Assembly: GCF_900115675.1 (NCBI RefSeq) | Contig: NZ_FOXI01000001.1 | Span: 372,001 to 436,000 of the forward strand | Length of the DNA stretch: 64,000 nt | Reading direction: 5' to 3' | Source of the DNA: Halolamina pelagica | Lineage (GTDB): Archaea > Halobacteriota > Halobacteria > Halobacteriales > Haloferacaceae | Part shown: positions 1 through 64,000 of the stretch, one piece after another | How the letters are laid out: every line of letters begins with the position of its first letter | Numbering within the stretch: the first letter of the stretch is position 1 | Made by a program: the position numbers and the translations under genes | The notes under the pieces: generated by a model | Database searches by the model: none | The model's input: the letters and a program-made list of their open reading frames with translations, nothing else | Told to the model about the DNA's origin: nothing

Positions 1-1022
1 GCATCTGCCCCGAGCCGGGCTACCTCCCCGACGTACTGCAGCCCCTGATCGACGACCGCGACGAGTTCAAGCGCCAACTCAGCGCCGGCGAGGGCGACAC
101 CGAGGCGCTCGAAGGCGCGGCGTCGGCGATCAAGTGGATCCTCGTCTCCTGTTTCGGCTACCAGGGGTTCTCGAACGCGAAGTTCGGCCGGATCGAGTGC
201 CACGAGGCGATCAACGCGTTCGCCCGGGAGATCCTCCTCGACGCGAAGGCGACGCTCGAGCGCCACGGCTGGCGCGTCGTCCACGGGATCGTCGACTCGC
301 TGTGGGTGACGCCGATGCCCGACCGCGAGCAGACCGACCTCGACGCCGTCGCCGCCGAGATCACGGACGACGCCGGGATCAGGCTGGAGTACGAGGCGGC
401 CTACGACTGGATCGCGTTCTGCCCGCGCCGGAACGACGACGCCGGCGCGCTCACGCGCTACTTCGGGAAGCGGGCCGGCGAGCCCGTCGACGAGACGGTG
501 AGCTACAAGCGCCGCGGGATCGAGGCCCGACAGCGGTCGACGCCGCCGTTCATCGTCGACGCTCAACTGGCGCTGATCCGCGAGTTCGGCCGGACCCGCT
601 CGCCGGCGGCAGTCTGTGAGCGCCTCCGGACGTTCGTCGAGCGGCTGCAGGCCGGCGACGTGGACCCGTCGCGGTTGGCGATCACCAACCGCGTCTCGAA
701 GCGCCTCGAGGAGTACACCCAGTCGACGACCAACGTCGCCGCGCTGGAGCGGGCGGCCGACCGCGGCTTGGAGAAACAGCCCGGCCAGAACGTCGCGTAC
801 GTCGTCGTCGACGACGGGAAGAAGGGTCGGGCGCGGGTCGCACTCCCGTCCGAGGAGCCGGCGACGTACGACGCCGACTACTACCGGGATCGGCTCTGCC
901 GGGCCGCGGCGTCGGTGCTGGCGCCGGCCGGCGTCCGCCGCGAGGGGATCGAGGCGCAGTTGGCCGACCGGGTGGACGGCTCGCTCTCGGCGTTCGTCAC
1001 TGGGAAGGGTTCGGACGAGTGA
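1..1022 (+). CDS. family B DNA polymerase, C-terminal part (partial, PolB2-like)
   Basis: The reading frame is open from position 3 to the TGA at 1020-1022, giving 339 residues of the C-terminal half (palm and thumb) of a family B DNA polymerase. The motif B region reads K-WILVS-CFGY where active enzymes usually have K-x3-NS-x-YG. The motif C region reads HGIVDSLWV where the usual form is Y-x-DTDS. The second catalytic aspartate is kept and the first is replaced by isoleucine. This fits the archaeal PolB2-type branch, in which active-site motifs are known to be disrupted, better than the main replicative PolB. The N-terminal exonuclease and finger regions lie outside the window. Whether the enzyme polymerises DNA cannot be judged from this piece. 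The downstream UspA gene is convergent. Confidence 0.85.
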   Translation, partial: ICPEPGYLPDVLQPLIDDRDEFKRQLSAGEGDTEALEGAASAIKWILVSCFGYQGFSNAKFGRIECHEAINAFAREILLDAKATLERHGWRVVHGIVDSLWVTPMPDREQTDLDAVAAEITDDAGIRLEYEAAYDWIAFCPRRNDDAGALTRYFGKRAGEPVDETVSYKRRGIEARQRSTPPFIVDAQLALIREFGRTRSPAAVCERLRTFVERLQAGDVDPSRLAITNRVSKRLEEYTQSTTNVAALERAADRGLEKQPGQNVAYVVVDDGKKGRARVALPSEEPATYDADYYRDRLCRAAASVLAPAGVRREGIEAQLADRVDGSLSAFVTGKGSDE

Positions 1023-1026
1023 CTGT

Positions 1027-1461
1027 TCACACCTTCTCGACGCCCGCACCGCCGACGATCAGCGTCGGGATCTCGGTCAACCGAACCACTCGCTCCGTCG
1101 TGCTGCCGGCGGTAGCGATCCGCGAGAACCCGGTTCGGCCCTGTGTCCCCATCACGATCAGGTCGACCCCGTAGTCGGCGGCGGCATCGACGATCTCCTC
1201 GGCTGGCGTCCCCCGGCGGAGGTGACGCTCCAGGACGACGCCGCGCTCGTCGGCCATCGCGGCCACGGCGTCCAGCGCCCGCTCGCCGGCCGCCTCCTGC
1301 TTCTCGACCTCGAAGTCCCAGTGGCCGCTGGGGCCCGCCTCCTCGACGACGAACAGCGCGTCGACGGCCCCGCCGAACCGGTCGGCGAGATCCATCGCGT
1401 GTTCGGCGGCCAGCTGACCGTGGTCGCTCCCGTCGGTCGGAACGAGGATCCTCGCGTACAT
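1027..1461 (-). CDS. universal stress protein, UspA family
   Basis: A 144-residue single-domain UspA protein. The N-terminus ARILVPTDGSDH is the typical first strand and nucleotide-binding loop. Near the C-terminus GTQGRTGFSRIATAGST matches the ATP-binding pattern G-x2-G-x9/10-G-S/T. Such proteins are cytoplasmic, usually dimeric, and bind ATP or AMP; their role is stress tolerance, but the exact ligand and trigger are unknown here. The gene converges on the polymerase gene with 4 bases between the two stops. Length and motifs are normal for the family, and haloarchaea carry many paralogues, so no specific function is assigned. Confidence 0.92.
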   Translation of the reverse strand: MYARILVPTDGSDHGQLAAEHAMDLADRFGGAVDALFVVEEAGPSGHWDFEVEKQEAAGERALDAVAAMADERGVVLERHLRRGTPAEEIVDAAADYGVDLIVMGTQGRTGFSRIATAGSTTERVVRLTEIPTLIVGGAGVEKV

Positions 1462-1514
1462 ACCGTCTGCAGCGTGCTGAACGCGAATAAATCTCGGGGG
1501 CTGCCAGTCTCACC

Positions 1515-1526
1515 CGAACCGGTTCG
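1515..1526. promoter_or_regulatory. palindrome CGAACCGGTTCG upstream of DUF2249 gene
   Basis: Perfect CGAAC-N2-GTTCG palindrome whose centre is 44.5 nt before the ATG at 1565. It is followed by GGCACAAC, as at the mirror-image promoter of the gene starting at 2056. No good TATA box lies between site and start, which suggests activator dependence. Inferred regulator-binding site. Confidence 0.7.
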
Positions 1527-1564
1527 GCACAACGTTCCCCCCGTCTCTGGCCGTAACCCCGACC

Positions 1565-1837
1565 ATGTCGCCCGAACAGCAGCCCGAGATCGACGACCGG
1601 TTCGACGACGCGCCCGCCGCTCGCCCGCTCGCCCACCTGGACGCGCGGGACCTGCCCCCGCCCGAACCGCTCCGACGGACGCTCGAACGGCTCGCGGAAC
1701 TCGACGCCGACACCGCGCTCGTCCAGACGAACGACCGAGCGCCCCAGCACCTCTACCCGCGACTGGAGGAGCGCGGGTACGCCTACGAGACCGTCGAGAG
1801 CGACGACGCCGTCCTCACCGCGATCTGGGAGGCGTGA
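1565..1837 (+). CDS. DUF2249 domain protein
   Basis: A 90-residue acidic protein. Residues 25-90 form one DUF2249 domain: LDARDLPPPEP at the start, a central helix, TALVQTNDRAPQHLYPRLEERG, and a final strand ending in AIWEA. These small domains resemble the SirA/TusA fold and occur repeatedly in haloarchaeal denitrification regions; their biochemical role is not established. This is the first of three copies in this window (1565, 2056, 10352). It is convergent with the second, with 3 bases between the stops. The ATG at 1565 is chosen because a perfect palindrome is centred 44.5 nt upstream, the same spacing as at the related genes. Confidence 0.85.
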   Translation: MSPEQQPEIDDRFDDAPAARPLAHLDARDLPPPEPLRRTLERLAELDADTALVQTNDRAPQHLYPRLEERGYAYETVESDDAVLTAIWEA

Positions 1838-1840
1838 GGC

Positions 1841-2056
1841 TCAGGCGTGGTGGATCTCGACGCGCCACTCCTCCTCGGCGACCCGTTCGGTCTCGTGGTC
1901 GAACCCGCGCTGGTCGAGCACGGCGTACAGCGGTTCGGGCTCGAAGCTGTTGATCAACACGAGCGTCTCCGTCTCCGGCAGCGTCTCCAGTTCGTCGACG
2001 ATGCGGCCGAACGGCTCGCCGTCGACCTCGCGGACGTCGAGTGTCCTCTCGGGCAT
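1841..2056 (-). CDS. DUF2249 domain protein
   Basis: A 71-residue protein made only of a DUF2249 domain: TLDVREVDGEPFGRI, TLVLINSFEPEPLYAVLDQRGF, and a closing strand EEWRVEIHH. The open frame runs further upstream, but the ATG at 2056 is chosen because the homology begins there and a near-palindrome is centred about 45 nt before it. It lacks the roughly 20-residue N-terminal extension of its convergent neighbour. A role in nitrous-oxide respiration is inferred only from location and the shared promoter element. A sulfur- or metal-carrier role, by analogy with the TusA-like fold, is possible but untested. Confidence 0.85.
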   Translation of the reverse strand: MPERTLDVREVDGEPFGRIVDELETLPETETLVLINSFEPEPLYAVLDQRGFDHETERVAEEEWRVEIHHA

Positions 2057-2094
2057 GGCTTGACCCACGCAGTCCGCGGGGGTGGGGGTTGTGC

Positions 2095-2106
2095 CGAACA
2101 TGGTCG
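2095..2106. promoter_or_regulatory. near-palindrome CGAACATGGTCG upstream of minus-strand DUF2249 gene
   Basis: One mismatch from CGAAC-N2-GTTCG. Its centre lies about 45 nt from the start at 2056 on the minus strand. Read on that strand it is followed by GCACAACC, matching the promoter at 1515-1534. Confidence 0.55.
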
Positions 2107-2130
2107 ACACGAGGGCTGTTGGAAAAAGAA

Positions 2131-2142
2131 CGAACATGTTCG
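2131..2142. promoter_or_regulatory. palindrome CGAACATGTTCG upstream of the HTH_10 regulator
   Basis: Perfect CGAAC-N2-GTTCG palindrome centred 50 nt before the ATG at 2187. A TATA-like GTTATCC lies between, about 30 nt before the start. If the regulator binds this site it would control its own gene. Confidence 0.65.
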
Positions 2143-2186
2143 GGAACATCGTCTGGGTTATCCGTGTGCAACGCGAACGTAGAGCT

Positions 2187-2852
2187 ATGCCCGAAGCGAA
2201 ACTCACGCTCACGATCCCGGAGCGGACCTGGCCCGGCGAGATCTCCCGGACCCACGACGACGCGACGATCCGGATCCTGGCGGCGATGACCGAGACCGAC
2301 GCCGGGGTCGGGTTGGCGGAGATCGCCGCCCCCGACCCCCGGCAGGTTCTCGCCGACGTCCGCGCACACGACTCCGTCGACGACGTCGAGGTGCTCCAGT
2401 GTGGCGACGACGAGTGTCTCCTGCAGTTCCGAACCCACCTCCCGCTGTTGTTGCTGGCCGCCCGTGACTCGGGGCTCCCGCTGGAGATGCCGTTCGAGAT
2501 CCGCGACGGCGACGCGACGTGGACGCTGACCGCCGCCCAGGACGCCATCTCGGAGCTGGGCGACCAGCTCTCGGCGCTGGGGATCGCCTACACCGTCGAC
2601 TACCTCCAGCAGGAGGTCGCCGGCTCGGAGGAGCTGTTGACCGACCGCCAGCGCGCCATCGTCCGCGCGGCGATCGAGCGCGGCTACTACGACACGCCCC
2701 GGGAGTGCTCGCTGACCGAACTGGCCGACGCCGTCGGGCTCGCGAAGTCGACGGCGAGCGAGACGCTCCACCGCGCCGAGGAGCGCGTGATGAAGGAGTT
2801 CGCCGCCGCGGCCCTGGAGGAGCCGGAGCCACAGGCCGTCATCGAGCGGTAG
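2187..2852 (+). CDS. Bat-type HTH_10 transcriptional regulator
   Basis: A 221-residue regulator. Residues 1-150 resemble the Bat-type sensor region found in bacterio-opsin-activator-like proteins. Residues 160-215 form the HTH_10 DNA-binding domain: LTDRQRAIVRAAIERGYY, then a predicted helix-turn-helix LTELADAVGLAKSTASETLH. The frame extends 35 codons upstream, but the ATG at 2187 fits a leaderless transcript from the TATA-like element near 2157. The N-terminal half has CGDDEC rather than an obvious four-cysteine oxygen-sensing motif, so it is not clearly NarO. It is the closest regulator to the palindrome-controlled genes and to halocyanin-nosZ, and is the leading candidate for the local activator. 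That link is inference. Confidence 0.82.
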   Translation: MPEAKLTLTIPERTWPGEISRTHDDATIRILAAMTETDAGVGLAEIAAPDPRQVLADVRAHDSVDDVEVLQCGDDECLLQFRTHLPLLLLAARDSGLPLEMPFEIRDGDATWTLTAAQDAISELGDQLSALGIAYTVDYLQQEVAGSEELLTDRQRAIVRAAIERGYYDTPRECSLTELADAVGLAKSTASETLHRAEERVMKEFAAAALEEPEPQAVIER

Positions 2853-2915
2853 GCACGGGACCGACCGCGACGGTCGACCGCGCGTGAGCCGACCGCCGCT
2901 GGGGTTGGCACGGAT

Positions 2916-2927
2916 CGAACCCGTTCG
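2916..2927. promoter_or_regulatory. palindrome CGAACCCGTTCG, distal site upstream of halocyanin gene
   Basis: Perfect CGAAC-N2-GTTCG palindrome in the 235-nt gap between the regulator gene and the halocyanin gene, 89 nt upstream of a second copy at 3005. The pairing resembles the tandem sites at 10264 and 10301. Confidence 0.55.
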
Positions 2928-2941
2928 CGGCGTTCTTTTCT

Positions 2942-2953
2942 GGATAGCTATCC
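2942..2953. promoter_or_regulatory. 12-nt perfect palindrome GGATAGCTATCC
   Basis: A second, unrelated palindrome lies between the two CGAAC-N2-GTTCG sites in the halocyanin-nosZ promoter region. It could be a separate operator; no family is recognised. Confidence 0.35.
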
Positions 2954-3004
2954 CCGACAGAATAGTCGCCGCGTTCGCACCGGTTCAACGGATAAACCCC
3001 TGCC

Positions 3005-3016
3005 CGAACGCGTTCG
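3005..3016. promoter_or_regulatory. palindrome CGAACGCGTTCG, proximal site upstream of halocyanin-nosZ
   Basis: Perfect palindrome centred 77 nt before the halocyanin ATG at 3088. A TATA-like TCTGATAC at 3022-3029 would put the transcript start near 3055. The site would then sit about 45 nt upstream of that start, as at the leaderless genes. Confidence 0.6.
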
Positions 3017-3087
3017 TGAGTTCTGATACCGTGGGAACTCGCTGGACGGTTCTAGTAGTGGACTCCCGAACGAGGGTCTGTAGGAGC

Positions 3088-3573
3088 ATGACTGACGACA
3101 TTTCGCGACGACGGTTCGCTGTCGCGCTGGCGTCGACGGGCATCGGCATCGGACTCGCCGGCTGTGGCGGGGGCGGCGGGTCGACCGACTCCCCCACCGA
3201 CACGGCGACGCCGACCGAATCCGGCGGCGGCGGTGACGGCTTCGAACAGACGAACACGGTGGACATGACCGACGAGCTGACGTTCGAACCCAAGCAGATC
3301 GAGGTGGAGGCCGGGACGACGGTCACCTGGGAGAACGTCGGCTCCATCGGGCACTCGGCGACGGCGTACGAGGACGAGATCCCCGACGGCGCCGAGTACT
3401 TCGCCTCGGGTGGCTTCGACAGCGAGCAGGCCGCCGTCGACGCCTACCCCGACGAGGGGAACGTCACCGAGGGCGGCACGTACGAACACACGTTCGAGAC
3501 GACCGGCGAGTACGAGTACTACTGCATCCCCCACGAGATGAACGGGATGGTCGGCACTGTACGGGTGGTCTGA
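3088..3573 (+). CDS. halocyanin-like blue copper lipoprotein
   Basis: A 161-residue type I copper protein, probably anchored outside the cytoplasmic membrane. The twin-arginine motif is at residues 7-9 (SRRRFAV). The lipobox LAGC puts the lipidated cysteine at residue 26, followed by a Gly/Ser/Thr-rich linker to about 52. The cupredoxin domain covers 55-161. The copper ligands appear to be His89 (GHSAT), Cys146, His149, and Met154 in the pattern C-x2-H-x4-M. Halocyanins carry electrons from membrane complexes to terminal reductases. With nosZ starting one base after the stop, this protein is the likely direct electron donor to nitrous-oxide reductase. The frame extends upstream to 2884, but the ATG at 3088 gives a proper Tat signal. 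Confidence 0.92.
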   Translation: MTDDISRRRFAVALASTGIGIGLAGCGGGGGSTDSPTDTATPTESGGGGDGFEQTNTVDMTDELTFEPKQIEVEAGTTVTWENVGSIGHSATAYEDEIPDGAEYFASGGFDSEQAAVDAYPDEGNVTEGGTYEHTFETTGEYEYYCIPHEMNGMVGTVRVV

Positions 3574-3574
3574 G

Positions 3575-5572
3575 ATGAGTACCAACACTGACACCGACGA
3601 GGAGGAGCGCACCGAGCGGAAAGATTCCGAGGAGCTGTTCGCGGAGCACGAGGCACAGCTGAACGAACTGCTCGCGGACGTGGAGGGACCCGACGCGCCC
3701 GAGGCGGAGTCGACGCTCCCCTCGCTGGGCGACGGCGTGACCCGCCGGGACGTGATGAAGGCGGGCGCGGCCGTCGGCGCCGTCGGCGGCCTCGCGGGCT
3801 GTGCGGGCCTGGGCAACAACACGGCCACCGAGTCGAACAGCGGCGGCGACGTGCCCGACCACAAGGTGCCGCCGGGCGAGCACGACGAGTACTACGGCTT
3901 CTGGTCGGGCGGCCACGCGGGCGACATCCGGGTGTACGGCATCCCGTCGATGCGCCAGCTCACCCGGATCCCGGTGTTCAACCGCGAGTCCGCGAAGGGG
4001 TACGGCCACGACGACCGCACCACCGAGATGCTCGAGGAGGCCGGCGACTACACGTGGGGTGACTCCCACCACCCGAGCCTCTCGGAGACCGACGGGAAGT
4101 ACGACGGGGAGTACATCTTCGTCAACGACAAGGCCAACGGCCGGGTCGCCCGGGTGAACCTCACCTACTTCGAGACCGACGCGATCGTCGACATCCCGAA
4201 CGTCCAGTCGGTCCACGGCTGCTGTATCCAGAGCCCGGACACCGGCTACGTGTTCGCGAACAGCGAGTTCCGGACGCCGATGCCCAACGACGGGCGGGAC
4301 GTGAACGAACCCGAGGAGTACGTCTCGGTGTTCAGCGCGCTCGATCCCGAGAGCATGGACGTGCTCTGGCAGGTCGAGGTCGACGGCCAACTCGACATCG
4401 TCGACTCCGACAAGGACGGCCGTTGGGTGCTCTCCTCCTCCTACAACGACGAGGAGGGCGTCGAGGTCGAGGAGATGACCAAGGACGACCGGGACGACGT
4501 GAAGGCGTTCGACGTGCCCGCGATCCAGGAGCTCGTCGACGCCGGCGAGTACGAGGAGGTCAACGGCGTCCCCGTCGTCGACGGGACGAAGGAGAGCCCG
4601 CACAACGAGGGCGACGACCCCATCGTGCGGTACATCCCGACGCCGAAGTCGCCCCACTGCGTCGAGGTGACGCCGGACGGCAAGTACGGGATGGTCGCCG
4701 GGAAGCTCTCACCGACCGTCTCCATCATCGACATCGAGAAGCTGGCCACCGCCGACGACCCGGCCGACACCATCGTCGGCCAGCCGAAGGTCGGCCTCGG
4801 GCCGCTGCACACGACCTACGACGACCGCGGGCACGCCTACACCTCCCTGTTCATCGACTCCCAGGTCGTGAAGTGGGACATCGAGGAGGCCGTCAACGCC
4901 GAGAAGGGCTCCGAGGAGCCGATCCTCGGCAAGATCGACGTGCACTACAACCCCGGCCACATCCAGGCGGTTCAGGCGATGTCGACCGAGCCGGAGGGCA
5001 ACTGGCTGGTCGCGCTCAACAAGCTCTCGAAGGACCGCTTCCTCCCGGTCGGGCCGATCTACCCCGACAACGACCAGCTCATCTACATCGGGAACGACAA
5101 GGACGACGAGACCGGCGGGATGGAACTGGTCGCGGACCACCCGGTGTACCCCGAACCCCACGACGCGATCTTCGCCCACAAGGACAAGATCGAGCCCGCG
5201 ACGACGTGGGATCCGGAGGACTACGACGAGGAGTTCGTCAGCGAGGAGGACTCCCGGGTCGAGCGCGTCGACGACTCCACCGTCGAGGTGTACGCCTCTG
5301 TCAAGCGTAGCGAGTACGGCCTGCGTGACTTCACCGTCCAAGAGGGCGACGAGGTCACCCTGACCGCGACCAACATCGAGGGGACACAGGACATCGTCCA
5401 CGGGCTCGCGATCCCCGAACACGACGTGAACCTCGCGCTGGCGCCCCAGGACACGCGACAGGTGACGTTCACCGCCGACGAGCCCGGGGTGTACTGGATC
5501 TACTGTACGTACTTCTGCAGCGCGCTCCACCTGGAGATGCGCTCGCGAATGATCGTGGAACCGTCCGAGTAG
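3575..5572 (+). CDS. nosZ: nitrous-oxide reductase
   Basis: A 665-residue copper enzyme that reduces N2O to N2 outside the cytoplasm. A long acidic N-region precedes the twin-arginine signal TRRDVMKAG at residues 56-64. A lipobox-like LAGC follows with Cys76. Residues 90-540 form the seven-bladed propeller, with histidine motifs expected for the CuZ cluster (DSHHPS, PHCVEV, HTTYD, GHIQAVQ, EPHDA). The C-terminal cupredoxin domain carries the CuA site C-TYF-C-SAL-H-LE-M (Cys644, Cys648, His652, Met655). The gene lies one base after the halocyanin stop and 4 nt before the next gene, so it belongs to one operon with them. No nosR or nosL is visible nearby. Confidence 0.97.
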   Translation: MSTNTDTDEEERTERKDSEELFAEHEAQLNELLADVEGPDAPEAESTLPSLGDGVTRRDVMKAGAAVGAVGGLAGCAGLGNNTATESNSGGDVPDHKVPPGEHDEYYGFWSGGHAGDIRVYGIPSMRQLTRIPVFNRESAKGYGHDDRTTEMLEEAGDYTWGDSHHPSLSETDGKYDGEYIFVNDKANGRVARVNLTYFETDAIVDIPNVQSVHGCCIQSPDTGYVFANSEFRTPMPNDGRDVNEPEEYVSVFSALDPESMDVLWQVEVDGQLDIVDSDKDGRWVLSSSYNDEEGVEVEEMTKDDRDDVKAFDVPAIQELVDAGEYEEVNGVPVVDGTKESPHNEGDDPIVRYIPTPKSPHCVEVTPDGKYGMVAGKLSPTVSIIDIEKLATADDPADTIVGQPKVGLGPLHTTYDDRGHAYTSLFIDSQVVKWDIEEAVNAEKGSEEPILGKIDVHYNPGHIQAVQAMSTEPEGNWLVALNKLSKDRFLPVGPIYPDNDQLIYIGNDKDDETGGMELVADHPVYPEPHDAIFAHKDKIEPATTWDPEDYDEEFVSEEDSRVERVDDSTVEVYASVKRSEYGLRDFTVQEGDEVTLTATNIEGTQDIVHGLAIPEHDVNLALAPQDTRQVTFTADEPGVYWIYCTYFCSALHLEMRSRMIVEPSE

Positions 5573-5576
5573 GACC

Positions 5577-6287
5577 ATGGAACGCCCGCAATGGAGCCAG
5601 TTCGGCGAGATCAGGCGGCTGCTGCCGCTGCTAGCGGCGGCGCTGCTCGTGGTCGCGCTGTTCTTCCCGATGTGGCACATTCGGATGGACGCGGTCCAGT
5701 ACCCCAGCGAGACGCTGACGCTCGGGCTCTACGCCTACCCGCGGATCAGCGGTGACTACGTGGAGATCGCCCGCCTGAACCACTACATCGGGTTCTACTA
5801 CCCGGACCCGGTGTTCTGGCCGCCGAACTACGAGCCCCACCCCGACGCGATCGACGTGCCGGAGTGGTCGTTCGGGCCGCTGGCGTTCGTCGGCGTGGCG
5901 GCGACCAGCCTGTTCGTGGCGGTCGCGCCGACGGCGCGGAAGCTCCGTCGCGGGCTCACGGCGCAACTGGTCGGCTCCGTACTGGTGTTCACTGTCCTGC
6001 TCGCCGACATCCAGTACCGGCTTTACCAGGCGGGCCACACGCTCGATCCCGACGCGCCAGTGATGGGCGTCGACCCGTTCACGCCGCCGCTGTGGGGGAA
6101 GTACGCGGTGGCGAACATCACCAGCTACTCCCGGTTCGGCGTCGGCGCCTACCTGACCGTGGCGGCTATCGGCCTGCTGCTGGTCGCGTGGGCGGCCCGG
6201 GACTCCACGGCGACGGTGGACGAACTGCCCCGGATCGTCCGGGGGCTCCCGACCGACTCCGGGACCGAATCGGGCGGGGGGAGGTGA
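5577..6287 (+). CDS. membrane protein of the nos operon, unknown function
   Basis: A 236-residue protein with four predicted membrane segments: about residues 14-32, 96-117, 125-147, and 184-204. A roughly 65-residue loop between the first two contains aromatic-rich stretches (YIGFYYPDPVFWPPNYEPHP). There are no cysteine clusters, so a ferredoxin or NosR-like redox domain is excluded. The gene sits 4 nt after nosZ and 7 nt before nosD, so it is almost certainly co-transcribed. It could anchor NosZ or halocyanin, pass electrons, or help copper insertion. I do not recognise a characterised family. Confidence 0.85.
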   Translation: MERPQWSQFGEIRRLLPLLAAALLVVALFFPMWHIRMDAVQYPSETLTLGLYAYPRISGDYVEIARLNHYIGFYYPDPVFWPPNYEPHPDAIDVPEWSFGPLAFVGVAATSLFVAVAPTARKLRRGLTAQLVGSVLVFTVLLADIQYRLYQAGHTLDPDAPVMGVDPFTPPLWGKYAVANITSYSRFGVGAYLTVAAIGLLLVAWAARDSTATVDELPRIVRGLPTDSGTESGGGR

Positions 6288-6294
6288 ACCGCTG

Positions 6295-7677
6295 ATGGAC
6301 GACGCCGGACTCGAACGCGGGTTCGTCGCGCTCGTGGTCGTCGTGGCGGCCGCGCTCGTGGGGGTGACGTTCGCCCCCACGTCGGCGGCGACGCCGACGC
6401 CCGCAGCCGACGCGGAGCGCCCCGACGACTTCGCGTTCGACCCCGTGACCGAGTCCGGCGTCGCCACCGTCGGCGACGAGTCGTTCGACTCCGTCCAGCG
6501 CGCCGTCGACGCCGCCGAGCCGGGCGAGACGGTGCTCCTTCGCGGCCGGTTCGACGAGCGCGTCGTCGTGAACACCACGGGGGTGACCGTCACGACCGCA
6601 CCCGACGCGCGGGCCGTGATCGACGGCGGGCAGGAGGGCGACGTGGTCACTGTCGAGGCTCCGAACGTCACCGTCCGGGGGGTCTGGATCCGCAACGCCG
6701 GGATGGACACCTCGACCAACGACGCCGGGGTCTGGGTCGACGCGCCGAACGTCACCGTCGCCGACAGTCGGCTGACGCGGATCACCTTCGGCGTCTGGGT
6801 CGACGGCGTCGACGACGCCCGCCTGCGGAACAACACCATCGTCGGCCGGGAGAACGTCACGCCGCGGTCCTACCGGGGTAACGGCATCCAGCTCTGGAAG
6901 ACCGCCGGGACGCTGGTGGAGGACAACCGCATCACCGACGCCCGGGACGGCATCTACTACTCCTGGGCGTCGAACGTGACCGCCCGCGGGAACGCGCTGT
7001 GGGACCTGCGTTACGGCGTCCACTACATGTACTCCGACAGCTCGCGGCTGGCGAACAACACCGCCGTCGACAACGACGTGGGCTTCGCCCTGATGCTCTC
7101 GGAGGACATCGCGGTCGTGAACAACACCGCCGCGAACAACACCGGCACCAGCGGCCACGGGATCCTGCTCAAGCGTATCGACTACTCGACGGTTCGCGGG
7201 AACGAGTTCGTCGGCAACAAACGCGGGATCTACTCGCTGAACTCCGCGGACAACGAGATCGTCGACAACCTCGTGCTCGGCAACCGGATCGGCTTCCACC
7301 TGACCGCCGGCACCCACGGCGAGCGCGTCGTCGGCAACAGCTTCGTCGGCAACGCCCGCCACGTCCAGGCGGTCACCAGCGACACGCACGTCTGGAACGA
7401 CTCCGACCGCGGGAACTACTGGAGCGGCGGCGGCGCCGCCGACCTGGACGACGACGGCGTGAGCGAACTCCGCTACCGCCCCGCGGGGCTGGTCGAGAAG
7501 CTGGTCCGCGAGAACCCGACTGCCGCGGTGTTCACGAACAGCCCGGCGTTCCGCGCGCTGCGGCGGGCCGAACGGACGCTCCCGATCGTCGACGCGCCGG
7601 GGGTCGTCGACTACCACCCGCTCGAACGCTCGCCACACGACTGGAGGGACCACTATGCACGCGATAGCGACGACTGA
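6295..7677 (+). CDS. nosD: NosD, copper-site maturation protein for nitrous-oxide reductase
   Basis: A 460-residue secreted or membrane-anchored protein. An N-terminal hydrophobic segment (residues 9-30) is followed by a right-handed parallel beta-helix of about 300 residues. The helix is made of NosD/CASH-type repeats rich in N-N-T and G-I motifs (LRNNTIVG, ARGNALWD, VVNNTAANNTG, VRGNEFVGN). NosD works with the NosFY ABC transporter to supply sulfur or copper for the CuZ cluster of NosZ. The C-terminus ends in a charged tail that overlaps the start of nosF by 23 nt, indicating translational coupling. Length matches known NosD proteins. Confidence 0.93.
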   Translation: MDDAGLERGFVALVVVVAAALVGVTFAPTSAATPTPAADAERPDDFAFDPVTESGVATVGDESFDSVQRAVDAAEPGETVLLRGRFDERVVVNTTGVTVTTAPDARAVIDGGQEGDVVTVEAPNVTVRGVWIRNAGMDTSTNDAGVWVDAPNVTVADSRLTRITFGVWVDGVDDARLRNNTIVGRENVTPRSYRGNGIQLWKTAGTLVEDNRITDARDGIYYSWASNVTARGNALWDLRYGVHYMYSDSSRLANNTAVDNDVGFALMLSEDIAVVNNTAANNTGTSGHGILLKRIDYSTVRGNEFVGNKRGIYSLNSADNEIVDNLVLGNRIGFHLTAGTHGERVVGNSFVGNARHVQAVTSDTHVWNDSDRGNYWSGGGAADLDDDGVSELRYRPAGLVEKLVRENPTAAVFTNSPAFRALRRAERTLPIVDAPGVVDYHPLERSPHDWRDHYARDSDD

Positions 7678-8416
7678 CCTGACGAAACGGTACGGCGACG
7701 TGCTCGCGCTCGACGGCGTGAGCCTCTCGATCGAGGCGGGCACGACCTACGGCCTGCTGGGCACCAACGGCGCCGGCAAGTCCACGCTGTTCAAACTGCT
7801 CGTCGGCCACCTCACCCCCGACTCGGGGACGGTGACCGTCGGCGGCCAGGACGTGACGGAGGCCGGCCACGAACTCCGCGAGGTGGTTGGCTACGTCCCC
7901 GAACACGCGGGGTTCCCCGCCGCGCTCACGGGCCGAGAGGTGCTGGGCTACCACGCCCGTTTGCGGGGAGTACCGAAAGCGGAGCGCCCCGACAGGGTCG
8001 CCGCCGCACTCGGCACCGTCGGCCTCGACGACGCCGCGGACCGCCGGGTCGGCGGCTACTCCAACGGGATGAACCGCCGGCTCGCGCTCGCGTCGGCGCT
8101 GCTCGACCGGCCGCGGTTGCTGCTGTTGGACGAACCCACTGCCGGCCTCGATCCGCTGGGCGTCGCGGAGTTCCACCGCATCCTCGACCGCCTCCGGGAG
8201 GAGTCGGATCTCACGGTCGTGATCACGACCCACGTGCTCGCGGAGGTCGAGGCGCTCTGTGAGGACGTGGCGGTGCTCCACGACGGCGACCTGCTGTTCG
8301 ACGGCGCCGTCGACGACCTGCAGGAGTTGGGCGACGACGACCTCGAAGCCGGGTTCGGGAGCCTGGTCGCGGAGGCGGGCGGGAGTCGCGGCGAAACCCT
8401 GGAGGTGGACCGATGA
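7655..8416 (+). CDS. nosF: NosF-type ABC transporter ATPase
   Basis: A 253-residue ATP-binding subunit. The Walker A motif is GTNGAGKST at about residues 36-44. The signature region is GGYSNGMNRRLALASAL, and Walker B is LLLLDEPTAGLD, with the switch histidine in TTHVLAEVE. The C-terminal 40 residues are acidic. It energises the membrane partner NosY, and the pair acts with NosD during copper-site assembly of NosZ. It overlaps nosD by 23 nt and nosY by 4 nt, so the three form one translational unit. Assignment as NosF rather than a general ABC ATPase rests on position in the nos operon. Confidence 0.93.
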   Translation: MHAIATTDLTKRYGDVLALDGVSLSIEAGTTYGLLGTNGAGKSTLFKLLVGHLTPDSGTVTVGGQDVTEAGHELREVVGYVPEHAGFPAALTGREVLGYHARLRGVPKAERPDRVAAALGTVGLDDAADRRVGGYSNGMNRRLALASALLDRPRLLLLDEPTAGLDPLGVAEFHRILDRLREESDLTVVITTHVLAEVEALCEDVAVLHDGDLLFDGAVDDLQELGDDDLEAGFGSLVAEAGGSRGETLEVDR

Positions 8417-9282
8417 CCGACGCGGAGCCGGACGGCGGCGTCGCCGAGGGGACCGCCCTCGGGCTGCCGAGCCTCGCCGCCGACGGCTCGCCGCTCGGCC
8501 AGGTCGCCACGATCGCGCGGCTGGAGTTCTCGCTCGCGGTCCGGAACCGCTGGGCGTTCGCGCTGACGGCGCTGTTCGCCTCGCTGTCGGTGCTCGTCGT
8601 CGCGCTGGGCGGGCAGGGCGGCGTCGTCCGCGCCGACGCGGTGGTGGTGAGCCTGGTCGAGCTCTCGGCGCTGCTGCTGCCGCTGGTCGCGCTGCTGTTC
8701 GGCTACGACGCCGTGGTCGGCAGCGACGAGTCGGGCTGGCTGGGCGTGCTGTTCGCGCTCCCGATCCCGCGGGGTCGCGTCGTCCTCGGCACCTACCTCG
8801 GCCGGCTCGCGGTGTTCTCTGGGGGCGTCGTCGCCGGCTTCGGCGTCGGCGGGCTCTGGCTCGCGATTCAGGGGCGGCTCACGACAGCGTACCTGGGGCT
8901 CGTGGGCGCGGCGGTGCTCGGCGGCGCCGCCTTCCTCGCGCTGTCGGTGCTGCTGTCGACGCTGGCCGCGGAGAAGACCCACGCCCTCGGCGGCGCGCTG
9001 CTGCTGTGGGTCTGGGTCGCGCTGGTCCACGATCTCGTCTCCGTCGGGCTGATCGCCGCCGACGTGGTCGGCCCGAACTGGCTCCCGGTGTTCGTGCTCG
9101 CGAATCCCGCGACCGCGTTCCGGGTGCTCGCGCTCCAGTCGGTGCCGACGGTCACTGGGGGGATGGCCGAGGTGCTGGTCGGGTCCGGGGTGACGACGCC
9201 GGTGCTCGTGGCGGCGCTGGTCGTGTGGAGCGCCGCGGGGGCGTGGCTGGCGAGTCGGCTGATCGCCCGGCGGAGCGTCTGA
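8413..9282 (+). CDS. nosY: NosY-type ABC transporter permease
   Basis: A 289-residue polytopic protein with about six membrane segments, starting near residue 35 after a soluble N-terminus. Hydrophobic blocks include ALTALFASLSVLVVAL, LSALLLPLVALLFGYDAVVG, and VLVAALVVWSAAGAWLAS. It is the membrane partner of NosF. The cytoplasmic loop after LLFGYDAVVGSDESGWLGVL is typical of ABC-2 type permeases. It overlaps nosF by 4 nt and ends the operon. The following 81 nt to the convergent gene at 9364 contain only a short T run near 9302-9305. Confidence 0.92.
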   Translation: MTDAEPDGGVAEGTALGLPSLAADGSPLGQVATIARLEFSLAVRNRWAFALTALFASLSVLVVALGGQGGVVRADAVVVSLVELSALLLPLVALLFGYDAVVGSDESGWLGVLFALPIPRGRVVLGTYLGRLAVFSGGVVAGFGVGGLWLAIQGRLTTAYLGLVGAAVLGGAAFLALSVLLSTLAAEKTHALGGALLLWVWVALVHDLVSVGLIAADVVGPNWLPVFVLANPATAFRVLALQSVPTVTGGMAEVLVGSGVTTPVLVAALVVWSAAGAWLASRLIARRSV

Positions 9283-9363
9283 GTTCCGCCGCCGGTTAGA
9301 GGTTTTGCGAGTGAGGGGAGGGTTGACTCGGGAGACGGCACGAACCGGTAGCTCCCGTGATCC

Positions 9364-9630
9364 CTACTCCACGTGCAACGAGTAGAGGATCACGGCGAAC
9401 CCGAGCGTCGTGAACGCGCTTTCGGCGACGAGCGCGAAGTCGGAGTTCACCGGGAGGAGTTGGTCGACGATTCCCGCGACCAGCGCGCCCAGCGTGACGG
9501 CGCCGAAGCCGACCGCGAGCGCCCGGAGCGCGGGCGAGCCGTTACGTCGGTAGGCCCGGTACGCGTAGAACGTGATCGAGCCGCCGAGGACGAGCGTGAG
9601 CGTCTTGAGCGCGACGACGGCGACGTTCAT
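9364..9630 (-). CDS. small haloarchaeal membrane protein (DUF7521-like)
   Basis: An 88-residue protein with three predicted membrane segments (about residues 3-22, 34-56, and 64-84). The charged loop after the first segment reads AYRAYRRNGSP. Proteins of this size and pattern are commonly encoded just after a winged-helix regulator in haloarchaea, and here the gene overlaps the regulator by 4 nt. That suggests a membrane sensor paired with its regulator, but no function has been shown. It is convergent with nosY and does not have the nos palindrome upstream. Confidence 0.8.
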   Translation of the reverse strand: MNVAVVALKTLTLVLGGSITFYAYRAYRRNGSPALRALAVGFGAVTLGALVAGIVDQLLPVNSDFALVAESAFTTLGFAVILYSLHVE

Positions 9631-10049
9631 GTCTCCGTGCGCACCTCCGACCAGAGCTTCGAGAGGCGCTGTTCGGGCGTCGACTCCGTGCGGTCGATCG
9701 ACAATTCGAGCGTCCCCTCCTCGGTCAGCGAGACGTTGATCTCCTCGAAGTCGGCGACGTAGCGCGTCGTGTGGCGGCCGTCCTCCCGGATCTCCGTGCG
9801 CTCCTCGACCAGCCCGGCGTCGCTGAGCATGTCCAGCTTCCGGTAGGTCGTCGACTGCGGGATCTCACACGCCTCACAGAGCTCCTTCGCGGCCATCGGA
9901 CGGTCGAGCCGTTCGAGGATGGCCCGGCAGTCCGAGTCCTCCAGCGCGTCGAACACCGTCTGCAGCGTCGGCGTCTCGGCGGCGAGCGGGTCACTCGTCA
10001 TCGTCTTTTCCTCGGCGGGTCGCGTCGTGTCGTGCATGTAACCAGTCAT
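9627..10049 (-). CDS. winged-helix transcriptional regulator, ArsR-like
   Basis: A 140-residue protein. Residues 25-90 form a winged helix: LQTVFDALEDSDCRAILERLD, then a helix-turn-helix with AAKELCEACEIPQSTTYRKLDMLSDAGLVEE, and a wing with IREDGRHTTRYV. The remaining residues form a strand-rich C-terminus. Starts are possible at 10049, 10037, and 10001. The last would be leaderless from a TTACAT element near 10034 and trims 16 residues without touching the domain. It overlaps the membrane-protein gene by 4 nt. Direct target and ligand are unknown; CEACEIPQ holds two cysteines that could sense redox state or metal, which is speculative. Confidence 0.82.
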   Translation of the reverse strand: MTGYMHDTTRPAEEKTMTSDPLAAETPTLQTVFDALEDSDCRAILERLDRPMAAKELCEACEIPQSTTYRKLDMLSDAGLVEERTEIREDGRHTTRYVADFEEINVSLTEEGTLELSIDRTESTPEQRLSKLWSEVRTET

Positions 10050-10141
10050 CTGTCTCGGGGCCGTCGGGTGATCGGCGCGGCGGTGCGGACGCCATCGGCG
10101 GCTATCGCGGCGGGTACGGCGGTCGCCTCGTTCCGGTCGAG

Positions 10142-10179
10142 CGACCCGCAGTTGCGTGGTCGGGAGCGACTGCGGGTCG
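10142..10179. repeat. perfect 11-bp inverted repeat in intergenic region
   Basis: CGACCCGCAGT at 10142-10152 pairs with ACTGCGGGTCG at 10169-10179 across a 16-nt loop. It lies in the roughly 300-nt gap between the divergent winged-helix gene and the third DUF2249 gene. The rest of that gap is G+C-rich sequence without an evident gene, plus the palindromes at 10264 and 10301. The element may be an operator, an RNA hairpin, or a terminator from an unseen transcript. Confidence 0.5.
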
Positions 10180-10263
10180 GCGTCGGTCGTGGAGAGAGAT
10201 GGTGTCGTTCACCCATGGCATCGATAGCTCATTCTACTGCCCTGGGACACCAGTCGGTGCTGC

Positions 10264-10275
10264 CGAACATGTTCG
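10264..10275. promoter_or_regulatory. palindrome CGAACATGTTCG, distal site
   Basis: Perfect palindrome, identical to the one at 2131-2142, placed 37 nt upstream of a second copy before the DUF2249 gene at 10352. Confidence 0.6.
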
Positions 10276-10300
10276 CACGCGGGCCTCCAGCACCCCGAGG

Positions 10301-10312
10301 CGAACACGTTCG
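10301..10312. promoter_or_regulatory. palindrome CGAACACGTTCG, proximal site of DUF2249 gene
   Basis: Perfect palindrome centred 45.5 nt before the ATG at 10352. The flank GGAGCAAC resembles GGCACAAC at 1526-1533. A weak TATA-like CTTTCT lies near 10320. Confidence 0.68.
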
Positions 10313-10351
10313 GAGCAACTTTCTGGGCCCGGCGCGTGCGAGGGAAAACAG

Positions 10352-10585
10352 ATGTCCGATACGACTCTCGACGTCCGCGACGTGCCGCCGTCGGACCGCC
10401 ACCCGAAGATCCACGACGCCTTCGCGGCGCTCGACAGCGGCGACGAACTGGTGATCGTCAACGACCACGAGCCCAAACCGCTGTTCTACGAGATGCAGGC
10501 CGAGGTCGAGGCGTTCGACGCCGACGGCTACGCGGTCGAACAGCGCGCCGACGACGAGTACGTGGCGCGGTTCCCCAAACAGTAG
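10352..10585 (+). CDS. DUF2249 domain protein
   Basis: A 77-residue protein consisting of one DUF2249 domain: TLDVRDVPPSDRHPKIHDAF, ELVIVNDHEPKPLFYEMQAEVEAF, and a last strand DEYVARFPK. The HEPKPLFYEM segment corresponds to FEPEPLYAVL in the copy at 1841-2056. The open frame extends to 10199, but the ATG at 10352 matches the domain boundary and the conserved spacing from the palindrome. It is followed after 88 nt by the histidine-rich membrane protein gene, which has its own palindrome, so the two may be co-regulated rather than strictly one operon. Confidence 0.85.
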   Translation: MSDTTLDVRDVPPSDRHPKIHDAFAALDSGDELVIVNDHEPKPLFYEMQAEVEAFDADGYAVEQRADDEYVARFPKQ

Positions 10586-10623
10586 CCGTCGAACCCCGCC
10601 CAGGCGCCCGGTCGGTCATGTCC

Positions 10624-10635
10624 CGAACGTGTTCG
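10624..10635. promoter_or_regulatory. palindrome CGAACGTGTTCG upstream of histidine-rich membrane protein gene
   Basis: Perfect palindrome centred 44.5 nt before the ATG at 10674. A GTG inside the palindrome (10629) opens a longer frame but is not a credible start. Confidence 0.68.
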
Positions 10636-10673
10636 GAGCCATCGGGAGGCGGCTGGAGCCCCTTCTCGAGGAC

Positions 10674-12032
10674 ATGAGCGCGATCCCGGGCGACGTGGAC
10701 CCCGACCGCCAGCCGCCGATGACGGTGCCGCTCCGGCACTTCCTCGTCGCGAGCGCGTTCCTCCCGCTGGGCGTGCTGGCCGGCGTCGCCGCCGTCGCCG
10801 ACTTCCGGCCGGGCCTGCTCTCGCTCGCACACGCCCACCTGCTGCTCGTGGGCTGGGTCTGTCTCACCATCGCCGGCGCGATGACCCAGTTCGTCCCCGT
10901 CTGGTCGGGCGTCGACCTCCACTCGACGCGGCTCGCCGCCCTCCAGCTTCCGCTGCTCGCCGGCGGCCTGCTCGGGTTCGCGGCCAGCCTGCTCCTGACG
11001 CGGCTCGCGCTCCTGCCCGTCTTCGGCGCGGCGATGCTGCTCGGCTTCTGGCTGTTCGTCTACAACGTCGGCCGGACGCTGGCCCGCGCGCGGCCGTTCG
11101 ACGTCACCGAGCGCCACTTCGCGCTCGCGCTCGGCTTCTTCGTGCTGGCGCCGCTGCTCGGCCTCGTGCTGGCGGTCGACTTCACGCACCCGCTACTGGC
11201 TGGGGGCCCAGTGACTCGCCCCGGCGTCGTCGCCGCCCACGCGACCCTCGCCGTCTTCGGCGCCGTGCTCACGACCGTCCTCGGCGCGCTCTACCAGCTG
11301 GGGACGATGTTCACCCAGACCGAGCTCCACGGCGTCGACGAGCCCCTCCGCCGGGTCGAGGAACTCGGCTTCCCGACGGGGGTCCTGTTGCTGGCTGGCG
11401 GGCGACTCGTCGGGTCGGCGTCGCTGGCCCGGGTCGGCGGCGCGCTCGTCGCGCTGGCGCTGCTTTCGTTCTCGATCGTGCTCGCGCGGCGGCTCTGGGG
11501 GACGGAAGTCGACCGGACGCCGATGCTCTCGCGGTACGCCGTCGTCGCGGCGGCGACGGCGCTGTGGGCCGCGCTCGCGCTGCCCGCGTGGCTCGCGGAT
11601 CCGCTCGCTCGCGCGAGCCTGCTGGGGGCTCCCGGGACGACCCACCTCCTCCTGCTCGGCGTCGTGGGGTTCGTCGTCCTCGGGACGGTTTATCACGTCG
11701 TCCCGTTCGTCGTCTGGGTCCACCGCTACAGCGACCGACTGGGGTACGAACCCGTGCCGATGGTCGACGACCTCTACGACGGCCGCGTCGCCGCGGCGGA
11801 CTTCTGGAGCCTCCTCGTCGGCGCTTCCCTGCTCGTCGCCGACGATCTGCTCGGGCTCCCGTCGGCCGCCTCTCCCGTCGGCGGCCTCCTCGCGCTCGTC
11901 GGGACGGTGCTGTTCGTCGCGAACGTCGTCGGCGTCGTCCGCGAGCACGCGCCCCAGTCCCTTCCCACGGTGCTGTTCGGCGACTGGGCGGCGGCGTCGG
12001 AGGCCGAACCCGGCCCCGTCGAGAGCGACTGA
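10674..12032 (+). CDS. polytopic membrane protein resembling heme-copper oxidase subunit I / NnrS
   Basis: A 452-residue protein with about 12 predicted membrane segments and histidines inside several of them: PLRHFLVASAFLPLG, LAHAHLLLVGWVC, VVAAHATLAVFGAV, THLLLLGVVGFVVLGTVYHVVPFVVWVHRY. This pattern recalls heme-binding membrane proteins of the cbb3 oxidase/NorB group and the NnrS family of nitric-oxide response proteins. It does not clearly carry the full six-histidine heme-copper set, so I do not call it an oxidase or NO reductase. The start at 10674 is set by the palindrome spacing and by the first real ATG. Regulation with the nos genes suggests a role in NO/N2O metabolism or heme sensing. 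Confidence 0.72.
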   Translation: MSAIPGDVDPDRQPPMTVPLRHFLVASAFLPLGVLAGVAAVADFRPGLLSLAHAHLLLVGWVCLTIAGAMTQFVPVWSGVDLHSTRLAALQLPLLAGGLLGFAASLLLTRLALLPVFGAAMLLGFWLFVYNVGRTLARARPFDVTERHFALALGFFVLAPLLGLVLAVDFTHPLLAGGPVTRPGVVAAHATLAVFGAVLTTVLGALYQLGTMFTQTELHGVDEPLRRVEELGFPTGVLLLAGGRLVGSASLARVGGALVALALLSFSIVLARRLWGTEVDRTPMLSRYAVVAAATALWAALALPAWLADPLARASLLGAPGTTHLLLLGVVGFVVLGTVYHVVPFVVWVHRYSDRLGYEPVPMVDDLYDGRVAAADFWSLLVGASLLVADDLLGLPSAASPVGGLLALVGTVLFVANVVGVVREHAPQSLPTVLFGDWAAASEAEPGPVESD

Positions 12033-12053
12033 GTCGTCGCCGCCCGCCCGACC

Positions 12054-12065
12054 GTTCGGGCGAAC
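12054..12065. promoter_or_regulatory. inverted-arm palindrome GTTCG-GG-CGAAC upstream of cupin gene
   Basis: The arms are the same pentamers as in the nos palindromes but in the opposite order. The centre is 37.5 nt before the cupin ATG at 12097, with a weak TATA-like CTTAGG between. It may be coincidental or a different site. Confidence 0.3.
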
Positions 12066-12096
12066 GCTTAGGGCCGAGCCGGTCGGAGTGCCGTCG

Positions 12097-12405
12097 ATGC
12101 CCGAGATCATCGCCATCGACGAGCTCGCCGAGGCACCACACGCCGAGGTGTTCGAGGAGCGACGACCACGGACCGTCCGCCTCGAACTCGACGCCGGCGA
12201 CGAGGTCCCGCCCCACACCCACCCCGGGACGAACGTCGTCCTCTACCTTCTCGACGGTCGCCTCGACCTCGCACTCGACGGCGAGACGCACGAACTCGAA
12301 CCCGGCGACGTCGCGCGATTCAGCGGGGAGCGGGAGATCTCGCCCCGTGCGGTCGAGGCGAGCACGGCGCTGATCGTGTTCGCGCCGACGACCGGGGGGT
12401 CGTAG
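12097..12405 (+). CDS. small cupin-domain protein
   Basis: A 102-residue single cupin. The metal-binding first motif is PPHTHPGTNVVLYLLDGRLDL, with two histidines in H-x-H form. The second motif is ELEPGDVARFSG. The N-terminus PEIIAIDELAEAPHAEVFEE is typical of haloarchaeal cupins of this size. No catalytic assignment can be made; small cupins may be dioxygenases, isomerases, or sensors. A GTG at 12088 would add three residues; the ATG at 12097 is preferred. It follows the membrane protein gene by 64 nt and converges with the gene ending at 12450. Confidence 0.85.
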   Translation: MPEIIAIDELAEAPHAEVFEERRPRTVRLELDAGDEVPPHTHPGTNVVLYLLDGRLDLALDGETHELEPGDVARFSGEREISPRAVEASTALIVFAPTTGGS

Positions 12406-12449
12406 CGACGGGGCCGCGGTCGCGGCGGCGAGTCCCGTCGACGCCCGGC

Positions 12450-12998
12450 TCAGAAGGGTGCGTCCGACGCGTCCGCGGCGCCGTCGTCCGCCTCGCCCGC
12501 CCCGTCCGGAACGGTTCCGGTCTCCCGGTACTCCTGTTCCAGCGAGCGCAACTGCTCGTTGACGGCGTCGCTCTCCTGGTGCATCGGCGCCGCACGGATC
12601 CGGACCAGATCGTAGTCGTGGCGGTCGCTGAGCCCGTTCCAGGCCCGGAACGCGCCGACGGTGAGGGTGTGGGTCTGCGGACAGAACGCCGTCGTCGGCG
12701 TGAACTCGGCGCGCAGCACGTTCCGCTCGCCGACCTCCTCGGCGTACCGGAAGCCCGCCCCGGGGTGTCGCGTGTCGAGGTTGAGGCGTGCCAGGTTGTA
12801 GCCGAAGGTCATGTCGTAGACGCCGCGCTCCTCGAACAGTTCGCGTGCGGTCCCGTGGACCGCGACGTGGGCGTCGTCGGTGAGGAGTTCGTGGCCGGCG
12901 AGGAACTCGCCGGGCTCGGGGAGGTGGTCCGGGACGAACTCGTCGTCATCGTCGAACGTCGCGTCGTCGTTGCCGCCGAAGGGGGAGAGTCCGGGCAT
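12450..12998 (-). CDS. MIP18/DUF59-like Fe-S assembly factor homologue
   Basis: A 182-residue protein. After an acidic N-terminal half, residues 105-170 read AEFTPTTAFCPQTHTLTVGAFRAWNGL, then a loop, APMHQESDAVNEQLRSLEQE. This lines up with the eukaryotic CIA2/MIP18 pattern FTPT-x2-HC, a following helix, and TPGTH-x4-AVN-x-QL, including the single conserved cysteine. MIP18/DUF59 proteins deliver Fe-S clusters to target proteins. The alignment is from memory and the N-terminal half is not recognised. The ATG at 12998 is chosen because a degenerate nos-type palindrome is centred 44.5 nt upstream, which ties the gene to the denitrification-linked set. It might support Fe-S targets needed under anaerobic conditions. 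Confidence 0.62.
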   Translation of the reverse strand: MPGLSPFGGNDDATFDDDDEFVPDHLPEPGEFLAGHELLTDDAHVAVHGTARELFEERGVYDMTFGYNLARLNLDTRHPGAGFRYAEEVGERNVLRAEFTPTTAFCPQTHTLTVGAFRAWNGLSDRHDYDLVRIRAAPMHQESDAVNEQLRSLEQEYRETGTVPDGAGEADDGAADASDAPF

Positions 12999-13036
12999 GA
13001 ACGAGCGTACGCGTTCTCGCTCCCTACCCGTGGCCC

Positions 13037-13048
13037 CGAACATCTGCG
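13037..13048. promoter_or_regulatory. degenerate palindrome CGAACATCTGCG upstream of MIP18-like gene
   Basis: One intact CGAAC arm and a decayed second arm, centred 44.5 nt before the minus-strand ATG at 12998. The spacing matches the other sites exactly. Confidence 0.45.
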
Positions 13049-13063
13049 GGTGGGGCGGTGTCC

Positions 13064-15586
13064 TCAGGCCGACGTGTCCGCCGTCGTCCCGTCCAGCCGC
13101 TCCCACACCGTCAGCAGGCTCGGCAGCACCAGCACGCTCGCGAGGAACGCGTACGTGATCGCGACCGCGGTGATGAAGCCGAAGCGCTGGAGCGACGGCA
13201 CGAGCGCGAGCGCGAGCACGCCGAAGCCCGCGGTCGTCGTCGCCGCGCTGGCCAGGAGCGCGCCGCCGGTCCCCTCGACGGTCCGGGTCAGCGCGTCGAT
13301 CGGCTCGCGGCCCGCCCCGCGTTCGTCGACGAACCGCTCGCCGATGTGGATCGCGTAGTCGACGCCGATCCCGATCCCGATGGCGGCGATGATCGCGGTC
13401 TCGGTCGTGAACGCCAGGTCGGCGAGGTACATCGTGCCGAACAGCCACGCCTGCGCGAGCACGACCGGGAACAGCACCACCGCGCCCAGCGTCGCCGAGC
13501 CGTACCGTAGCCGGAAGATGATCGCGAGGAACGCGAGGATCACCCCGAAGGTGATGAGGAACCCCTCGACCAGCGTACGCAGCAGCGACCGCTGGACCAG
13601 TTCCGAGGTGATCGGCGAGCCGGTCGCGATCACGTTCAGGTCGCTCCCGGACTCCATCTCGGTCGCGACGCCGCGCATCTCCTTGGTGATCGTCCGGGTG
13701 TCGGTCGTCCCCGAGAGCGCGACGGAGAGCCGGAGCGAGCGGTACTCGCCGTTCTCGCGGTGGATCGTCTCGGCCGCGGCCGCCGGGTCGGCGTCGTACA
13801 CCGCGTCGTAGATCGCCGCGAGGTTCCCGTCGGGCACGCCGTCGCCGTCGGTGTCGGCGTCGTCGACCATCGCGGCGACGGTCTCGTTCTCTGCGGCGAC
13901 GGCCTCGATCGTCGCGAGCGGGCCGGTCGCCTGCAGGCTGCCGTCGGCCCGTACCGCCGCCGAGTCCGTCTCACGGAGCGCGTCGTGGCCGGCGGCGATC
14001 GCGTCCAGCGTCCCGGGATCGGTGACCGGGCCGCGTATCAGGAACTCCGCCTGCGAACCCCCGCGGGACTGGACGAAGTTCTCGTTGAGGTAGACGGCGT
14101 TGGCCTTGATGTCGTAGTCGCTCGGCTGCAGCGCGGCGGGCAGCAGGTTCATCCAGTCCGGCGAGTCCTGCGGGAGGAACGCGGTCTGGTCGAGCGTGGT
14201 GTCGATCCCCGTCGCCGCGACCCCGCCGCCGGCCGCGAGCACGACCGCGACGGCGATCACGACGTAGGGCGCGCGCCGGGCCAGTTCCGGCCCCACACTG
14301 AGCAGGCGGCCGACGCGCTCACCGCGCCCGAACGGGGACTGGTTGGGCGGCCACCCGAGGCGGCCGCGGAGCCCGTCGATCTCAAGTTTCAGCGCGGGGA
14401 ACAGCAGCCCGAACACGACGAAGGCGGCGGCGATCCCGAAGCCGCTGACGAGGCCGAACTCCCGGATCGACGCGATCGGGCTCACCGCGTTCGAGAGGAA
14501 GCCGACCGCGGTCGTGAACGTCGCGGCGCCGATGGCGACGACGACGCCGGCAAGCCCCCGGCGCATGGCCGCCCGGGGATCGAGGCCGGGGTCGTCGACG
14601 CTCGCCTCGCGGTAGCGCATCACCACGTGGAGCGCGTAGTCGATACTCAGCCCGATCAGCAGGAACGGGACGGCGATCAGGATCTGGGTGATGCCGATGC
14701 CGGCCCAGCCCAGGAAGCCGGCCATCCAGACGAGCACGAGCGCGACCCCGAGCAGCCCCAGCAGCACGTCGATCGCGTCGCGGTACGCGATTCCGAGCAC
14801 CGTGAGGATCAGCAGGAGCGCGACCGGCGAGATCAGCGCGAAGCTCTCGCCGGTGGCCTGGCCGCTCTCCTCGTCGACGATGCCGGGCGCGAAGACGAAG
14901 TGGTCGGTCGCGGACAGTTCCGTGTCGGCGAGCTCCCGTAGCTCCAACTGCGCCGCCGTCACGTCTTCGGGCAGACTGTCGGCCGCCGCGCCGGTGGTGT
15001 CCTGATACACGAGCAGGATCCGCCCGGACGCGGTCGTCGACCCCGGCTCGTAGCTCGTCGCGAGCAGCGCGTAGGGGTCGCCGCGCGTGTCGGCCTCGGG
15101 GTCGAGCACGCGGTCGACGGTCGCCTCGACCTCCGCCTCGGACATCGACTCGAGTTGGTCGATCTGGGCGTCGAGCGACGGCGGCGGGCCGCCGCCACCC
15201 CGGGACTCGTAGTACGCCGCCGTCGCGACGACGTTGGAGACGCCGAGGGTCGGTTGGTCGTCCCGCAGCGTCGCGTTGATCGACTCGTCCTCCCTGATCG
15301 CCCGCTGGAACCGCAGCGTGTCGAGCAGCGACTCCCTCGTGAGGACGTTGTCGCCGCGGACGACCACCTGTGCGGTCGTCGTGTTCTCGCCGGCGACCGA
15401 GAAGTTCCGCTCGATGTCGTCGAGGGCGGCGGCCTCGGCCGAGTCGCTGCTGAACCCCGCGATCGTGAGCCCGCCGTCGACGCTCCCGGCGCCGGCGCCG
15501 ACGACGAGCGTCGCGACGAGGACTGCGGCGATCACCAGCCTGCTGTGGTCGGTGACGGCGGCGGCGTAGCGTTCGGCGAGCCTCAT
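13064..15586 (-). CDS. RND superfamily exporter (MMPL/patched-like)
   Basis: An 840-residue protein with the duplicated RND plan. One membrane helix near residues 15-35 precedes a roughly 210-residue extracytoplasmic domain, followed by a five- to six-helix block, an internal helix, a second external domain, and a second helix block. Conserved stretches include GIGITQILIAVPFLLIGLSIDYALHVVMRYRE and the matching AAIGIGIGVDYAIHIGERF in the second half; GxxxDYxxH is typical of the family. It probably exports lipids or hydrophobic compounds by proton antiport; the substrate is unknown. The frame is open to 15721 but the ATG at 15586 is 29 nt from a strong TATA box. It is divergent from a TrmB-type regulator that probably controls it. 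Confidence 0.9.
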   Translation of the reverse strand: MRLAERYAAAVTDHSRLVIAAVLVATLVVGAGAGSVDGGLTIAGFSSDSAEAAALDDIERNFSVAGENTTTAQVVVRGDNVLTRESLLDTLRFQRAIREDESINATLRDDQPTLGVSNVVATAAYYESRGGGGPPPSLDAQIDQLESMSEAEVEATVDRVLDPEADTRGDPYALLATSYEPGSTTASGRILLVYQDTTGAAADSLPEDVTAAQLELRELADTELSATDHFVFAPGIVDEESGQATGESFALISPVALLLILTVLGIAYRDAIDVLLGLLGVALVLVWMAGFLGWAGIGITQILIAVPFLLIGLSIDYALHVVMRYREASVDDPGLDPRAAMRRGLAGVVVAIGAATFTTAVGFLSNAVSPIASIREFGLVSGFGIAAAFVVFGLLFPALKLEIDGLRGRLGWPPNQSPFGRGERVGRLLSVGPELARRAPYVVIAVAVVLAAGGGVAATGIDTTLDQTAFLPQDSPDWMNLLPAALQPSDYDIKANAVYLNENFVQSRGGSQAEFLIRGPVTDPGTLDAIAAGHDALRETDSAAVRADGSLQATGPLATIEAVAAENETVAAMVDDADTDGDGVPDGNLAAIYDAVYDADPAAAAETIHRENGEYRSLRLSVALSGTTDTRTITKEMRGVATEMESGSDLNVIATGSPITSELVQRSLLRTLVEGFLITFGVILAFLAIIFRLRYGSATLGAVVLFPVVLAQAWLFGTMYLADLAFTTETAIIAAIGIGIGVDYAIHIGERFVDERGAGREPIDALTRTVEGTGGALLASAATTTAGFGVLALALVPSLQRFGFITAVAITYAFLASVLVLPSLLTVWERLDGTTADTSA

Positions 15587-15610
15587 TGGTGGCCTCCACT
15601 CGCTCGAGGG

Positions 15611-15640
15611 AAATAAATATTGTAGATTAGTACAAAATAT
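15611..15640 (-). promoter_or_regulatory. TATA box and near-palindromic operator between RND exporter and TrmB-type regulator
   Basis: On the minus strand ATATTTATTT (15611-15620) is a strong TATA box 29 nt before the exporter start. Next to it, TTGTA-GATTAG-TACAA (15620-15635), extended by imperfect ATAT ends, forms an inverted repeat. The position is suitable for a regulator acting at the TATA/BRE. The A+T-rich block stands out sharply from its surroundings. Confidence 0.6.
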
Positions 15641-15713
15641 CCGGTCGACGGATCCCGGCCACTCATACCGGGCGCCGTCGAACCGTCGGTCGACCGGAGG
15701 ACCCGCCCCCGCC

Positions 15714-16475
15714 ATGAGCACACGAGACGCCGTCGACGCGCTGAAGCGACTCGGACTGTCGAACTATGAGGCCCGCGTGTTCGTCGCGCTCCAGCGCCTC
15801 GGAACGGGGACCGCACAGGCGATCAGCGACGCCTCGGAGGTGCCACGCTCGCAGGTGTACGGCGCCGCCGACGACCTGGTCGAGCGGGGGCTCGTCGAAC
15901 TGGTGGCGTCCTCGCCGAAGGAGTACCGACCGGTGAGCCTCGAGGCGGCCCGGGACCAACTCGGACAGCGCCTCGAACGCGAACGGGACCGCGCGTTCGA
16001 GAACCTCGCGGAGCTCCGGACCGAGACCGACGACGGCGACGCCGGCGGCGCCGTCGCCACGCTGCGGGGCCGCCAGCCCATCGACGACCGCATCGCCGAC
16101 CTGCTCCGGCGGGCCGAGCAGCGGGTGGTGTTCGTCGCGCCCGACTCGCGGTCGGTCCCGACGACGCTGGCCGAGACCCTCCGCGATCGCGCCCGGGACG
16201 GCGTCGCCGTCGTCGTCGTCACGGCAGAACCGGACCAGCGGGAGCGCTTCGCGGACAGCCCGGTCCGGGTGTTCGTGATGGACGAGGACAACCCCGGCGA
16301 CTTCGCGGGGCGCGCGCTGATGGTCGACCAGCGAACGGTGCTGCTCTCGGCGGTCACCGACGACGCCGTCGGCGAGGAGGCGATGTGGACCGCCGACAGC
16401 AGCATCGGCCGGATCCTCGCGCAGTTCATGCAGTCGGGGATCGACTCCGGGATGGAGCGCACGGACGACGCGTGA
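15714..16475 (+). CDS. TrmB-family transcriptional regulator
   Basis: A 253-residue regulator. Residues 5-75 form the TrmB winged helix: ALKRLGLSNYEARVFVALQRLGTGTAQAISDASEVPRSQVYGAADDLVERGLVE. A short coiled segment follows (QLGQRLERERDRAFENLAEL). The C-terminal domain of about 150 residues resembles the PLD-like ligand-sensing domain of TrmB proteins (RRAEQRVVFVAPDSRSVP). It is transcribed away from the RND exporter across a 127-nt gap holding a near-palindromic element. Control of that exporter is the simplest inference. The ligand is not predictable. Confidence 0.9.
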   Translation: MSTRDAVDALKRLGLSNYEARVFVALQRLGTGTAQAISDASEVPRSQVYGAADDLVERGLVELVASSPKEYRPVSLEAARDQLGQRLERERDRAFENLAELRTETDDGDAGGAVATLRGRQPIDDRIADLLRRAEQRVVFVAPDSRSVPTTLAETLRDRARDGVAVVVVTAEPDQRERFADSPVRVFVMDEDNPGDFAGRALMVDQRTVLLSAVTDDAVGEEAMWTADSSIGRILAQFMQSGIDSGMERTDDA

Positions 16476-16535
16476 CGGGCGTTCGACGATCGTTGTAACC
16501 AACCTTTACGGATGTCGAAGTGGTTGGCGTACGTA

Positions 16536-16781
16536 ATGACCCAAGCGCAGCCGGCACGAGCTGACGGCGCCGCGGAACTGCACACCGAACCGCCCGCAGA
16601 CGTCGACTCGACCGCGGGGAAACTGGTGTACGTCTATCTCTCGTCGGTCGTCGAGACGACCGTCGACAGCATCGCCGAGGCGCTGGACCTCAAACTGATC
16701 GAGCTCCTGCCGACGCTGCGCTCGCTGCAGTCGGCCGGCTACGTCGAGCGCGCGGGCGAGCGCTGCCGGATCGTTCGGTAG
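16536..16781 (+). CDS. small helix-turn-helix protein
   Basis: An 81-residue protein whose C-terminal 60 residues form a MarR/TrmB-like winged helix: TAGKLVYVYLSSVVETTVDSIAEALDLKLIELLPTLRSLQSAGYVERAGERCRIV. An upstream ATG at 16512 would add eight residues. I prefer 16536 because a TTTACG element lies about 30 nt before it, matching leaderless transcription. Such small single-domain proteins are widespread in haloarchaea and act as local regulators or architectural factors. The neighbours give no clear target. Confidence 0.78.
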   Translation: MTQAQPARADGAAELHTEPPADVDSTAGKLVYVYLSSVVETTVDSIAEALDLKLIELLPTLRSLQSAGYVERAGERCRIVR

Positions 16782-16863
16782 GCTGTTTCTGCAGGTTCAG
16801 CGGAGGAACGGAGTCGACGGCGACGGACAGCCGTCGCTCGGGGAGCGGAGTCGGCGACGGCGA

Positions 16864-18378
16864 TCAGTCGTCGCTCGGCGTCGGCCCGGGCGTCCGATCC
16901 AGGCTCACGTCGCGCCAAGTGCCGCGCTGGTACCAGAGATAGGCGAGCGTCGCACCGAAGGCGTTCGAGAGCGCGAAGGAGAGCCAGAGGCCGTCGGGCC
17001 CCATCGCGAACGTCTGGGAGGCGAGCCACGCGATCGGCAGGCGGAACACCATCAGCGTCCCCACCGAGATGACCGCGGCCACCGTCGTCTTGCCGGCGCC
17101 GCGGAAACTCCCGTTGTAGGCGCGCATGATCCCCATGAAGCCGAACGTGGGGGCGACGAAGCGCATGAACTGGGCGCCCACCTCGATCACGCGGGGTGCG
17201 TCGGGCTGGTCGGCGCCGACGAAGATCGAGACGATGGGCTCGGCCCAGACGAACGCGATCACGCCCACCGCCGAGAGGATCAGGAACGACGCCTTCGACG
17301 CGAACGCCGCGGTCGCGGCGGCGCGGTCGGGCTTGTCCGCGCCGATGTTCTGGCCGCTCATCGTCTCGACGCCGCGGGCCATCGCGATGGCGGGCATGAA
17401 CACCACCGAGAGCACGCGCGTCCCGATGCCGTAGGCCGACACCACGGGCGTCGCGAACAGGCCGACGACGATCAGCAGGAGGTTGACCGAGAGCGCCCGC
17501 CCCACGCCCTCGACCGAGGCGGGGACGCCGATCTCGAGGATGCGGCGCGCGAACTCGGGATCCGGGGCCATGTCGCCCAACCGGATCTGGACGCCCTGGT
17601 TCCCGCGGAACATGATCCCCAAGCCGATCAGGAATGCCAGCGCCCGGGAGAAGACGGTCGCGATGGCGGCGCCGCGCAGGCCGTCGCCGGTGTACCCCGT
17701 CATCGCGAACAGCTGGTCCTGGAGGCCCGACATCCCGATGATCGCGAACAGCGGGTTGTTCTCGAACCCGAAGATGAGGAACGGGTCGAGCACGATGTTG
17801 ACGACGACCGAGATGCCCATCACCACCATCGGCGTCACCGTGTCCCCCGCCCCGCGCATCAGGGAGATGAACACGAAGAAGCCGAACATGAACACCAGCC
17901 CCAGCGAGATCACCTCCATGTAGTCGACCGCGAGCGGCCGCACGTCGGGCGAGGCGCCGTAGATCCGGACCAGCGTGTCCACCACGAGGTAGCCGACACC
18001 GCCCAGAACGATCGAGACCACGACCGCGAACGAGACCGTCTGGGAGGCGGCGTAGTCGGCTTCGCGCTTGTCGCCGGCGCCGATGTTCTGGGCGATCAGC
18101 ACGCTGCCGGCGACCGAGAGCCCCATCCCCAGCGAGATGAGCAGGAACACCATCGGGAACGCGAAGCTGATGGCGGCCAGCGCCTCGGTGCTGTACCGCC
18201 CGACCCAGAACGTGTCCGCGAGGTTGTAGGCGGTCTGGAACAGGTTCGTGATGACGATCGGGATCGCCAGGATGAACAGCGGCTTGGCGATACCGCCCTC
18301 GGTCAGGTCCAGCTCCCCCTGATTGAACGCGCGGTGGAAGAGGTCCCGCACCCCGGCGAGTCGGCCGCGGAGGCTCAC
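16864..18378 (-). CDS. MATE family efflux transporter
   Basis: A 504-residue polytopic protein with 12 predicted membrane helices in two related halves. Family motifs include IPIVITNLFQTAYNLADTFWVGRYSTEALAAIS in the first half and the equivalent start of the second half near VGVPASVEGVGRAL. These transporters expel cationic drugs or metabolites using Na+ or H+ gradients. The gene begins at an ATG overlapping the stop of the upstream tetR gene by 4 nt, so it is the second gene of a self-regulated tetR-MATE operon. Length is about 50 residues above the bacterial average because of acidic termini. Confidence 0.93.
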   Translation of the reverse strand: MSLRGRLAGVRDLFHRAFNQGELDLTEGGIAKPLFILAIPIVITNLFQTAYNLADTFWVGRYSTEALAAISFAFPMVFLLISLGMGLSVAGSVLIAQNIGAGDKREADYAASQTVSFAVVVSIVLGGVGYLVVDTLVRIYGASPDVRPLAVDYMEVISLGLVFMFGFFVFISLMRGAGDTVTPMVVMGISVVVNIVLDPFLIFGFENNPLFAIIGMSGLQDQLFAMTGYTGDGLRGAAIATVFSRALAFLIGLGIMFRGNQGVQIRLGDMAPDPEFARRILEIGVPASVEGVGRALSVNLLLIVVGLFATPVVSAYGIGTRVLSVVFMPAIAMARGVETMSGQNIGADKPDRAAATAAFASKASFLILSAVGVIAFVWAEPIVSIFVGADQPDAPRVIEVGAQFMRFVAPTFGFMGIMRAYNGSFRGAGKTTVAAVISVGTLMVFRLPIAWLASQTFAMGPDGLWLSFALSNAFGATLAYLWYQRGTWRDVSLDRTPGPTPSDD

Positions 18379-18971
18379 TTCCTCCCCCCGTCGGCGACGA
18401 TCATCGAGTCGATGTGGGCCCGGAGCGTCTCACGGGTCTCCTCGACCGGCCGCCCGACCGCGACGCTGCGGGTCTGGGCCCCGTTGAACACGGTCACGAG
18501 GAAGTCCGCCGACGCCTCCACGTCGAGGTCCGCGCGGAACTCGCCGCTCTCGACGCCGTCGGCGAGGTGGTCCTCGACGTGTTCACGCAGCGTGTGCTCG
18601 TGCTCCTTCAGGTAGCGTCGGAACGACTCGTCGTAGGGGCCCTGGGCCTTCATCTCCAGCACGGCCGTCTGGAACCCCAGGTCGGGGGCGTCGTCGTCCG
18701 GCGGGAACAGGACGGCGTCGATGAGGTTCAACAGGGACTCGTAGGCGGTCTCGCCCTCGACGGCGTCGAGGCGTTCGGTGAACCCCTCCAGCAGGTCCTG
18801 GAAGAAGGAGACGAGCAGGTCGTGTTTGCTGTCGTAGTGGTAGTGGAGGGCGGATTTGCTCACGTCCGTCTCGGCGGCGATGTCTTCCATGGTCACGTCC
18901 GCGTACCCGTGCTTGCAGAGCGCGCGGTACGTTCCCTCGGTGATATCGCTGGTCGACTCTCCGGTACTCAT
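18375..18971 (-). CDS. TetR family transcriptional regulator
   Basis: A 198-residue repressor. Residues 10-60 form the TetR DNA-binding domain: ITEGTYRALCKHGYADVTMEDIAAETDVSKSALHYHYDSKHDLL. The remaining all-helical C-terminus should bind a drug-like ligand. The ATG at 18971 is chosen; the frame also continues to a TTG at 18992, which lies inside a likely operator. The gene overlaps the MATE transporter gene by 4 nt. By analogy with other TetR-efflux pairs it represses its own operon until an exported compound binds. Confidence 0.92.
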   Translation of the reverse strand: MSTGESTSDITEGTYRALCKHGYADVTMEDIAAETDVSKSALHYHYDSKHDLLVSFFQDLLEGFTERLDAVEGETAYESLLNLIDAVLFPPDDDAPDLGFQTAVLEMKAQGPYDESFRRYLKEHEHTLREHVEDHLADGVESGEFRADLDVEASADFLVTVFNGAQTRSVAVGRPVEETRETLRAHIDSMIVADGGRK

Positions 18972-18977
18972 ACTGAC

Positions 18978-18991
18978 TGACTGGTTAGTCA
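18978..18991. promoter_or_regulatory. TetR-type operator TGACT-GGTT-AGTCA
   Basis: Perfect 5-bp arms separated by 4 bases, starting 7 nt upstream of the tetR ATG at 18971. An extra TGACT repeat (18974-18978) extends one side. The position would block transcription of the tetR-MATE operon. Confidence 0.65.
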
Positions 18992-19087
18992 AACTCTGCA
19001 GTCAGACAAAAGGTCTGGGGTTCGAGCAACCGCGGCCGCAGTCGTAACCGCGGCGACCACGAGGGGGCGGACGACGACTGCGCGCGA

Positions 19088-20440
19088 TCAGCTCATGAAC
19101 ACCGAACACGCCGTCCCCGGCGTTCCTGGCGGCCGCTGAACCCCGTCGTCGGAACCTCTCCCGTCATTGTCCGGGTCGCCGTCGCCCGCCTCCCCAGCGA
19201 CCGCGTCGCCGTCGGCTGTCTCGGATCGCGATCGACTGCTGGCGGGCTGGCGCTCGTCGACGCCGCCACCGAGGAACTCACGGATCGGCGGCCCGACGTT
19301 CTCGGGTTCCACGAGGAAGGCGTCGTGGCCGTGGTCGGAGTCGACGACGTGGTGATCGACGGCCGTGCCAGTCTGCTCGAACGCCTCCGCGATCGCCGTC
19401 CCGCCCTCGACCGGGAAGTGCCAGTCGCCCGTGAACGAGACCACGAGCGCCTCGCCGTCGAACTCGGCGACTGCGTCGGCGTCGGAGTCCTCGTCCGCCG
19501 CGAGGTCGAACGCCTCCATCGCCCGGGTCAGGTAGAGGTAGCTGTTGGCGTCGAACCGGTCGACGAACGTCGAGCCCTGGTGGTCGAGGTAGGACTCGAC
19601 CTCGTCGTACGCGAACGCGTCGGCCGCGGGCCCGTCGGGGAACGGCGACGCCACGTCGTAGTCGCTCCCGCCGCGGTCGAACTTCCGCTCCATCGACGCC
19701 TTCGAGAGGTAGCTGAGGTGGCCGAGCTGGCGCGCCAGCGCGAGCCCCCGGTCGGGGTGGGTTCCCGCCGCGGCGTACTCGCCGCCGTGCCACTCGGGGT
19801 CGCCCTGGATCGCCCGGCGGGCGACCGCGTTGAGCCCGCACAGCTGGGCGTCGAGCCGGGGCGCCGTGGCGATGGGGATCGCTCGGTCCACGGCCGCGGG
19901 GTAGCGACGCACCCAGTCGAGCACGTTCATCCCGCCGACGCTGCCGCCGACGACGGCGTGGAGCCGGTCGACGTCGAACTCGTCGAGCAGGCGTCGCTGG
20001 GCGCGGGTCCAGTCGCCGACGGTGACTGCCGGGAACGAACTCCCCCAGACGCCGCCGTCGGGGTGGGGGCTGGCGGGTCCCGTCGAGCCGTAGCAGGAAC
20101 CGGGGACGTTCACGCAGACGACGAAGTACGCCGTCGTGTCGATGGCCTGCCCCGGGCCGACCACGTCGTCCCACCACGCGCGGGCCTGGCCGGCGGCGCC
20201 GTCGTTCGTGCCGTCGTCGTCCGGCCCGCTCGCGACGTGCTGGCTCCCGGTGAGCGCGTGGCAGACCAGCACCGCGTTCCCCCGACCGTTCGGGCCGCCC
20301 TCCGGGTCGTACTCCCCGTAGGTCTCGTACGCCAGTTCGAGGTCGGGGACCGAGCCGCCGCGTTCGAACTCGAAGGGGCCAACCGAGCGCGTGGCGCTGG
20401 TGTGCTGTGGCGCCGCCGTCCCGCGTGTGTTCCCGGTCAT
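19088..20440 (-). CDS. metX: homoserine O-acetyltransferase
   Basis: A 450-residue alpha/beta-hydrolase enzyme that acetylates homoserine from acetyl-CoA in methionine synthesis. The nucleophile elbow is GGSVGGM with Ser167. The other triad members appear to be Asp339 (FTGDWHFP) and His372 (DHGHDAFL). The [12 protein letters not shown] oxyanion region and [12 protein letters not shown] are typical of MetX. The usual length is about 370-400 residues; the last 55 residues here are an acidic, low-complexity haloarchaeal extension rich in Asp, Gly, and Ser. The ATG overlaps the metY stop by 4 nt. Succinyl- versus acetyl-CoA preference cannot be proven from sequence. Confidence 0.93.
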
Positions 20441-21720
20441 GTCGTCACGCGCTCGATGGCGGCGTCGATGTCGTCGACGACGTCCCCGGGCTCCTCCAGC
20501 CCGACCGAGAGCCGCAGCAGGTCGGGCGAGACGCCCGCGGCGCGCTGTTCGTCCTCGCTGAGTTGGGCGTGGGTGGTGCTCGCGGGGTGGATCACCAGCG
20601 TGCGCGCGTCGCCGACGTTGGCGACGAAGCCCGCGAGGTCGACCGCCTCGCAGAACTGCTTGCCGGCCGAGAACCCGTCCTCGAGGCCGAACGCGATCAT
20701 GCCGCCGAAGCCGTCGAGGTAGCGCGCGGCGTTGTCGTGGGTCGGGTGGTCGGCCAGCCCCGGGTAGGTGACCCACGCCACTTCCGGGTGATCGTCGAGG
20801 TGCTCGGCGACGATGCGGGCGTTCTCGCAGTGGCGATCCATCCGCAGATCCAGCGTCTCGAGCCCCTGCAGCGTGGCCCAGGCGTCGAAGGGCGTCTGCT
20901 GGGCGCCCAGGGGGCGGAGCCCGCGGTGGCGCAGCGCGTGGGCGAGCGCCTCCTCGCCGAAGCGCTCCGAGAAGTCGACGCCGAAGGCCGGGTTCTCCCC
21001 CGACAGCTCCGGGTAGTCGGCGTCCGGGTGGTCCCACGGGAACGTGCCGCCGTCGACGACGACGCCGCCGACGGTGGTACCCGAGCCGTGGATCCACTTG
21101 GTGGTCGACTCCCAGACGGCGTCGGCGCCGTGCTCCAGCGGCCGACAGAGCGCGGGCGAGGCGAACGTGTTGTCGACGATCAGCGGCGTCGCGCGCTCGT
21201 GGGCGATCTCGGCGAGGCGTTCGAACTCCGGCGTCACCAGCGAGGGGTTGGCCATCGTCTCGACGTGGACGAAGGCGGTGTCGGAGTCGCTCGCGTCGGC
21301 GTAGGCCTCGTAGTCCAGCGTGTCGACGGTCCGGATCTCGACGCCCCGGCGCGTGGCGGTGTGTGCGAAGTACGTCGTCGTCCCGCCGTAGAGATCCCCC
21401 GCGGTGACGACGTTGTCGCCCGCGCTCGCGAGGACGGTCGTCAGGGCGTCGATCGCGGCCATCCCGGCGTTGGTGGCGACGGCGCCGACGCCGCCCGAGA
21501 GCGACGCCAGCCGCCGCTCGAGCGTCCGGACGGTCGGGTTGGAGATCCGACTGTACACGTCGCCGTCGGCCTCCAGCGCGTAGAGGTCGGCGGCGCGGTC
21601 GGCGCTGCCCAAGCGGTACGACGTGGTCTGATGGATCGGCGGGGCGTACGAGCCGCCCTCGGCCGCTGGCTCGTGACCGCCGTGGAGACTTCGGCTTTGG
21701 AACCCGCGAGTCATGTCCAT
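20437..21720 (-). CDS. metY: O-acetylhomoserine aminocarboxypropyltransferase
   Basis: A 427-residue PLP enzyme of the Cys/Met metabolism family, joining O-acetylhomoserine and sulfide to give homocysteine. Motifs include [19 protein letters not shown] near the N-terminus, the cofactor region TNAGMAAI, and the PLP-binding lysine in [13 protein letters not shown]. Pairing with metX supports sulfhydrylase rather than cystathionine synthase or lyase activity, though the families are close. ATGs at 21720 and 21714 are both possible; the TATA-like stretch around 21738-21744 is about 20-28 nt upstream. The 4-nt overlap with metX shows one operon. Confidence 0.92.
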
Positions 21721-21822
21721 AACGCATACCCCGATAGGTAAAAATGCGCTGCAGTTTTCCTTCCGGCGATCACTGCGTTCGTCGTTCGCTACCAAACGCC
21801 AGACGGCTCCCGTCCCAACGAG

Positions 21823-21830
21823 TATTTATT
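21823..21830 (+). promoter_or_regulatory. TATA box TATTTATT of the NhaC antiporter gene
   Basis: An A+T-rich octamer about 33 nt before the ATG at 21859 in the 138-nt divergent region between metY and the antiporter. It fits a leaderless or nearly leaderless haloarchaeal promoter. Confidence 0.6.
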
Positions 21831-21858
21831 TCCGAAGGTAATCGAAACGGGTAGGGAA

Positions 21859-23337
21859 ATGTCCTCTATGAATAACTCGACGGCGGATAGTTCGTCCGCG
21901 GCGACGCCGACGCTGTCGCAGGCGCTCGTCCCGACGCTCGGAGTGGTCGTCTTCCTCGGTCTCGGCTCCGGGTTGTTGGGGATGGCGCCCCACGCGCCAC
22001 TGCTCTGGAGCGTGGTGCTCGCCGGCGTCGTCGGCCGGTACTGGATCGGCGTTGGGTACGACGACCTCACGGAGGGGATCGAACACGGCCTCCGGATGGG
22101 ACTGCAGGCGATCCTGATCCTCTTCACCATCTACGCGCTCATCGCGACGTGGATCTCCGCGGGGACGATCCCGGGGCTGATGTACTACGGGCTCGGGATC
22201 CTCTCCCCGGAGACGTTCCTCCCGGCGACGGCGCTTTTGGCGGCGGTCGTCGCCTTCTCGATCGGCTCCTCGTGGACCACCGCGGGGACGCTGGGCGTCG
22301 CCTTCACCGGCATCGGTTCCGGGCTCGGCATCCCGATCCCGATGACGGCGGGCGCGGTCCTCTCGGGGGCCTACGCCGGCGACAAGCAGTCGCCGCTCTC
22401 GGACACGACCAACCTCGCGGCCGCGGTGACCGACACCGACCTCTACGACCACATCCTCTCGATGCGGCTGGGGACCGCGATCGCGTTCGGGCTCTCGGTC
22501 CTGCTCTACGCCGTGCTGGGGCTCCGAGCCGGGGGTGCGATCCCGACGGGCCGGGTCGCCGAGATCCGCGGCGCGCTGGCGGGCTCGTACGACCTCGGAC
22601 TGTTCGTCTTCCTGCCGCTGCTGGTCACGTTCGCGCTCGCGATCCGGGGCGTGCCCGCGCTCGCCTCGCTCGTCGCTGGCGTGTTCGCCGGCGCCGGCAC
22701 GACGGTACTGGTCCAGGGAAGCGCGTTCACCGACGCCTGGGGCGTCTTCCTCAACGGGACCGCGCCGGAGACGGGGGTCACGCTCGTGAACGACCTGCTC
22801 GTGAGCGGCGGGCTCGCCGGTTCCGCGTGGACGATCTCGGTGGTCGTGCTCGCGCTCTCGCTCGGGGGGCTGCTCGATCACCTCGGTGTGCTCTCGACGC
22901 TCGCGTCCCGCCTCGCGAGCGTCGTGACTGGCCAGCGCAGCCTCGTCATCGGCACCGGCGCGTCGGCGTTCCTCGTCAACGCGTTCTCGGCCCAACAGTA
23001 CATGTCGATCGTCGTTCCCGGGATGACGCTCCGGGAGCTGTTCGACGACCACGACCTCGACACCTCGGTGCTCTCGCGGGCCGTGGAGTCGGCCGGGACG
23101 CCGACCGGCGCGCTGCTGCCGTGGCACGCCGGCGGCGTGTTCATGGCCGGCGTGTTCGGGCTGCAGGGCCAGACCTCGTTCCTGATCCTCACCGAGTACG
23201 CGCCGTACTACTTCTTCGCGTTCCTCTCGCCGCTGGTGCTGGTAGTGCTGACGCTCGCCGGCGTCGGCCTCGACTCGGCGCCGCCCCGCGGCGGCGTCGA
23301 CCCGCAGTCGGACGCGGCCGTCACCGCCGACGACTGA
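21859..23337 (+). CDS. nhaC: NhaC family Na+/H+ antiporter
   Basis: A 492-residue polytopic protein with about 12 membrane helices. The family signature is GAYAGDKQSPLSDTTNLAAAVT after the stretch SIGSSWTTAGTLGVAF. A corresponding segment in the second half reads AQQYMSIVVPGMTLRELF. It exchanges sodium for protons and helps keep cytoplasmic sodium low. An in-frame ATG three codons later (21868) is an alternative start. Related NhaC proteins may prefer organic acid exchange such as malate/lactate, so the substrate is not certain. It stands alone and is transcribed away from metY. Confidence 0.9.
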   Translation: MSSMNNSTADSSSAATPTLSQALVPTLGVVVFLGLGSGLLGMAPHAPLLWSVVLAGVVGRYWIGVGYDDLTEGIEHGLRMGLQAILILFTIYALIATWISAGTIPGLMYYGLGILSPETFLPATALLAAVVAFSIGSSWTTAGTLGVAFTGIGSGLGIPIPMTAGAVLSGAYAGDKQSPLSDTTNLAAAVTDTDLYDHILSMRLGTAIAFGLSVLLYAVLGLRAGGAIPTGRVAEIRGALAGSYDLGLFVFLPLLVTFALAIRGVPALASLVAGVFAGAGTTVLVQGSAFTDAWGVFLNGTAPETGVTLVNDLLVSGGLAGSAWTISVVVLALSLGGLLDHLGVLSTLASRLASVVTGQRSLVIGTGASAFLVNAFSAQQYMSIVVPGMTLRELFDDHDLDTSVLSRAVESAGTPTGALLPWHAGGVFMAGVFGLQGQTSFLILTEYAPYYFFAFLSPLVLVVLTLAGVGLDSAPPRGGVDPQSDAAVTADD

Positions 23338-23377
23338 GCGGTTTTCCGGCGAGAGTTTATCAGCGATCGGGCGACCA

Positions 23378-23410
23378 CGCCCCGCGTGACCTGAGAACGA
23401 CCGCGGGGCG
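23378..23410. terminator. 9-bp stem-loop downstream of the NhaC gene
   Basis: CGCCCCGCG (23378-23386) pairs perfectly with CGCGGGGCG (23402-23410) across a 15-nt loop. It lies between the convergent NhaC and menC genes and may end one or both transcripts. The loop contains TGA and GA elements that could form a kink-turn, but no matching lower stem was found. Confidence 0.4.
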
Positions 23411-23492
23411 CCAGGGTAGTAGCGCGACACACCGTCCCGCGAGCTTATCGTGTCGCCTGTTCGCCACAGCTCACGCCTCGGCTAGCGCGAGC

Positions 23493-24554
23493 TCAGTCCC
23501 AGAGCAGGTCGTCGAACGCCCCGCCGACGTTCCCCGGTCCGTCGGGGACGGTGATCGCCCCGTCGACGACTGGAACGGGATCCGTGCCCAGGTCCGAGGC
23601 GAGCATCTTCCCGGTCGCGAGGCCGCAGGCACGGTCGCCCGGCACCGCGGCGGCGGCGTGGACCGCGGCGGCGCGAGCCACGGCGCCGTCGATCGTCGTG
23701 GTCACGACCGGATCGACGCCGGCGTCCACTAGCCGTCGTGCGGCGTCGATCGCGGCACCCGGCCCGCCGAGCGCCATCGGCTTCAGCACCGCCACGTCGG
23801 CCGCACCGGCGTCGAGGACGGCGTCGACGCCGTAGGCACGGATCGACTCGTCGGCGGCGATGTCGACGCCCCGGCCGCGCAGCGCCGCGAGCGCGGATAC
23901 CTCCTCGGGGGGCACCGGCTGCTCGACGTACTCGATCCCGATCGCGGCGAGCGCGTCGACGGCCGCTGCGGCCGACTCGCGGTCCCACGCGCCGTTCGCG
24001 TCGACGCGGATCGTGGCGTCGACGGCGTCCGCGACCGCTCGAACCCGGTCGAGATCCGGGTCCAGCGATCGCGCGCCGAGCTTGAGCTTCAGGCAGTCGA
24101 ACCCGGCGTCGACCGCCTCGCGAGCGGCGGCGACGGTCTCCTCAGCATCGGCGTCGCCGACGGTGGCGTTGACGGCAACCGACTCGCTGGGTGTCGAGAA
24201 CCCGCCGCGCTCGGCGAGCAGCGCCGCGAGCGATCTCCTGCTCGCCCGCGCCGCCGCGTCGAGTACCGCCAGCCGGTAGCCGTGCCTGGCGGCCGGCGTC
24301 GACGGCGGTTCCGCACCGACTGTGTCGTCGACATGCTCCCACGCCTCCGGCGGGTCCTCGAGCACCCCCCTGCAGGCGTCGTACGACTCGGTCCAGCCCG
24401 GGAGCGGCGTCGCCTCGCCGACGCCGCGAACCGAGCCGCCGTCGGCCGACCGCTCGACGCCGACGAGGACGCCGCGGCGCTGCTCGATCGTGCCGTCGGC
24501 GGTCGACAGCGGCCGGGACAGATCGAGCGTGAACGGTCGGCGTTCGGTGCTCAT
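23493..24554 (-). CDS. menC: o-succinylbenzoate synthase
   Basis: A 353-residue enolase-superfamily enzyme that dehydrates SHCHC to o-succinylbenzoate in menaquinone synthesis. The Lys base motif is CLKLKLGA, and the metal-ligand regions are IRVDANGAW, YVEQPVP, and IAADES. A second lysine lies in VAVLKPMALGG. The N-terminal capping domain includes GVGEATPLPGWTES. Some homologues also racemise N-acylamino acids, but position beside menA fixes the menaquinone role. The start overlaps menA by 4 nt. The frame is open far upstream on the same strand, but homology begins at the ATG at 24554. Confidence 0.9.
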   Translation of the reverse strand: MSTERRPFTLDLSRPLSTADGTIEQRRGVLVGVERSADGGSVRGVGEATPLPGWTESYDACRGVLEDPPEAWEHVDDTVGAEPPSTPAARHGYRLAVLDAAARASRRSLAALLAERGGFSTPSESVAVNATVGDADAEETVAAAREAVDAGFDCLKLKLGARSLDPDLDRVRAVADAVDATIRVDANGAWDRESAAAAVDALAAIGIEYVEQPVPPEEVSALAALRGRGVDIAADESIRAYGVDAVLDAGAADVAVLKPMALGGPGAAIDAARRLVDAGVDPVVTTTIDGAVARAAAVHAAAAVPGDRACGLATGKMLASDLGTDPVPVVDGAITVPDGPGNVGGAFDDLLWD

Positions 24555-25495
24555 CCGAGGATCAACCCGGCGGCGAACAGCGCCGCGTACAGCGCGAGCA
24601 GTTGGCCGGTGCGCTCCAGTGCGGGGTTGAGCGCCTCGCCGGCGGTCTTTGTCAGGACTGTACGGGCGACGACCGCAGCGAAGGGCAGCGAGAGCAGCGG
24701 CAGCAGGACGGCGGCGCCGAACGACTGCATGAACAGCGACACGGGAACCGCGTAGGCCAGCACCAGCATCGCGACGTACTCGGCGCGAGCGACGCCGTAG
24801 CCGAACCGAACCGCGATCGTCCGCTTCCCGGTCTTGCTGTCCTCCTCCTTGTCCCGGACGTTGTTCACGACGAGGACGTTGGTCGTCAGGCCCGCCATCG
24901 GGAGGCTCGCCAGCAGTGCCAGCGTGGGAACGGTCCCGGCGGGTAGCCCCGTCGGGACGCCGCTGACGGCGGCTGCTGCCTGCACGTAGACCGTCCCCGC
25001 GACGGCGACGGGGCCGAAGAAGACGAACACGAACAGGTCGCCGAGCCCGTGGTAGCCGAGGGGATAGGGGCCGCCCGTGTACGCGATCCCGGAGGCGACC
25101 GAGAGCAGGCCGATCACGAGGATCGGGACGCCGCCGACCCAGACGAGGTAGACCCCCACCAGGATCGCGGCGGCGAAGGTGAGCCACATCGCGCGCTTGA
25201 CCGCCGCGGGTTCGATCAGCCCGCCCGCCGTGACGCGGGTGAACCCCTCCCGCTCCTCGGTGTCGGCGCCCTGCACGGCGTCGTAGTAGTCGTTCGCGAA
25301 GTTGGTGCCGATCTGGATCAGGATCGCCCCTAGCAGCGCCGCGGCGGCCGGGAGCACCGCGAACAGCCCCTCGTGGACGGCGACGCCCACGCCGACGACG
25401 ACGGGCGAGATCGCCGCCGGCATCGTCTGGGGCCGGGCGGCCATCACCCACGCGCGCTGCCGCGAGATGTCGGCTCCACTCGTCTCCGTACTCAT
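24551..25495 (-). CDS. menA: 1,4-dihydroxy-2-naphthoate polyprenyltransferase
   Basis: A 314-residue UbiA-family integral membrane enzyme attaching an isoprenoid chain to dihydroxynaphthoate, giving demethylmenaquinone. The first Asp-rich motif is NFANDYYDAVQGAD, typical of MenA. The second is NNVRDKEEDSKTGKRT. Eight to nine membrane helices are predicted. The N-terminus ARPQTMPAAISPVVVG is characteristic. It forms an operon with menC through a 4-nt overlap. The region upstream holds a decayed gene before menB, so menA probably has its own promoter. Confidence 0.94.
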   Translation of the reverse strand: MSTETSGADISRQRAWVMAARPQTMPAAISPVVVGVGVAVHEGLFAVLPAAAALLGAILIQIGTNFANDYYDAVQGADTEEREGFTRVTAGGLIEPAAVKRAMWLTFAAAILVGVYLVWVGGVPILVIGLLSVASGIAYTGGPYPLGYHGLGDLFVFVFFGPVAVAGTVYVQAAAAVSGVPTGLPAGTVPTLALLASLPMAGLTTNVLVVNNVRDKEEDSKTGKRTIAVRFGYGVARAEYVAMLVLAYAVPVSLFMQSFGAAVLLPLLSLPFAAVVARTVLTKTAGEALNPALERTGQLLALYAALFAAGLILG

Positions 25496-25606
25496 TGTCG
25501 AAGCGTCGGGGCGGACGGGCCATGAAGGGTTGGTTCTCGGCCGACGAGCAACGGGATAACCCTGGCAGCCTGCCGGAGGTGGACGGGAGAGCTACACTCC
25601 CGCCGT

Positions 25607-25985
25607 ATGGCACCCGTCCTGTATGTCGCTCCCGAGTAGATCCCCGCGAAGTACCGCCATCTGGGCATCTCGAAGCTACGGGGCAAACCGGTGAACGCCG
25701 ACGCGGTCCTCGGCAACAACCCCGAGGTGCTCGTTGGCACCCGTGCGTTCCTCTCTCGCTGTGGGAGTCGAACGGCCTCGAAGACCGACATCGCGACCCC
25801 TGATCCTGCTCACGGCCGCCGGGGACGGCCCTCGCTACGAGTGGCACCACCACGTCGGAATCGGCCGCGACGCCGGCGTCACCGAGGCCGAGATGGCCGC
25901 CCTCGCCGCCGGCGACTTCGGGGGTTTCGAGGGTGACATGGCGTCGCTGTTGCGGTACACCGCCGTGGGGTTGGGCCGCGAGCGA
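25607..25985 (+). pseudogene. decayed carboxymuconolactone decarboxylase / AhpD-like gene
   Basis: Three reading frames together give a recognisable CMD-family protein. Frame A starts at ATG 25607 (MAPVLYVAPE), meets TAG at 25637-25639, and continues as IPAKYRHLGISKLRG to NNPEVLVGTRAFLS. Near 25755 homology shifts frame to LWESNGLEDRHRDP. Near 25800 it shifts again to LILLTAAGDGPRYEWHHHVGIGRDAGVTEAE through LLRYTAVGLG. The C-terminal 40 or so residues are missing where the menB 3' end begins. An in-frame stop plus two shifts and truncation make it non-functional. A polymorphism or sequencing error could explain one lesion but not all. The gene lies opposite to the men genes. The 111 nt before it, back to the menA start, show no other gene. 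Confidence 0.75.
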
Positions 25986-26007
25986 GGCCCCCGTCAAAAG
26001 TGGTCGG

Positions 26008-26925
26008 TCAGTAGTGCCAGGGGTAGCCCGAGAAGTCAGGTTGGCGGCCCTCCAAGAACGCGTCCCGGCCCTCCGCAGCCTCGTCGGTCATGTAGCCGAG
26101 CCGCGTCGCCTCGCCGGCGAACACCTGCTGGCCGACCATCCCGTCGTCGACCATGTTGAACGCGAACTTCAGCATCCGCATCGCCGTCGGGCTCTTGCTG
26201 GTCATCGTCTCGGCCCAGTCGATGGCCGTGTCCTCCAGTTCCTCGTGGGGGACCGCCTCGTTGGCCATCCCCATGTCGACGGCCTCTGCGGCGGAGTAGG
26301 TCTTGCCGAGGAAGAACACCTCGCGGGCCTTCTTCTGGCCGATCTGCCGGGCGAGGTACGCCGAGCCGAACCCGCCGTCGAAGGAGGCCACGTCGGGGTC
26401 GGTCTGGAGGAACTTCGCGTGCTCCTCGCTGGCGAGCGTGAGGTCACAGACCACGTGTAGCGAGTGGCCGCCGCCGACGGCCCAGCCCGGAACGACGGCG
26501 ACGACGGGTTTTGGCATGAACCGAATGAGTCGCTGGATTTCGAGGATGTGCAAGCGCCCGGCCTTGGCCTGCTTGACCGCCTCGGAGTCGTCCTCGCCAG
26601 CCTCGTCGTCGCCGCGGTACTCGTAGCCCGAGCCGCCGCGGACCGACTGGTCGCCGCCGGAGCAGAACGCCCAGCCGCCGTCCTTCTCGGAGGGCCCGTT
26701 GCCGGTCAGGAGGACGGCGCCGACGTCGGCCTGCTTGCGCGCGTGGTCGAGCGCGGCGTGGAGTTCGTCGACGGTGCCCGGCCGGAACGCGTTGCGGACC
26801 TCGGGGCGGTCGAACGCGATGCGGACCGCCGGGACGTCGACGCCGCGGTGGTAGGTGATGTCGTCGAACTCGCCGGCGCCGTCGACCTGTTCCCAGCGCT
26901 CGGGGTCGAACAGCTCTGAGACCAT
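26008..26925 (-). CDS. menB: 1,4-dihydroxy-2-naphthoyl-CoA synthase
   Basis: A 305-residue crotonase-family enzyme that cyclises o-succinylbenzoyl-CoA. Key stretches are RPEVRNAFRPGTVDELHAAL, FCSGGDQSVRGG (oxyanion-hole glycines), VPGWAVGGGHSLHVVCDLTLASE, and the MenB-specific SFDGGFGSAYLARQIGQKKAREVFFLG. The C-terminus DFSGYPWHY is near-invariant in MenB. It acts in the cytoplasm between MenE and the thioesterase step. It follows menD by 57 nt on the same strand. The pseudogene lies between it and menA. Confidence 0.96.
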   Translation of the reverse strand: MVSELFDPERWEQVDGAGEFDDITYHRGVDVPAVRIAFDRPEVRNAFRPGTVDELHAALDHARKQADVGAVLLTGNGPSEKDGGWAFCSGGDQSVRGGSGYEYRGDDEAGEDDSEAVKQAKAGRLHILEIQRLIRFMPKPVVAVVPGWAVGGGHSLHVVCDLTLASEEHAKFLQTDPDVASFDGGFGSAYLARQIGQKKAREVFFLGKTYSAAEAVDMGMANEAVPHEELEDTAIDWAETMTSKSPTAMRMLKFAFNMVDDGMVGQQVFAGEATRLGYMTDEAAEGRDAFLEGRQPDFSGYPWHY

Positions 26926-26982
26926 GTCGGAACGGCGACGCCGGCCCGCAAAAACCCCGCGGTCGCCGCGGCCCTCACGCGC

Positions 26983-28794
26983 TCAGTTCGTCGATCCGCC
27001 GGCGAGTTCGGCGATCACCTGCGCCCGGAGTTCGTCGCGGGTCCCGTGGGAGTCCGCGGCGTCAGTGGCGACCTCGACGACCGTGGACCCCTCGCCCGCG
27101 ACCGCTTCCGTGTAGGCATCGACGAACGCCTCGCGGCCGTCGACGCGCTCGTACTCGAGCCCGTACAGCTCCCCCGTCGGCTCGAAGTCGATCCCGTGGG
27201 GCGTCTTGAACTGCTCGGTGAACGGCGGGTCGAACGACTCGATCGGGAGCATGTGGAAGATCCCCCCGCCGTCGTTGTCGAGCAGGACGATCGTCGCGTC
27301 CACGTCACAGCGCGCGACCGCGAGCAGCCCGTTCATGTCGTGGTAGTACGCCAGGTCGCCGATCACGAGCGTCAGGTGGTCCGTCGTCGCCGAGCCGGCG
27401 CCCAGCGCCGTCGAGGTGATGCCGTCGATGCCCGAGACGCCGCGGTTCCCGAGCGCCGTCACCGCGTCGGGGCTGGGTCGCGCGAAGCGATCGAGGTCGC
27501 GAACGGGCATCGAGTTCGAGACGAACAGCGTGGTGGGTTCGGGAGCCTCGGCGACGGCGTCGGCGACGATGCCGCCCTCGAACAGCCCCTCGTGGGCGTC
27601 GACGGCGTCCCAGTGGGTCCGCTCGGCCTCGGCCCACAGGTCGCGCCAGGCCGCCGAGTCCGGGCCGGCGACGATCCGAGCGAGCGCTTCAGCCAGTCGC
27701 GAGGGGTCGGCCACGACGAGGTCGCTGGCGGTGAACTCCGCCTCGCGCCACTTCCCCGCGGGATCGACGACGAGCTGCTGGGCGTCGGTCCGGGCGAGGT
27801 ACTTCCGCAGCGGCTTGGAGGTGGGCGAGGCGCCGATCCGGAGCACGGCCTCGGGGTCGGGCCAGTCCGCGGTGACCGCCTCGTCGAGGTAGGCGTCGTA
27901 GCCGCCGAGTACGGGTGCGACGCGGTTGTGCCCGCCGAAGCGGAGCCCCGACAGCGGATCGGCGAGGATCGGGAACCCGGTCGCGTGCGAGAGCGCGACG
28001 ACGGCTTCGGGGTCGATCTCGTGGGGGTCCGCGGGGCCGGCGACGATCAGCCCCCGCTCGACGCCGAGGTCGTCCGCGAGGGAGCGGATCTCGCTGTCGG
28101 GGAGTTCCGGCGCCCCCTGTGCCCGCTCGACGAACGCGGGCGGCGAGGTGGTGCCGACGCCGCCGGTGCCGGAGCCGGCGCCCCCGGCGGCGTTCGTTCG
28201 CCCCGCCGCGGCCAGCGACTCGAGGTCGTCGGGTACGTCGCCGGGCACCTCGGTGGGTTCAAGCGGCTTGCGGAACGGGACGTTGAGGTGGACCGGGCCG
28301 GGGTCGGTCCCCTCGGCCGCAGTCAGCGCGCGGGCGACGGTCGTTCGCAGCGACCGGAGCTTCCGCGCCTCGGCCTCGGGTTCGGGGAGGTCCTTGTACC
28401 ACCGGACGGCGTCGCCGTAGAGCTTCTCCTGGTCGGCGGTCTGGTTCGCGCCGGAGTCGCGGAGTTCCGGCGGGCGGTCCGCGGTCAGCGCCAGCAGCGG
28501 GACCCGGGACTGGTCGGCTTCCAACACGGCGGGGTGGTAGTTCGCGGCGGCGGTGCCGGAGGTGCAGACCAGCGGCGTGACCTCGCCCGTGCGGCGGGCC
28601 CGCCCCAGCGCGAAGTAGGCGGCGGCGCGCTCGTCGAGGTGGGAGAACACGCGCACGTCCTCGTGCTCGGCGAACGCGACGGTCAGCGGCGTCGAGCGCG
28701 AGCCCGGCGAGACGCAGGCCGCGGTGACCCCGCCCCGAACGAGCTCGTCGACGATCGCTCGGGCCCAGAGCGTGTTTCGGTTCGGTGCGGTCAT
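26983..28794 (-). CDS. menD: SEPHCHC synthase (2-succinyl-5-enolpyruvyl-6-hydroxy-3-cyclohexene-1-carboxylate synthase)
   Basis: A 603-residue thiamine-diphosphate enzyme condensing isochorismate with 2-oxoglutarate. The N-terminal pyrimidine-binding domain has CVSPGSRSTPLTVAF and the catalytic-glutamate region SHLDERAAAYFALG. The C-terminal cofactor-binding motif reads IGDLAYYHDMNGL to LLDNDGGGIFHMLP. The order menD-menB-menA-menC on one strand gives four pathway steps. The isochorismate synthase gene (menF), often just upstream of menD in haloarchaea, is absent; instead a divergent dehydrogenase gene begins 100 nt away. menE is also not in this cluster. Confidence 0.96.
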   Translation of the reverse strand: MTAPNRNTLWARAIVDELVRGGVTAACVSPGSRSTPLTVAFAEHEDVRVFSHLDERAAAYFALGRARRTGEVTPLVCTSGTAAANYHPAVLEADQSRVPLLALTADRPPELRDSGANQTADQEKLYGDAVRWYKDLPEPEAEARKLRSLRTTVARALTAAEGTDPGPVHLNVPFRKPLEPTEVPGDVPDDLESLAAAGRTNAAGGAGSGTGGVGTTSPPAFVERAQGAPELPDSEIRSLADDLGVERGLIVAGPADPHEIDPEAVVALSHATGFPILADPLSGLRFGGHNRVAPVLGGYDAYLDEAVTADWPDPEAVLRIGASPTSKPLRKYLARTDAQQLVVDPAGKWREAEFTASDLVVADPSRLAEALARIVAGPDSAAWRDLWAEAERTHWDAVDAHEGLFEGGIVADAVAEAPEPTTLFVSNSMPVRDLDRFARPSPDAVTALGNRGVSGIDGITSTALGAGSATTDHLTLVIGDLAYYHDMNGLLAVARCDVDATIVLLDNDGGGIFHMLPIESFDPPFTEQFKTPHGIDFEPTGELYGLEYERVDGREAFVDAYTEAVAGEGSTVVEVATDAADSHGTRDELRAQVIAELAGGSTN

Positions 28795-28893
28795 TACCGG
28801 AGTGTCGCGGCCGGGGCTGTTGGTTCCTGCGTTCCCGGATCCCCCGCGGGCGGTTCCGTAGCGACTTTACCGGAGCCCGTGTCACCTCCGGCC

Positions 28894-30087
28894 ATGACCG
28901 ATCGCATCGTCGTCGTCGGGGCTGGCTACGCCGGCGCCGGAACTGTCGACTCGCTGAAGGAGGAAGTGCCCGATGCGGGCCTCGAAGGCGACGTGGAACT
29001 CGTCTGGATCAACGAACACGACTACCACCTCGTGCTCCACGAGTCCCACCGCGTCATCCGGGATCCGAGCGTCGCCTCGAAGATCACCGTCCCCTGCGAG
29101 TCGATGCTCCCCGACTGGGGCGAGTTCGTCCAGGACCGCGTCGTCGGCCTCGACACCGACGACCGGACGGTCGAGCTCGATGACGGCGAGCCCGTCGACT
29201 ACGACTACCTCCTGCTCGGCGTCGGGAGCGCGACGGCGTTCTTCGGCATCGACGGCCTGCACGAGCACGCGCTCACGCTGAAGAGCCTCGCCGACGCCCG
29301 CGAGATCCACCAGTCGGTGCGGGAGGCCGCCGCGGACGCCTCCGTCGCCGCCCCCGCGCAGGTGATCGTCGGCGGCGCCGGCCTCTCCGGGATCCAGGCC
29401 GCGGGCGAGATCGCGGCCTACCGCGACGAGCACAACGCGCCCGTCGACGTCCACCTCGTCGAGGGGCTGGAGGAAGTGTTCCCCAACAACCCCGACGAGG
29501 TCCAGCAGGCCATCCGGACCCGGCTGGAGGACGCCGGCGTGAACATCGAGTGTGGCGACTTCATCTCGGAGGTCGACGGGGAGACGGTCTACCTCGGCGG
29601 CGGCGAGGACGAGGCGCCCGACGAGATGCCCTACGACGTGCTCGTCTGGACCGGCGGCATCACCGGCCGGGAGGAGTTGGAGAACACGGACCTCGACAAG
29701 GACGAGCGCTCCCGCCGCGTGTTCGCCGATCGGGACTTCCGGACCAGCGACGACCGCGTGTTCGCCATCGGCGACACCGCGCTGATCGACCAGGGCGGGG
29801 ACGACGTGGCGCCGCCGACGGCCGTCGCCGCGTGGACGGCCGCCGAGGTGGCGGGCGAGAACCTCGTCCACGCCGTGCTCGACGAACCACTCTCGAAGTG
29901 GACCTACGAGGACAAGGGGACGCTCATCTCCGTCGGCGACGAGGCGATCGCCCACGACGTCGACTCGCTCCCGTTCGGGACCTTCGGCGGCCCGGGCGCG
30001 AAGTTCCTGAAGAAGGCGGCTGCGGTCCGGTGGATCGCCTCCATCTCCTCGGTCGGCCGAGGGATGAGCGCGTGGAGCGACATGTAG
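28894..30087 (+). CDS. NDH-2-like FAD-dependent pyridine nucleotide oxidoreductase
   Basis: A 397-residue flavoprotein. The first Rossmann motif for FAD is IVVVGAGYAGAGTV at residues 4-17. The second, for NAD(P)H, is VIVGGAGLSGIQAAGEI near residues 155-170. The C-terminal FAD motif is RVFAIGDTALI. The overall plan matches type II NADH dehydrogenases, which pass electrons from NADH to quinone without pumping protons; the C-terminal residues (KFLKKAAAVRWIASISSVG) could form an amphipathic membrane anchor. Being divergent from the menaquinone operon supports a quinone-linked role. A TTTACC element about 27 nt before the ATG fits a leaderless transcript. Sulfide:quinone reductase is less likely because conserved cysteines are lacking. 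Confidence 0.88.
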   Translation: MTDRIVVVGAGYAGAGTVDSLKEEVPDAGLEGDVELVWINEHDYHLVLHESHRVIRDPSVASKITVPCESMLPDWGEFVQDRVVGLDTDDRTVELDDGEPVDYDYLLLGVGSATAFFGIDGLHEHALTLKSLADAREIHQSVREAAADASVAAPAQVIVGGAGLSGIQAAGEIAAYRDEHNAPVDVHLVEGLEEVFPNNPDEVQQAIRTRLEDAGVNIECGDFISEVDGETVYLGGGEDEAPDEMPYDVLVWTGGITGREELENTDLDKDERSRRVFADRDFRTSDDRVFAIGDTALIDQGGDDVAPPTAVAAWTAAEVAGENLVHAVLDEPLSKWTYEDKGTLISVGDEAIAHDVDSLPFGTFGGPGAKFLKKAAAVRWIASISSVGRGMSAWSDM

Positions 30088-30135
30088 ACGCTCGGGACGT
30101 TCTCGAGGAATCGTTCGTCTCCGGCACGTCGACGC

Positions 30136-30999
30136 CTACCGCCGGAACTGTTCGATGACGCCGCCCGCGGGTCGGCGATCGGTCTCAGTCGCGCTCGGCT
30201 CGTCGCCGTGTCTCCCCTCGGCGACGCGGGCGCCGACGGCGACGCTGAACACCGCGAGTACGATCCCCGCCAGCACGTCGGTCAGCCAGTGGATCCCGAG
30301 ATACATCGTCGCCACGGCGACCGAGGTGGCGCCGACCGTCGCGATGGGGAGCCAGCCCGGCGCGGCCGAGCGGTAACGGGCCGCGAGTAGCGCGACGGTC
30401 ACCGACAGCGACGTGTGCAGCGACGGGAACACGTTGGTGTTCTCGTTCACCTGACTCGTCAGGTGCTGGACCTCCGGCCAGTTGGTGAACAGCAGCGACT
30501 CGACCGCGCCGGGCATGAAGTTCCGCGGGCCGTACGCGACGAACAGCACGTAGCAGACCAGCCCGATCCCGTAGTTCAGCGCGTACGCCACGAGCGTCGC
30601 CGCCAGCGGGCGCGCGTCGTCGTGGAGCGCGTAGAGCACGATCGGGAACGTCAACAGGAACACGTAGCCGAACACGTAGACGAAGCTGAAGTACGCCGTC
30701 AGCTCCGGGGACGCGATCGACTGCAGATCCGCGACGAACGTCCCCTCGACGGCGTGGATCGCGCCCGTGATGTTCACGCCGATCAGCCACGAGAGTTCGA
30801 CGCCGACGTCGCGCACGGCGCCGTTGGCGAGCAGCAGTACGCCGAGGACGACCGCGGTCGGCCCGACCGCCCGGACGTTCTCCCGAAGCGATCCGCGCCG
30901 GAACTTCCTCCCCGTGAGTCGCCGGACGGCGCCGAGGCTCAGCAGGTGCAACACGAGCACCACGGCGACGACGTCGGTCAACACGGTGAACAGACTCAT
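30136..30999 (-). CDS. PAP2-superfamily membrane phosphatase
   Basis: A 287-residue protein with about six to seven membrane helices. The PAP2 motifs appear as YGPRNFMPGAVE, VFPSLHTSLSVTVAL, and YLGIHWLTDVLAGIVLA. The H in PSLHTS and the H-x4-D in GIHWLTD are the catalytic histidines and aspartate of this superfamily. The long N-terminal membrane region recalls AUR1-like inositolphosphotransferases. It could dephosphorylate lipid pyrophosphate carriers or transfer a phosphopolar group to lipids; the substrate is unknown. It overlaps the upstream lipoprotein gene by 4 nt. Confidence 0.86.
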   Translation of the reverse strand: MSLFTVLTDVVAVVLVLHLLSLGAVRRLTGRKFRRGSLRENVRAVGPTAVVLGVLLLANGAVRDVGVELSWLIGVNITGAIHAVEGTFVADLQSIASPELTAYFSFVYVFGYVFLLTFPIVLYALHDDARPLAATLVAYALNYGIGLVCYVLFVAYGPRNFMPGAVESLLFTNWPEVQHLTSQVNENTNVFPSLHTSLSVTVALLAARYRSAAPGWLPIATVGATSVAVATMYLGIHWLTDVLAGIVLAVFSVAVGARVAEGRHGDEPSATETDRRPAGGVIEQFRR

Positions 31000-32783
31000 G
31001 TGCTCCCCCCCACGAGTGCGCCGTCCTCGTACTGGTAGCCGGCCTCGCGGAACGCCTCACGGACGGCCTCGACGTTCAACTCGCCGTCCCGCCCGAAAAA
31101 GGGGACGACGGGGTTCCCGCCGTCCCACTCGAGGTCTTCCGGGTACCACTCGGTCCCCTGGAGCGGCCCGACCGCGGGGCGGGCGTAGCCGTCGAGCACG
31201 TGCTCGCCGAGGTGCTGTTCGTCGACGACCCGGGCGAGCGTGTTCCGGAACCGAGGGTTGTCGAGGTGCGGGCGACGGGTGTTGTAGCCGAGGACGTACG
31301 GCCGATCCGAGCGTCGCACGACCAGTTCCGTGCCGTCGGCGCGGCCGATCCGCGGGACCGTCGCCGCGCCGACGGCGGTGCCGGTCACGTCCGCCTCGCC
31401 GTCCGCCACCGTCTCGACGGCGGTCACGTCGGAGCCGACAACCCGCACCGAGAGCGCGTCGACGGCGGGATCGGCGATCCAGTCGGGGAAGTCAGCTCCC
31501 TCCCGGGCCGAGAAGTGCCCCTCGACGCGTTCGAGTCGAAGGCTCTCCCGCGGCGTGTTCCGGACGTACGCGAACGGGCCGCTCCCGACCGGCGGGATGT
31601 TGTTCGAGACGAGCGCCTCGGTCACGGTGCCGACGGGGATGCCGCCGATCGCGGCGGTGTCGGTGCGGTCGCGCCAGACGTGCTCCGGGAGGATCGGGAC
31701 GGTCAGTGCGCGCGGCACGACGGCCCGATCGGCGTCGGCGAACGTCACGTCGAGTCGCCGGTCGTCGACGACCGACACGTCGTCGACGAGGCTGCTCTGT
31801 CCCCGGAACTCGGGTGACGGCACCTCCGCGTCCTCCTCGTCGTCGCCCAGCGTTGTGTCCGCGAGCAGGTCGTACGTGAACGCCACGTCGGCCGCAGTCA
31901 GCGCCTCGTCGTCGTGCCACCGGACGTCCTCGCGGAGGGTGACCCGCGCTGACGGCGGGTCGCCGTCGACGAGGTCGATCGACTCGGCGAGCCACGGTGT
32001 TAGCTCGCCCTCGATCGACCGGGCGAGAGGGTCGTACAGCAGCCCGGTCAACGCGCCGCCGCGCCGGAACTCGACGGCGAGAGGGTTCAGGTTCGTGGTC
32101 GCGCGGCGGTCGGTTGTCACCACGCGGAGGACTGTCTCCTCGCTCCCGCTCTCGTACTCGCCGGCGAGGCGTAGATACCCCACTGGGGAGCGGAGGTCGG
32201 TCACCTGCCAGTTCGGCCCGGCGCCGGTCCGCGCCGCGCGGATGTCGTCCGGGACGGTGAGCAGCGTGAACGGCTGCGTTCGGGCGACCGTCCGTTGGAG
32301 GCGTTCGAGCGTCGCCCGCCGTTCGGCGCCGTCGGCCCGGCGCTGGCGTTCGAGCGCCTCGTCGGCGCCCAAGTTGGTGTAGCCGAAGGGGTTCTGCCAG
32401 CCGGGGGCGTCGGCGAACCGCGAGTGCAGCAGGGTCGTGAGCGCGTCGGGATCGCGGAACTTCTCGGGCAGCCGCATCACGAACATCTCGAACTCGGTCC
32501 GGAGCAGGCTCTGGCGCATGAGCTCCTGCTCCGCCATCGGGAGCACCTCGGTCTCGATCCCCGCCGCCCGGAACCACGAGGCGATCTCGCGGGCGAGGGC
32601 GAGCGCGTACGGGTCGGCATCGGTCGGGAGAGTCTTGATCCGCAGGGTGACTGGTTGGGTCGACCGCCAGCCCGTGAGGTTCCGCGCACGCTGGAGACAG
32701 CCGGCGCTGAGGACGGTCGCACCGCTTCCGAGGGCCGCGAGGACCGATCGTCGGTCCGTGGGGACGCTCGACTCGCTACCCAT
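30996..32783 (-). CDS. ABC transporter substrate-binding lipoprotein, family 5 (peptide/nickel type)
   Basis: A 595-residue secreted protein. A twin-arginine signal (TDRRSVLAALGSG) is followed by lipobox LSAGC with Cys29. The mature part is an oligopeptide-binding type domain, with RVTLREDVRWHDDEALTAADVAFTYDLL and YNTRRPHLDNPRFRNTLARVVDE, both typical of family 5. An unusual N-terminal portion of about 180 residues (ALAREIASWFRAAGIETEVLPM) looks like the C-lobe, so the order appears permuted or duplicated. No permease or ATPase genes are near, so it is an orphan binding protein. It forms a two-gene unit with the PAP2 phosphatase. Confidence 0.85.
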   Translation of the reverse strand: MGSESSVPTDRRSVLAALGSGATVLSAGCLQRARNLTGWRSTQPVTLRIKTLPTDADPYALALAREIASWFRAAGIETEVLPMAEQELMRQSLLRTEFEMFVMRLPEKFRDPDALTTLLHSRFADAPGWQNPFGYTNLGADEALERQRRADGAERRATLERLQRTVARTQPFTLLTVPDDIRAARTGAGPNWQVTDLRSPVGYLRLAGEYESGSEETVLRVVTTDRRATTNLNPLAVEFRRGGALTGLLYDPLARSIEGELTPWLAESIDLVDGDPPSARVTLREDVRWHDDEALTAADVAFTYDLLADTTLGDDEEDAEVPSPEFRGQSSLVDDVSVVDDRRLDVTFADADRAVVPRALTVPILPEHVWRDRTDTAAIGGIPVGTVTEALVSNNIPPVGSGPFAYVRNTPRESLRLERVEGHFSAREGADFPDWIADPAVDALSVRVVGSDVTAVETVADGEADVTGTAVGAATVPRIGRADGTELVVRRSDRPYVLGYNTRRPHLDNPRFRNTLARVVDEQHLGEHVLDGYARPAVGPLQGTEWYPEDLEWDGGNPVVPFFGRDGELNVEAVREAFREAGYQYEDGALVGGST

Positions 32784-32784
32784 T

Positions 32785-32803
32785 GTCACCGAATTTGGGT
32801 GAC
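32785..32803. promoter_or_regulatory. inverted repeat GTCACC-N7-GGTGAC at the lipoprotein gene start
   Basis: Six-base arms flank GAATTTG and begin one base upstream of the minus-strand ATG at 32783. An operator at this place would block transcript start in a leaderless gene. Confidence 0.4.
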
Positions 32804-32853
32804 CGATTGGCATAGGGATTGTGCTGTCCGTTCCGGCCCCCCCGACCACCCGT

Positions 32854-32880
32854 CTGTCCAGTGGACAGGGACAGGTTTTA
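32854..32880 (+). promoter_or_regulatory. palindrome CTGTCCAGTGGACAG and TATA box of the arylsulfotransferase-like gene
   Basis: A perfect 15-nt palindrome with a single central G (32854-32868) lies just upstream of a TTTTA element (32876-32880), which is about 29 nt before the ATG at 32907. The palindrome centre is 46 nt from the start, a position suited to an activator. Confidence 0.6.
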
Positions 32881-32906
32881 CCCCTCGCCACGGCTCTCAC
32901 CGCGCG

Positions 32907-34295
32907 ATGGACCTCCCCAAGCGGACCCTCCGCCTCCTGCTCGCGGCGCTGGTCCTCGTCGCCGCGTCGACGATCGTCGCCGGCTACGTCGAGAGCGAGC
33001 GCACGAACGACCGCGTGACCGGCGACCCCGCGGTCGAGCAGGCGTTCCGGTCGGGCGACGACGCGGCGGTCGTCGGGGAGCGCGACAACGTCACCGTCGT
33101 CGCGACGGACTCGAACGCGTTCGTCAGCGACGAGAGCGACGCGCCGCGAGCACGGGCCGAACTCGCGGCGTTCGCGCCGGACGGGAGTCTCTACTACTAC
33201 CAGAACGACCACACGCGCTACTGGGACGTCGACCCCGTCGAGGGCACCAGCCACACGGTCGAGTTCGTCTACGCGGACCACCTCGACGCCGACGAGTGCG
33301 ACGGCGCGGTCTGCACCCGGAACGGGGTCGAGCGCGTCAACCTCACGACCGGCGAGCGAACCGACGTGTTCAGCCGGATCACCGCCGGCAAGCACTCCAC
33401 GCGCTGGCACGACGCCGACCGCATCGACGAGGACCGCCTGCTCGTCGCCGACATCGCGCAGGACCGCGCGTTCATCGTGAACACCACGACGGGGCTGATC
33501 GAGTGGTCCTGGGAGGCGCAGGCCGACTACGGCGTCGAGAGCGGCGGCCCGTTCCCCGAGGACTGGACCCACATCAACGACGTGGAGCACGTCGAGGTCG
33601 ACGGCGAGGAGGCGGTGATGGTCAGCCTCCGGAACCAGGACCAGGTCTCGTTCGTCGACATGCAGGGCGAGCTGATGGCGGAGTGGACGCTCGGCGCCGA
33701 CGGCGACCACGCGACGCTGTACGAACAGCACAACCCCGACTTCATCCCGGCCGAGGAGGGCGGGCCCGCACTCCTCGTCGGCGACTCCGAGAACGGCCGG
33801 ATCGTCGAGTACCAGCGCGAGAACGGCGAGTGGGTCGAGTCCTGGACGTGGGCCGACCAGCGGATCCAGTGGCCCCGCGACGCCGACCGGCTGCCCAACG
33901 GCCACACGCTGATCACCGACTCTAACGGCGACCGCGTCTTCGAGGTCGACCGGGAGGGGGAGATCGTCTGGTCGGCCGACGTCGGCTTCCCCTACGAGGC
34001 CGAGCGCCTCGGCACCGGCGACGAGAGCACGGGCGGCGAGAGCGCGGCGTCGCTGGGGCTCGAGAGCCACGAGCCCGCCCCCGAGGCGGCGTCGGCGCGC
34101 CAGCGCGTCGAGAACGCGCTGCCGCCGACGATCCAGAACGCGATCGCCTACGTGTTCCCGCGCTGGGTCGGCCTGCTCGAGGAGCTCGCGATCGTCGTCC
34201 TGGTCGGGAGTCTGCTGCGCTGGGCGACGCTCGAGTACCGCTGGCTCGACCACACGATCGCGTTCCGATTCCCCATCGAACTCCGCCGGAAATGA
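32907..34295 (+). CDS. arylsulfotransferase-like (ASST family) membrane-anchored beta-propeller protein
   Basis: A 462-residue protein. One membrane helix at residues 9-27 is followed by an external domain of about 370 residues, and another helix lies near 415-435. The propeller repeats contain HSTRWHDADRIDEDRLLVADI, DWTHINDVEHVEVDGEEAVMVSLRNQD, and RLPNGHTLITDSNGDRVFEVDREGEIVWS, matching the ASST/arylsulfotransferase fold. These enzymes move sulfate between phenolic compounds, but haloarchaeal members are uncharacterised. Two cysteines (ECDGAVC) could form a disulfide. The next gene overlaps by 4 nt. A role in surface polymer or lipid modification is inferred from the glycosyltransferase-like neighbour. 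Confidence 0.78.
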   Translation: MDLPKRTLRLLLAALVLVAASTIVAGYVESERTNDRVTGDPAVEQAFRSGDDAAVVGERDNVTVVATDSNAFVSDESDAPRARAELAAFAPDGSLYYYQNDHTRYWDVDPVEGTSHTVEFVYADHLDADECDGAVCTRNGVERVNLTTGERTDVFSRITAGKHSTRWHDADRIDEDRLLVADIAQDRAFIVNTTTGLIEWSWEAQADYGVESGGPFPEDWTHINDVEHVEVDGEEAVMVSLRNQDQVSFVDMQGELMAEWTLGADGDHATLYEQHNPDFIPAEEGGPALLVGDSENGRIVEYQRENGEWVESWTWADQRIQWPRDADRLPNGHTLITDSNGDRVFEVDREGEIVWSADVGFPYEAERLGTGDESTGGESAASLGLESHEPAPEAASARQRVENALPPTIQNAIAYVFPRWVGLLEELAIVVLVGSLLRWATLEYRWLDHTIAFRFPIELRRK

Positions 34296-35821
34296 GCCGC
34301 CTCGATCGCCTCCCGATCACGCGCGACGACGTGCCGTGGCTCGGCGCAGCGCTCGCTGCGGGCCTGCTCGCCGTCGCGATCTACCTCGCGACCAACCCCT
34401 ACCCGGCCTACGGCGCGGGGCTGTACCTCCGGATCGCCGACGCCATCGCCGCCGGCGGGTACGCGCCGCCCGGGCAGATCTCGGGCTACACCGCCGAGGG
34501 CGTCCCCTTCGCGTACCCGCCGCTTCAGTTCTACCTGCTCGCGGTGCTGCTGGATCTGGGTGCGGGGCCAGTCGCCCTCGCGCGCTTCCTGCCGTCGCTC
34601 GGCGTGCTGGCCGCACTCGTGCCCGTCTACCTGCTCGCGCGGGACTACGCGGGCTCGCGCCCCGCCGGCGCGGCCGCGGGCGTCGCCGTCGCGCTCAACC
34701 CACAACTGCTCCAGTGGCACGTCTCCGCCGGCGGGTTGGTTCGGGCCTTCGCGTTCTGCTACGCGCTGACGGCGATCTACGCGGGCTATCACGTCTTCGA
34801 CGGGGAGTCGTGGCGCGCGGTCGCCGTCGGCGCGCTGGCGTTCGGCGCGACCGTGCTCACCCACCCGACCTACTCGCTGTTCGTCGTGGTCACGTACCTC
34901 CTCCTCTGGGGAACTCGGGACCGCTCGGGCGCGGGCCTGGCCCGCGGCGCGGCGGTCGGCGTCGGCGGCGCCGTCGTCGTCTCGCCGTGGCTGGGCTGGG
35001 TCACGAGCACGCACGGGATCGACGTGCTCGCCGGCGCCGCGGGCACCCACGGCGGCATCGGCGGCGGCGCGGCGACGATCGGCGTCTCGGCCACCCTCCT
35101 CCCGCTGCTCGGCGCGGCGTACCTGCTGTACGCTCGCCGGAACTGGTTCCTCGCGGGGTGGGCCGCCGCCGCGGAACTGCTGTTCGCCCAGCCCCGGTTC
35201 GCGTTCACCGTCGGGAGCGTCGTCGCCGGCGTCGCCGCCGTCGACGTGGCTCGCCGGCTACCCTCGTTGGACGGCAGCGTCTCGCTCCCCGGCACCGGCG
35301 CCGTCGAACGCCGCGAGGTCGCCGCGGCGGCCTGCCTGCTCCTCGCGAGCGTCGCGGGTGGGGGCTACCTCGCCCACGAGATGACGCTGCCGAGCGACCC
35401 CTCGACCCCCGAGTTCCTCGACGAGGAGGACACCGAGGCGATGGCGTGGGCCGCGGCCGAGACGCCGCCGGACGCCACGTTCGTCGTGCTCGGCGACGCG
35501 GCTGAGTGGGTCCCGGCGCTGGCGGACCGCACGATCCTGATCGGCCCGTGGGGGGTGGAGTGGTACGGTCCGGACGCGTACGAGACGCAGTTGGAAACCT
35601 TCGAAGCGCTCTCGCAGTGTGACGGCGTCGACTGTGTCGAGCACGAGCTGGCGGGCGTCGGCGCCGACCCCGACTACGTCTACCTCCCGAAGGGCGCCTA
35701 CACCGTTCGGGGCCAGCCCGAGGTGACGTTCGGCTCGCTCGACCGCTCGTTCGCGGCCTCGCCGGACTGGGAGCGCGCCTACGAGAACGACGGCGTGGTC
35801 GTCTACCGCGCGGTCGAGTAG
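34292..35821 (+). CDS. polytopic membrane protein, GT-C glycosyltransferase-like
   Basis: A 509-residue protein with about ten membrane helices up to residue 360 and a soluble C-terminal domain of about 140 residues with two cysteines (SQCDGVDC). The N-terminal loop GLYLRIADAIAAGGYAPPGQISGYTAEGVPFAYPPLQFYLLAVLL resembles the first extracellular loop of GT-C enzymes (PMT/ArnT/GT39 group), which use lipid-linked sugar donors. The catalytic acidic pair is not obvious, so the match is structural. It overlaps the ASST-like gene by 4 nt and very likely works with it. Confidence 0.72.
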   Translation: MSRLDRLPITRDDVPWLGAALAAGLLAVAIYLATNPYPAYGAGLYLRIADAIAAGGYAPPGQISGYTAEGVPFAYPPLQFYLLAVLLDLGAGPVALARFLPSLGVLAALVPVYLLARDYAGSRPAGAAAGVAVALNPQLLQWHVSAGGLVRAFAFCYALTAIYAGYHVFDGESWRAVAVGALAFGATVLTHPTYSLFVVVTYLLLWGTRDRSGAGLARGAAVGVGGAVVVSPWLGWVTSTHGIDVLAGAAGTHGGIGGGAATIGVSATLLPLLGAAYLLYARRNWFLAGWAAAAELLFAQPRFAFTVGSVVAGVAAVDVARRLPSLDGSVSLPGTGAVERREVAAAACLLLASVAGGGYLAHEMTLPSDPSTPEFLDEEDTEAMAWAAAETPPDATFVVLGDAAEWVPALADRTILIGPWGVEWYGPDAYETQLETFEALSQCDGVDCVEHELAGVGADPDYVYLPKGAYTVRGQPEVTFGSLDRSFAASPDWERAYENDGVVVYRAVE

Positions 35822-35867
35822 GGCCGCGACCACCGGCTACTTCCCCCTCGGCGCGCTTTCCTCGATA

Positions 35868-38063
35868 ATGACCGAACCGCCGAGTAACGACGACCGGAAC
35901 CGACTCGCCGAGGAGGCCAGCCCGTACCTCCAGCAACACGCCGACAACCCCGTGGACTGGCAGCCGTGGGACGACGACGCCCTCGCGGAGGCCCGCGAGC
36001 GCGACGTGCCGATCTTCCTCTCGGTCGGCTACTCGGCCTGCCACTGGTGTCACGTGATGGCCGAGGAGTCCTTCGAGGACCCCGAGGTGGCCGAGACCCT
36101 CAACGAGAACTTCGTCCCGATCAAGGTCGACCGCGAGGAGCGGCCGGACCTCGACCGCGTCTACCAGACGGTCTGCCAGCTGGTCACGGGTGGCGGCGGG
36201 TGGCCCCTGTCGGCGTTCCTCACGCCGGAGGGGAAGCCGTTCTACGTCGGCACGTACTTCCCGCCCGAGTCACAGCCGGGGCGCAACGTCCCGGGGTTCG
36301 AACGGCTCTGCCGGCAGATCGCCGACTCCTGGGCCGACCCGGAGCAGCGCCCGGAGATGGAGACCCGCGCCGAGCAGTGGACCACGGCCGCCCGCGACCG
36401 GATGGCGCCGACGGGATCCCCCGACGACGCCGAGCCACCGAGCAGCGAGATCCTCGACGACGCCGCGGCGGCGGCGATCCGCGGCGCCGACCGCCAGCAC
36501 GGCGGCTTCGGACAGGGGAGCCCGAAGTTCCCGCATCCGGGCCGGGTCGAACTCCTGCTGCGCGTCGCCGCCCTCTCCGACGATCCCGAGCCGCTGACCG
36601 TCGCCGAGAACGCCCTGAACGCCATGGGCAGCGGCGGGCTCTACGACCACCTCGGCGGCGGCTTCCACCGCTACTGCGTCGACGAGGACTGGACCGTCCC
36701 GCACTTCGAGAAGATGGCCTACGACAACGCCACCATCCCGGCGGCGTTCCTCGCGGGCTACCGAGCGACCGGGCGTGAACGCTACGCCGACCTGACGCGC
36801 GAGACGCTCGACTTCCTCGAACGCGAACTCTCCCACCCCGAGGGGGGGTTCTTCAGCACGCTCGACGCCCGGAGCGGGACGCCCGGCTCCCGGCTCGACG
36901 AGGGTGAGGAACCGGACCGCGAGGAGGGCGCGTTCTACGTCTGGACGCCCGCTGAGGTCCGCGAGACCCTCGACGAGCCGGCGGCGACGCTGTTCTGCCG
37001 GCGCTACGGCGTCGTCTCCGGCGGCAACTTCGAGGGTGGAACCAGCGTGCTGAACGAGACGGTTCCCGTCGCGGAACTCGTCGGCGCGGAGATGGAGGTC
37101 GCGGGCGAGACGGTCGAGGCACCGGACTCAGAGAGCGAGATCAGCGACCTGCTCGCCGAGGGTCGCGAGCGACTGTTCGAAGCCCGGGAGGAGCGCCCGC
37201 GCCCGCCACGCGACGAGAAGGTGCTCGCGGGCTGGAACGGCCTGCTGATCGAGACGTTCGCCCGTACGGGGTTCGTGCTGGGCGACGACGCCCGGATCGA
37301 ACGCGCCGAGTCGGCGCTCGGGTTCGTCCGGGAACACCTCTGGGACGCCGAGGACGAGCGGCTCTCCCGACGGTTCAAGGACGGCGACGTCGCCGTCGAC
37401 GCCGCGCTCGAGGACTACGCGTTCCTCGGCCGCGGGGCGTTCGAACTCTACCAGGCGACGGGGGAGGTCGGACCGCTGGCGTTCGCGCTCGACCTCGCCG
37501 CGGTCGTCGCCGACTCGTTCTACGACGCCGACGACGGGACGCTCTACCTCTCGGCGAACGACGGCGAGGAGCTGGTCGCGCGGCCCCAGGAGCTGACCGA
37601 CCAGTCCACGCCGTCGAGCGTCGGCGCCGCGGTCTCGCTGCTGCTCGAGCTGGACCACTTCACCGACCGCGATCTGGGCTCGGTCGCGCGGGAGACGCTC
37701 GCGACCCACCGCGGCCGGATCGAGGCCAGCCCCGTGGAGCACGGGACGCTCGCGATGGCCGCCGACGCCGCCCGGCGCGGCTCGCTCGAACTCACCGTCG
37801 CCGCCGACGAACTGCCCGCCGACTGGCGCGAGACGCTCGCCGACCGCCACCTGCCCGGCGCCGTCGTCGCCCGGCGGCCGCCGACGGAGGACGGGCTCAA
37901 GGGCTGGCTCGACGAACTCGGGCTCGACGAGGCGCCGCCGATCTGGGCCGGCCGCGAGGCCCGCGACGGCGAGCCGACGGTGTACGCCTGTCGCTCGCGC
38001 ACCTGCTCGCCGCCGGAGACGGATCTGGAAGCGGCGCTCGACTGGGTCGAGGAGAACCTCTGA
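35868..38063 (+). CDS. thioredoxin-domain protein of the YyaL/SSP411 (DUF255) family
   Basis: A 731-residue cytoplasmic protein. Residues 8-170 form a thioredoxin-like domain starting NRLAEEASPYLQQHADNPVDW, with a C-x2-C motif in YSACHWCHVMAEESFED. The rest is an alpha/alpha-barrel of the N-acylglucosamine 2-epimerase type, including GGLYDHLGGGFHRYCVDEDWTVPHFEKMAYDNA and PPRDEKVLAGWNGLLIETFA. The family is universal and nearly invariant in length, but its substrate is unknown. The short gap after the previous gene and a convergent thioredoxin gene 2 nt downstream are seen; functional coupling with that thioredoxin is possible. Confidence 0.93.
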   Translation: MTEPPSNDDRNRLAEEASPYLQQHADNPVDWQPWDDDALAEARERDVPIFLSVGYSACHWCHVMAEESFEDPEVAETLNENFVPIKVDREERPDLDRVYQTVCQLVTGGGGWPLSAFLTPEGKPFYVGTYFPPESQPGRNVPGFERLCRQIADSWADPEQRPEMETRAEQWTTAARDRMAPTGSPDDAEPPSSEILDDAAAAAIRGADRQHGGFGQGSPKFPHPGRVELLLRVAALSDDPEPLTVAENALNAMGSGGLYDHLGGGFHRYCVDEDWTVPHFEKMAYDNATIPAAFLAGYRATGRERYADLTRETLDFLERELSHPEGGFFSTLDARSGTPGSRLDEGEEPDREEGAFYVWTPAEVRETLDEPAATLFCRRYGVVSGGNFEGGTSVLNETVPVAELVGAEMEVAGETVEAPDSESEISDLLAEGRERLFEAREERPRPPRDEKVLAGWNGLLIETFARTGFVLGDDARIERAESALGFVREHLWDAEDERLSRRFKDGDVAVDAALEDYAFLGRGAFELYQATGEVGPLAFALDLAAVVADSFYDADDGTLYLSANDGEELVARPQELTDQSTPSSVGAAVSLLLELDHFTDRDLGSVARETLATHRGRIEASPVEHGTLAMAADAARRGSLELTVAADELPADWRETLADRHLPGAVVARRPPTEDGLKGWLDELGLDEAPPIWAGREARDGEPTVYACRSRTCSPPETDLEAALDWVEENL

Positions 38064-38064
38064 G

Positions 38065-38460
38065 CTACTCGGCGGCCGCGATCGCGTCCGCGAGGTACTC
38101 CGCGATCGGCCGCCCCTCGCTCTCGACGAACCGCGCGATCTCACTCCCATCGCGTTCGACGATCACGGTCGGGATCAGTTCGATCCCGTACTCCTCGAGC
38201 CCCTCGCCGACTTTCTCGCCGTCCTCGCGCTCGACCGCGTGAGCGTGGATCCGCTCGTCGGGCACGCCTGCGGCGTCGAGCGCGGCCGCGAACGCGGGGA
38301 GGAGTTGGCGGCAGTCGCCACACCAGTCGCCGCCCCAGACCCGGAACGTGAGTCCGTCGGCGCCGAGCGCGTCGACGGCGTCGGCGTGGGACTCGGCGTC
38401 CCACGTCGGGTCGGGCTGGAGCGTCGAGAGCGTCGATTCGGGTGGTTCGGCGTTGCTCAT
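38065..38460 (-). CDS. thioredoxin-family protein
   Basis: A 131-residue thioredoxin-fold protein with the active-site WGGDWCGDCRQLLPAF, a C-x2-C pair, and the cis-proline region IELIPTVIVERDGSEIARF. The motif CGDC departs from the standard CGPC and is common in haloarchaeal thioredoxin relatives. It is expected to reduce disulfides in the cytoplasm. The start at 38460 is the ATG at the domain boundary; the upstream open frame only reads through tandem repeats. Its 3' end faces the DUF255 gene. Confidence 0.9.
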   Translation of the reverse strand: MSNAEPPESTLSTLQPDPTWDAESHADAVDALGADGLTFRVWGGDWCGDCRQLLPAFAAALDAAGVPDERIHAHAVEREDGEKVGEGLEEYGIELIPTVIVERDGSEIARFVESEGRPIAEYLADAIAAAE

Positions 38461-38493
38461 ACCCGAACACCGCGCCGGAGGGGAATAAGTCAC

Positions 38494-38578
38494 ACGTCGG
38501 CGGCTGTCGATCGCCGCCTTCGAGAACGCACGTCGGCGGCTGTCGGCCGCCGCCTTCGAGAACGCACGCCGGCGGCGG
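38494..38578. repeat. 36-bp direct tandem repeat, 2.3 copies
   Basis: Two near-identical 36-nt units (38494-38529 and 38530-38565, differing at two bases) and a diverged third start at 38566. Each unit holds GGCGGC and GCCGCC arms able to form a hairpin. The array lies between the thioredoxin gene promoter and the end of the next minus-strand gene. Confidence 0.8.
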
Positions 38579-39142
38579 TTACTCGCCGAGGACGCCGCCG
38601 ATGGCGCCGCCGACCGCACCGAACACGAGCGGATAGACGAACCCCGCGAGCAGGGCCGCGGTGATCAGGTCCGGTGCCGCCGACCCCTGGTAGGCGAAGA
38701 GGAACCGGCCGAGCAGGGCCAGCGGGAAGTAGCCGACGGCGATCGCGACGCCGGCGGTCGCGCCGTCGACCGGTTCGTCCGCGTCGGCGACGCGGGCGGT
38801 CAGCAGCCCCGCCGCGAGCAGCAGCACGACCGGCACGAGGTACAGCAGCGCGAGCGACCCGCCGTCGCTGCCGGCGATGAAGTTCTGTGACTGCGTTCCG
38901 CCCAGCGCGTCGATCCGGGTGTCGACGAAGTGGGCGTTGTAGAACAGCCAGCCCACGCCCTGCCAGACGGCGATGGGCTCCCCGCCGAACAGTTCCGTGA
39001 CCAAGTTGTACCCCTCCAGGCGCTCCTCGACGGAGCCACTCTGCCAGACGTAGGTGAGAAGATACCCAAGCAGGTACGCGGCGACGCCGGCGCCGGCGCC
39101 CGCCCCGAGCGGGAGTCGGTCGGTGATGCTGTTAGTGCTCAT
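38579..39142 (-). CDS. haloarchaeal membrane protein, unknown function
   Basis: A 187-residue protein with about five membrane helices: roughly residues 10-35, 68-78, 98-115, 130-150, and 158-185. The ends are glycine-rich (GAGAGAGVAAYLLGYLLTYVW and FGAVGGAIGGVLGE). The amphipathic stretch EERLEGYNLVTELFGGEPIAVWQGVGWLFYNAHF recurs in related haloarchaeal membrane proteins, none characterised. The ATG at 39142 is preferred over the much longer upstream frame. Its terminator region is the tandem repeat at 38494-38578. Confidence 0.8.
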   Translation of the reverse strand: MSTNSITDRLPLGAGAGAGVAAYLLGYLLTYVWQSGSVEERLEGYNLVTELFGGEPIAVWQGVGWLFYNAHFVDTRIDALGGTQSQNFIAGSDGGSLALLYLVPVVLLLAAGLLTARVADADEPVDGATAGVAIAVGYFPLALLGRFLFAYQGSAAPDLITAALLAGFVYPLVFGAVGGAIGGVLGE

Positions 39143-39247
39143 CGTTGGGAACGTCGATGCGGGCGCAAAAATTACTGTCGGCCGTTCCGGAACCTGTTCG
39201 CCCGGTGTCGCTACCCATTTAGGTTCGACCCGGATACGCCGGGGTAG

Positions 39248-40189
39248 ATGGACGCGAACGTGATCGAGAGCATCGGCTCGCCGCTCGTCGAGGTGGCCTC
39301 GCCGGCCGGCACCGTCGCCGCCAAACTGGAGTCGAAGAACCCCGGCGGCTCGGCGAAGGACCGTCCGGCGCTGTACATGATTCGGGCGGTCGAGGAGGCC
39401 GGCGAACTCGGCGCGGACGACGCCATCGTCGAACCCACCAGCGGCAACACCGGGATCGGGCTCTCGCTGATCGGCGCGGTGAAGGGGTACGACGTGCGCA
39501 TCGTCATCCCGGGCTCCAAGTCGCCCGAGCGCCGGCGGATCATGCGCGCCTACGGCGCCGACATCGAGGTCGTCGACGGCGACATCAGCGACGCCCGCGA
39601 CCGCGCCGACGAACTCGAAGCGACCGGCGACTACGTGCAGGTCCGGCAGTTCGAGAACGACGCCAACCCGCGAGCGCACTACGAGACCACCGGCCCGGAG
39701 ATCCTGGAGCAGGTCGACGACCGCGAGGTCGACGCGTTCGTCGCCGGCGTCGGCACCGGCGGCACGCTCACCGGAACGAGTCGGCGCCTCCGGGAGGCGT
39801 TCCCGGACGTGGACGTGGTCGCCGTCGAACCCGCGGAGAACGCCGTGCTCTCGACCGGCGAGTCGGGAGCCGACGACTACCAGGGGATGGGGCCGGGGTT
39901 CGTCGCCCCGAACCTGGACGTTGACCTGGTCGACGCCGTCGAGACCGTCGCCCTGGGGACCGCCGAGCGGGAGTGTCGCTGTCTCGCCCGCGAGGAGGGG
40001 ATCCTCGTCGGCCAGTCCAGCGGCGCCGCCAACGTCGCCGCAAGACGGACTGCTGACCGACTCGTCGACGAGGGCGTCGACGACCCGCTGGTGGTGACGG
40101 TGTTCCCCGACAGCGGCGAGCGCTACATGTCCACGGGCCTGTTCGACGCCGAGGAGGCCGAGGACTGCCCGTGGCAGTGTGGCGAATAG
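39248..40189 (+). CDS. cysK: cysteine synthase, PLP-dependent
   Basis: A 313-residue fold-type II PLP enzyme making cysteine from O-acetylserine and sulfide. The PLP-binding lysine is Lys37 in NPGGSAKDRPA. The substrate loop is EPTSGNTGIGLS, the phosphate-binding glycine loop is GVGTGGTLTG, and the C-terminal cofactor serine lies in GQSSGAANVAA. The C-terminus ends in DCPWQCGE with two cysteines, an unusual tail for CysK that could be redox- or metal-responsive. O-phosphoserine or homocysteine-dependent activity cannot be excluded. It stands alone, and the downstream gene is convergent. Confidence 0.93.
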   Translation: MDANVIESIGSPLVEVASPAGTVAAKLESKNPGGSAKDRPALYMIRAVEEAGELGADDAIVEPTSGNTGIGLSLIGAVKGYDVRIVIPGSKSPERRRIMRAYGADIEVVDGDISDARDRADELEATGDYVQVRQFENDANPRAHYETTGPEILEQVDDREVDAFVAGVGTGGTLTGTSRRLREAFPDVDVVAVEPAENAVLSTGESGADDYQGMGPGFVAPNLDVDLVDAVETVALGTAERECRCLAREEGILVGQSSGAANVAARRTADRLVDEGVDDPLVVTVFPDSGERYMSTGLFDAEEAEDCPWQCGE

Positions 40190-40191
40190 CG

Positions 40192-40638
40192 CTACGCTTC
40201 GAACTCCGCCTCAGTGACCCGGACCACCAGCACCTCGTCGTACCCCCCGCGATCGGGCGTCCAGTCGCCCTCTCGCTCGACGAACGCCGGGTCCTCGGGT
40301 CGGCCGTCCTCGACCCCGTACACCTTCAGGTACTCGCCCGTTTCCGCGGGATCCACGTCCCCGTCCCGGACCGCGGTCGCCAGATCGCGGGAGAGCCACT
40401 CCGTCTCGGAGACGGAGTCGGCCTGTACCAGCGCCGTCCGCGCGAACCGGACGAGGTACCAGTTCAGGTCGTTCAACAGCGAGACCGCGGCGCCGATGGA
40501 GACGGTGTCGAGCGCGAGGCTGTTCGCGTACGGTTCCCGCAGGTCGTAGGTCGAGAGCGCCTCGCGGGCGGTCTCCCGGGAGAGCAGTTCGTACCGGAGC
40601 TCGCTCCCGGGCTCGCCCAGCAGACAGACCTGCGCCAT
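40192..40638 (-). CDS. conserved haloarchaeal protein (DUF5804-like)
   Basis: A 148-residue soluble acidic protein. Motifs RYELLSRETAREALSTYDLREPYANSLALDTVSIGAAVSLLNDLNWYLVRF are shared by a haloarchaeal family that I recall as DUF5804, with no known function. No transmembrane segment, signal, or catalytic motif is evident. The stop lies 2 nt from the end of the convergent cysK gene, and the start lies about 50 nt from the end of thiI on the same strand, so it may be in a transcript with thiI. Confidence 0.82.
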   Translation of the reverse strand: MAQVCLLGEPGSELRYELLSRETAREALSTYDLREPYANSLALDTVSIGAAVSLLNDLNWYLVRFARTALVQADSVSETEWLSRDLATAVRDGDVDPAETGEYLKVYGVEDGRPEDPAFVEREGDWTPDRGGYDEVLVVRVTEAEFEA

Positions 40639-40690
40639 TGTCGGGCGGTCGCCGGCGCGGATGAAGTGGGTTGCGATCCGGCGACGGCGC

Positions 40691-41872
40691 TCAGTTCCCG
40701 TCGACGACGTAGCGCTCGTCGGCCAGCGCCTCGGCGCGGTCGAACAGGTCCTCGGGCTCGGCTGCCTCGACCGCCGACAGCCTCGCGTTGGTCTCGGGGT
40801 AGTCCGGCGCGACGCGCTCGCAGCCGACGTTCATCGTGGCGTCGACGAACGTGCCGATCTCGCGGGCCCGGGCGACGATCTCGGGCTTGTCGCGGGTCAG
40901 GAGCGGGCGGTGGACCGGCAGCGTCGCGGCGGCGTCGGTGACCCGGACGTTCGGCCCGGTCTGGGAGGACTTCTGGCCGATCGACTCGCCGGTCGCGACC
41001 GAGTGGGCGCCCACGTCCTCGGCGACGGCCTCCGCGACCCGGAGCATCGCGCGCCGGAGCGAGAGCATCCGGGTCGCCCCCGTCGCGTCGACGAGATCGT
41101 CAACGAGGTCGCCGGCGGGAACGACACGCAGGCGGGCGTCGACGTGGGGCGCGGAGCGAGCGACGGTTCCGGCGGTCTCGACCGCGCGGGCGAGGTGGTC
41201 CGGGCCGCCGTAGTCCCCGAGGTCGAGGTACACCGGGACGACCTCGAGTCCGCGTTTGAACAGCTCCCACGCCGCGACGGGGGAGTCGATGCCGCCGGAG
41301 AACAGCGCGACCGTCTTCCCCTGGGTGCCGACCGGGAGCCCGCCCGGGCCGTCGTACTCGACGGCGGAGACGAACGCCTCGTCCTCGCGGACGTCGAGGC
41401 GGTAGGCGCGGTCCGGCTCGTCGAGGTCCACGCCGGCGCCCGTGGCGTCGCCGATCGCGGCGCCGACCGCCGCGGCGACCTCCTGGCTCGTGAACGGGTG
41501 GGTCTCCGGCGAGCCGGCGCGGTTGGCTCGGACCGCGAACGTGGCGCCGTCGGGGTGGTCGGCCGCGAGCGTGACGGCCGCCTCGGCCAACGCGTCGGCC
41601 TCGGGCGCCGTCGAGATGGCGGGTCGGGTCGAGACGACGCCGAACGCGTCGGCGGCGGCCCGCGCGGCGGCGTCGGCGTCGAACTCGCCGGCCTCGGGCG
41701 GTCGGATCAGGAGGCGCGACCAGTGACGCTCGACGTGTCCCGGGATCCCGCGGTCGTCGAGGATCGCCCGGACGTTCTCGGCGAGGCGGTCGAGCATCTG
41801 CCCGCGGACCTTGTCGCTCTTGATGCCTGCCTCCCCGTAGCGGACGACCGCGAGATCCGGAGACTGCTGCAC
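40691..41872 (-). CDS. thiI: tRNA uridine 4-sulfurtransferase
   Basis: A 393-residue enzyme thiolating uridine 8 of tRNA and possibly feeding thiazole synthesis. The N-terminal ferredoxin-like/THUMP region (to about residue 165) contains VVRYGEAGIKSDKVRGQM. The PP-loop ATPase motif is LFSGGIDSPVAAWELFKRG. Downstream segments include CERVAPDYPETNARL and the TGESIGQKSSQT loop. No rhodanese domain follows, as usual in archaeal ThiI, so the sulfur relay must use other cysteines or free sulfide. Confidence 0.95.
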   Translation of the reverse strand: MQQSPDLAVVRYGEAGIKSDKVRGQMLDRLAENVRAILDDRGIPGHVERHWSRLLIRPPEAGEFDADAAARAAADAFGVVSTRPAISTAPEADALAEAAVTLAADHPDGATFAVRANRAGSPETHPFTSQEVAAAVGAAIGDATGAGVDLDEPDRAYRLDVREDEAFVSAVEYDGPGGLPVGTQGKTVALFSGGIDSPVAAWELFKRGLEVVPVYLDLGDYGGPDHLARAVETAGTVARSAPHVDARLRVVPAGDLVDDLVDATGATRMLSLRRAMLRVAEAVAEDVGAHSVATGESIGQKSSQTGPNVRVTDAAATLPVHRPLLTRDKPEIVARAREIGTFVDATMNVGCERVAPDYPETNARLSAVEAAEPEDLFDRAEALADERYVVDGN

Positions 41873-41932
41873 AGCAGTCGTAGCCCCCGGGCGAGCAAGG
41901 GCGTTTCCCTCCGGCTCGGGCCGGATCGCTGC

Positions 41933-43009
41933 TTAGTCGTCGTCGCCGTTCCGCAGGTCGATCGGGTCCTCGATCTGCCCGGTGATCGACTCCAGCAGGT
42001 CGGTCACGGTGACCATCCCGATCACCTCGCCGTCCTCGAGCACGAACGCGAGCTCCTGGCTCTCGACCTGGAACTGGTCGATGGCGTCGCTGACGCTGGT
42101 GTCGTGGGACATCGTCATCGGCGGCGCCGAGAGGTTGCTGAAGTCCACGTCGCCCTCGGCGACGCTGTCGCGGTACCGCGCGAGCATCGGGAAGTAGACG
42201 ATCCCGCGGAAGTCGCTCAGGTCCTCGCCGACCAGCGGGTAGCGCGTGTGCGGGTGCTGCTCCATCCGGTCGAAGTTCTCCTCGGTGTCGACTTCCGTGG
42301 AGAGGGCGACGATGTCCGCCGTCGGCACGGCCACCTCGCTCACGGGACGGTCGCCGATCTGGAGCGCGTTCATGACCTCCTCGCGGCGATCCTCGGGCAC
42401 GTCGCCCTGGCTCAGCACCGAGCCCAGCCGGTTCCGGAGCTCCGCGCGGGACTCGATGGCGTCCTCCTCGGCCTCCAGCCACGCGCCGGTCATCTCCACG
42501 CCGAACAGGCCGAGCGTCGCCTTCGCGACCCAGTCGCCCAGCTTGATGATCGGCAGGATGAGGCGGTTACTCCAGTACAACGGCGTCGCGCCGTACCTGC
42601 ACACCAGCCGCGAGCGCTCGACGCCGAGGTACGTCGGCGTCTGCTCGCCGTGGGTGAGGTGGACGAGGTTGATGATGAGGAAGGCGAGGATCGCGCCCGA
42701 CCCGACGCTGGCCAGGAACGTCCCCTGGAACAGCGGCTCGAATACCGCCGCCAGCGCGGGCTCGGCGACGATCCCCACCGCGATGCTGGAGGCGGTGATC
42801 CCGACCTGGCAGGTGGTGAGATACAGCTCCAGGTCGTTGGTCATCTCCCAGGCGCGTTGGAGGGCCTTGCTCTCGCCGTCGCCGAGGAACTCCTCCTTGG
42901 AGAACTGCCTGGCGCGGGTGAGTCCGAACTCGATCGCGACGAAGAACCCGTTCGTGAGGATGAGCCCGACGCCGGCGAGCAGTCTGACGGTCAGCTCCAG
43001 CGTCTGCAT
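41933..43009 (-). CDS. CNNM/CorC-type membrane protein with CBS pair (hemolysin family)
   Basis: A 358-residue protein. A DUF21 domain of four membrane segments spans residues 5-180, including LILTNGFFVAIEFGLTRAR and IINLVHLTHGEQTPTYLGVERSR. A CBS-domain pair follows (residues 210-345), with PTADIVALSTEVDTEENFDRMEQHPHTRYPLVGEDL and LAFVLEDGEVIGMVTVTDLLESITG. The C-terminal CorC_HlyC domain seen in bacterial relatives is missing. Members transport or sense Mg2+ and Na+; ATP may bind the CBS pair. It is not a toxin despite the historical name. The gene stands alone. Confidence 0.92.
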   Translation of the reverse strand: MQTLELTVRLLAGVGLILTNGFFVAIEFGLTRARQFSKEEFLGDGESKALQRAWEMTNDLELYLTTCQVGITASSIAVGIVAEPALAAVFEPLFQGTFLASVGSGAILAFLIINLVHLTHGEQTPTYLGVERSRLVCRYGATPLYWSNRLILPIIKLGDWVAKATLGLFGVEMTGAWLEAEEDAIESRAELRNRLGSVLSQGDVPEDRREEVMNALQIGDRPVSEVAVPTADIVALSTEVDTEENFDRMEQHPHTRYPLVGEDLSDFRGIVYFPMLARYRDSVAEGDVDFSNLSAPPMTMSHDTSVSDAIDQFQVESQELAFVLEDGEVIGMVTVTDLLESITGQIEDPIDLRNGDDD

Positions 43010-43049
43010 GGGCGAGACTCTCGGCCGCCCCGGGTAAATGCTCGGTGGC

Positions 43050-44264
43050 CTAGAACGTCGAGATCTCGCCCTCGATCGCCTCGCGGGTGATCCCGGTCAC
43101 GTTCGCGAGGTTCCCATCGACGATCTCGGTGACCTCGGCCTCGATGTCGGCCACGTCGACGTCCGCCTCGGTGACGATCTGGGCGTCGGCGACGTGGGGT
43201 TCGTCGATGGGGCGGCCGATCTGGGAGAGCAGTCGCATCTGGAGGTCGCGGATCCCGTCGACCTGTTCGACCACGTCCTCGGCGGCCGCCGTCGACAGCA
43301 GGTTGTAGATCTTCCCGATGTGGTTGACGGGGTTCTTCCCGGAGGTGGCCTCCATGCTCATCGGCCGGTTGGGCGTGATGAGCCCGTTCGCGCGGTTCCC
43401 GCGGCCGACGGAGCCGTCGTCGCCCTGCTCGGCGGAGGTGCCGGTGACGGTGAGGTAGACCGAGCCGGCGTCGTAGTCGTCGGCGGTGTTGACCTCGACG
43501 TTCACCTCCCGGTCGGTGTAACTACGCGCGAGTTCGGTGGCGTACTCCTGCACGTTCGAGACGGCGGCCTTGTACGCCTCGAGGTCGGCGATGTAGGCGT
43601 CGATCATCGCGACGGCGACGGTCACGTCGATGCGGTCGCCCTCGCGTTTGCCCATCACCTTCACGTCCGGGCCGACTTCTGGGTGCTCGGCGGCGTACTT
43701 GCCGTTGATCCCGCGCTCGATCTCGCGGACGATCGTCTCGGTCTCGGTCAGGGGCGCGTGGCCGACGCCGTAGGAGGTGTCGTTGGCCATCGGCACCTGG
43801 ACCTCCTCCTCGCCGAACACGTCCTGCAGGTCGCCGGAGCCCTCGCCGAGGCGCACGTCGACGACCACGTCGGTGCCGTACTCCAGCTCCGGGATCTGCT
43901 CCTCGAGGTAGGCCCGCGCCGCCGCGAGCGCCGTCGAGTCGACCGGGAGCTCGACGGTGCGGCCGTCCTGTTCGTAGCTCTTGGTCGCCCGGCCGACGAT
44001 CAGGATGTAGATGGGTTCGATCACTTCGCCGCCGCCGTAGGCCGGCGCCGCACGGCCCGCAGCCAGTTGGGTCTCGTCGGTGTTGTAGTGGAGCACCTTG
44101 CCCACGCGGTCGAGATAGAGCTGGGAGAGCGCCCGCGAGACGTCCTCGGCGATGCCGTCACAGATGGAGTCGGGGTGACCGAGCCCTTTTCGCTCGACGA
44201 TCTCGACCTGCTGATCCTCGACCGCCCGCCGGTCGAGTTCGGAGACCTGGATGTTCCGCGTCAT
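43050..44264 (-). CDS. mat: archaeal S-adenosylmethionine synthetase
   Basis: A 404-residue archaeal-type methionine adenosyltransferase, making S-adenosylmethionine from methionine and ATP. Motifs: [21 protein letters not shown] near the N-terminus, [12 protein letters not shown] in the middle, and [32 protein letters not shown] for ATP/substrate binding. The archaeal family is very divergent from the bacterial MetK. A TATA-like sequence (44289-44297, minus strand) lies about 29 nt before the ATG at 44264, which fits a leaderless transcript. Confidence 0.96.
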
Positions 44265-44329
44265 TGGTGACGCTTCTGCGGCGTACACTCTATAACCTTC
44301 GGAAACGATCTGACCTCTGGAAATTACTC

Positions 44330-44890
44330 TCAGGTATCTCCCGCGAGCAACAGGCCGAGGTAGGAGGTGCGGATCTGGTCGGCCGGATCGAGCCCCAGAT
44401 CGCGGAGCAGCGCCTGCGCACCCGCCCGGAGACGCTCGATCTCCGACTCCGCGCCCTCCCGATCGACCTCCACGAACGAGCCGAGGCCCTCGACCTGATC
44501 GAGGGTGACGGTGTACCCGTCGAGTTCGAACCGCTCGCGCTCCTTCGCGACGGTCGCCGCGGGCTCGAACCCGAGCCCGTCGAGGATGCCCGCGGCGGCG
44601 TCGGGGTCGTCGACGGCGGTCTCGTGCTCCTCGCGGGTCTTCGACGCCTGCTCGACGAGGGGGCCCTTGTAGGTCATCTTCGTCGTCGTCTCGACGGGCT
44701 GTCCGTCCCCGTCGAGTTCAGTCTCCTCGCGCAGCCGCAGCGCCTCGTCGGTCTCGGCGAACTCCCGGTGGGGGGCATCGTAGTAGGTGTCGACCTGTCG
44801 GACGTAGTCGACCGGGGCGGCGCCTGCGGCCTCCAGCGCCGAGCGCACGCGGGCGTGGTCGGCTTCGACTTTGAGTTCGACCTCGTACAT
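44330..44890 (-). CDS. CYTH-domain (class IV adenylyl cyclase / triphosphatase) protein
   Basis: A 186-residue CYTH protein. The N-terminus YEVELKVEAD carries the signature E-x-E-x-K metal and phosphate site. The tunnel strands include QVDTYYDAPHREFAETDEALRLREE, KMTYKGPL, and GLGSFVEVDRE. Archaeal members bind triphosphates and metal ions and may be thiamine-triphosphatase or inorganic triphosphatase rather than cAMP synthases. The neighbouring FKBP gene is divergent. The ATG at 44890 begins directly at the conserved fold. Confidence 0.9.
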   Translation of the reverse strand: MYEVELKVEADHARVRSALEAAGAAPVDYVRQVDTYYDAPHREFAETDEALRLREETELDGDGQPVETTTKMTYKGPLVEQASKTREEHETAVDDPDAAAGILDGLGFEPAATVAKERERFELDGYTVTLDQVEGLGSFVEVDREGAESEIERLRAGAQALLRDLGLDPADQIRTSYLGLLLAGDT

Positions 44891-45002
44891 GGCTCGGGGG
44901 TCGGCGGCGGCGACGAAAAGGCTGCCCACTCGTGGCGGAGTGCTGGGCCGCCAGCGCCGGCGAACTGCCCATTCGACGCCGTCTGGGCCCGAAACGTTGT
45001 CC

Positions 45003-45007
45003 TTAAG
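45003..45007 (+). promoter_or_regulatory. TATA-like element of the FKBP gene
   Basis: TTAAG, about 27 nt before the ATG at 45032, in the divergent 141-nt region shared with the CYTH gene. Confidence 0.45.
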
Positions 45008-45031
45008 AGTGGAACACGAGACCGTAGAGGT

Positions 45032-45982
45032 ATGAGCGAAAACGAGGCCGACGCCGAGGCCGACACGGCCAACGAGGCCGAGGCAGAGACCGAATCCGGT
45101 ATCCAGGACGGGGACTTCGTCCGCATCGACTACAACGTCCGCACCGTCAGCGACGACCGCGTGGTCGACACCACCCGGCAGGACGTCGCGGAGGAGGCCG
45201 GCATCGACGACGACGAGTACGACTTCTCCCCGCGCATCATCGTCGTCGGCGAGGGGCACGTCTTCCCCGGCGTCGACGACGCGCTGATCGGCGGCGAGGT
45301 CGGCGACGAGGGCACCGTCGATATCTCCGCCGAGGACGGCTTCGGCGAGTACGACGAGGAGGAGGTCCGCACCGTCAGCGCCAACAAGCTCGACGAGGAG
45401 GACCGCCGCCCCGGCGCCCAGGTCCAGATCGACGGCGAGCAGGGCTACGTCGAGACCGTGATCGGCGGGCGCGCCCGCGTCGACTTCAACCACCCGCTCG
45501 CGGGTGAGGACCTCGAGTACGAGTACGAGATCGTCGACGTGGTCGACGACGACGAGGAGAAGGCCGCCGGCCTGCTGGGGATGTACCTCCAGATGGAGCC
45601 GGACCTGCGCATCGAGACCGAGACGGTCGAGGAGGAGGTCACCGTCGAGGACGACGACGGCGAGGAGACCACCGAGACCGAGGAGGTCGAGCAGCGCTCC
45701 CTCTACATCGAGGCGACCCAGCAGATGCAGATGAACCAGCAGTGGATGTTCCAGAAGCAGCAGGTCGCCGACGACCTGATGGACCGCCTCGACCTCGACC
45801 GCGTGGTCGTCGAGGAGGTCTTCGACGGCAGCGCCGGCGGCATGATGGGCGGCATGGGCGGCATGATGGGCGGCATGGGCGGCGCCGAGGAGCTCGAGGA
45901 GGAGCTCGAGGACATCGAGGGCGACCTCGAGGACGCCGACGTCGACGCCGAGGAGATCGTCGACGAGCTCGACGACGAGTAA
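45032..45982 (+). CDS. FKBP-type peptidyl-prolyl isomerase (SlyD-like) with GGM tail
   Basis: A 316-residue isomerase/chaperone. After an acidic N-terminus of about 22 residues, residues 25-175 form an FKBP domain with an inserted chaperone flap: GDFVRIDYNVRT, GHVFPGVDDALIGGEVGD, AEDGFGEYDEEEV, and RARVDFNHPLAGEDLEYEYEIV, as in SlyD-type archaeal FKBPs. A further acidic, coil-like region follows with QMQMNQQWMFQKQQVADDL. Then comes a tail GGMMGGMGGMMGGMGG and an Asp/Glu-rich end. The GGM repeats look like the flexible tails of group II and GroEL chaperonins, suggesting contact with unfolded clients. A T5 run at 46004-46008 follows the stop. Confidence 0.93.
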   Translation: MSENEADAEADTANEAEAETESGIQDGDFVRIDYNVRTVSDDRVVDTTRQDVAEEAGIDDDEYDFSPRIIVVGEGHVFPGVDDALIGGEVGDEGTVDISAEDGFGEYDEEEVRTVSANKLDEEDRRPGAQVQIDGEQGYVETVIGGRARVDFNHPLAGEDLEYEYEIVDVVDDDEEKAAGLLGMYLQMEPDLRIETETVEEEVTVEDDDGEETTETEEVEQRSLYIEATQQMQMNQQWMFQKQQVADDLMDRLDLDRVVVEEVFDGSAGGMMGGMGGMMGGMGGAEELEEELEDIEGDLEDADVDAEEIVDELDDE

Positions 45983-46003
45983 GGTTCCCACACCGACCGA
46001 ACC

Positions 46004-46008
46004 TTTTT
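46004..46008 (+). terminator. T-rich termination signal after the FKBP gene
   Basis: A T5 run 22 nt after the FKBP stop codon. Archaeal RNA polymerase commonly stops at such runs without a hairpin. Confidence 0.5.
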
Positions 46009-46067
46009 GCGGTCCGCAGACGCAGTACCGCGTAGCCGATGGAGCTCGTTTCCTACTGAGCCCGTGA

Positions 46068-46165
46068 CGCTCACACGACGGCGGGGGAAATCGTCCCCGT
46101 GAGCGCCGGCGGGAGACCCACTGCGGCACCGACATCCGACAGCCTCGGGTCTCCCACTGCCGGCG
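46068..46165 (+). ncRNA. candidate structured RNA or double-hairpin element
   Basis: Two adjacent stems in a 213-nt gap. Stem one: CGCTCAC (46068-46074) pairs with GTGAGCG (46099-46105), with an inner GGGG/CCCC stem and an asymmetric internal loop. Stem two: CGCCGG then GGGAGACCC (46104-46119) pairs with GGGTCTCCC then CCGGCG (46147-46165) around a 27-nt loop and an ACTG bulge. The stems share two bases, so they may be alternatives. It could be a small RNA, a 5' leader of hflX, or a mobile-element remnant. No box C/D or H/ACA signature fits well. The strand is assigned from the flanking gene direction only. Confidence 0.4.
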
Positions 46166-46195
46166 GGCGCTCTCGCCGTCGGCGTTCCGGCGCCG

Positions 46196-47569
46196 GTGGG
46201 GGATCCACCCTCACCAACGTTGCAAGATTCACCAGCGAACGAGACGGACGCACAGCGAGCGAGCACCACCGAGCGGTCGGGAAGCGACGGCGACCGACCC
46301 GACCGAACCGCCATCGTCGTCGCCCGGGACGCCGCGGACCCGGACACGACCGAGATCAGGCGTCTCGCCGCGGCGGCGGGGTACGCCGTCGTCGACGCGC
46401 TCACCCAGCGCCGCCGCGAGGACGGCCAGTACAACGTCGGCCGCGGCAAGGCCGAGGAACTGGCTCGTCGGGTCGCCGAGACGGATCCGGACGCGGTCCT
46501 GTTCGACTCCGAACTCACGCCCGGCCAGTACAGTTCGCTCACGGCGCTGCTGCCCGACGGCGTCCGGGTCGTCGACCGCCACCGACTCGTGCTCGACATC
46601 TTCGAGGCGGGCGCCGGCGGGAAGGCCGCCCGGCTCCAGGTCGAACTGGCGAAGCTCCGCTACGAGCGCCCGCGGGTCCGGGAGACCGAGGAGCGGACCC
46701 ACATGCAGCGTGCGGCCGAGACGGGCTCCCGGCTGGTCGACATCGAGAAACGAATCCGGACCGTCGAGCGCAAGCTCGACACGCTGGCCGACCGCGCGAG
46801 CGAACGCCGGGCCGAGCGCCGCGAGCAGGGGTTCGACCTCGTCGCGATCGCGGGCTACACGAACGCCGGGAAGTCGACTCTCCTGCACCGACTGGCCGAC
46901 GACCTCTCGATCGCGGAAACGGCGCCCGAGCACGCCGACCTCGACGGCGTCGCCGAGGTCGAGGATCGGCTGTTCAAGACGCTCGAGACGACGACCCGGC
47001 GGGCGACGATCGACGGCCGGCGCGTGCTGTTGACCGACACCGTCGGCCTCGTCGACGGCATCCCACACGACCTCGTCGCGTCCTTCAGCGCGACGCTCGA
47101 CGCCGTCGCCGACAGCGACGCCGCGCTCCTGGTCGTCGACGCGAGCGACTCGGCCGCCGAGATGCGCGGCAAGCTCAGGGTCTCGCTCGCCGAGATCGAC
47201 GAGCCGCGGGGTGAACTGTTGGTCGCGCTCAACAAGACCGACCTCGGCGACGAGGACGACCTCGCCGAGCGACGGCGGGCAGTGGGGGAGGTGGCCGGCG
47301 ATCGGGTGGACGAGATCGTCGCCGTCAGCGCCCTCGACGGTGCGGGAGTCGGGCGACTCGCCGACACCGTCGTCGACGCCCTGCCCGACGAGCGTGCCGA
47401 GTTCGACCTGCCGAACACCGGGGAGACGCAGGCGTTCCTCGCGTGGGCTCACGACCGCGGGCGGGTGGCCGTCGAGTACGCGGGCGAGCGCGTCCGAGTG
47501 GAGTTCTCCGCCCGTCCGGCGGTCGTCGAGCGGGCGCGCTCCCGCGCGGCGACGATCCGGGCCGACTGA
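46196..47569 (+). CDS. hflX: GTPase HflX
   Basis: A 457-residue ribosome-associated GTPase. The N-terminal HflX domain includes RRREDGQYNVGRGKAEELARR, LFDSELTPGQYSSL, and VVDRHRLVLDIFEAGA. The coiled region carries ETEERTHMQRAAETGSRLVDIEKRI. The G domain contains GYTNAGKST (G1, about residues 222-230), DTVGLVDGIPHDLVASF (G3), NKTD (G4), and a VSALDG G5. HflX proteins bind and may split or rescue stalled ribosomes. The start is uncertain: GTG at 46196 gives an extra acidic N-terminus of about 35 residues before the domain. The hairpin element lies just upstream and could be in its leader. Confidence 0.93.
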   Translation: MGDPPSPTLQDSPANETDAQRASTTERSGSDGDRPDRTAIVVARDAADPDTTEIRRLAAAAGYAVVDALTQRRREDGQYNVGRGKAEELARRVAETDPDAVLFDSELTPGQYSSLTALLPDGVRVVDRHRLVLDIFEAGAGGKAARLQVELAKLRYERPRVRETEERTHMQRAAETGSRLVDIEKRIRTVERKLDTLADRASERRAERREQGFDLVAIAGYTNAGKSTLLHRLADDLSIAETAPEHADLDGVAEVEDRLFKTLETTTRRATIDGRRVLLTDTVGLVDGIPHDLVASFSATLDAVADSDAALLVVDASDSAAEMRGKLRVSLAEIDEPRGELLVALNKTDLGDEDDLAERRRAVGEVAGDRVDEIVAVSALDGAGVGRLADTVVDALPDERAEFDLPNTGETQAFLAWAHDRGRVAVEYAGERVRVEFSARPAVVERARSRAATIRAD

Positions 47570-47593
47570 CCGTCGCCCGGTAGCTCCGCTGAC

Positions 47594-47598
47594 TTTTT
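47594..47598 (+). terminator. T-rich termination signal after hflX
   Basis: A T5 run 25 nt after the hflX stop, upstream of the next gene. Confidence 0.45.
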
Positions 47599-47686
47599 CT
47601 CGCTCTGCACCGACGGACCCCTGTGTGCGGGACGAGGCCGTGGATGCCCACTGGGGCACCCGGCGGCAACGCACGCGGTGCTAATC

Positions 47687-48445
47687 ATGACTGACAACGG
47701 CGGTAACGACCGACGACGGGACATCGAGGGGCGAATCAACACGCTCGGCACGGGCAACGGCGTGAGCGGGTCGGAGAGCGGCCGCCGGTCCGACGACGCC
47801 GACGAGTCCGAGGGGATCGTCGCGGGCGCTTCGGTGACCGAGGAGGCCGACGATGAACCCGAAACCGCCGAAAACCGCGGCAACGGCGCGGCGGACGACG
47901 CGGACGGCGACGACGAGACCCAGGCGGCCACGACCGAGCACGACGGCGACGCGGCCGAGGAGCGTGACGACGACGGCTCCTTCGAGACTCGCGAGGAGGA
48001 CGCCGACGAGCGCTCGGCGCTCGAGATCGAGATGGACCAGTTCGTGCGCGCCTTCGCCGCGCGGCGTGCCCACCAGCTCGGCGAGGACAGCCTCGACGAG
48101 TACATCGTCGGCTCGGTGAAGGGGTACCTCGCGGGGCTGCTCGGCGGCGACGTGGAGTCGCCCGGGACGCTCAAGCGGCGCGTCGAGGTCGACGCCGACG
48201 AGATCTTCGGCGGCCTGCTCGACACCGTCGCCGAGGACGATCAGGACCAGGGCGACGTGGTCGTCGAGGCGATCGCAGAGGCCTACGACGTGCCCGAGGC
48301 GGACACGCTGGTCGTCGCCGGCCTGCGGGACCACGAGGCGCTGCTCAACGGCGTCGTCGCGAACAACTCCAACAGCCTCGGCGACGTGTCCGAGGTCGTG
48401 CAGGCCGCCGTCGAGACCCGGCTGATCGAGGAGCGCGCCGACTAA
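47687..48445 (+). CDS. acidic haloarchaeal protein with a disordered N-terminal half
   Basis: A 252-residue protein. Residues 1-110 are low-complexity (Asp/Glu/Gly/Ala/Thr), likely disordered, with no signal. Residues 112-252 form a compact domain: ALEIEMDQFVRAFAARRAHQLGEDSLDEYIVGSVKGYLAGLLGG, VEVDADEIFGGLLDTVAEDDQ, and HEALLNGVVANNSNSLGDVSEVVQAAVETRLIEE. I do not recognise a characterised family, and it has no membrane segment. It follows hflX by 117 nt and precedes a 325-nt gap. The GTG at 47678 would add three residues; the ATG at 47687 is preferred. Confidence 0.78.
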   Translation: MTDNGGNDRRRDIEGRINTLGTGNGVSGSESGRRSDDADESEGIVAGASVTEEADDEPETAENRGNGAADDADGDDETQAATTEHDGDAAEERDDDGSFETREEDADERSALEIEMDQFVRAFAARRAHQLGEDSLDEYIVGSVKGYLAGLLGGDVESPGTLKRRVEVDADEIFGGLLDTVAEDDQDQGDVVVEAIAEAYDVPEADTLVVAGLRDHEALLNGVVANNSNSLGDVSEVVQAAVETRLIEERAD

Positions 48446-48770
48446 TTCGCGGCTGACGTTCGACCGCAGTTCGTCGCCGCTGGCGTCCCCGTGGCGCTTC
48501 GAAACGACGCTAGCGGGTGCAACTCTCGTGACGTTTCCGGCGACCGCGACAGCGTCTCGATCGTCGACTACTTGCGACCGCACAGCCCTCGACCCTCCCC
48601 GGCCTCGGCGGGCGAAGCCCGCCTCCCTCGCGCCGGCTCGCGGCCGCCGCCGCGAACGCTTCGCGCCACTCCGGTCGAAACGCGGTGATCGGCGAGGTCG
48701 TCGCCGAACTCGGCCCCCCGACTGACCCGAGGGCGGGAGCCTTATCCCCCATCACCGAGAACGTCGCGGC
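48446..48770. other. 325-nt intergenic region with G+C-rich palindromes
   Basis: No convincing gene. It contains a perfect 7-bp hairpin with a GAA loop (GGCGGGC-GAA-GCCCGCC, 48607-48623). Further C/G palindromic stretches follow to about 48665. A TATA-like CTTATCC near 48740-48746 is about 30 nt before the hisC ATG at 48771. The palindromic part resembles the repetitive linker sequence seen between haloarchaeal genes. Confidence 0.55.
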
Positions 48771-49862
48771 ATGCAACCACGGGACCTCTCCGCCCACGTC
48801 GAGTACGTTCCCGGCCGGGGGGTCGAGGAGGTCGCCCGCGACCTCGGTCTCGACCCCGAGGAGCTGGTGAAGCTCTCCTCGAACGAGAACCCACACGGCG
48901 CCAGTCCCGCGGCCGTCGACGCCGTCCGCGACGCCGCCGCGGACGTCTCGGTCTACCCCAAGGCCGCCCACACGGACCTGACGGCCGAGCTGGCCGAGAA
49001 GTGGGGGCTCTCCACCGACCAGGTCTGGGTCGGCCCCGGCGCCGACGGCGCGATCGACTACCTCTCGCGGGCGATGCTCGATCCCGACGACCCCGTGCTC
49101 GTCCCCGACCCCGGATTCTCCTACTACGGGATGAGCGCGCGCTACCACCACGGAGACGTTCGATCCTACGCGCTCTCGAAGGCCGACCAGTTCGCGATGA
49201 CGGCCGACACCGTCCTCGACGTCTACGACGGCGAGCGCGTCGTCTTCGTCACCTCGCCCCACAACCCCACCGGCGCGACGATGGCCCGCGAGGAGATCGA
49301 GGCGCTGCTCGCCGGCGTCGACGAGGAGACGCTCGTCGTCGTCGACGAGGCCTACGGCGAGTTCGCGGAGGAACCCTCCGCGGCGGCGCTCCTCGACGGG
49401 TACGACAACCTCGCGGTCCTCCGGACGTTCTCGAAGGCGTACGGCCTCGCCGGTCTGCGGATCGGCTACGCGCTCGTCCCCGAAGCGTGGGCCGACGCCT
49501 ACGCGAAGGTGTCGACGCCATTCGCCGCCAGCGAGGCGGCACTCCGGGCGGCCATCGCCGCCCTCGACGACGAGGCCCACGTCGAGAAGTCCGTCGAGAG
49601 CGCGGCGTGGGCCCGCGAGTACGTCCACGAGCACCTCGACGCGCCGACGTTCGACAGCGAGGCCAACTTCGTGCTCTGTGAGGTCGGCGACGGGAGCGCC
49701 GTCGCCGAGGCTGCCCAGGGGCAGGGGGTCATCGTCCGGGACTGCTCCTCGTTCGGCCTGCCGGGCTGTATCCGGGTCTCCTGTGGCACCGAGGACGAAA
49801 CCCGGCGCGCGGTCGAGACGCTGAACGACGTGCTCGCGGACCTGGAGGCGCCCGAAGCATGA
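48771..49862 (+). CDS. hisC: histidinol-phosphate aminotransferase
   Basis: A 363-residue class I/II PLP aminotransferase of histidine synthesis. Motifs: KLSSNENPHGASPAAVDAV near the N-terminus, GPGADGAIDYLSRAMLDPDDPVLVPDPGFSYY, FVTSPHNPTGATM, VVDEAYGEF, and the PLP lysine in LRTFSKAYGLAGLRIGY. The length is typical of HisC. Other histidine genes are not nearby, which is common in haloarchaea. A TATA-like element precedes the start at about 30 nt. The stop overlaps the next gene by 4 nt. Confidence 0.94.
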   Translation: MQPRDLSAHVEYVPGRGVEEVARDLGLDPEELVKLSSNENPHGASPAAVDAVRDAAADVSVYPKAAHTDLTAELAEKWGLSTDQVWVGPGADGAIDYLSRAMLDPDDPVLVPDPGFSYYGMSARYHHGDVRSYALSKADQFAMTADTVLDVYDGERVVFVTSPHNPTGATMAREEIEALLAGVDEETLVVVDEAYGEFAEEPSAAALLDGYDNLAVLRTFSKAYGLAGLRIGYALVPEAWADAYAKVSTPFAASEAALRAAIAALDDEAHVEKSVESAAWAREYVHEHLDAPTFDSEANFVLCEVGDGSAVAEAAQGQGVIVRDCSSFGLPGCIRVSCGTEDETRRAVETLNDVLADLEAPEA

Positions 49863-50404
49863 CCGACACGGCCGACGACACCGACCTCGCGTTCGACCGC
49901 GTCGCGCTCACGGGGACGCCCGGGACGGGCAAATCGACCGTTGCCGAGCAGGTGGGTCGACGCCTCGACGTTCCCGTCCACCACCTCAACGACCTGATCC
50001 GTGAGGAGGGGCTCCACGAGGGGAGAGACGAGGAACGGGGTTCGCTCATCGCTGACTTCGACGCCATCGACGCGTACCTCGACGACTGGTCGGGGCTGCT
50101 CGACTCCCACCTCGCACACCACTTCGACGCCGACGCCGCGGTCGTACTGCGCTGTCACCCCGACGAGCTGGAGGAGCGACTCCGGGAGCGCGACGAGCCC
50201 GAGCCCACGATCGCCGAGAACGCCGAGAGCGAGGCGCTGGACATCGTGCTCAGCGAGGCCGTTCGGGCCTACGGCGAGGGGAGCGTCTACGAGATCGACA
50301 CCACCGACCGACCGGTCGCGGCGGTCGTCGACGACGTGGTCGCCGTTCTGCGCGGCGAGCGCGAGCCGTCGGCCGGCACGGTCGACTTCACGGGGGCGCT
50401 GTGA
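49859..50404 (+). CDS. adenylate kinase of the Fap7/AK6 type
   Basis: A 181-residue P-loop kinase. The Walker A motif is GTPGTGKSTVAEQVGRR at about residues 19-35. The AK6 signature HHLNDLIREEGL follows. The C-terminal half carries the lid-like region and a CHPDELEERLRERD segment. Fap7 in eukaryotes helps small-subunit ribosome assembly and archaeal homologues interact with ribosomal protein S11. It overlaps hisC and the next gene by 4 nt each, giving a hisC-kinase-phosphatidyltransferase operon. Confidence 0.9.
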   Translation: MTDTADDTDLAFDRVALTGTPGTGKSTVAEQVGRRLDVPVHHLNDLIREEGLHEGRDEERGSLIADFDAIDAYLDDWSGLLDSHLAHHFDADAAVVLRCHPDELEERLRERDEPEPTIAENAESEALDIVLSEAVRAYGEGSVYEIDTTDRPVAAVVDDVVAVLRGEREPSAGTVDFTGAL

Positions 50405-51018
50405 CGCTCGATCAGTACCGCGATATCGCGGACCGCATGCTCGTGCCGTTCGTCGACGCCGCGAGGACACTGGGGCTCAGTCCGGACGGCGTGAGCGTGA
50501 TCGCGTTCGCCTTCGCCGGCGCCGCGGGCGGCGCGTTCGCGCTCGCCGGCGGGCAGGGGCCGCTGTGGCTCTACCTGGCGGCGAGTTTCTTCGTGTTCGC
50601 GAACGGCTGGCTCGACATCGTTGACGGCGCGCTCGCCCGCGAACTCGGCACCGAGTCGAAGGGCGGCGACCTGCTGGATCACGTGCTCGATCGCTACGCC
50701 GACGTACTCATCATCGCCGGGCTCGCGGCCGGCGCCGACGCCTACGCGCTGGGCCTGCTCGCGGTGACTGGCGTCCTGCTCACCTCCTACCTCGGCACGC
50801 AGATCCAGGCGGTCGGGCTGGGGCGGGAGTACGGCGGTCTGCTCGGTCGTGCGGACCGACTCGCGCTGGTGGGGATCGTCGGCGTCGTCGCCTTCGTCCT
50901 GCCGGGCGAACTCGCCGTCGGTTTCGGCGCCGTGGAACTGCTGCTGGTGCTGTTCGCCGTCGTCGGCCACCTGACCGCGCTTCAGCGGTTCTGGGGCGCG
51001 TGGTCGGACCTCTCCTGA
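50401..51018 (+). CDS. CDP-alcohol phosphatidyltransferase family membrane protein
   Basis: A 205-residue enzyme with five or six membrane helices. The catalytic signature D-G-x2-AR-x8-G-x3-D-x3-D is present as DIVDGALARELGTESKGGDLLDHVLDRYAD. It transfers a phospho-alcohol from CDP-archaeol or to CDP-archaeol in polar-lipid synthesis; archaetidylinositol phosphate synthase is likely by similarity but head-group specificity cannot be read from sequence. The start is GTG at 50401, overlapping the previous gene by 4 nt. Confidence 0.9.
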   Translation: MTLDQYRDIADRMLVPFVDAARTLGLSPDGVSVIAFAFAGAAGGAFALAGGQGPLWLYLAASFFVFANGWLDIVDGALARELGTESKGGDLLDHVLDRYADVLIIAGLAAGADAYALGLLAVTGVLLTSYLGTQIQAVGLGREYGGLLGRADRLALVGIVGVVAFVLPGELAVGFGAVELLLVLFAVVGHLTALQRFWGAWSDLS

Positions 51019-51060
51019 TCTCTCGAAACCACTTTACTCCATCCCGACACAGTCTCGCGC

Positions 51061-51831
51061 GTGAGCGATCTCCGACGGGCGAACCGACGCCTCTGGAACG
51101 AGTGGAGCGACGACTTCCAGGCGATCTGGCGTTCGGGCACCGACGAGGGGGAACTCCCGCCGGCGCCCTCGCCGTTCGCCGACGACGCGCCGGGCGGTCC
51201 CCAACCGGGGATTCTCGACTCGGTCGAGGGGCAGGCGTACGTCGAACTCGGCTGTGGCGGCGGGCAGGGCAGCGTCGGCACCGCCGAACTGGGCGCCGAC
51301 CCCGTCGTCGGCGTCGATTTCGCGGGCGATCAGCTCCAGTACGCGAGAGAACTCCGGGAGGAGTACGGCGTCGACGCCCAGTTCGTGCAGGGCGACGTGA
51401 CCGACCTCCCGCTCCCGGACGATCGATTCGACGTGGCGTCCTCCGAGGCGGCGTTCCAGATGGTTCCCGACCTCGACACCGCGCTCGGGGAGGCCCACCG
51501 CGTGCTCCGCGAAGGGGGCGTGTTCGTCCTGAGCGTCCCGCACCCACTGAACGAGGCGCTGGAAGCGGAGTCGGGCACTGTCGGGGGCGACTACCTCGAC
51601 CCCGGTCCCCGGGAGATCACCATCGACGAGGAGTACGACGAGGTGCTCCGGACGTTCGACCGGTCGATCGCCGACCTCCACGGCGCGCTACTCGACGCCG
51701 GCTTCGCGGTGCGGCGACTGATCGAACACCAGCGCCACGCGGTCGAAGCGAACGAGCCCGAGGAGACGGACCTGCCAGAAGTACTGTGGCGAGTCCCCCA
51801 GAGCGTGCGGTTCTGGGCGGTCGCGCGGTGA
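51061..51831 (+). CDS. class I SAM-dependent methyltransferase
   Basis: A 256-residue enzyme with a methyltransferase type 11-like core. Motif I is YVELGCGGGQGSVGTAELGAD, with post-motif VVGVDFAGDQLQYARE. The acidic motif is VQGDVTDLPLPDDRFDVASSEAAFQM. The N-terminal 40 residues (ANRRLWNEWSDDFQAIW) resemble UbiE/ubiquinone-type methyltransferase leaders, but substrate is unknown. The GTG at 51061 is chosen because a TTTACT TATA-like element lies about 28 nt upstream. It stands 42 nt after the phosphatidyltransferase and converges with the phosphorylase gene. Confidence 0.86.
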   Translation: MSDLRRANRRLWNEWSDDFQAIWRSGTDEGELPPAPSPFADDAPGGPQPGILDSVEGQAYVELGCGGGQGSVGTAELGADPVVGVDFAGDQLQYARELREEYGVDAQFVQGDVTDLPLPDDRFDVASSEAAFQMVPDLDTALGEAHRVLREGGVFVLSVPHPLNEALEAESGTVGGDYLDPGPREITIDEEYDEVLRTFDRSIADLHGALLDAGFAVRRLIEHQRHAVEANEPEETDLPEVLWRVPQSVRFWAVAR

Positions 51832-51849
51832 GAGTCGTCGTCGCTCCCG

Positions 51850-52650
51850 CTACTCCAGACTCAGGCCGGCGTGCCAGCGATCCGCGCCAGCCTCGGCCTT
51901 CACCTCGTCCATCTTCGCGAGCAGTTTCACGGCGAGGCTGGCCGTCTCGGCGGCGACGGACTCGCCCTCGGTCATGAACTCCCCGGTCGTGCGGTTCGCG
52001 AAGACGGAGCAGACCGCCCCCGCTCGCAGGCCGTAGACGTTCGCCAGCGTACAGATCGCGGCGGTCTCCATCTCGATGTTGAGCACGTTCGCCTCCTTCA
52101 GGTCCTCGACCAGGTCCTCGCTGCCGGCGGCCTCGAAGCCGTCGAACCCCTCGCGGCCCTGCCCGGCGTAGAAGGAGTCCGCGGACATCGTGAGGCCGAC
52201 GTGGTAGTCGTGGCCGAGTCGCTCCGCGGCGGCGACGAGCGCGGCGACGACCTCCTCGTCGGCGACGGCGGGGTAGTCCTCGCGGACGTACTCCTTGCTC
52301 GTGCCCTCCTGCCGGACCGCGCCGCGGGTGATGACGAGGTCACCGACCTCCATCTCGGGCTGGATGGCGCCGCAGGAGCCGACACGGATGAACGTGTCCG
52401 CGCCGATACGGGCGAGCTCCTCCACGGCGATGGCGGCGGAGGGAGAGCCGATACCGGTCGAGGTGACCGAGATGTCGGCGCCGTCGTAGGTCCCCGTCGC
52501 GGTACGGTACTCGCGGTGGTGAGCGACCGCCTCGTGGTCGTCCCAGAGCGGGGTGATCTTGTCGAGGCGCTCGGGGTTGCCCGGGAGCAGGACGGCGTCG
52601 GCGACGTCGCCGGGTTCGAGTTCGACGTGGTACTGCATCTCGTCGGACAT
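51850..52650 (-). CDS. udp: nucleoside phosphorylase (uridine phosphorylase type)
   Basis: A 266-residue PNP/UDP-family enzyme cleaving nucleosides with phosphate. Motifs: AVLLPGNPERLDKI (phosphate site), TSTGIGSPSAAIAVEEL, RVGSCGAIQPEMEVGDLVI (signature), and NIEMETAAICTLANVYGL for ribose binding. The specificity loop resembles uridine phosphorylases more than purine enzymes, but mixed specificity is possible. It acts in nucleoside salvage in the cytoplasm. The convergent methyltransferase ends 18 nt away. Confidence 0.9.
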   Translation of the reverse strand: MSDEMQYHVELEPGDVADAVLLPGNPERLDKITPLWDDHEAVAHHREYRTATGTYDGADISVTSTGIGSPSAAIAVEELARIGADTFIRVGSCGAIQPEMEVGDLVITRGAVRQEGTSKEYVREDYPAVADEEVVAALVAAAERLGHDYHVGLTMSADSFYAGQGREGFDGFEAAGSEDLVEDLKEANVLNIEMETAAICTLANVYGLRAGAVCSVFANRTTGEFMTEGESVAAETASLAVKLLAKMDEVKAEAGADRWHAGLSLE

Positions 52651-52721
52651 ACCCCCGTGGTTCTGGACTCCCGAGCGTAAGGCTGTCGTTCGCCCCCGGC
52701 TGTGGTCGGCGTCGGCGGGGA

Positions 52722-53858
52722 TCAGACCCCGGCCAGCAGTCTCTCGAAGAACCGGTCCTGGTTCGGCTGGTCCTCGCGTTCGTCGCGGTCGTCGGCCAGA
52801 TCCAGCCAGCGCAGCACGACCACCAGCTCGTGCTCGGGATCGACCCAGACGACGTTCTGTCCGTGGCCGAGGAAGGCGTAGGCCGACTCGGGCGCCGACG
52901 GCCAGAGCGTTCGGTTCGTGTTGAGCCAGAGGAGGTAGCCGTAGTTCTCGTACACGTCACACGGTTCGGTGGCCTGCTCGACCCACGCCTCGCTCAGCAG
53001 GCGCTTGCCGTCCCACTCGCCGTCGTTCAGGAGGAGGTGGCCGGCCCGCGCGAGGTCCGCCGTCGAGGACCAGAAGCCGCCGCCCCAGTGGCCGCCGCCG
53101 GAGACGGACTCCATCGTTCGCCCCTCCACGTCCACCTTGGAGTTGTAGTACCCGTGCCACTCCCAGGTTCGCGAGGCGCCGATGGGGTCCATCACCTCGT
53201 GGGCGAGCACGCGAGGCAGGGGTTTGGCGTGCAGCCGCAGCAGCGAGAGCGCGAGGCGGTTGATCCGCACGTCGTTGTACTCCCAGAACGCACCTGGCTC
53301 TTCGAGTTCCCGAGGCTGGTCCTTCCCCGGGCCCTCGGTCTTGCCGACGCCTCGGTTGCGGTCGACGCTGTCCGGGCGGTCGAACAGTTCGCCCTCCCAC
53401 TCGGAGGTCTGCTGGAACAGGTGCTCCCAGGTGATCTGGGAGTTGTGGTCCGAGTTGAAACCGTTATCCGCGATATCTTCTGCCACTCTGTCCTGGAGTT
53501 GGAAGCGCCCCTGGTCCCACGCGACGCCGCCGACGATGCTCAAGAAGGATTTCGCACAGGAGAAGCAGTGGTCGACGCGCTCGGTGTCGCCCCACTCGGC
53601 GACGACGCGGCCGCTTTTGAGGATCATCCCCGCCGGACCGCCGCGGCGGTCCGGGACCGGGCCGAGGAAGCCGCCGAGTTCGCCCTCTGTCTCGTCGAAC
53701 GGTTCGAGGTCGGGCATGTGGTACTCGACGGTCTCGTCGGGGGTTCCGTGGGTGAGGTGGAAGGTCACCGCGTCCTCGACGGCGTCGGGGTTGATGCCGG
53801 CCGCTTCGGGATCGACGTGGTCGAATCCGCCCTCGTCGTGCGGGTCCGGGAAGTGCAT
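52722..53858 (-). CDS. serine hydrolase of the beta-lactamase (class C-like) family
   Basis: A 378-residue penicillin-binding-protein/beta-lactamase fold enzyme. The nucleophile motif S-x2-K is in CFSCAKSFLSIVGG. The second motif Y-x-N is seen as WEYNDVRINRLALSLL. The third, usually K-T/S-G, appears as GHGQN near the C-terminus, as in esterase-type members. No signal peptide is present, so it is probably cytoplasmic. Such haloarchaeal enzymes may be esterases or amidases; antibiotic resistance should not be inferred. The gene stands alone. Confidence 0.86.
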   Translation of the reverse strand: MHFPDPHDEGGFDHVDPEAAGINPDAVEDAVTFHLTHGTPDETVEYHMPDLEPFDETEGELGGFLGPVPDRRGGPAGMILKSGRVVAEWGDTERVDHCFSCAKSFLSIVGGVAWDQGRFQLQDRVAEDIADNGFNSDHNSQITWEHLFQQTSEWEGELFDRPDSVDRNRGVGKTEGPGKDQPRELEEPGAFWEYNDVRINRLALSLLRLHAKPLPRVLAHEVMDPIGASRTWEWHGYYNSKVDVEGRTMESVSGGGHWGGGFWSSTADLARAGHLLLNDGEWDGKRLLSEAWVEQATEPCDVYENYGYLLWLNTNRTLWPSAPESAYAFLGHGQNVVWVDPEHELVVVLRWLDLADDRDEREDQPNQDRFFERLLAGV

Positions 53859-53914
53859 ACCCGTAGCTCGTGGGGCGGGGGCAAAAGCGGAACCGTTCCG
53901 GGGAGAACCGCCGG

Positions 53915-55012
53915 CTACAGGACGCCCATCTCGTCCAGCCGCTCTGGGAGGTACGTGTCGGTCACGAAATCCAGCCCCCGGGAGGCCAGCGCCTGCTGTT
54001 CGGCCTTCTTCCCGATGTCCAACTGGAGTTCGATCTGCTCCTCCCAGAACTCCGTCTGGAAGCGCGGGTCGTCGAGTTCGGACTCCAGGGCGTTCACGTC
54101 CGAGTCCGACAGCGGGTCCGTCGGCAGGTCGTAGTCGACGATGTCCTGCGGGCGAATCCCGACGTACTCGGCCTCCGGCGTCGCCAAGTACTCCGAGAGG
54201 TGGGCGGACTTGATCGAGCCGTACGCCACCGAGCCGTAGATCCGGTAGGACCAGGGGTCACCGTCACAGAACACCACGACCGGCAGGTCCAGTTCGTCGT
54301 GGAGTCGCTTGGTGAGTCGCCGGGTCGCCCGGGCCGGCTGGCCGCCGAGGTGGACGACGAGACAGTCGTACTCGTCGTCGAAGCCGTTCTCGACGAGCCG
54401 GTCGCGCATCCCGCCGGTCTCGACGCACATGACGAACTCCGCGTCGTTGTCGAGGAACTCGATCGTGTCGGTGTCGTTGGGGATCTGGTACCCACCCTGC
54501 CCGACGTCCTTCTGACAGTGGATGTCCCGGTCGCCCCGCTGGGTCTGCTCCCGGATGAGGAGCGGGCCCATCACCTTCGCGCCCGACTCCTCGGGGCGCA
54601 TGTGGAAGTCCTCGCGGGTGGCGCCCGTGACGATCTCCAAGTCCTCGACCAGGTTGTTCGACTCGTCCTGACTGTTGAACTGTGCCTCCTCGTTGTTCCA
54701 GGACTCGGAGAGGTAGTAGAGTTCACGCAGGGTCGATGACCGGTCCTCGTCCAACTGGTTCGCGAGGAAATCGATGGTGTAGCTGGCTTTCAGCAGCTTC
54801 CGTGCGCCGCTGACCGAGTTCGCGGTGCGCGTCGACTTCCGGTCGCCGTACACCCAGACTTTCTTCTCGGGGTCGTACTCGATGTTGCTCTTGGTCCGGG
54901 TGGGCAGCTCCATCCGGGGGATCTCGCCGGCCGCGAACTGGTCGTAGAACTCCGCGGCCAGGTCGATCAGCCGTTCCCGTGCCTCAGCGTCGGTGGTGTC
55001 CTCTGTGCTCAT
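53915..55012 (-). CDS. top6A: DNA topoisomerase VI subunit A
   Basis: A 365-residue Spo11-like subunit that cuts DNA. The catalytic tyrosine lies in [11 protein letters not shown] (Tyr99/Tyr100; by the family motif the second is likely active). The Toprim domain contains [31 protein letters not shown], and [11 protein letters not shown], giving the metal-binding glutamate and DGD pair. It works as an A2B2 complex with Top6B to relax and decatenate DNA. The ATG overlaps the top6B stop by 4 nt, giving a top6B-top6A operon. Confidence 0.97.
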
Positions 55013-57480
55013 GCGTTCACCGTGAGTTTCTCGTCGTCGACGCCGTCGACGGTGGCGTCGGCGTCGGCGTCAGTCGGCAGGCTGTACTCCAGTTCGACCG
55101 TCTCGCCCGAACTCACCTCGGGGTTCCAGTTGACGAACCACTCGCCGTCCATCTCGATCGGCTCGACGCCGTCGGGCAGTCCCTCGGGCTCGGCGGAGAC
55201 GATCTCGGTGACCTCCAGGGCCTCGTTCCGGTCGGAGTGGTTCGCGACCTTCAGCGTCACCGTCTCGCCGTCGCGCTCGCGGTCGACGCCGACGTTGTTC
55301 ATGATCCGGGCCATCGCCCCCTCGATGTCGGGGTGCTCGCGGCCGGTGACTTCGGCGACCTTCTCGGCCATCTGCGGGAGAATCCGCCCGAGAACGTCCT
55401 GTTTCTCCCGGCGCTTGGCCATCGAGCGGCGCTTGTTGAGGTAGGACTTGAGTTCGCGGGCGGCCTCGCGGATCGCGAGTTCGATCTCGTCCTCGATCTC
55501 CGGGACCGACGCCAGCGCGTCCTTCGACTCGCTGGTGAAGGGGACGTTCGTCGAGGCGACGTGGATCGAGATGACCGCCGGGCCGCTGGGCATCCCCGAG
55601 CCCCCGGGCTGGTCGAGCCCGTAGTTGCGCCAGCCGATGCGCTTGACGACGTTGGTCGTCGCACACGCGCCGCGCTGGTAGACCAGGGGGACGCGGTTGG
55701 CGAAGCGAAGCAGCTCCACGCTCCCGTCGGCGGGGATGTCGCCGCCGTAGGCGATGCCGGCCTCGACGACGAACGGGTCGCCGCCGTGGACCTCGGCGTC
55801 ACGGGTCGAGGCGGCGTAGAAGTCGGCGTCGTACTCCTTGCGCAGGCCGGCCTCGACCAGTTCGGCCGTGATCGGCGCGAGACAGTCCGTCGGCGGCGAG
55901 AGGATGTCGGTCTCCCGCATCGCCTCGAGCAGTTCGGAGGCGGTGTCGCGGTCGCCGGCGATCTCGGTCACGTTCGGCGGGTCGTCGGGTACCGTCACCA
56001 TCCGCGACCAGAGCGCCTCGACGACGTTCTCGCGGGCGGTGTCCCCGAACGTCTCGTCGTCGTACTCCTCGGTGGTGTCGGCGGCCTCGTGGACCAGCGT
56101 CGTCAGGTCGTCGAGCGCCAGGCGCATCCGGTTGGAGCCGTCGTCGCCGAGCGCGACGAACCGTTCGGCCAGCCGTTCGGCGAGCCCGTGGACCGCGGCG
56201 TCGTCCTTCCGCGTCGAGGTGGCGTCGTCGACGAGTTCGTACAGCGTCGGGGTGAGGCGGTCGAGGTCGCCGTCCGCTTCCTCGCCGTTCTCCTCGACGC
56301 CGCCCGTGCCGAACTCGGTGAGTTCGGCCCACGCCGCTTCCACGGCGTTGTCCCGGACCGTCGCGCCGAAGGTCTTGCCCGTGTCGGCCCCCACCTCGTC
56401 GGCGACGGTGGCGACGATCTCAACGAGTTGGGAGTAGGTCGTCCGCTCGCGCTCGGTCAGGCTGTTCGCGACGCGCTCGGCGAACGTGTCGGTGGCGTCG
56501 GCGCCCTTGTTCGAGACGGCCTCGCGGAGCGCGTCCTCGATGTCGGCCCCCACGTCGGCAGCCGGCGCGCCGTTGCGGGCGGGCCAGCCGAGCTCCCGGC
56601 CGAAGTGGCGGTCGCGGAAGCTGTCGACGACGCTGTCGGCGGTCTTCTTGCCGACGCGGGTGAACTCCTCCTGCATGAACCCCGAGACGGAGTAGGAGTC
56701 CGTCGCGTCGAGCATCTTGATCAGCGTCCCGAGTTCCACGCCGTGGGGGTGGGGACGGATCTCCTCGGTCTCGGCGGGGAGCTGGTCGGTCGCGCGCTCG
56801 AACTTCAGCGGTTCGTCGAGCCCCGGCTCCCGGAGTTCGATCCGGGCGTGGGGGTTGACGACTGCGGTGTGTTTGATGTAGTCGTGGAGCTGGCTCCGGG
56901 CCCGCATGTTGGCCTCCATCTCCAACTCGATGCGGGTGCCGTGACTGCGGTCCCAGGAGGTGGTCTCCGCGGTCCCGATCTCCGGCTCGTTGGTGTCCGT
57001 GTCGATGATGAGTTCGAAGTACTCCGCGTCGGCGCTGCCCTCGGTACGGGAGGTGATCTTCGCGGGCTTGCCGGAGGTGAGCTGGGAGTAGAGCACGGCC
57101 GCGGAGATCCCGATCCCCTGCTGGCCGCGGCTCTGCTCGCGCTTGTGGAACCGGGAGCCGTACAGGAGCTTCCCGAACACCTTGGGGAGCTGTTCCTTGG
57201 TGATCCCCGGCCCGTTGTCCTCGACGACGAGCCGGTAGTAGTCGCCGACCTCCCGGATCTCGACGTAGATGTCCGGCCGGATGCCGGCCTCCTCGGTCGC
57301 GTCGAGGGCGTTGTCGACGGCCTCCTTCACGGCCGTCACCAGCCCCCGGGCGCCCGAGTCGAACCCGAGCATGTGTTTGTTCTTCTCGAAGAACTCGGCG
57401 ATGGAGATCTCGCGTTGCCCCTCGGCCAGTTCCTCGGCCGTGGTGGCGCCCTCGCCGAGTGTCGTCTGCTGCGAGGTCAT
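55009..57480 (-). CDS. top6B: DNA topoisomerase VI subunit B
   Basis: An 823-residue ATPase subunit. The GHKL domain carries [14 protein letters not shown] (N box), [13 protein letters not shown] (G1), and [16 protein letters not shown] (G2 region) in residues 35-110. After the H2TH region there is an acidic, helix-rich insertion at about residues 310-480. The transducer domain follows from about 480, including the switch-lysine region near [15 protein letters not shown]. The C-terminal 75 residues form a predicted Ig-like domain. Most archaeal Top6B proteins are about 530-620 residues; the extra length here is due to the insertion. A TATA-like element on the minus strand at 57507-57512 sits 29 nt before the start. 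Confidence 0.96.
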
Positions 57481-62239
<4,759 letters not shown>

Positions 62240-62301
62240 GTCGCCCCACCGTTCTCCGTTTTCACTTCCCCCGCCGTCTGCACAGCCCGAACAGTACAGA
62301 A

Positions 62302-62347
62302 TTTTTGAGAAGTTCGAACGGTCCACCTGCGGTCGAGTGGTTCGACC
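62302..62347 (+). terminator. gyrA terminator region: T5 run and hairpin
   Basis: T5 at 62302-62306, then GGTCGA-GTGGT-TCGACC (62331-62347), a 6-bp hairpin with a 5-nt loop, in the 118-nt convergent gap. It could serve both directions. Confidence 0.5.
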
Positions 62348-62357
62348 GTCCGAACCG

Positions 62358-63596
62358 TCACTCGGGGGTGCGAACGGAGCCGATCCGGATCAGCGGCGTT
62401 GCGAGCCCGCTCGCGCCGGCGGCGACGACGATCGCGGCCATCCCGAGCAGCACCGCGACGGGGCCGAACGCCTCGACGAGCGGCCCCGCGAGCGCGATCC
62501 CGATCGGCGCCGCGCCGGTGATCCCCAGTCGCATGACTGACAGCACCTTGCCGCGCTGCTCGTCGGGAACGGTCGCCTGGATGTACGTCGTCAGCGGGAC
62601 GTTCAGGAACGGGTTCGCGCCGCCGGCAAGAGCCATCCCGGCACAGGCGGCCGCCAGCGGGAACGAGACGACCGTGGGGAGCCACGCAGCGAGCGCGAGA
62701 CTACTGCCCGTGAACACCGTCGCCGAAACCATGACGGCGCCACGGCGGGCGTCGACGACCTCGCGAACCGGCCCGATCAGGAGGTTCCCGACGAGCGTCC
62801 CCGCGAAGTACGACCCCAGCAGGAAGCCGTAGGTCACGCTCCCACCGCCGACCACGAGGGCGGCGAATATCGGGAGCACGACGACCAGCGGGACGAACGC
62901 GAAGTCGACGAACACCCCCATCGCGATCACCGAGAGCAGCGCCGGGCTCGCCCGGACGAACTCGATCCCCTCACGGGCCTCCGCGAGCAGGGGCGGCGAA
63001 GCCTCGTCCGTCCCGCGCTCGGTCACGCCCGCCGTGGCGGGCACGGCGAGCAACACAAGCGCCGAGAGCAGGAACGTTCCGGCGTTGATGTAGAACGCGA
63101 GGAAGGAGCCGCCGACACCGACGATGACGCCGCCGAGCGCGTAGAACAGCCGGGAGGTCGACAGCGTGAGGTTGTTCAGCGAGTTCGCGGCGTCGAGGTC
63201 CGCCTGCGGGACCAGCCGCGGAATCATCGCCTGTTGGGCGGGCCCGAAGAACGTCTCCATCGTGCCCGCGATCAGCGCGACGGCGATGACGACCGGGACG
63301 AGGTACGGCCCGTCGCCAACGATCGGGATCGAGAGCGTGACCACTCCGCGGATGGCCTCGGTGGCGACGAGGAGGTACTTCCGGTTGACGCGGTCGACGA
63401 CGACGCCGGCCGGGATCGAGAGCAGCACTCCCGGCGTGAAACTCGCCAGCGCGACGAGCGTGACGAGTCGCGGGTCGCCGGTCACCTCGTACACGATCCA
63501 GATCAGCGCGATCTCGTGGATGCTGTCACCGATCCGGGTGATCAGTTGCGCGAGCCAGAGCGCCGCGAACCCCCGCTCCCGGAGGAGCGCGCGCAT
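62358..63596 (-). CDS. MFS transporter (MFS_3-type exporter)
   Basis: A 412-residue protein with 12 predicted membrane helices. Early motifs FAALWLAQLITRIGDSIHEIALIWIVYEVTG and the loop GVVVDRVNRKYLLVATEA match the MFS_3/enterobactin-exporter group. A central cytoplasmic loop carries ERGTDEASPPLLAEAREGIEFVR. It probably exports drugs or small metabolites. It starts one base into the end of the upstream TetR gene (shared A in TGATG), indicating an operon with its repressor. Confidence 0.9.
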   Translation of the reverse strand: MRALLRERGFAALWLAQLITRIGDSIHEIALIWIVYEVTGDPRLVTLVALASFTPGVLLSIPAGVVVDRVNRKYLLVATEAIRGVVTLSIPIVGDGPYLVPVVIAVALIAGTMETFFGPAQQAMIPRLVPQADLDAANSLNNLTLSTSRLFYALGGVIVGVGGSFLAFYINAGTFLLSALVLLAVPATAGVTERGTDEASPPLLAEAREGIEFVRASPALLSVIAMGVFVDFAFVPLVVVLPIFAALVVGGGSVTYGFLLGSYFAGTLVGNLLIGPVREVVDARRGAVMVSATVFTGSSLALAAWLPTVVSFPLAAACAGMALAGGANPFLNVPLTTYIQATVPDEQRGKVLSVMRLGITGAAPIGIALAGPLVEAFGPVAVLLGMAAIVVAAGASGLATPLIRIGSVRTPE

Positions 63597-64000
63597 CAGT
63601 CCCTCTCGGCCAGAAGCATCCCCTCGACGTACGCGTCGACGGCCGCCTCCGTCTGGGGCTTCGCTTCCGGTTCGTCGAGAGTGAGGTCAGCTTGGACCGC
63701 TCCCTGGAGTGCGTACCGGAGGAACCGGGCGGTCGCTTCGGGGGACACCTGCCTGAACTCGCCCGCCTCGATCCCGTCCCGGACGATCCCGGCGAGGGTC
63801 GCCTGCAGTCGCTCGGAGAACGCCGTCAGCACCGCCCGGTAGCGCTCGTTGCGGGCCGCAGCGGCCGCCAGTTCGACGAACGCGACGTTGAACCGAGCGT
63901 GTTCGTCGTCCGCCGGGATCGAGAGCTGCGCGTCGACGAACCGCCGTAGTCGCCGTTCGGCGCTTCCGTCCCCCAGCGTCTCGAGCCACTCGGTCTCCTG
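63596..64000 (-). CDS. TetR family regulator, C-terminal part (cut by window edge)
   Basis: The frame is open from the TGA at 63596-63598 to the window end, giving 134 residues of a TetR-type ligand-binding domain: an all-helical stretch with EWLETLGDGSAERRLRRFVDAQLS, NVAFVELAAAAARNERYRAVLTAFSERLQATLAGIVRDGIEAGEF, and FLRYALQGAVQADL. The N-terminal helix-turn-helix lies outside the window. It sits directly upstream of the MFS exporter, the usual layout of a local repressor with its efflux pump. The ligand is unknown. Confidence 0.82.
   Translation of the reverse strand, partial: QETEWLETLGDGSAERRLRRFVDAQLSIPADDEHARFNVAFVELAAAAARNERYRAVLTAFSERLQATLAGIVRDGIEAGEFRQVSPEATARFLRYALQGAVQADLTLDEPEAKPQTEAAVDAYVEGMLLAERD

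Follow-up and report, generated by a model that had tools for sequence, protein, structure and literature searches.

A CGAAC-N2-GTTCG palindrome, a candidate activator site with two promoter geometries, in a haloarchaeal nitrous-oxide island

The palindrome CGAAC-N2-GTTCG that recurs in the nitrous-oxide island is very probably the haloarchaeal denitrification cis-element, bound in two promoter geometries by a dimeric activator of the HTH_10 type, for which the sequence points to the protein encoded at 2187-2852 as the likeliest candidate. Such a Bat/NarO/DmsR-type activator would turn on the genes of nitrogen-oxide respiration, together with their helpers, at low oxygen. In the first geometry (class A) the site would abut the BRE, 44.5 nt ahead of an apparently leaderless start, and, given its GC-rich TATA region, recruitment of TFB/TBP is probably the work of the bound activator. 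In the second (class B) the site would lie mostly 73-88 nt upstream of a promoter with the usual TATA frequency, and a second regulator would often act at an inverted element in between. The fixed register and the pair of promoter classes point to two candidate binder proteins and, to our knowledge, archaeal activators of known geometry to TFB/TBP are few. Halophilic denitrification also bears on the release of N2O from saline waters.

Palindromes of the nitrous-oxide island

In the window (the whole 64-kb stretch of DNA that was analysed) a scan recovered all seven perfect copies that the first-pass annotation had read at 1515, 2131, 2916, 3005, 10264, 10301 and 10624, and they are intergenic, lying between 1515 and 10635. 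The two degenerate copies it had reported were found as well, with one mismatch at 2095 and two at 13037, and all nine sites fall between genes by our own gene calls, for which the starts were set by a simple gene caller made for this analysis. An eighth perfect copy, at 33112, lies within an ORF outside the island. The features are listed below; palindromes were located by sequence scan unless another ground is given.

1515..1526, +: perfect palindrome, centred 44.5 nt upstream of DUF2249 gene 1565
1565..1837, +: DUF2249 protein gene (Pfam PF10006)
1841..2056, -: DUF2249 protein gene (Pfam PF10006)
2095..2106, -: palindrome with one mismatch, 44.5 nt upstream of gene 2056
2131..2142, +: perfect palindrome CGAACATGTTCG, 50.5 nt upstream of regulator gene 2187 (identical to the nos and nor sites published for Hfx. 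mediterranei)
2187..2852, +: HTH_10/BAT-domain regulator gene, best candidate binder (Pfam; no N-terminal CXnCXCX7C)
2916..2927, +: perfect palindrome, 166.5 nt upstream of halocyanin gene 3088
3005..3016, +: perfect palindrome of the upstream class, 77.5 nt ahead of halocyanin gene 3088
3020..3038, +: second inverted element GTTCTGATACCGTGGGAAC, flanked by the palindrome and the core promoter
3088..3573, +: halocyanin/plastocyanin-type copper protein gene, adjoining nosZ upstream (Pfam PF00127, scanned from 3046; start by gene caller)
3575..5572, +: nosZ nitrous-oxide reductase gene (Pfam nos_propeller)
9627-10049: ArsR/HTH_20-type winged-helix regulator gene in the island
10264..10275, +: perfect palindrome CGAACATGTTCG, 82.5 nt upstream of gene 10352
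10301..10312, +: perfect palindrome, 45.5 nt upstream of gene 10352
10352..10585, +: DUF2249 protein gene (Pfam PF10006)
10624..10635, +: perfect palindrome, 44.5 nt upstream of gene 10674
10674..12032, +: gene for a membrane protein with weak likeness to COX1 (Pfam COX1, under its cut-off)
12047..12058, +: tentative half-site, GTTCG intact, exactly 44.5 nt upstream of cupin gene 12097
12450..12998, -: gene with no match in Pfam or NCBIfam
13037..13048, -: palindrome with two mismatches, 44.5 nt upstream of gene 12998; its proximal half is perfect

A distance of 44.5-50 nt between site centre and start codon had been claimed for six genes. It holds for five, namely 1565, 2056, 10674 and 12998 at 44.5 nt and 10352 at 45.5 nt; the sixth, the regulator gene 2187, falls just above the range.

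The chance expectation of 0.06 perfect 12-mers per 64 kb, derived earlier from base composition, proved too low and was dropped in favour of dinucleotide shuffles, which give 0.27 perfect sites per window (8 were reached in 0/100), and of the in-gene density of the genome, which is about 0.5 per 64 kb since 25 of its 40 perfect palindromes lie inside called ORFs. Seven intergenic sites within 9.1 kb are far above this in-ORF density. When up to two mismatches are allowed, the window has 141 matches vs 77 expected, and a two-mismatch scan alone was therefore rejected as evidence. Support for site 13037 comes from its exact position and from a homologous family with better sites: the product of 12450-12998 shares 56% identity with a Halorussus protein, in whose cluster the sites lie at 43.5-44.5 nt in 7/8 site-gene pairs. 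The proposed likeness of this product to MIP18 found no backing in Pfam or NCBIfam, the latter giving no name above cut-off for either this gene or the 2187 protein. The promoter-proximal half GTTCG is intact in all three degenerate sites (2095, 13037 and the half-site 12047-12058). Halolamina rubra is the nearest named relative, and at its locus CGAACGTCTTCG stands 44.5 nt before a gene similar to cupin gene 12097. A reading of the palindrome as an RNA hairpin was set aside, as such a hairpin would have a loop of 2 nt and the palindrome is located upstream of the promoter.

Two promoter classes within and beyond the island

The denitrification genes and helpers downstream of a palindrome here are halocyanin-nosZ and the DUF2249 and regulator genes. 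Inspected by eye, the norB promoter of the same genome has no clear palindrome and its nirK-like promoter has the second element only. The description of the sites as a dedicated regulon of the nitrous-oxide island was too narrow: elsewhere in the genome, intergenic sites lie 44.5 nt before cupin and MoaD/ThiS-like genes and 49.5 nt before a CGCGG rSAM-RiPP gene.

Among 62 related loci, chosen by the regulator alone, we found 116 intergenic and 8 genic palindromes, and each of 29 permuted half-sites gave at most two intergenic ones. Exactly 44.5 nt separate site and start codon for 51 of the 147 intergenic sites at these loci, and genes with a site at this distance belong to 13 of the 37 protein clusters. 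The pattern site-N38-ATG has 283 matches in 116 genomes, whereas the spacings N24-34 average 62 matches each, in-gene matches included. This single exact distance from many unrelated genes is an addition of the present work. Among annotated nosZ plasmids, in Hfx. larsenii DUF2249 sites lie at 46.5 and 53.5 nt and a halocyanin site at 75.5 nt, with one mismatch each.

The two classes were set after the histogram had been viewed, and their statistics are descriptive. Class A has the palindrome centred 44.5 nt upstream of the start; in class B, which comprises halocyanin-nosZ, norB and nirK, it lies mostly about 73-88 nt upstream. A TATA-like hexamer occurs in 1/60 class A, 7/22 class B and 113/488 control promoters, by a score so strict that most control promoters fail too. 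The A+T content at -31..-24 is 0.34 in class A vs 0.51 in the controls (p=4e-10), while the comparison of class B with the controls gives p=0.44. In class A the site is followed by GG-RNAA, with A at -34 (60%) and -33 (77%), a BRE-like AA. The earlier picture of a palindrome at fixed spacing beside a core promoter with a weak TATA, ahead of apparently leaderless genes, is borne out by these figures. With the site upstream of the BRE, a fixed distance and a weak core, class A has, as far as its letters tell, the features of a BRE-adjacent activator promoter.

The genes with sites at 73-78 nt might be taken for the 44.5-nt class preceded by a leader with a Shine-Dalgarno sequence; this was rejected, as SD-like letters occur in only 2/12 of them. 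Because of their TATA boxes and second element we regard them as a separate architecture, of which a few, e.g. gene 3088 of the window, may be leadered. The norB genes were identified by the Pfam NorB domain and the nirK genes of loci L066 and L088 by TIGR02376 above cut-off. The copper protein of L140, which those of L142 and L145 resemble by eye, was rejected as NirK, reaching 65.5 of the 296 bits at the TIGR02376 cut-off.

The second element and the candidate binders

Two helical turns downstream of the palindrome, class B promoters often have a further inverted element (the second element), TTYY-N8-KRGAAY, as at 3020-3038 in the window. KRGAAY is found at +16..+23 in 13/35 class B promoters vs a shuffle mean of 0.4. 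The composite of palindrome and second element has 33 matches in the 116 genomes and the reversed pattern 0; shifting the spacing leaves 8 matches at +10 bp and 6 at +5 bp, all six in the same regulator promoter. By eye, the element is clear in Natronococcus and not in Hfx. larsenii; GTTCY-N8-GRGAAY alone is uninformative, with 28 strand matches in the genome. We infer that a second regulator acts at this element, and it may be a cysteine-bearing sensor of the NarO/DmsR type, because two Haloarcula NarO-like genes (L060, L064) carry the element without the palindrome. It is conceivable, at somewhat less than even chances, that the enzyme genes are AND-gated by the activator and this second regulator at TTYY-N8-KRGAAY, and the helper genes controlled by a single BRE-locked activator.

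That the second element is instead a by-product of shared ancestry, or a diverged second site of the same regulator, we consider unlikely. Some of the 33 composite promoters are indeed near-identical (nine in one genus, g2, before a PaaB-like gene, and three in g31), KRGAAY is similar to an altered GAAC half-site, and the composite pattern, defined with a gap of 5-8, has no match in the window's genome, where the gap is 4, or in another two genomes from the same genus. However, the composite precedes genes as unrelated as those for halocyanin, norB, nirK, SCO1/SenC and a DmsR_N regulator, and neither the positional excess of KRGAAY nor the loss of matches on reversing or shifting the pattern fits such an origin well.

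As binder of the palindrome the 2187-2852 protein is the best candidate, and a plausible one. It has a C-terminal PF04967 (HTH_10) domain (E=7e-20), a BAT match and weakly HTH_IclR. A site with at most one mismatch is present in the regulator's own promoter in 35/59 orthologues vs 101/1044 genes of the same loci, members included; the protein, if it is the binder, would thus regulate its own gene. Autoregulation is not universal, as in Halorubrum the recognition-helix region is conserved, yet 0/12 regulator promoters have the site. CGAACATRTTCG occurs in 94/103 genomes with a regulator match and in 6/13 without, counts that ignore kinship and, with matches accepted up to E of 1e-20, may include paralogues; as the regulator is near-universal in the class (103/116), this co-occurrence is a weak test.

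The NarO protein of Hfx. volcanii reportedly has an N-terminal CXnCXCX7C cysteine motif. In the 2187 protein the only cysteines are at 72, 77 and 174; it lacks this motif and gave no DmsR_N match, whereas another protein of the same genome (L041) has DmsR_N, HTH_10 and CXnCXCX7C. The L041 protein could be the binder of the palindrome, with the 2187 protein only a target that binds the second element or other sites, and NarO is called the sole described transcriptional regulator of the pathway in the accessible text of PMC11218638. We think this rather less probable than not, since Hfx. mediterranei reportedly lacks NarO homologues, as far as the accessible part of PMC10062603 tells, and its palindrome is still functional, since the small regulator so often has the site in its own promoter, and since the Haloarcula NarO-like genes have the second element only. 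Far more remote is a repressor operator that would block transcription in the presence of oxygen, e.g. for the ArsR/HTH_20-type 9627-10049 protein. A winged-helix regulator gene does lie within the island, and activator and repressor sites can be alike in sequence, but the site is upstream of the BRE and covers neither TATA nor start, class A promoters have little A+T at the TATA position, so that unaided they would be weak, and mutation of the site in Haloferax lowers nos and nor promoter activity and does not raise it (PMC10062603, accessible part).

Comparison with known systems

The 2187 protein shares with NarO and DmsR the HTH_10 DNA-binding domain and differs from them in lacking DmsR_N and the N-terminal cysteine motif. 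NarO and DmsR are linked to denitrification or DMSO respiration. The likeness to Bat and the bop gene of Halobacterium consists of an HTH activator, a low-oxygen gene and an upstream activator sequence; Bat, however, has PAS and GAF domains, whereas the 2187 protein has HTH_10, BAT and weakly HTH_IclR only, and Bat cooperates with a second regulator, Brz (PMC3184054, accessible part). Class A resembles the GvpE system, in which a 20-nt activator site adjoins the BRE, a close UAS-BRE distance is essential and GvpE contacts TFB and TBP in vitro; GvpE differs in being a leucine-zipper-like protein with a site of two 8-nt parts 4 nt apart (PMC4390858, accessible part).

Whether the palindrome is the element described for haloarchaeal denitrification promoters had been left open in the first-pass annotation; as far as the accessible parts of PMC10062603 and PMC5746218 go, it is the same. 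The nos and nor promoters of Hfx. mediterranei contain CGAACATGTTCG, mutation of which lowers their activity significantly, while its nar site does not matter for activity (PMC10062603), and CGAA-N4-TTCG is reported to be essential for nirK of Hfx. volcanii (PMC5746218, citing Hattori 2016). Both this motif and CGAAYATDKTYG of Hfx. mediterranei have the same core letters as the window palindrome, and the nosp and norp sites of Hfx. mediterranei recur letter for letter at 2131 and 10264 of the window. By RNA-seq, the motif-bearing genes for DUF2249 and a Bat-like regulator are induced in Hfx. mediterranei; the same paper calls the regulator acting on the motif undisclosed (PMC11218638). In Haloferax the published element is intergenic, upstream of the start, and belongs to the same genes as here (nos, nor, nirK, DUF2249 and the Bat-like regulator), at published positions of 66, 69 and 79 nt for nor, nos and nirK, which fit class B. 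Neither the second element nor the TATA-poor 44.5-nt class appears in the passages of the literature that were searched; Hattori 2016 may show them. The palindrome itself is thus a known control site, to which the present work adds the register and the second site often present in the enzyme promoters.

The palindrome and its 44.5-nt register

All seven coordinates claimed for perfect copies of the palindrome CGAAC-N2-GTTCG in the nitrous-oxide island proved correct, where shuffles expect 0.27, and the near-fixed distance from site centre to start codon (used throughout) was borne out for the six named island genes (44.5 nt in four cases, 45.5 nt in one and 50.5 nt in one). Genome-wide (3.16 Mb, 37 contigs) there are 40 copies; by a simple codon-based gene caller, all seven in the island are intergenic, as are 8 of the 32 outside the window and none of the one further window site (33112). 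For two of these eight (L028 and L029) the nearest called start is far off, at 131.5 and 518.5 nt, and the two sites may be without meaning. An ArsR/HTH_20-type regulator gene and a small protein gene (window 9364-10049) have no perfect palindrome at promoter distance, though they lie in the island.

The enrichment at a fixed distance that the first-pass annotation expected in related genomes was found. In 62 loci chosen by the regulator protein alone (1.18 Mb together) the palindrome occurs in 116 intergenic and 8 genic copies, and each of 29 permuted palindromes of the same composition has at most 2 intergenic copies. The looser form CGAA-N4-TTCG has 147 intergenic copies that lie no more than 200 nt from a start; 51 of them are at exactly 44.5 nt, and no other distance has more than 7. 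When proteins of the 62 loci, the window and six own-genome loci were clustered (BLAST, E 1e-6), genes at exactly 44.5 nt turned up in 13 of 37 clusters, and the register is therefore not explained by common descent of one promoter. Across 116 genomes of the class, palindrome-N38-ATG gave 283 matches versus 687 summed over eleven other spacings, counts that take in genic matches and in which the variable-gap search may count a site once only.

Elsewhere in the window's genome, a palindrome lies 49.5 nt upstream of a gene for a CGCGG-family putative rSAM-modified RiPP precursor (TIGR03995; L030, 2056-2358), and a radical SAM gene of family TIGR04053 comes next; the precursor's cluster has six site-gene pairs at 44.5 nt. 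A putative peptide-modification system may be under the denitrification switch. Another palindrome (L054, 8411) has a gene without Pfam match on one side, at 119.5 nt, and on the other, at 143.5 nt, a protoporphyrinogen oxidase gene (TIGR00562). Three Halorussus loci have the site 44.5 nt before homologues of the oxidase, a link between haem synthesis and the regulon. A third (L056, 5043) is found 82.5 nt upstream of the glutamyl-tRNA reductase gene hemA.

Two promoter arrangements

In the promoters with the site at 44.5 nt (class A; 53 non-redundant), the palindrome is followed by G (92%) and G (60%), and A prevails at -34 (60%), -33 (77%) and -10 (62%); we place the BRE at the A-rich -34/-33. 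By a strict score, a TATA-like hexamer is present in 1 of 60 class A promoters, versus 7 of 22 of class B (palindrome mostly about 73-88 nt upstream) and 113 of 488 controls; mean A+T at -31 to -24 is 0.34, 0.47 and 0.51, respectively. Since the letters after the site stay similar (by eye) in regulator genes with the site at 48-52 nt, the comparison suggests that the site is fixed relative to the core promoter, not to the start codon.

To class B belong the halocyanin genes, norB and nirK: of 16 site-gene pairs in the halocyanin cluster, 11 lie at 73.5-85.5 nt and five at 110-148, while the distance is 73.5 nt in three of six norB pairs and 83.5-87.5 nt in four of five nirK pairs. Between palindrome and TATA these promoters often contain a second inverted element, TTYY-N8-KRGAAY, which in the window is:

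3020-3038: second inverted element

Of the 35 class B promoters (70-120 nt), 13 hold KRGAAY at +16 to +23, where shuffles give a mean of 0.4 and a maximum of 3; in class A it is there in 3 of 80. The composite of palindrome and second element has 33 matches in 31 of the 116 genomes, the reversed pattern 0. With the gap lengthened by 10 there are 8 matches, five from one genus; lengthened by 5 there are 6, from two genera, all immediately upstream of the regulator gene and so effectively one promoter. The pattern, which requires a gap of 5-8, has no match in the window's own genome, the window's gap being 4 nt, or in two others of its genus. A non-redundant set of 50 composites divides into 39 with KRGAAY at a gap of 16-20 and 11 at a gap of 27-30. 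Of the 50, 25 came from loci retrieved with the pattern itself, and the script disallowed gaps between these ranges; the window's entry (the 10264 site in reverse) is probably due to chance.

A called start lies within 200 nt downstream in 22 of 30 composite-fetched loci and in none of the other 8, one of which is inside an ORF. The downstream genes include norB, nirK-like, multicopper-oxidase-type, SCO1/SenC and DmsR_N regulator genes, as well as radical-SAM-like (by eye) and PaaB-like (one tested) genes. In nine genomes of one genus the composite lies 69.5 nt before the PaaB-like gene (Pfam on one), which has no obvious denitrification role. By eye, the own genome's nirK-like promoter apparently has the second element and no palindrome, and its norB promoter has neither.

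Candidate regulators

The protein encoded at 2187-2852, the candidate binder of the palindrome, has HTH_10 and BAT domains; by this protein the closest named genome is Halolamina rubra (95% identity). Of 59 orthologues, 35 have in their own promoter, 38-56 nt ahead of the start, a palindrome with no more than one mismatch; none of the 12 from Halorubrum does. From the set, five of 62 loci (fragments or distant) were excluded and three paralogues dropped from the count, and the fragments L065 and L115 were kept; the tree, made by a quick method and with many long branches, serves for orientation only. Among the 103 genomes that gave a regulator hit, 94 contain CGAACATRTTCG, against 6 of the 13 that gave none (Fisher p=0.0003, kinship ignored). 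The Halolamina pelagica orthologue at L065 (10001-10607) has a stop after 53 codons, yet the match spans 203 residues; this is a frameshift or assembly error.

A second regulator type in the window's genome (L041) combines DmsR_N and HTH_10 with a full CXnCXCX7C, reportedly the cysteine motif of Hattori 2016; its promoter has neither palindrome nor second element. Ten genes of this type were examined (DmsR_N scanned in L041, L060, L155 and L180). The palindrome lies 44.5 nt before L180, L181, L184 and L085 (full motif); L155 and L170, which miss the last cysteine, have the composite; in front of L131 there is just a one-mismatch copy, at 88.5 nt. The Haloarcula genes L060 and L064 (full motif) bear the second element alone, and on this hint, from one genus, the type is proposed as candidate regulator for that element.

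Possible mechanism and the published motif

Neither the 44.5 register nor the second element turned up in the literature searched, which included the text of PMC10062603; subscription papers fell outside its coverage and no priority is claimed. In the portions consulted, PMC10062603 gives the Hfx. mediterranei motif as CGAAYATDKTYG, present in 83 promoter regions, and the nos and nor site as CGAACATGTTCG, alteration of whose first base significantly lowered activity of both promoters; with the motif mutated, the drop in the nirK promoter was not significant and nar promoter activity was not significantly altered. A similar motif in several genera is credited there to Hattori 2016, also cited as source in PMC5746218 for the requirement of CGAA-X4-TTCG for nirK promoter activity. 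PMC11218638, in the part seen, counts a Bat-like regulator gene and two of the four DUF2249 genes among the induced genes that bear the motif, and calls the regulator acting on it undisclosed.

In class B, some two helical turns separate the palindrome from the second element downstream of it, and both lie on one face of the DNA, a geometry suited to cooperation between two regulators. The published Haloferax positions (66, 69 and 79 nt, apparently counted from the site's end) fit class B, and by analogy with Haloferax we infer an oxygen response in Halolamina pelagica. For GvpE, the site is described as abutting the BRE, with close distance essential (PMC4390858, as far as consulted); by analogy, a dimer on the class A palindrome could reach TFB/TBP directly and offset the poor TATA.

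Follow-up and report, generated by a model that had tools for sequence, protein, structure and literature searches.

The MIP18/DUF59 superfamily includes CIA2/CIAO2B, SufT, PaaD and the N-terminal domain of ApbC. In eukaryotes, CIA2/CIAO2B and FAM96A belong to the CIA targeting complex, where CIA2 acts together with Cia1 (WD40) and Met18/MMS19. SufT homologues contain a single, strictly conserved and hyper-reactive cysteine (PMC4982691), and in human Cia2a the arginine R138 holds the tails of client proteins (PMC12991071). In haloarchaeal denitrification, the palindrome CGAAYATDKTYG is known from promoters of Haloferax mediterranei (PMC10062603, PMC11218638); its mutation lowers nos and nor promoter activity in this species (PMC10062603), whose nir/nor island is induced under denitrifying conditions (PMC11218638).

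The gene described here lies in a 64-kb window, which is the whole stretch of DNA that was analysed, and encodes a member of a so far unnamed, divergent MIP18/DUF59 subfamily in the haloarchaeal denitrification regulon. The gene order in the window is the nos cluster (upstream, with genes for a plastocyanin-like protein, NosZ, NosD, and NosF- and NosY-like proteins), an HTH protein, a DUF2249 protein, a membrane protein and a cupin, followed by the MIP18-type gene on the opposite strand. The genes discussed below are the following:

12998..12450, minus strand: MIP18/DUF59-superfamily protein (MIP18-type protein), 182 aa, ATG start
10674..12032, plus strand: haem-copper-oxidase/NnrS-like membrane protein with some 12 helices; its gene and the MIP18-type gene converge
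12100..12405, plus strand: cupin-domain protein, between the membrane-protein and MIP18-type genes
10352..10585, plus strand: single-domain DUF2249 protein, with likely start 10352 inside a longer ORF (10199..10585)
2187..2852, plus strand: NarO/DmsR-like regulator (Pfam HTH_10 on its homologue L091)

The nearest named orthologues of the MIP18-type gene are those of Halolamina rubra (85% identity) and Halolamina pelagica (78%). Members of the family are labelled as hypothetical in the annotated records examined, and no discussion of the family was found in the main texts examined on haloarchaeal denitrification, including PMC11218638.

Fold and superfamily placement

The core of the protein comprises residues ~43-160, with Cys106 in the sequence FTPTTAFCP, and is followed by an acidic C-terminus ending in SDAPF. 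The original prediction of an FTPT-x3-C core in this open reading frame was borne out, the TH...VN segment being shifted by one residue. Single-sequence and profile HMM searches of Pfam and NCBIfam found no family for the protein, and plain HMM searches of PDB sequences gave no real match. PF01883 had no matches at E<=10 to the protein or to any of 23 orthologues, and its gathering threshold was not reached; the same model detects three other DUF59 genes in this genome. Because this threshold was missed, the protein is filed as a divergent superfamily relative and not as a PF01883 member.

Profile-profile comparison (hhalign) of the core, taken as residues 45-166, with a reference set of 15 archaeal DUF59 sequences gave a score of 41.6 (E 2e-6, 85 columns). 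The controls stayed far below this value: shuffling the columns 100 times gave 20.7 at most, reversing the profile gave 13.3, and the highest score among 29 unrelated haloarchaeal families was 22.7. CIA2, as a positive control, scored 62.2 against the same DUF59 set. An AlphaFold2 model of the protein (mean pLDDT 89, pTM 0.83) was compared with PDB structures, and the best twelve matches of this predicted model were all MIP18/DUF59 chains. The top match was CIAO2B, the protein with which a comparison had been suggested at the outset (Z 9.3-8.6 over 107-126 residues, ~16-17% identity; rmsd 3.0-3.6 across 107-109 residues in the best-superposed rows). Lower Z-scores were obtained for DUF59 3lno (6.2), FAM96A (6.0), ApbC (5.6, 8zkc), TT1362 (5.2) and TM0487 (4.9), the first unrelated structure having a Z of 4.5. 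Foldseek E-values are modest (best 1.2e-3), so that the case for the fold is built on the agreement among the best-ranked matches together with the sequence profile.

That plain HMM searches matched nothing in Pfam, in NCBIfam or among PDB sequences could suggest that the likeness to MIP18/CIA2 is convergent or due to chance, in a protein of an unrelated family. We regard this as highly improbable, in view of a profile-profile score far above the controls and a list of structural matches headed by twelve MIP18/DUF59 chains. Absence of a DUF59 match in a profile search, which the original prediction had named as a refutation, was thus found with plain HMM searches, but was overturned by profile-profile and structure comparison. 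As these two agree, the FTPT-x3-C and H...N pattern can be taken as a real signature, and membership of the MIP18/DUF59 superfamily, as a divergent member, is well supported by the sequence profile and the predicted model.

Conservation was analysed in three alignments of the family, A1, A2 and A3, with 23, 85 and 82 sequences, respectively. The cysteine C106 (motif PTTxFCP), the conservation of which had been held crucial, is invariant in all three, and is kept in 83/83 loci checked, that of the most divergent paralogue (L115) among them. F99, P101 and T102 are likewise invariant in the family alignments, and H140 and N147 are conserved in at least 90% of the sequences. Besides the cysteine, five histidines (H44, H48, H78, H127 and H140) are invariant in A1, and these histidines and N147 are highly conserved across the alignments. 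H140 and N147 (AxMHxxSxAxN) align with CIA2 THxxExxVNxQL, with a one-residue offset relative to CIAO2B. The DPE motif has been lost, and is replaced by VYD(M/V/A/T)TF (VYDMTF in the window), in which D62 is invariant while the P and E are gone. Downstream of this position, around the second core motif, the family has an insertion, LNLDTRHxxAG. The N-terminal half, thought initially to be an acidic peculiarity of this one protein, turned out to be an extension (residues 11-60) that is conserved family-wide and mostly modelled with high pLDDT. Similarity of this extension to that of CIAO2B was considered and rejected, as a full-length profile comparison aligned solely from residue 51 on.

With CIA2/CIAO2B/FAM96A the protein thus shares the fold, including the C-terminal helix, the FTPT-x3-C motif, and the histidine and asparagine of TH...VN.QL, but it differs in the lost DPE, the longer conserved N-terminal extension and the tie to the denitrification regulon. 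A further difference is that the client-tail arginine of Cia2 (R138 in human Cia2a) corresponds to a variable position in the family (N147+8), occupied by Gln here, and because this pocket arginine is absent the protein is not filed as CIA2. Its description as eukaryote-like therefore holds for the fold, of which CIAO2B is the closest solved example, but does not extend to any special kinship: the family profile scores 25.3 with CIA2, lower than the 41.6 with archaeal DUF59, the CIA2 set being tiny (three sequences, of which human CIAO2B was compared with its PDB relatives). On account of this higher DUF59 score and the non-conserved arginine, it is safer to describe the family as a divergent archaeal branch within the superfamily. 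Stand-alone DUF59 proteins of the SufT/PaaD type, from bacteria and archaea, have a similar core with a single conserved cysteine, but the MIP18-type family is PF01883-negative, contains the LNLDTRHxxAG insertion and an extra C-terminal helix and tail, and shows a link to suf genes in a single locus only. The N-terminal DUF59 domain of ApbC/Mrp proteins has the same fold, whereas the MIP18-type protein lacks a P-loop NTPase domain and ApbC-type proteins are encoded elsewhere in the genome. Another haloarchaeal DUF59 protein, which PF01883 does detect (L142), carries, after its domain, the segment HETEINRGVNERL, which resembles CIA2 TH..AVNKQL, so that this element is not unique to the MIP18-type family.

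Distribution, promoter palindromes and neighbouring genes

Orthologues were found in 174 of the 293 genomes sampled from the order (~60%), and many haloarchaeal plasmids also bear a MIP18-type gene. In a phylum-wide sample of 247 genomes, a profile search gave matches in 27, every one inside the order; relatives outside the order were therefore rejected for this sample. Single genomes have apparently broken copies with internal stops or split frames (G004:C1:2705295-2705871, also G195 and G239).

A half-palindrome at a fixed distance from the start codon had been pointed out in the promoter of the MIP18-type gene; it was confirmed 38 bp before the ATG, a spacing at which orthologues carry the complete palindrome. 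Sites in the window near the genes listed above are the following, with distances counted from the end of the site:

13037..13048, minus strand: regulon palindrome variant CGCAGATGTTCG (in the orientation of the gene), 38 bp from the MIP18-type ATG
10624..10635, plus strand: regulon palindrome CGAACGTGTTCG, 38 bp from the membrane-protein start
10301..10312, plus strand: regulon palindrome CGAACACGTTCG, 39 bp from the likely DUF2249 start
2131..2142: perfect palindrome CGAACATGTTCG, upstream of the NarO/DmsR-like gene

A copy with one mismatch is present at 2095..2106 and, like the perfect palindrome, is located between a DUF2249 gene and the NarO/DmsR-like gene. CGCAGATGTTCG differs from CGAACATGTTCG by two mismatches. 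A site with at most two mismatches to CGAACATGTTCG occurs within 150 bp in 72 of 84 orthologue upstream regions (0.4% in shuffles), and in most of the 84 the palindrome ends 37-39 bp before the ATG. In the information profile of the orthologue promoters, the palindrome occupies positions -50 to -39 and is followed by TA at -28/-27, a layout expected of a leaderless haloarchaeal promoter. In the entire 64-kb window, 15 such palindrome sites were found, compared with 2.5 expected. From these promoter sequences, membership of the MIP18-type gene in the haloarchaeal denitrification regulon is well supported, and the protein encoded at 2187..2852 is the likely candidate for its regulator. In regulatory motif and kind of neighbourhood, the gene resembles those of the haloarchaeal denitrification accessory proteins, such as DUF2249 proteins and bacterioopsin-activator-like regulators (PMC11218638).

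Neighbouring genes were counted in 79 loci, up to 10 kb on either side. The membrane protein was found in 59 of these, a NarO-like protein in 40, a CGCGG RiPP in 38, a cupin in 36, nirK in 33, a TIGR04053 radical SAM protein in 28 and nitric oxide reductase in 14, and DUF2249 proteins are near the MIP18-type gene in at least 58. The nosZ gene was found in just five of the 79 loci, and proximity to nos is restricted to Halolamina-type loci and a few others. The originally proposed regulation therefore stands with respect to denitrification genes, but not as a nos-specific role, the best partners being the membrane protein and nirK. Over the 293 genomes, a MIP18-type gene is present in 131 of 145 genomes with nirK (P 1.8e-28) and in 70 of 79 with nosZ (P 1e-10), P-values that ignore shared ancestry. 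TIGR03479, the catalytic subunit of DMSO-reductase type II and an obvious Fe-S client, occurs in 55 of the 174 genomes with a MIP18-type gene, which is insufficient for a general client. The TIGR04053 radical SAM proteins and CGCGG candidate RiPPs that recur in these neighbourhoods (e.g. L107:14961-16100, minus strand; L112:12682-13035, plus strand) form a possible denitrification-linked peptide-modification system.

The membrane-protein partner and the C-terminal tail

The best genomic partner of the MIP18-type gene is the gene for the haem-copper-oxidase/NnrS-like membrane protein, which occurs in 173 of the 293 genomes: both genes are present in 169, the membrane protein alone in four, the MIP18-type gene alone in five and neither in 115 (P 1.6e-69, ignoring shared ancestry). 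The distance between them is at most 3 kb in 52 of the 79 loci and at most 300 bp in 27. Its predicted structure (pLDDT 90) matches the cbb3 oxidase subunit CcoN (Z 35.8) and NorB (Z 33.5). H55, H148, H189, H341 and H425 are invariant in the family, which includes homologues in loci L034-L113, and H22 is 98% conserved. In classical oxidases, the paired copper-ligand histidines fall in the region equivalent to residues 220-323; a conserved histidine was sought in this region of the family alignment, and was absent. The membrane protein hence looks catalytically incomplete, apparently without paired copper ligands, as judged from its sequence. The NnrS model was touched by two of 44 family members, and NnrS is reported to shield the iron pool against dinitrosyl-iron formation (Stern 2013, as cited in PMC11526790). 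HFX_2180, a COX-type protein of 440 aa encoded near nirK and found by proteomics in denitrifying H. mediterranei, has no firm role (PMC7754194), and may be the orthologue of the membrane protein.

This near one-to-one co-inheritance, with the close spacing in many loci, could mean that the MIP18-type protein is dedicated to the membrane protein, as an assembly factor or partner that acts in metal or haem insertion or as a cytoplasmic subunit, rather than being a general factor of Fe-S supply or repair. DUF59 proteins can indeed be client-specific, as are PaaD and HCF101. The order and strand of the two genes vary between loci, which argues against such a role, and haem or copper insertion would lack a known precedent, as we know of no MIP18 protein that inserts either; on balance we consider the explanation possible but doubtful.

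The MIP18-type family also has a conserved acidic C-terminal tail of the form -(A/S/T)PF. A -PF terminus, usually preceded by acidic residues, was found in 69 of its 83 members. Of 1581 further predicted ORFs in these neighbourhoods, no more than 15 end in -PF, and 12 of these 15 belong to a multi-DUF2249 family, of which all 12 members found have this ending. These proteins of 350-376 aa contain several DUF2249 repeats, end in -APF, -SPF, -TPF or -PPF, and are often encoded near the MIP18-type gene, in the following loci:

Multi-DUF2249 protein: L044, L049, L054, L059, L062, L069, L079, L083, L085-L087; L116, L177, L180

In the annotated plasmid loci, the tail was absent from the other coding sequences checked. 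It is not general to haloarchaeal DUF59/SufT proteins either, most of which end in FGLSV/I or similar, with ETPF in two close genomes alone. The occurrence of the same C-terminal peptide on two unrelated families suggests, at the sequence level, docking to a common partner. The multi-DUF2249 protein itself is weakened as a candidate for this partner, since its gene was searched for in the present genome and not found, although the tail is present; the partner is therefore probably another protein. Aromatic C-terminal peptides are used by eukaryotic CIA clients and Nar1 (PMC12991071), but with a different tail sequence and no pocket arginine in the MIP18-type protein, this parallel is an analogy only.

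The tail shared with multi-DUF2249 proteins, the lost DPE motif and the five invariant histidines and cysteine in A1 would also fit a protein that uses the MIP18 fold and its cysteine to sense NO, redox state or metal, or as a scaffold for these, with no cluster transfer. In this respect, a role in nitrate sensing has been proposed for DUF2249 proteins (DrpA, as cited in PMC11218638). Such a function is nonetheless unlikely, as the protein has no DNA-binding or signalling domain and the MIP18 fold otherwise serves Fe-S assembly.

Proposed role in denitrifying haloarchaea

The best explanation, to which we assign a probability of roughly one half, is that this denitrification-regulon MIP18/DUF59 protein acts in the supply or repair of Fe-S (metal) centres during NO production, paired with the membrane protein. 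This reading is based on the SufT-like fold with a single cysteine, the co-inheritance with nirK and the regulation, the pairing with a relative of NnrS, and the occasional presence of ric or sufB. Several observations point the other way: the frequent companions NirK and NosZ are copper proteins, the near-obligate partner is a predicted haem protein, the DPE motif is lost, and Fe-S neighbours are rare (ric in two, RLI in one and sufB in one of the 79 loci). A link through a general Fe-S gene neighbourhood was accordingly discarded, ric, RLI, sufB and ApbC being just sporadic.

Among these sporadic neighbours, the Fe-S repair gene ric or a split equivalent is found near the MIP18-type gene in two plasmids, and an extra sufB in one locus. 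Plasmid copies of the Fe-S ATPase RLI/ABCE1 that share a region with the MIP18-type gene are located at L177:8473-10284, L177:38972-40516 and L180:37957-39747; the two in L177 are on a single Natrinema plasmid that also has ric, and L180 has a hemerythrin/DUF542 pair at the position corresponding to ric in L177.

An Fe-S or metal-centre role of the MIP18-type protein is plausible, and cluster transfer is inferred. In the mechanism that we propose for Fe-S supply or repair, the operator would be bound by the NarO/DmsR-like regulator at low oxygen or in the presence of nitrogen oxides. The MIP18-type protein, presumably soluble and cytoplasmic, would hold or pass an Fe-S cluster or other metal by means of Cys106, aided by H140 and perhaps by H44/H48, and would in this way supply or repair Fe-S centres while the cell produces nitric oxide. 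The NnrS/HCO-like membrane partner may limit NO or iron damage, or may itself be a client, and the acidic -APF tail could dock the MIP18-type protein to a partner in common with the multi-DUF2249 protein. A more far-reaching proposal, which we put forward as speculative and rather improbable, is a dedicated CIA2-like haloarchaeal module for NO-producing respiration, in which the MIP18 protein would be obligately paired with its NnrS/HCO-like partner, and the -APF peptide, also present on the multi-DUF2249 protein, would serve as a tag for docking to a common hub. Such a tag would be comparable to, though different from, the aromatic C-terminal tags that the eukaryotic CIA targeting complex reads.

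Nitric oxide attacks Fe-S clusters in denitrification, and the accessory genes of the haloarchaeal pathway are just now being catalogued. The MIP18-type family would add a candidate step of Fe-S supply or repair to haloarchaeal denitrification. The near one-to-one pairing of the MIP18-type protein with the membrane protein provides a concrete gene pair, and the -PF tail a concrete candidate interaction. As a small MIP18 protein with a known natural stress and a single, strictly conserved cysteine, it may furthermore be useful for work on MIP18/DUF59 function.
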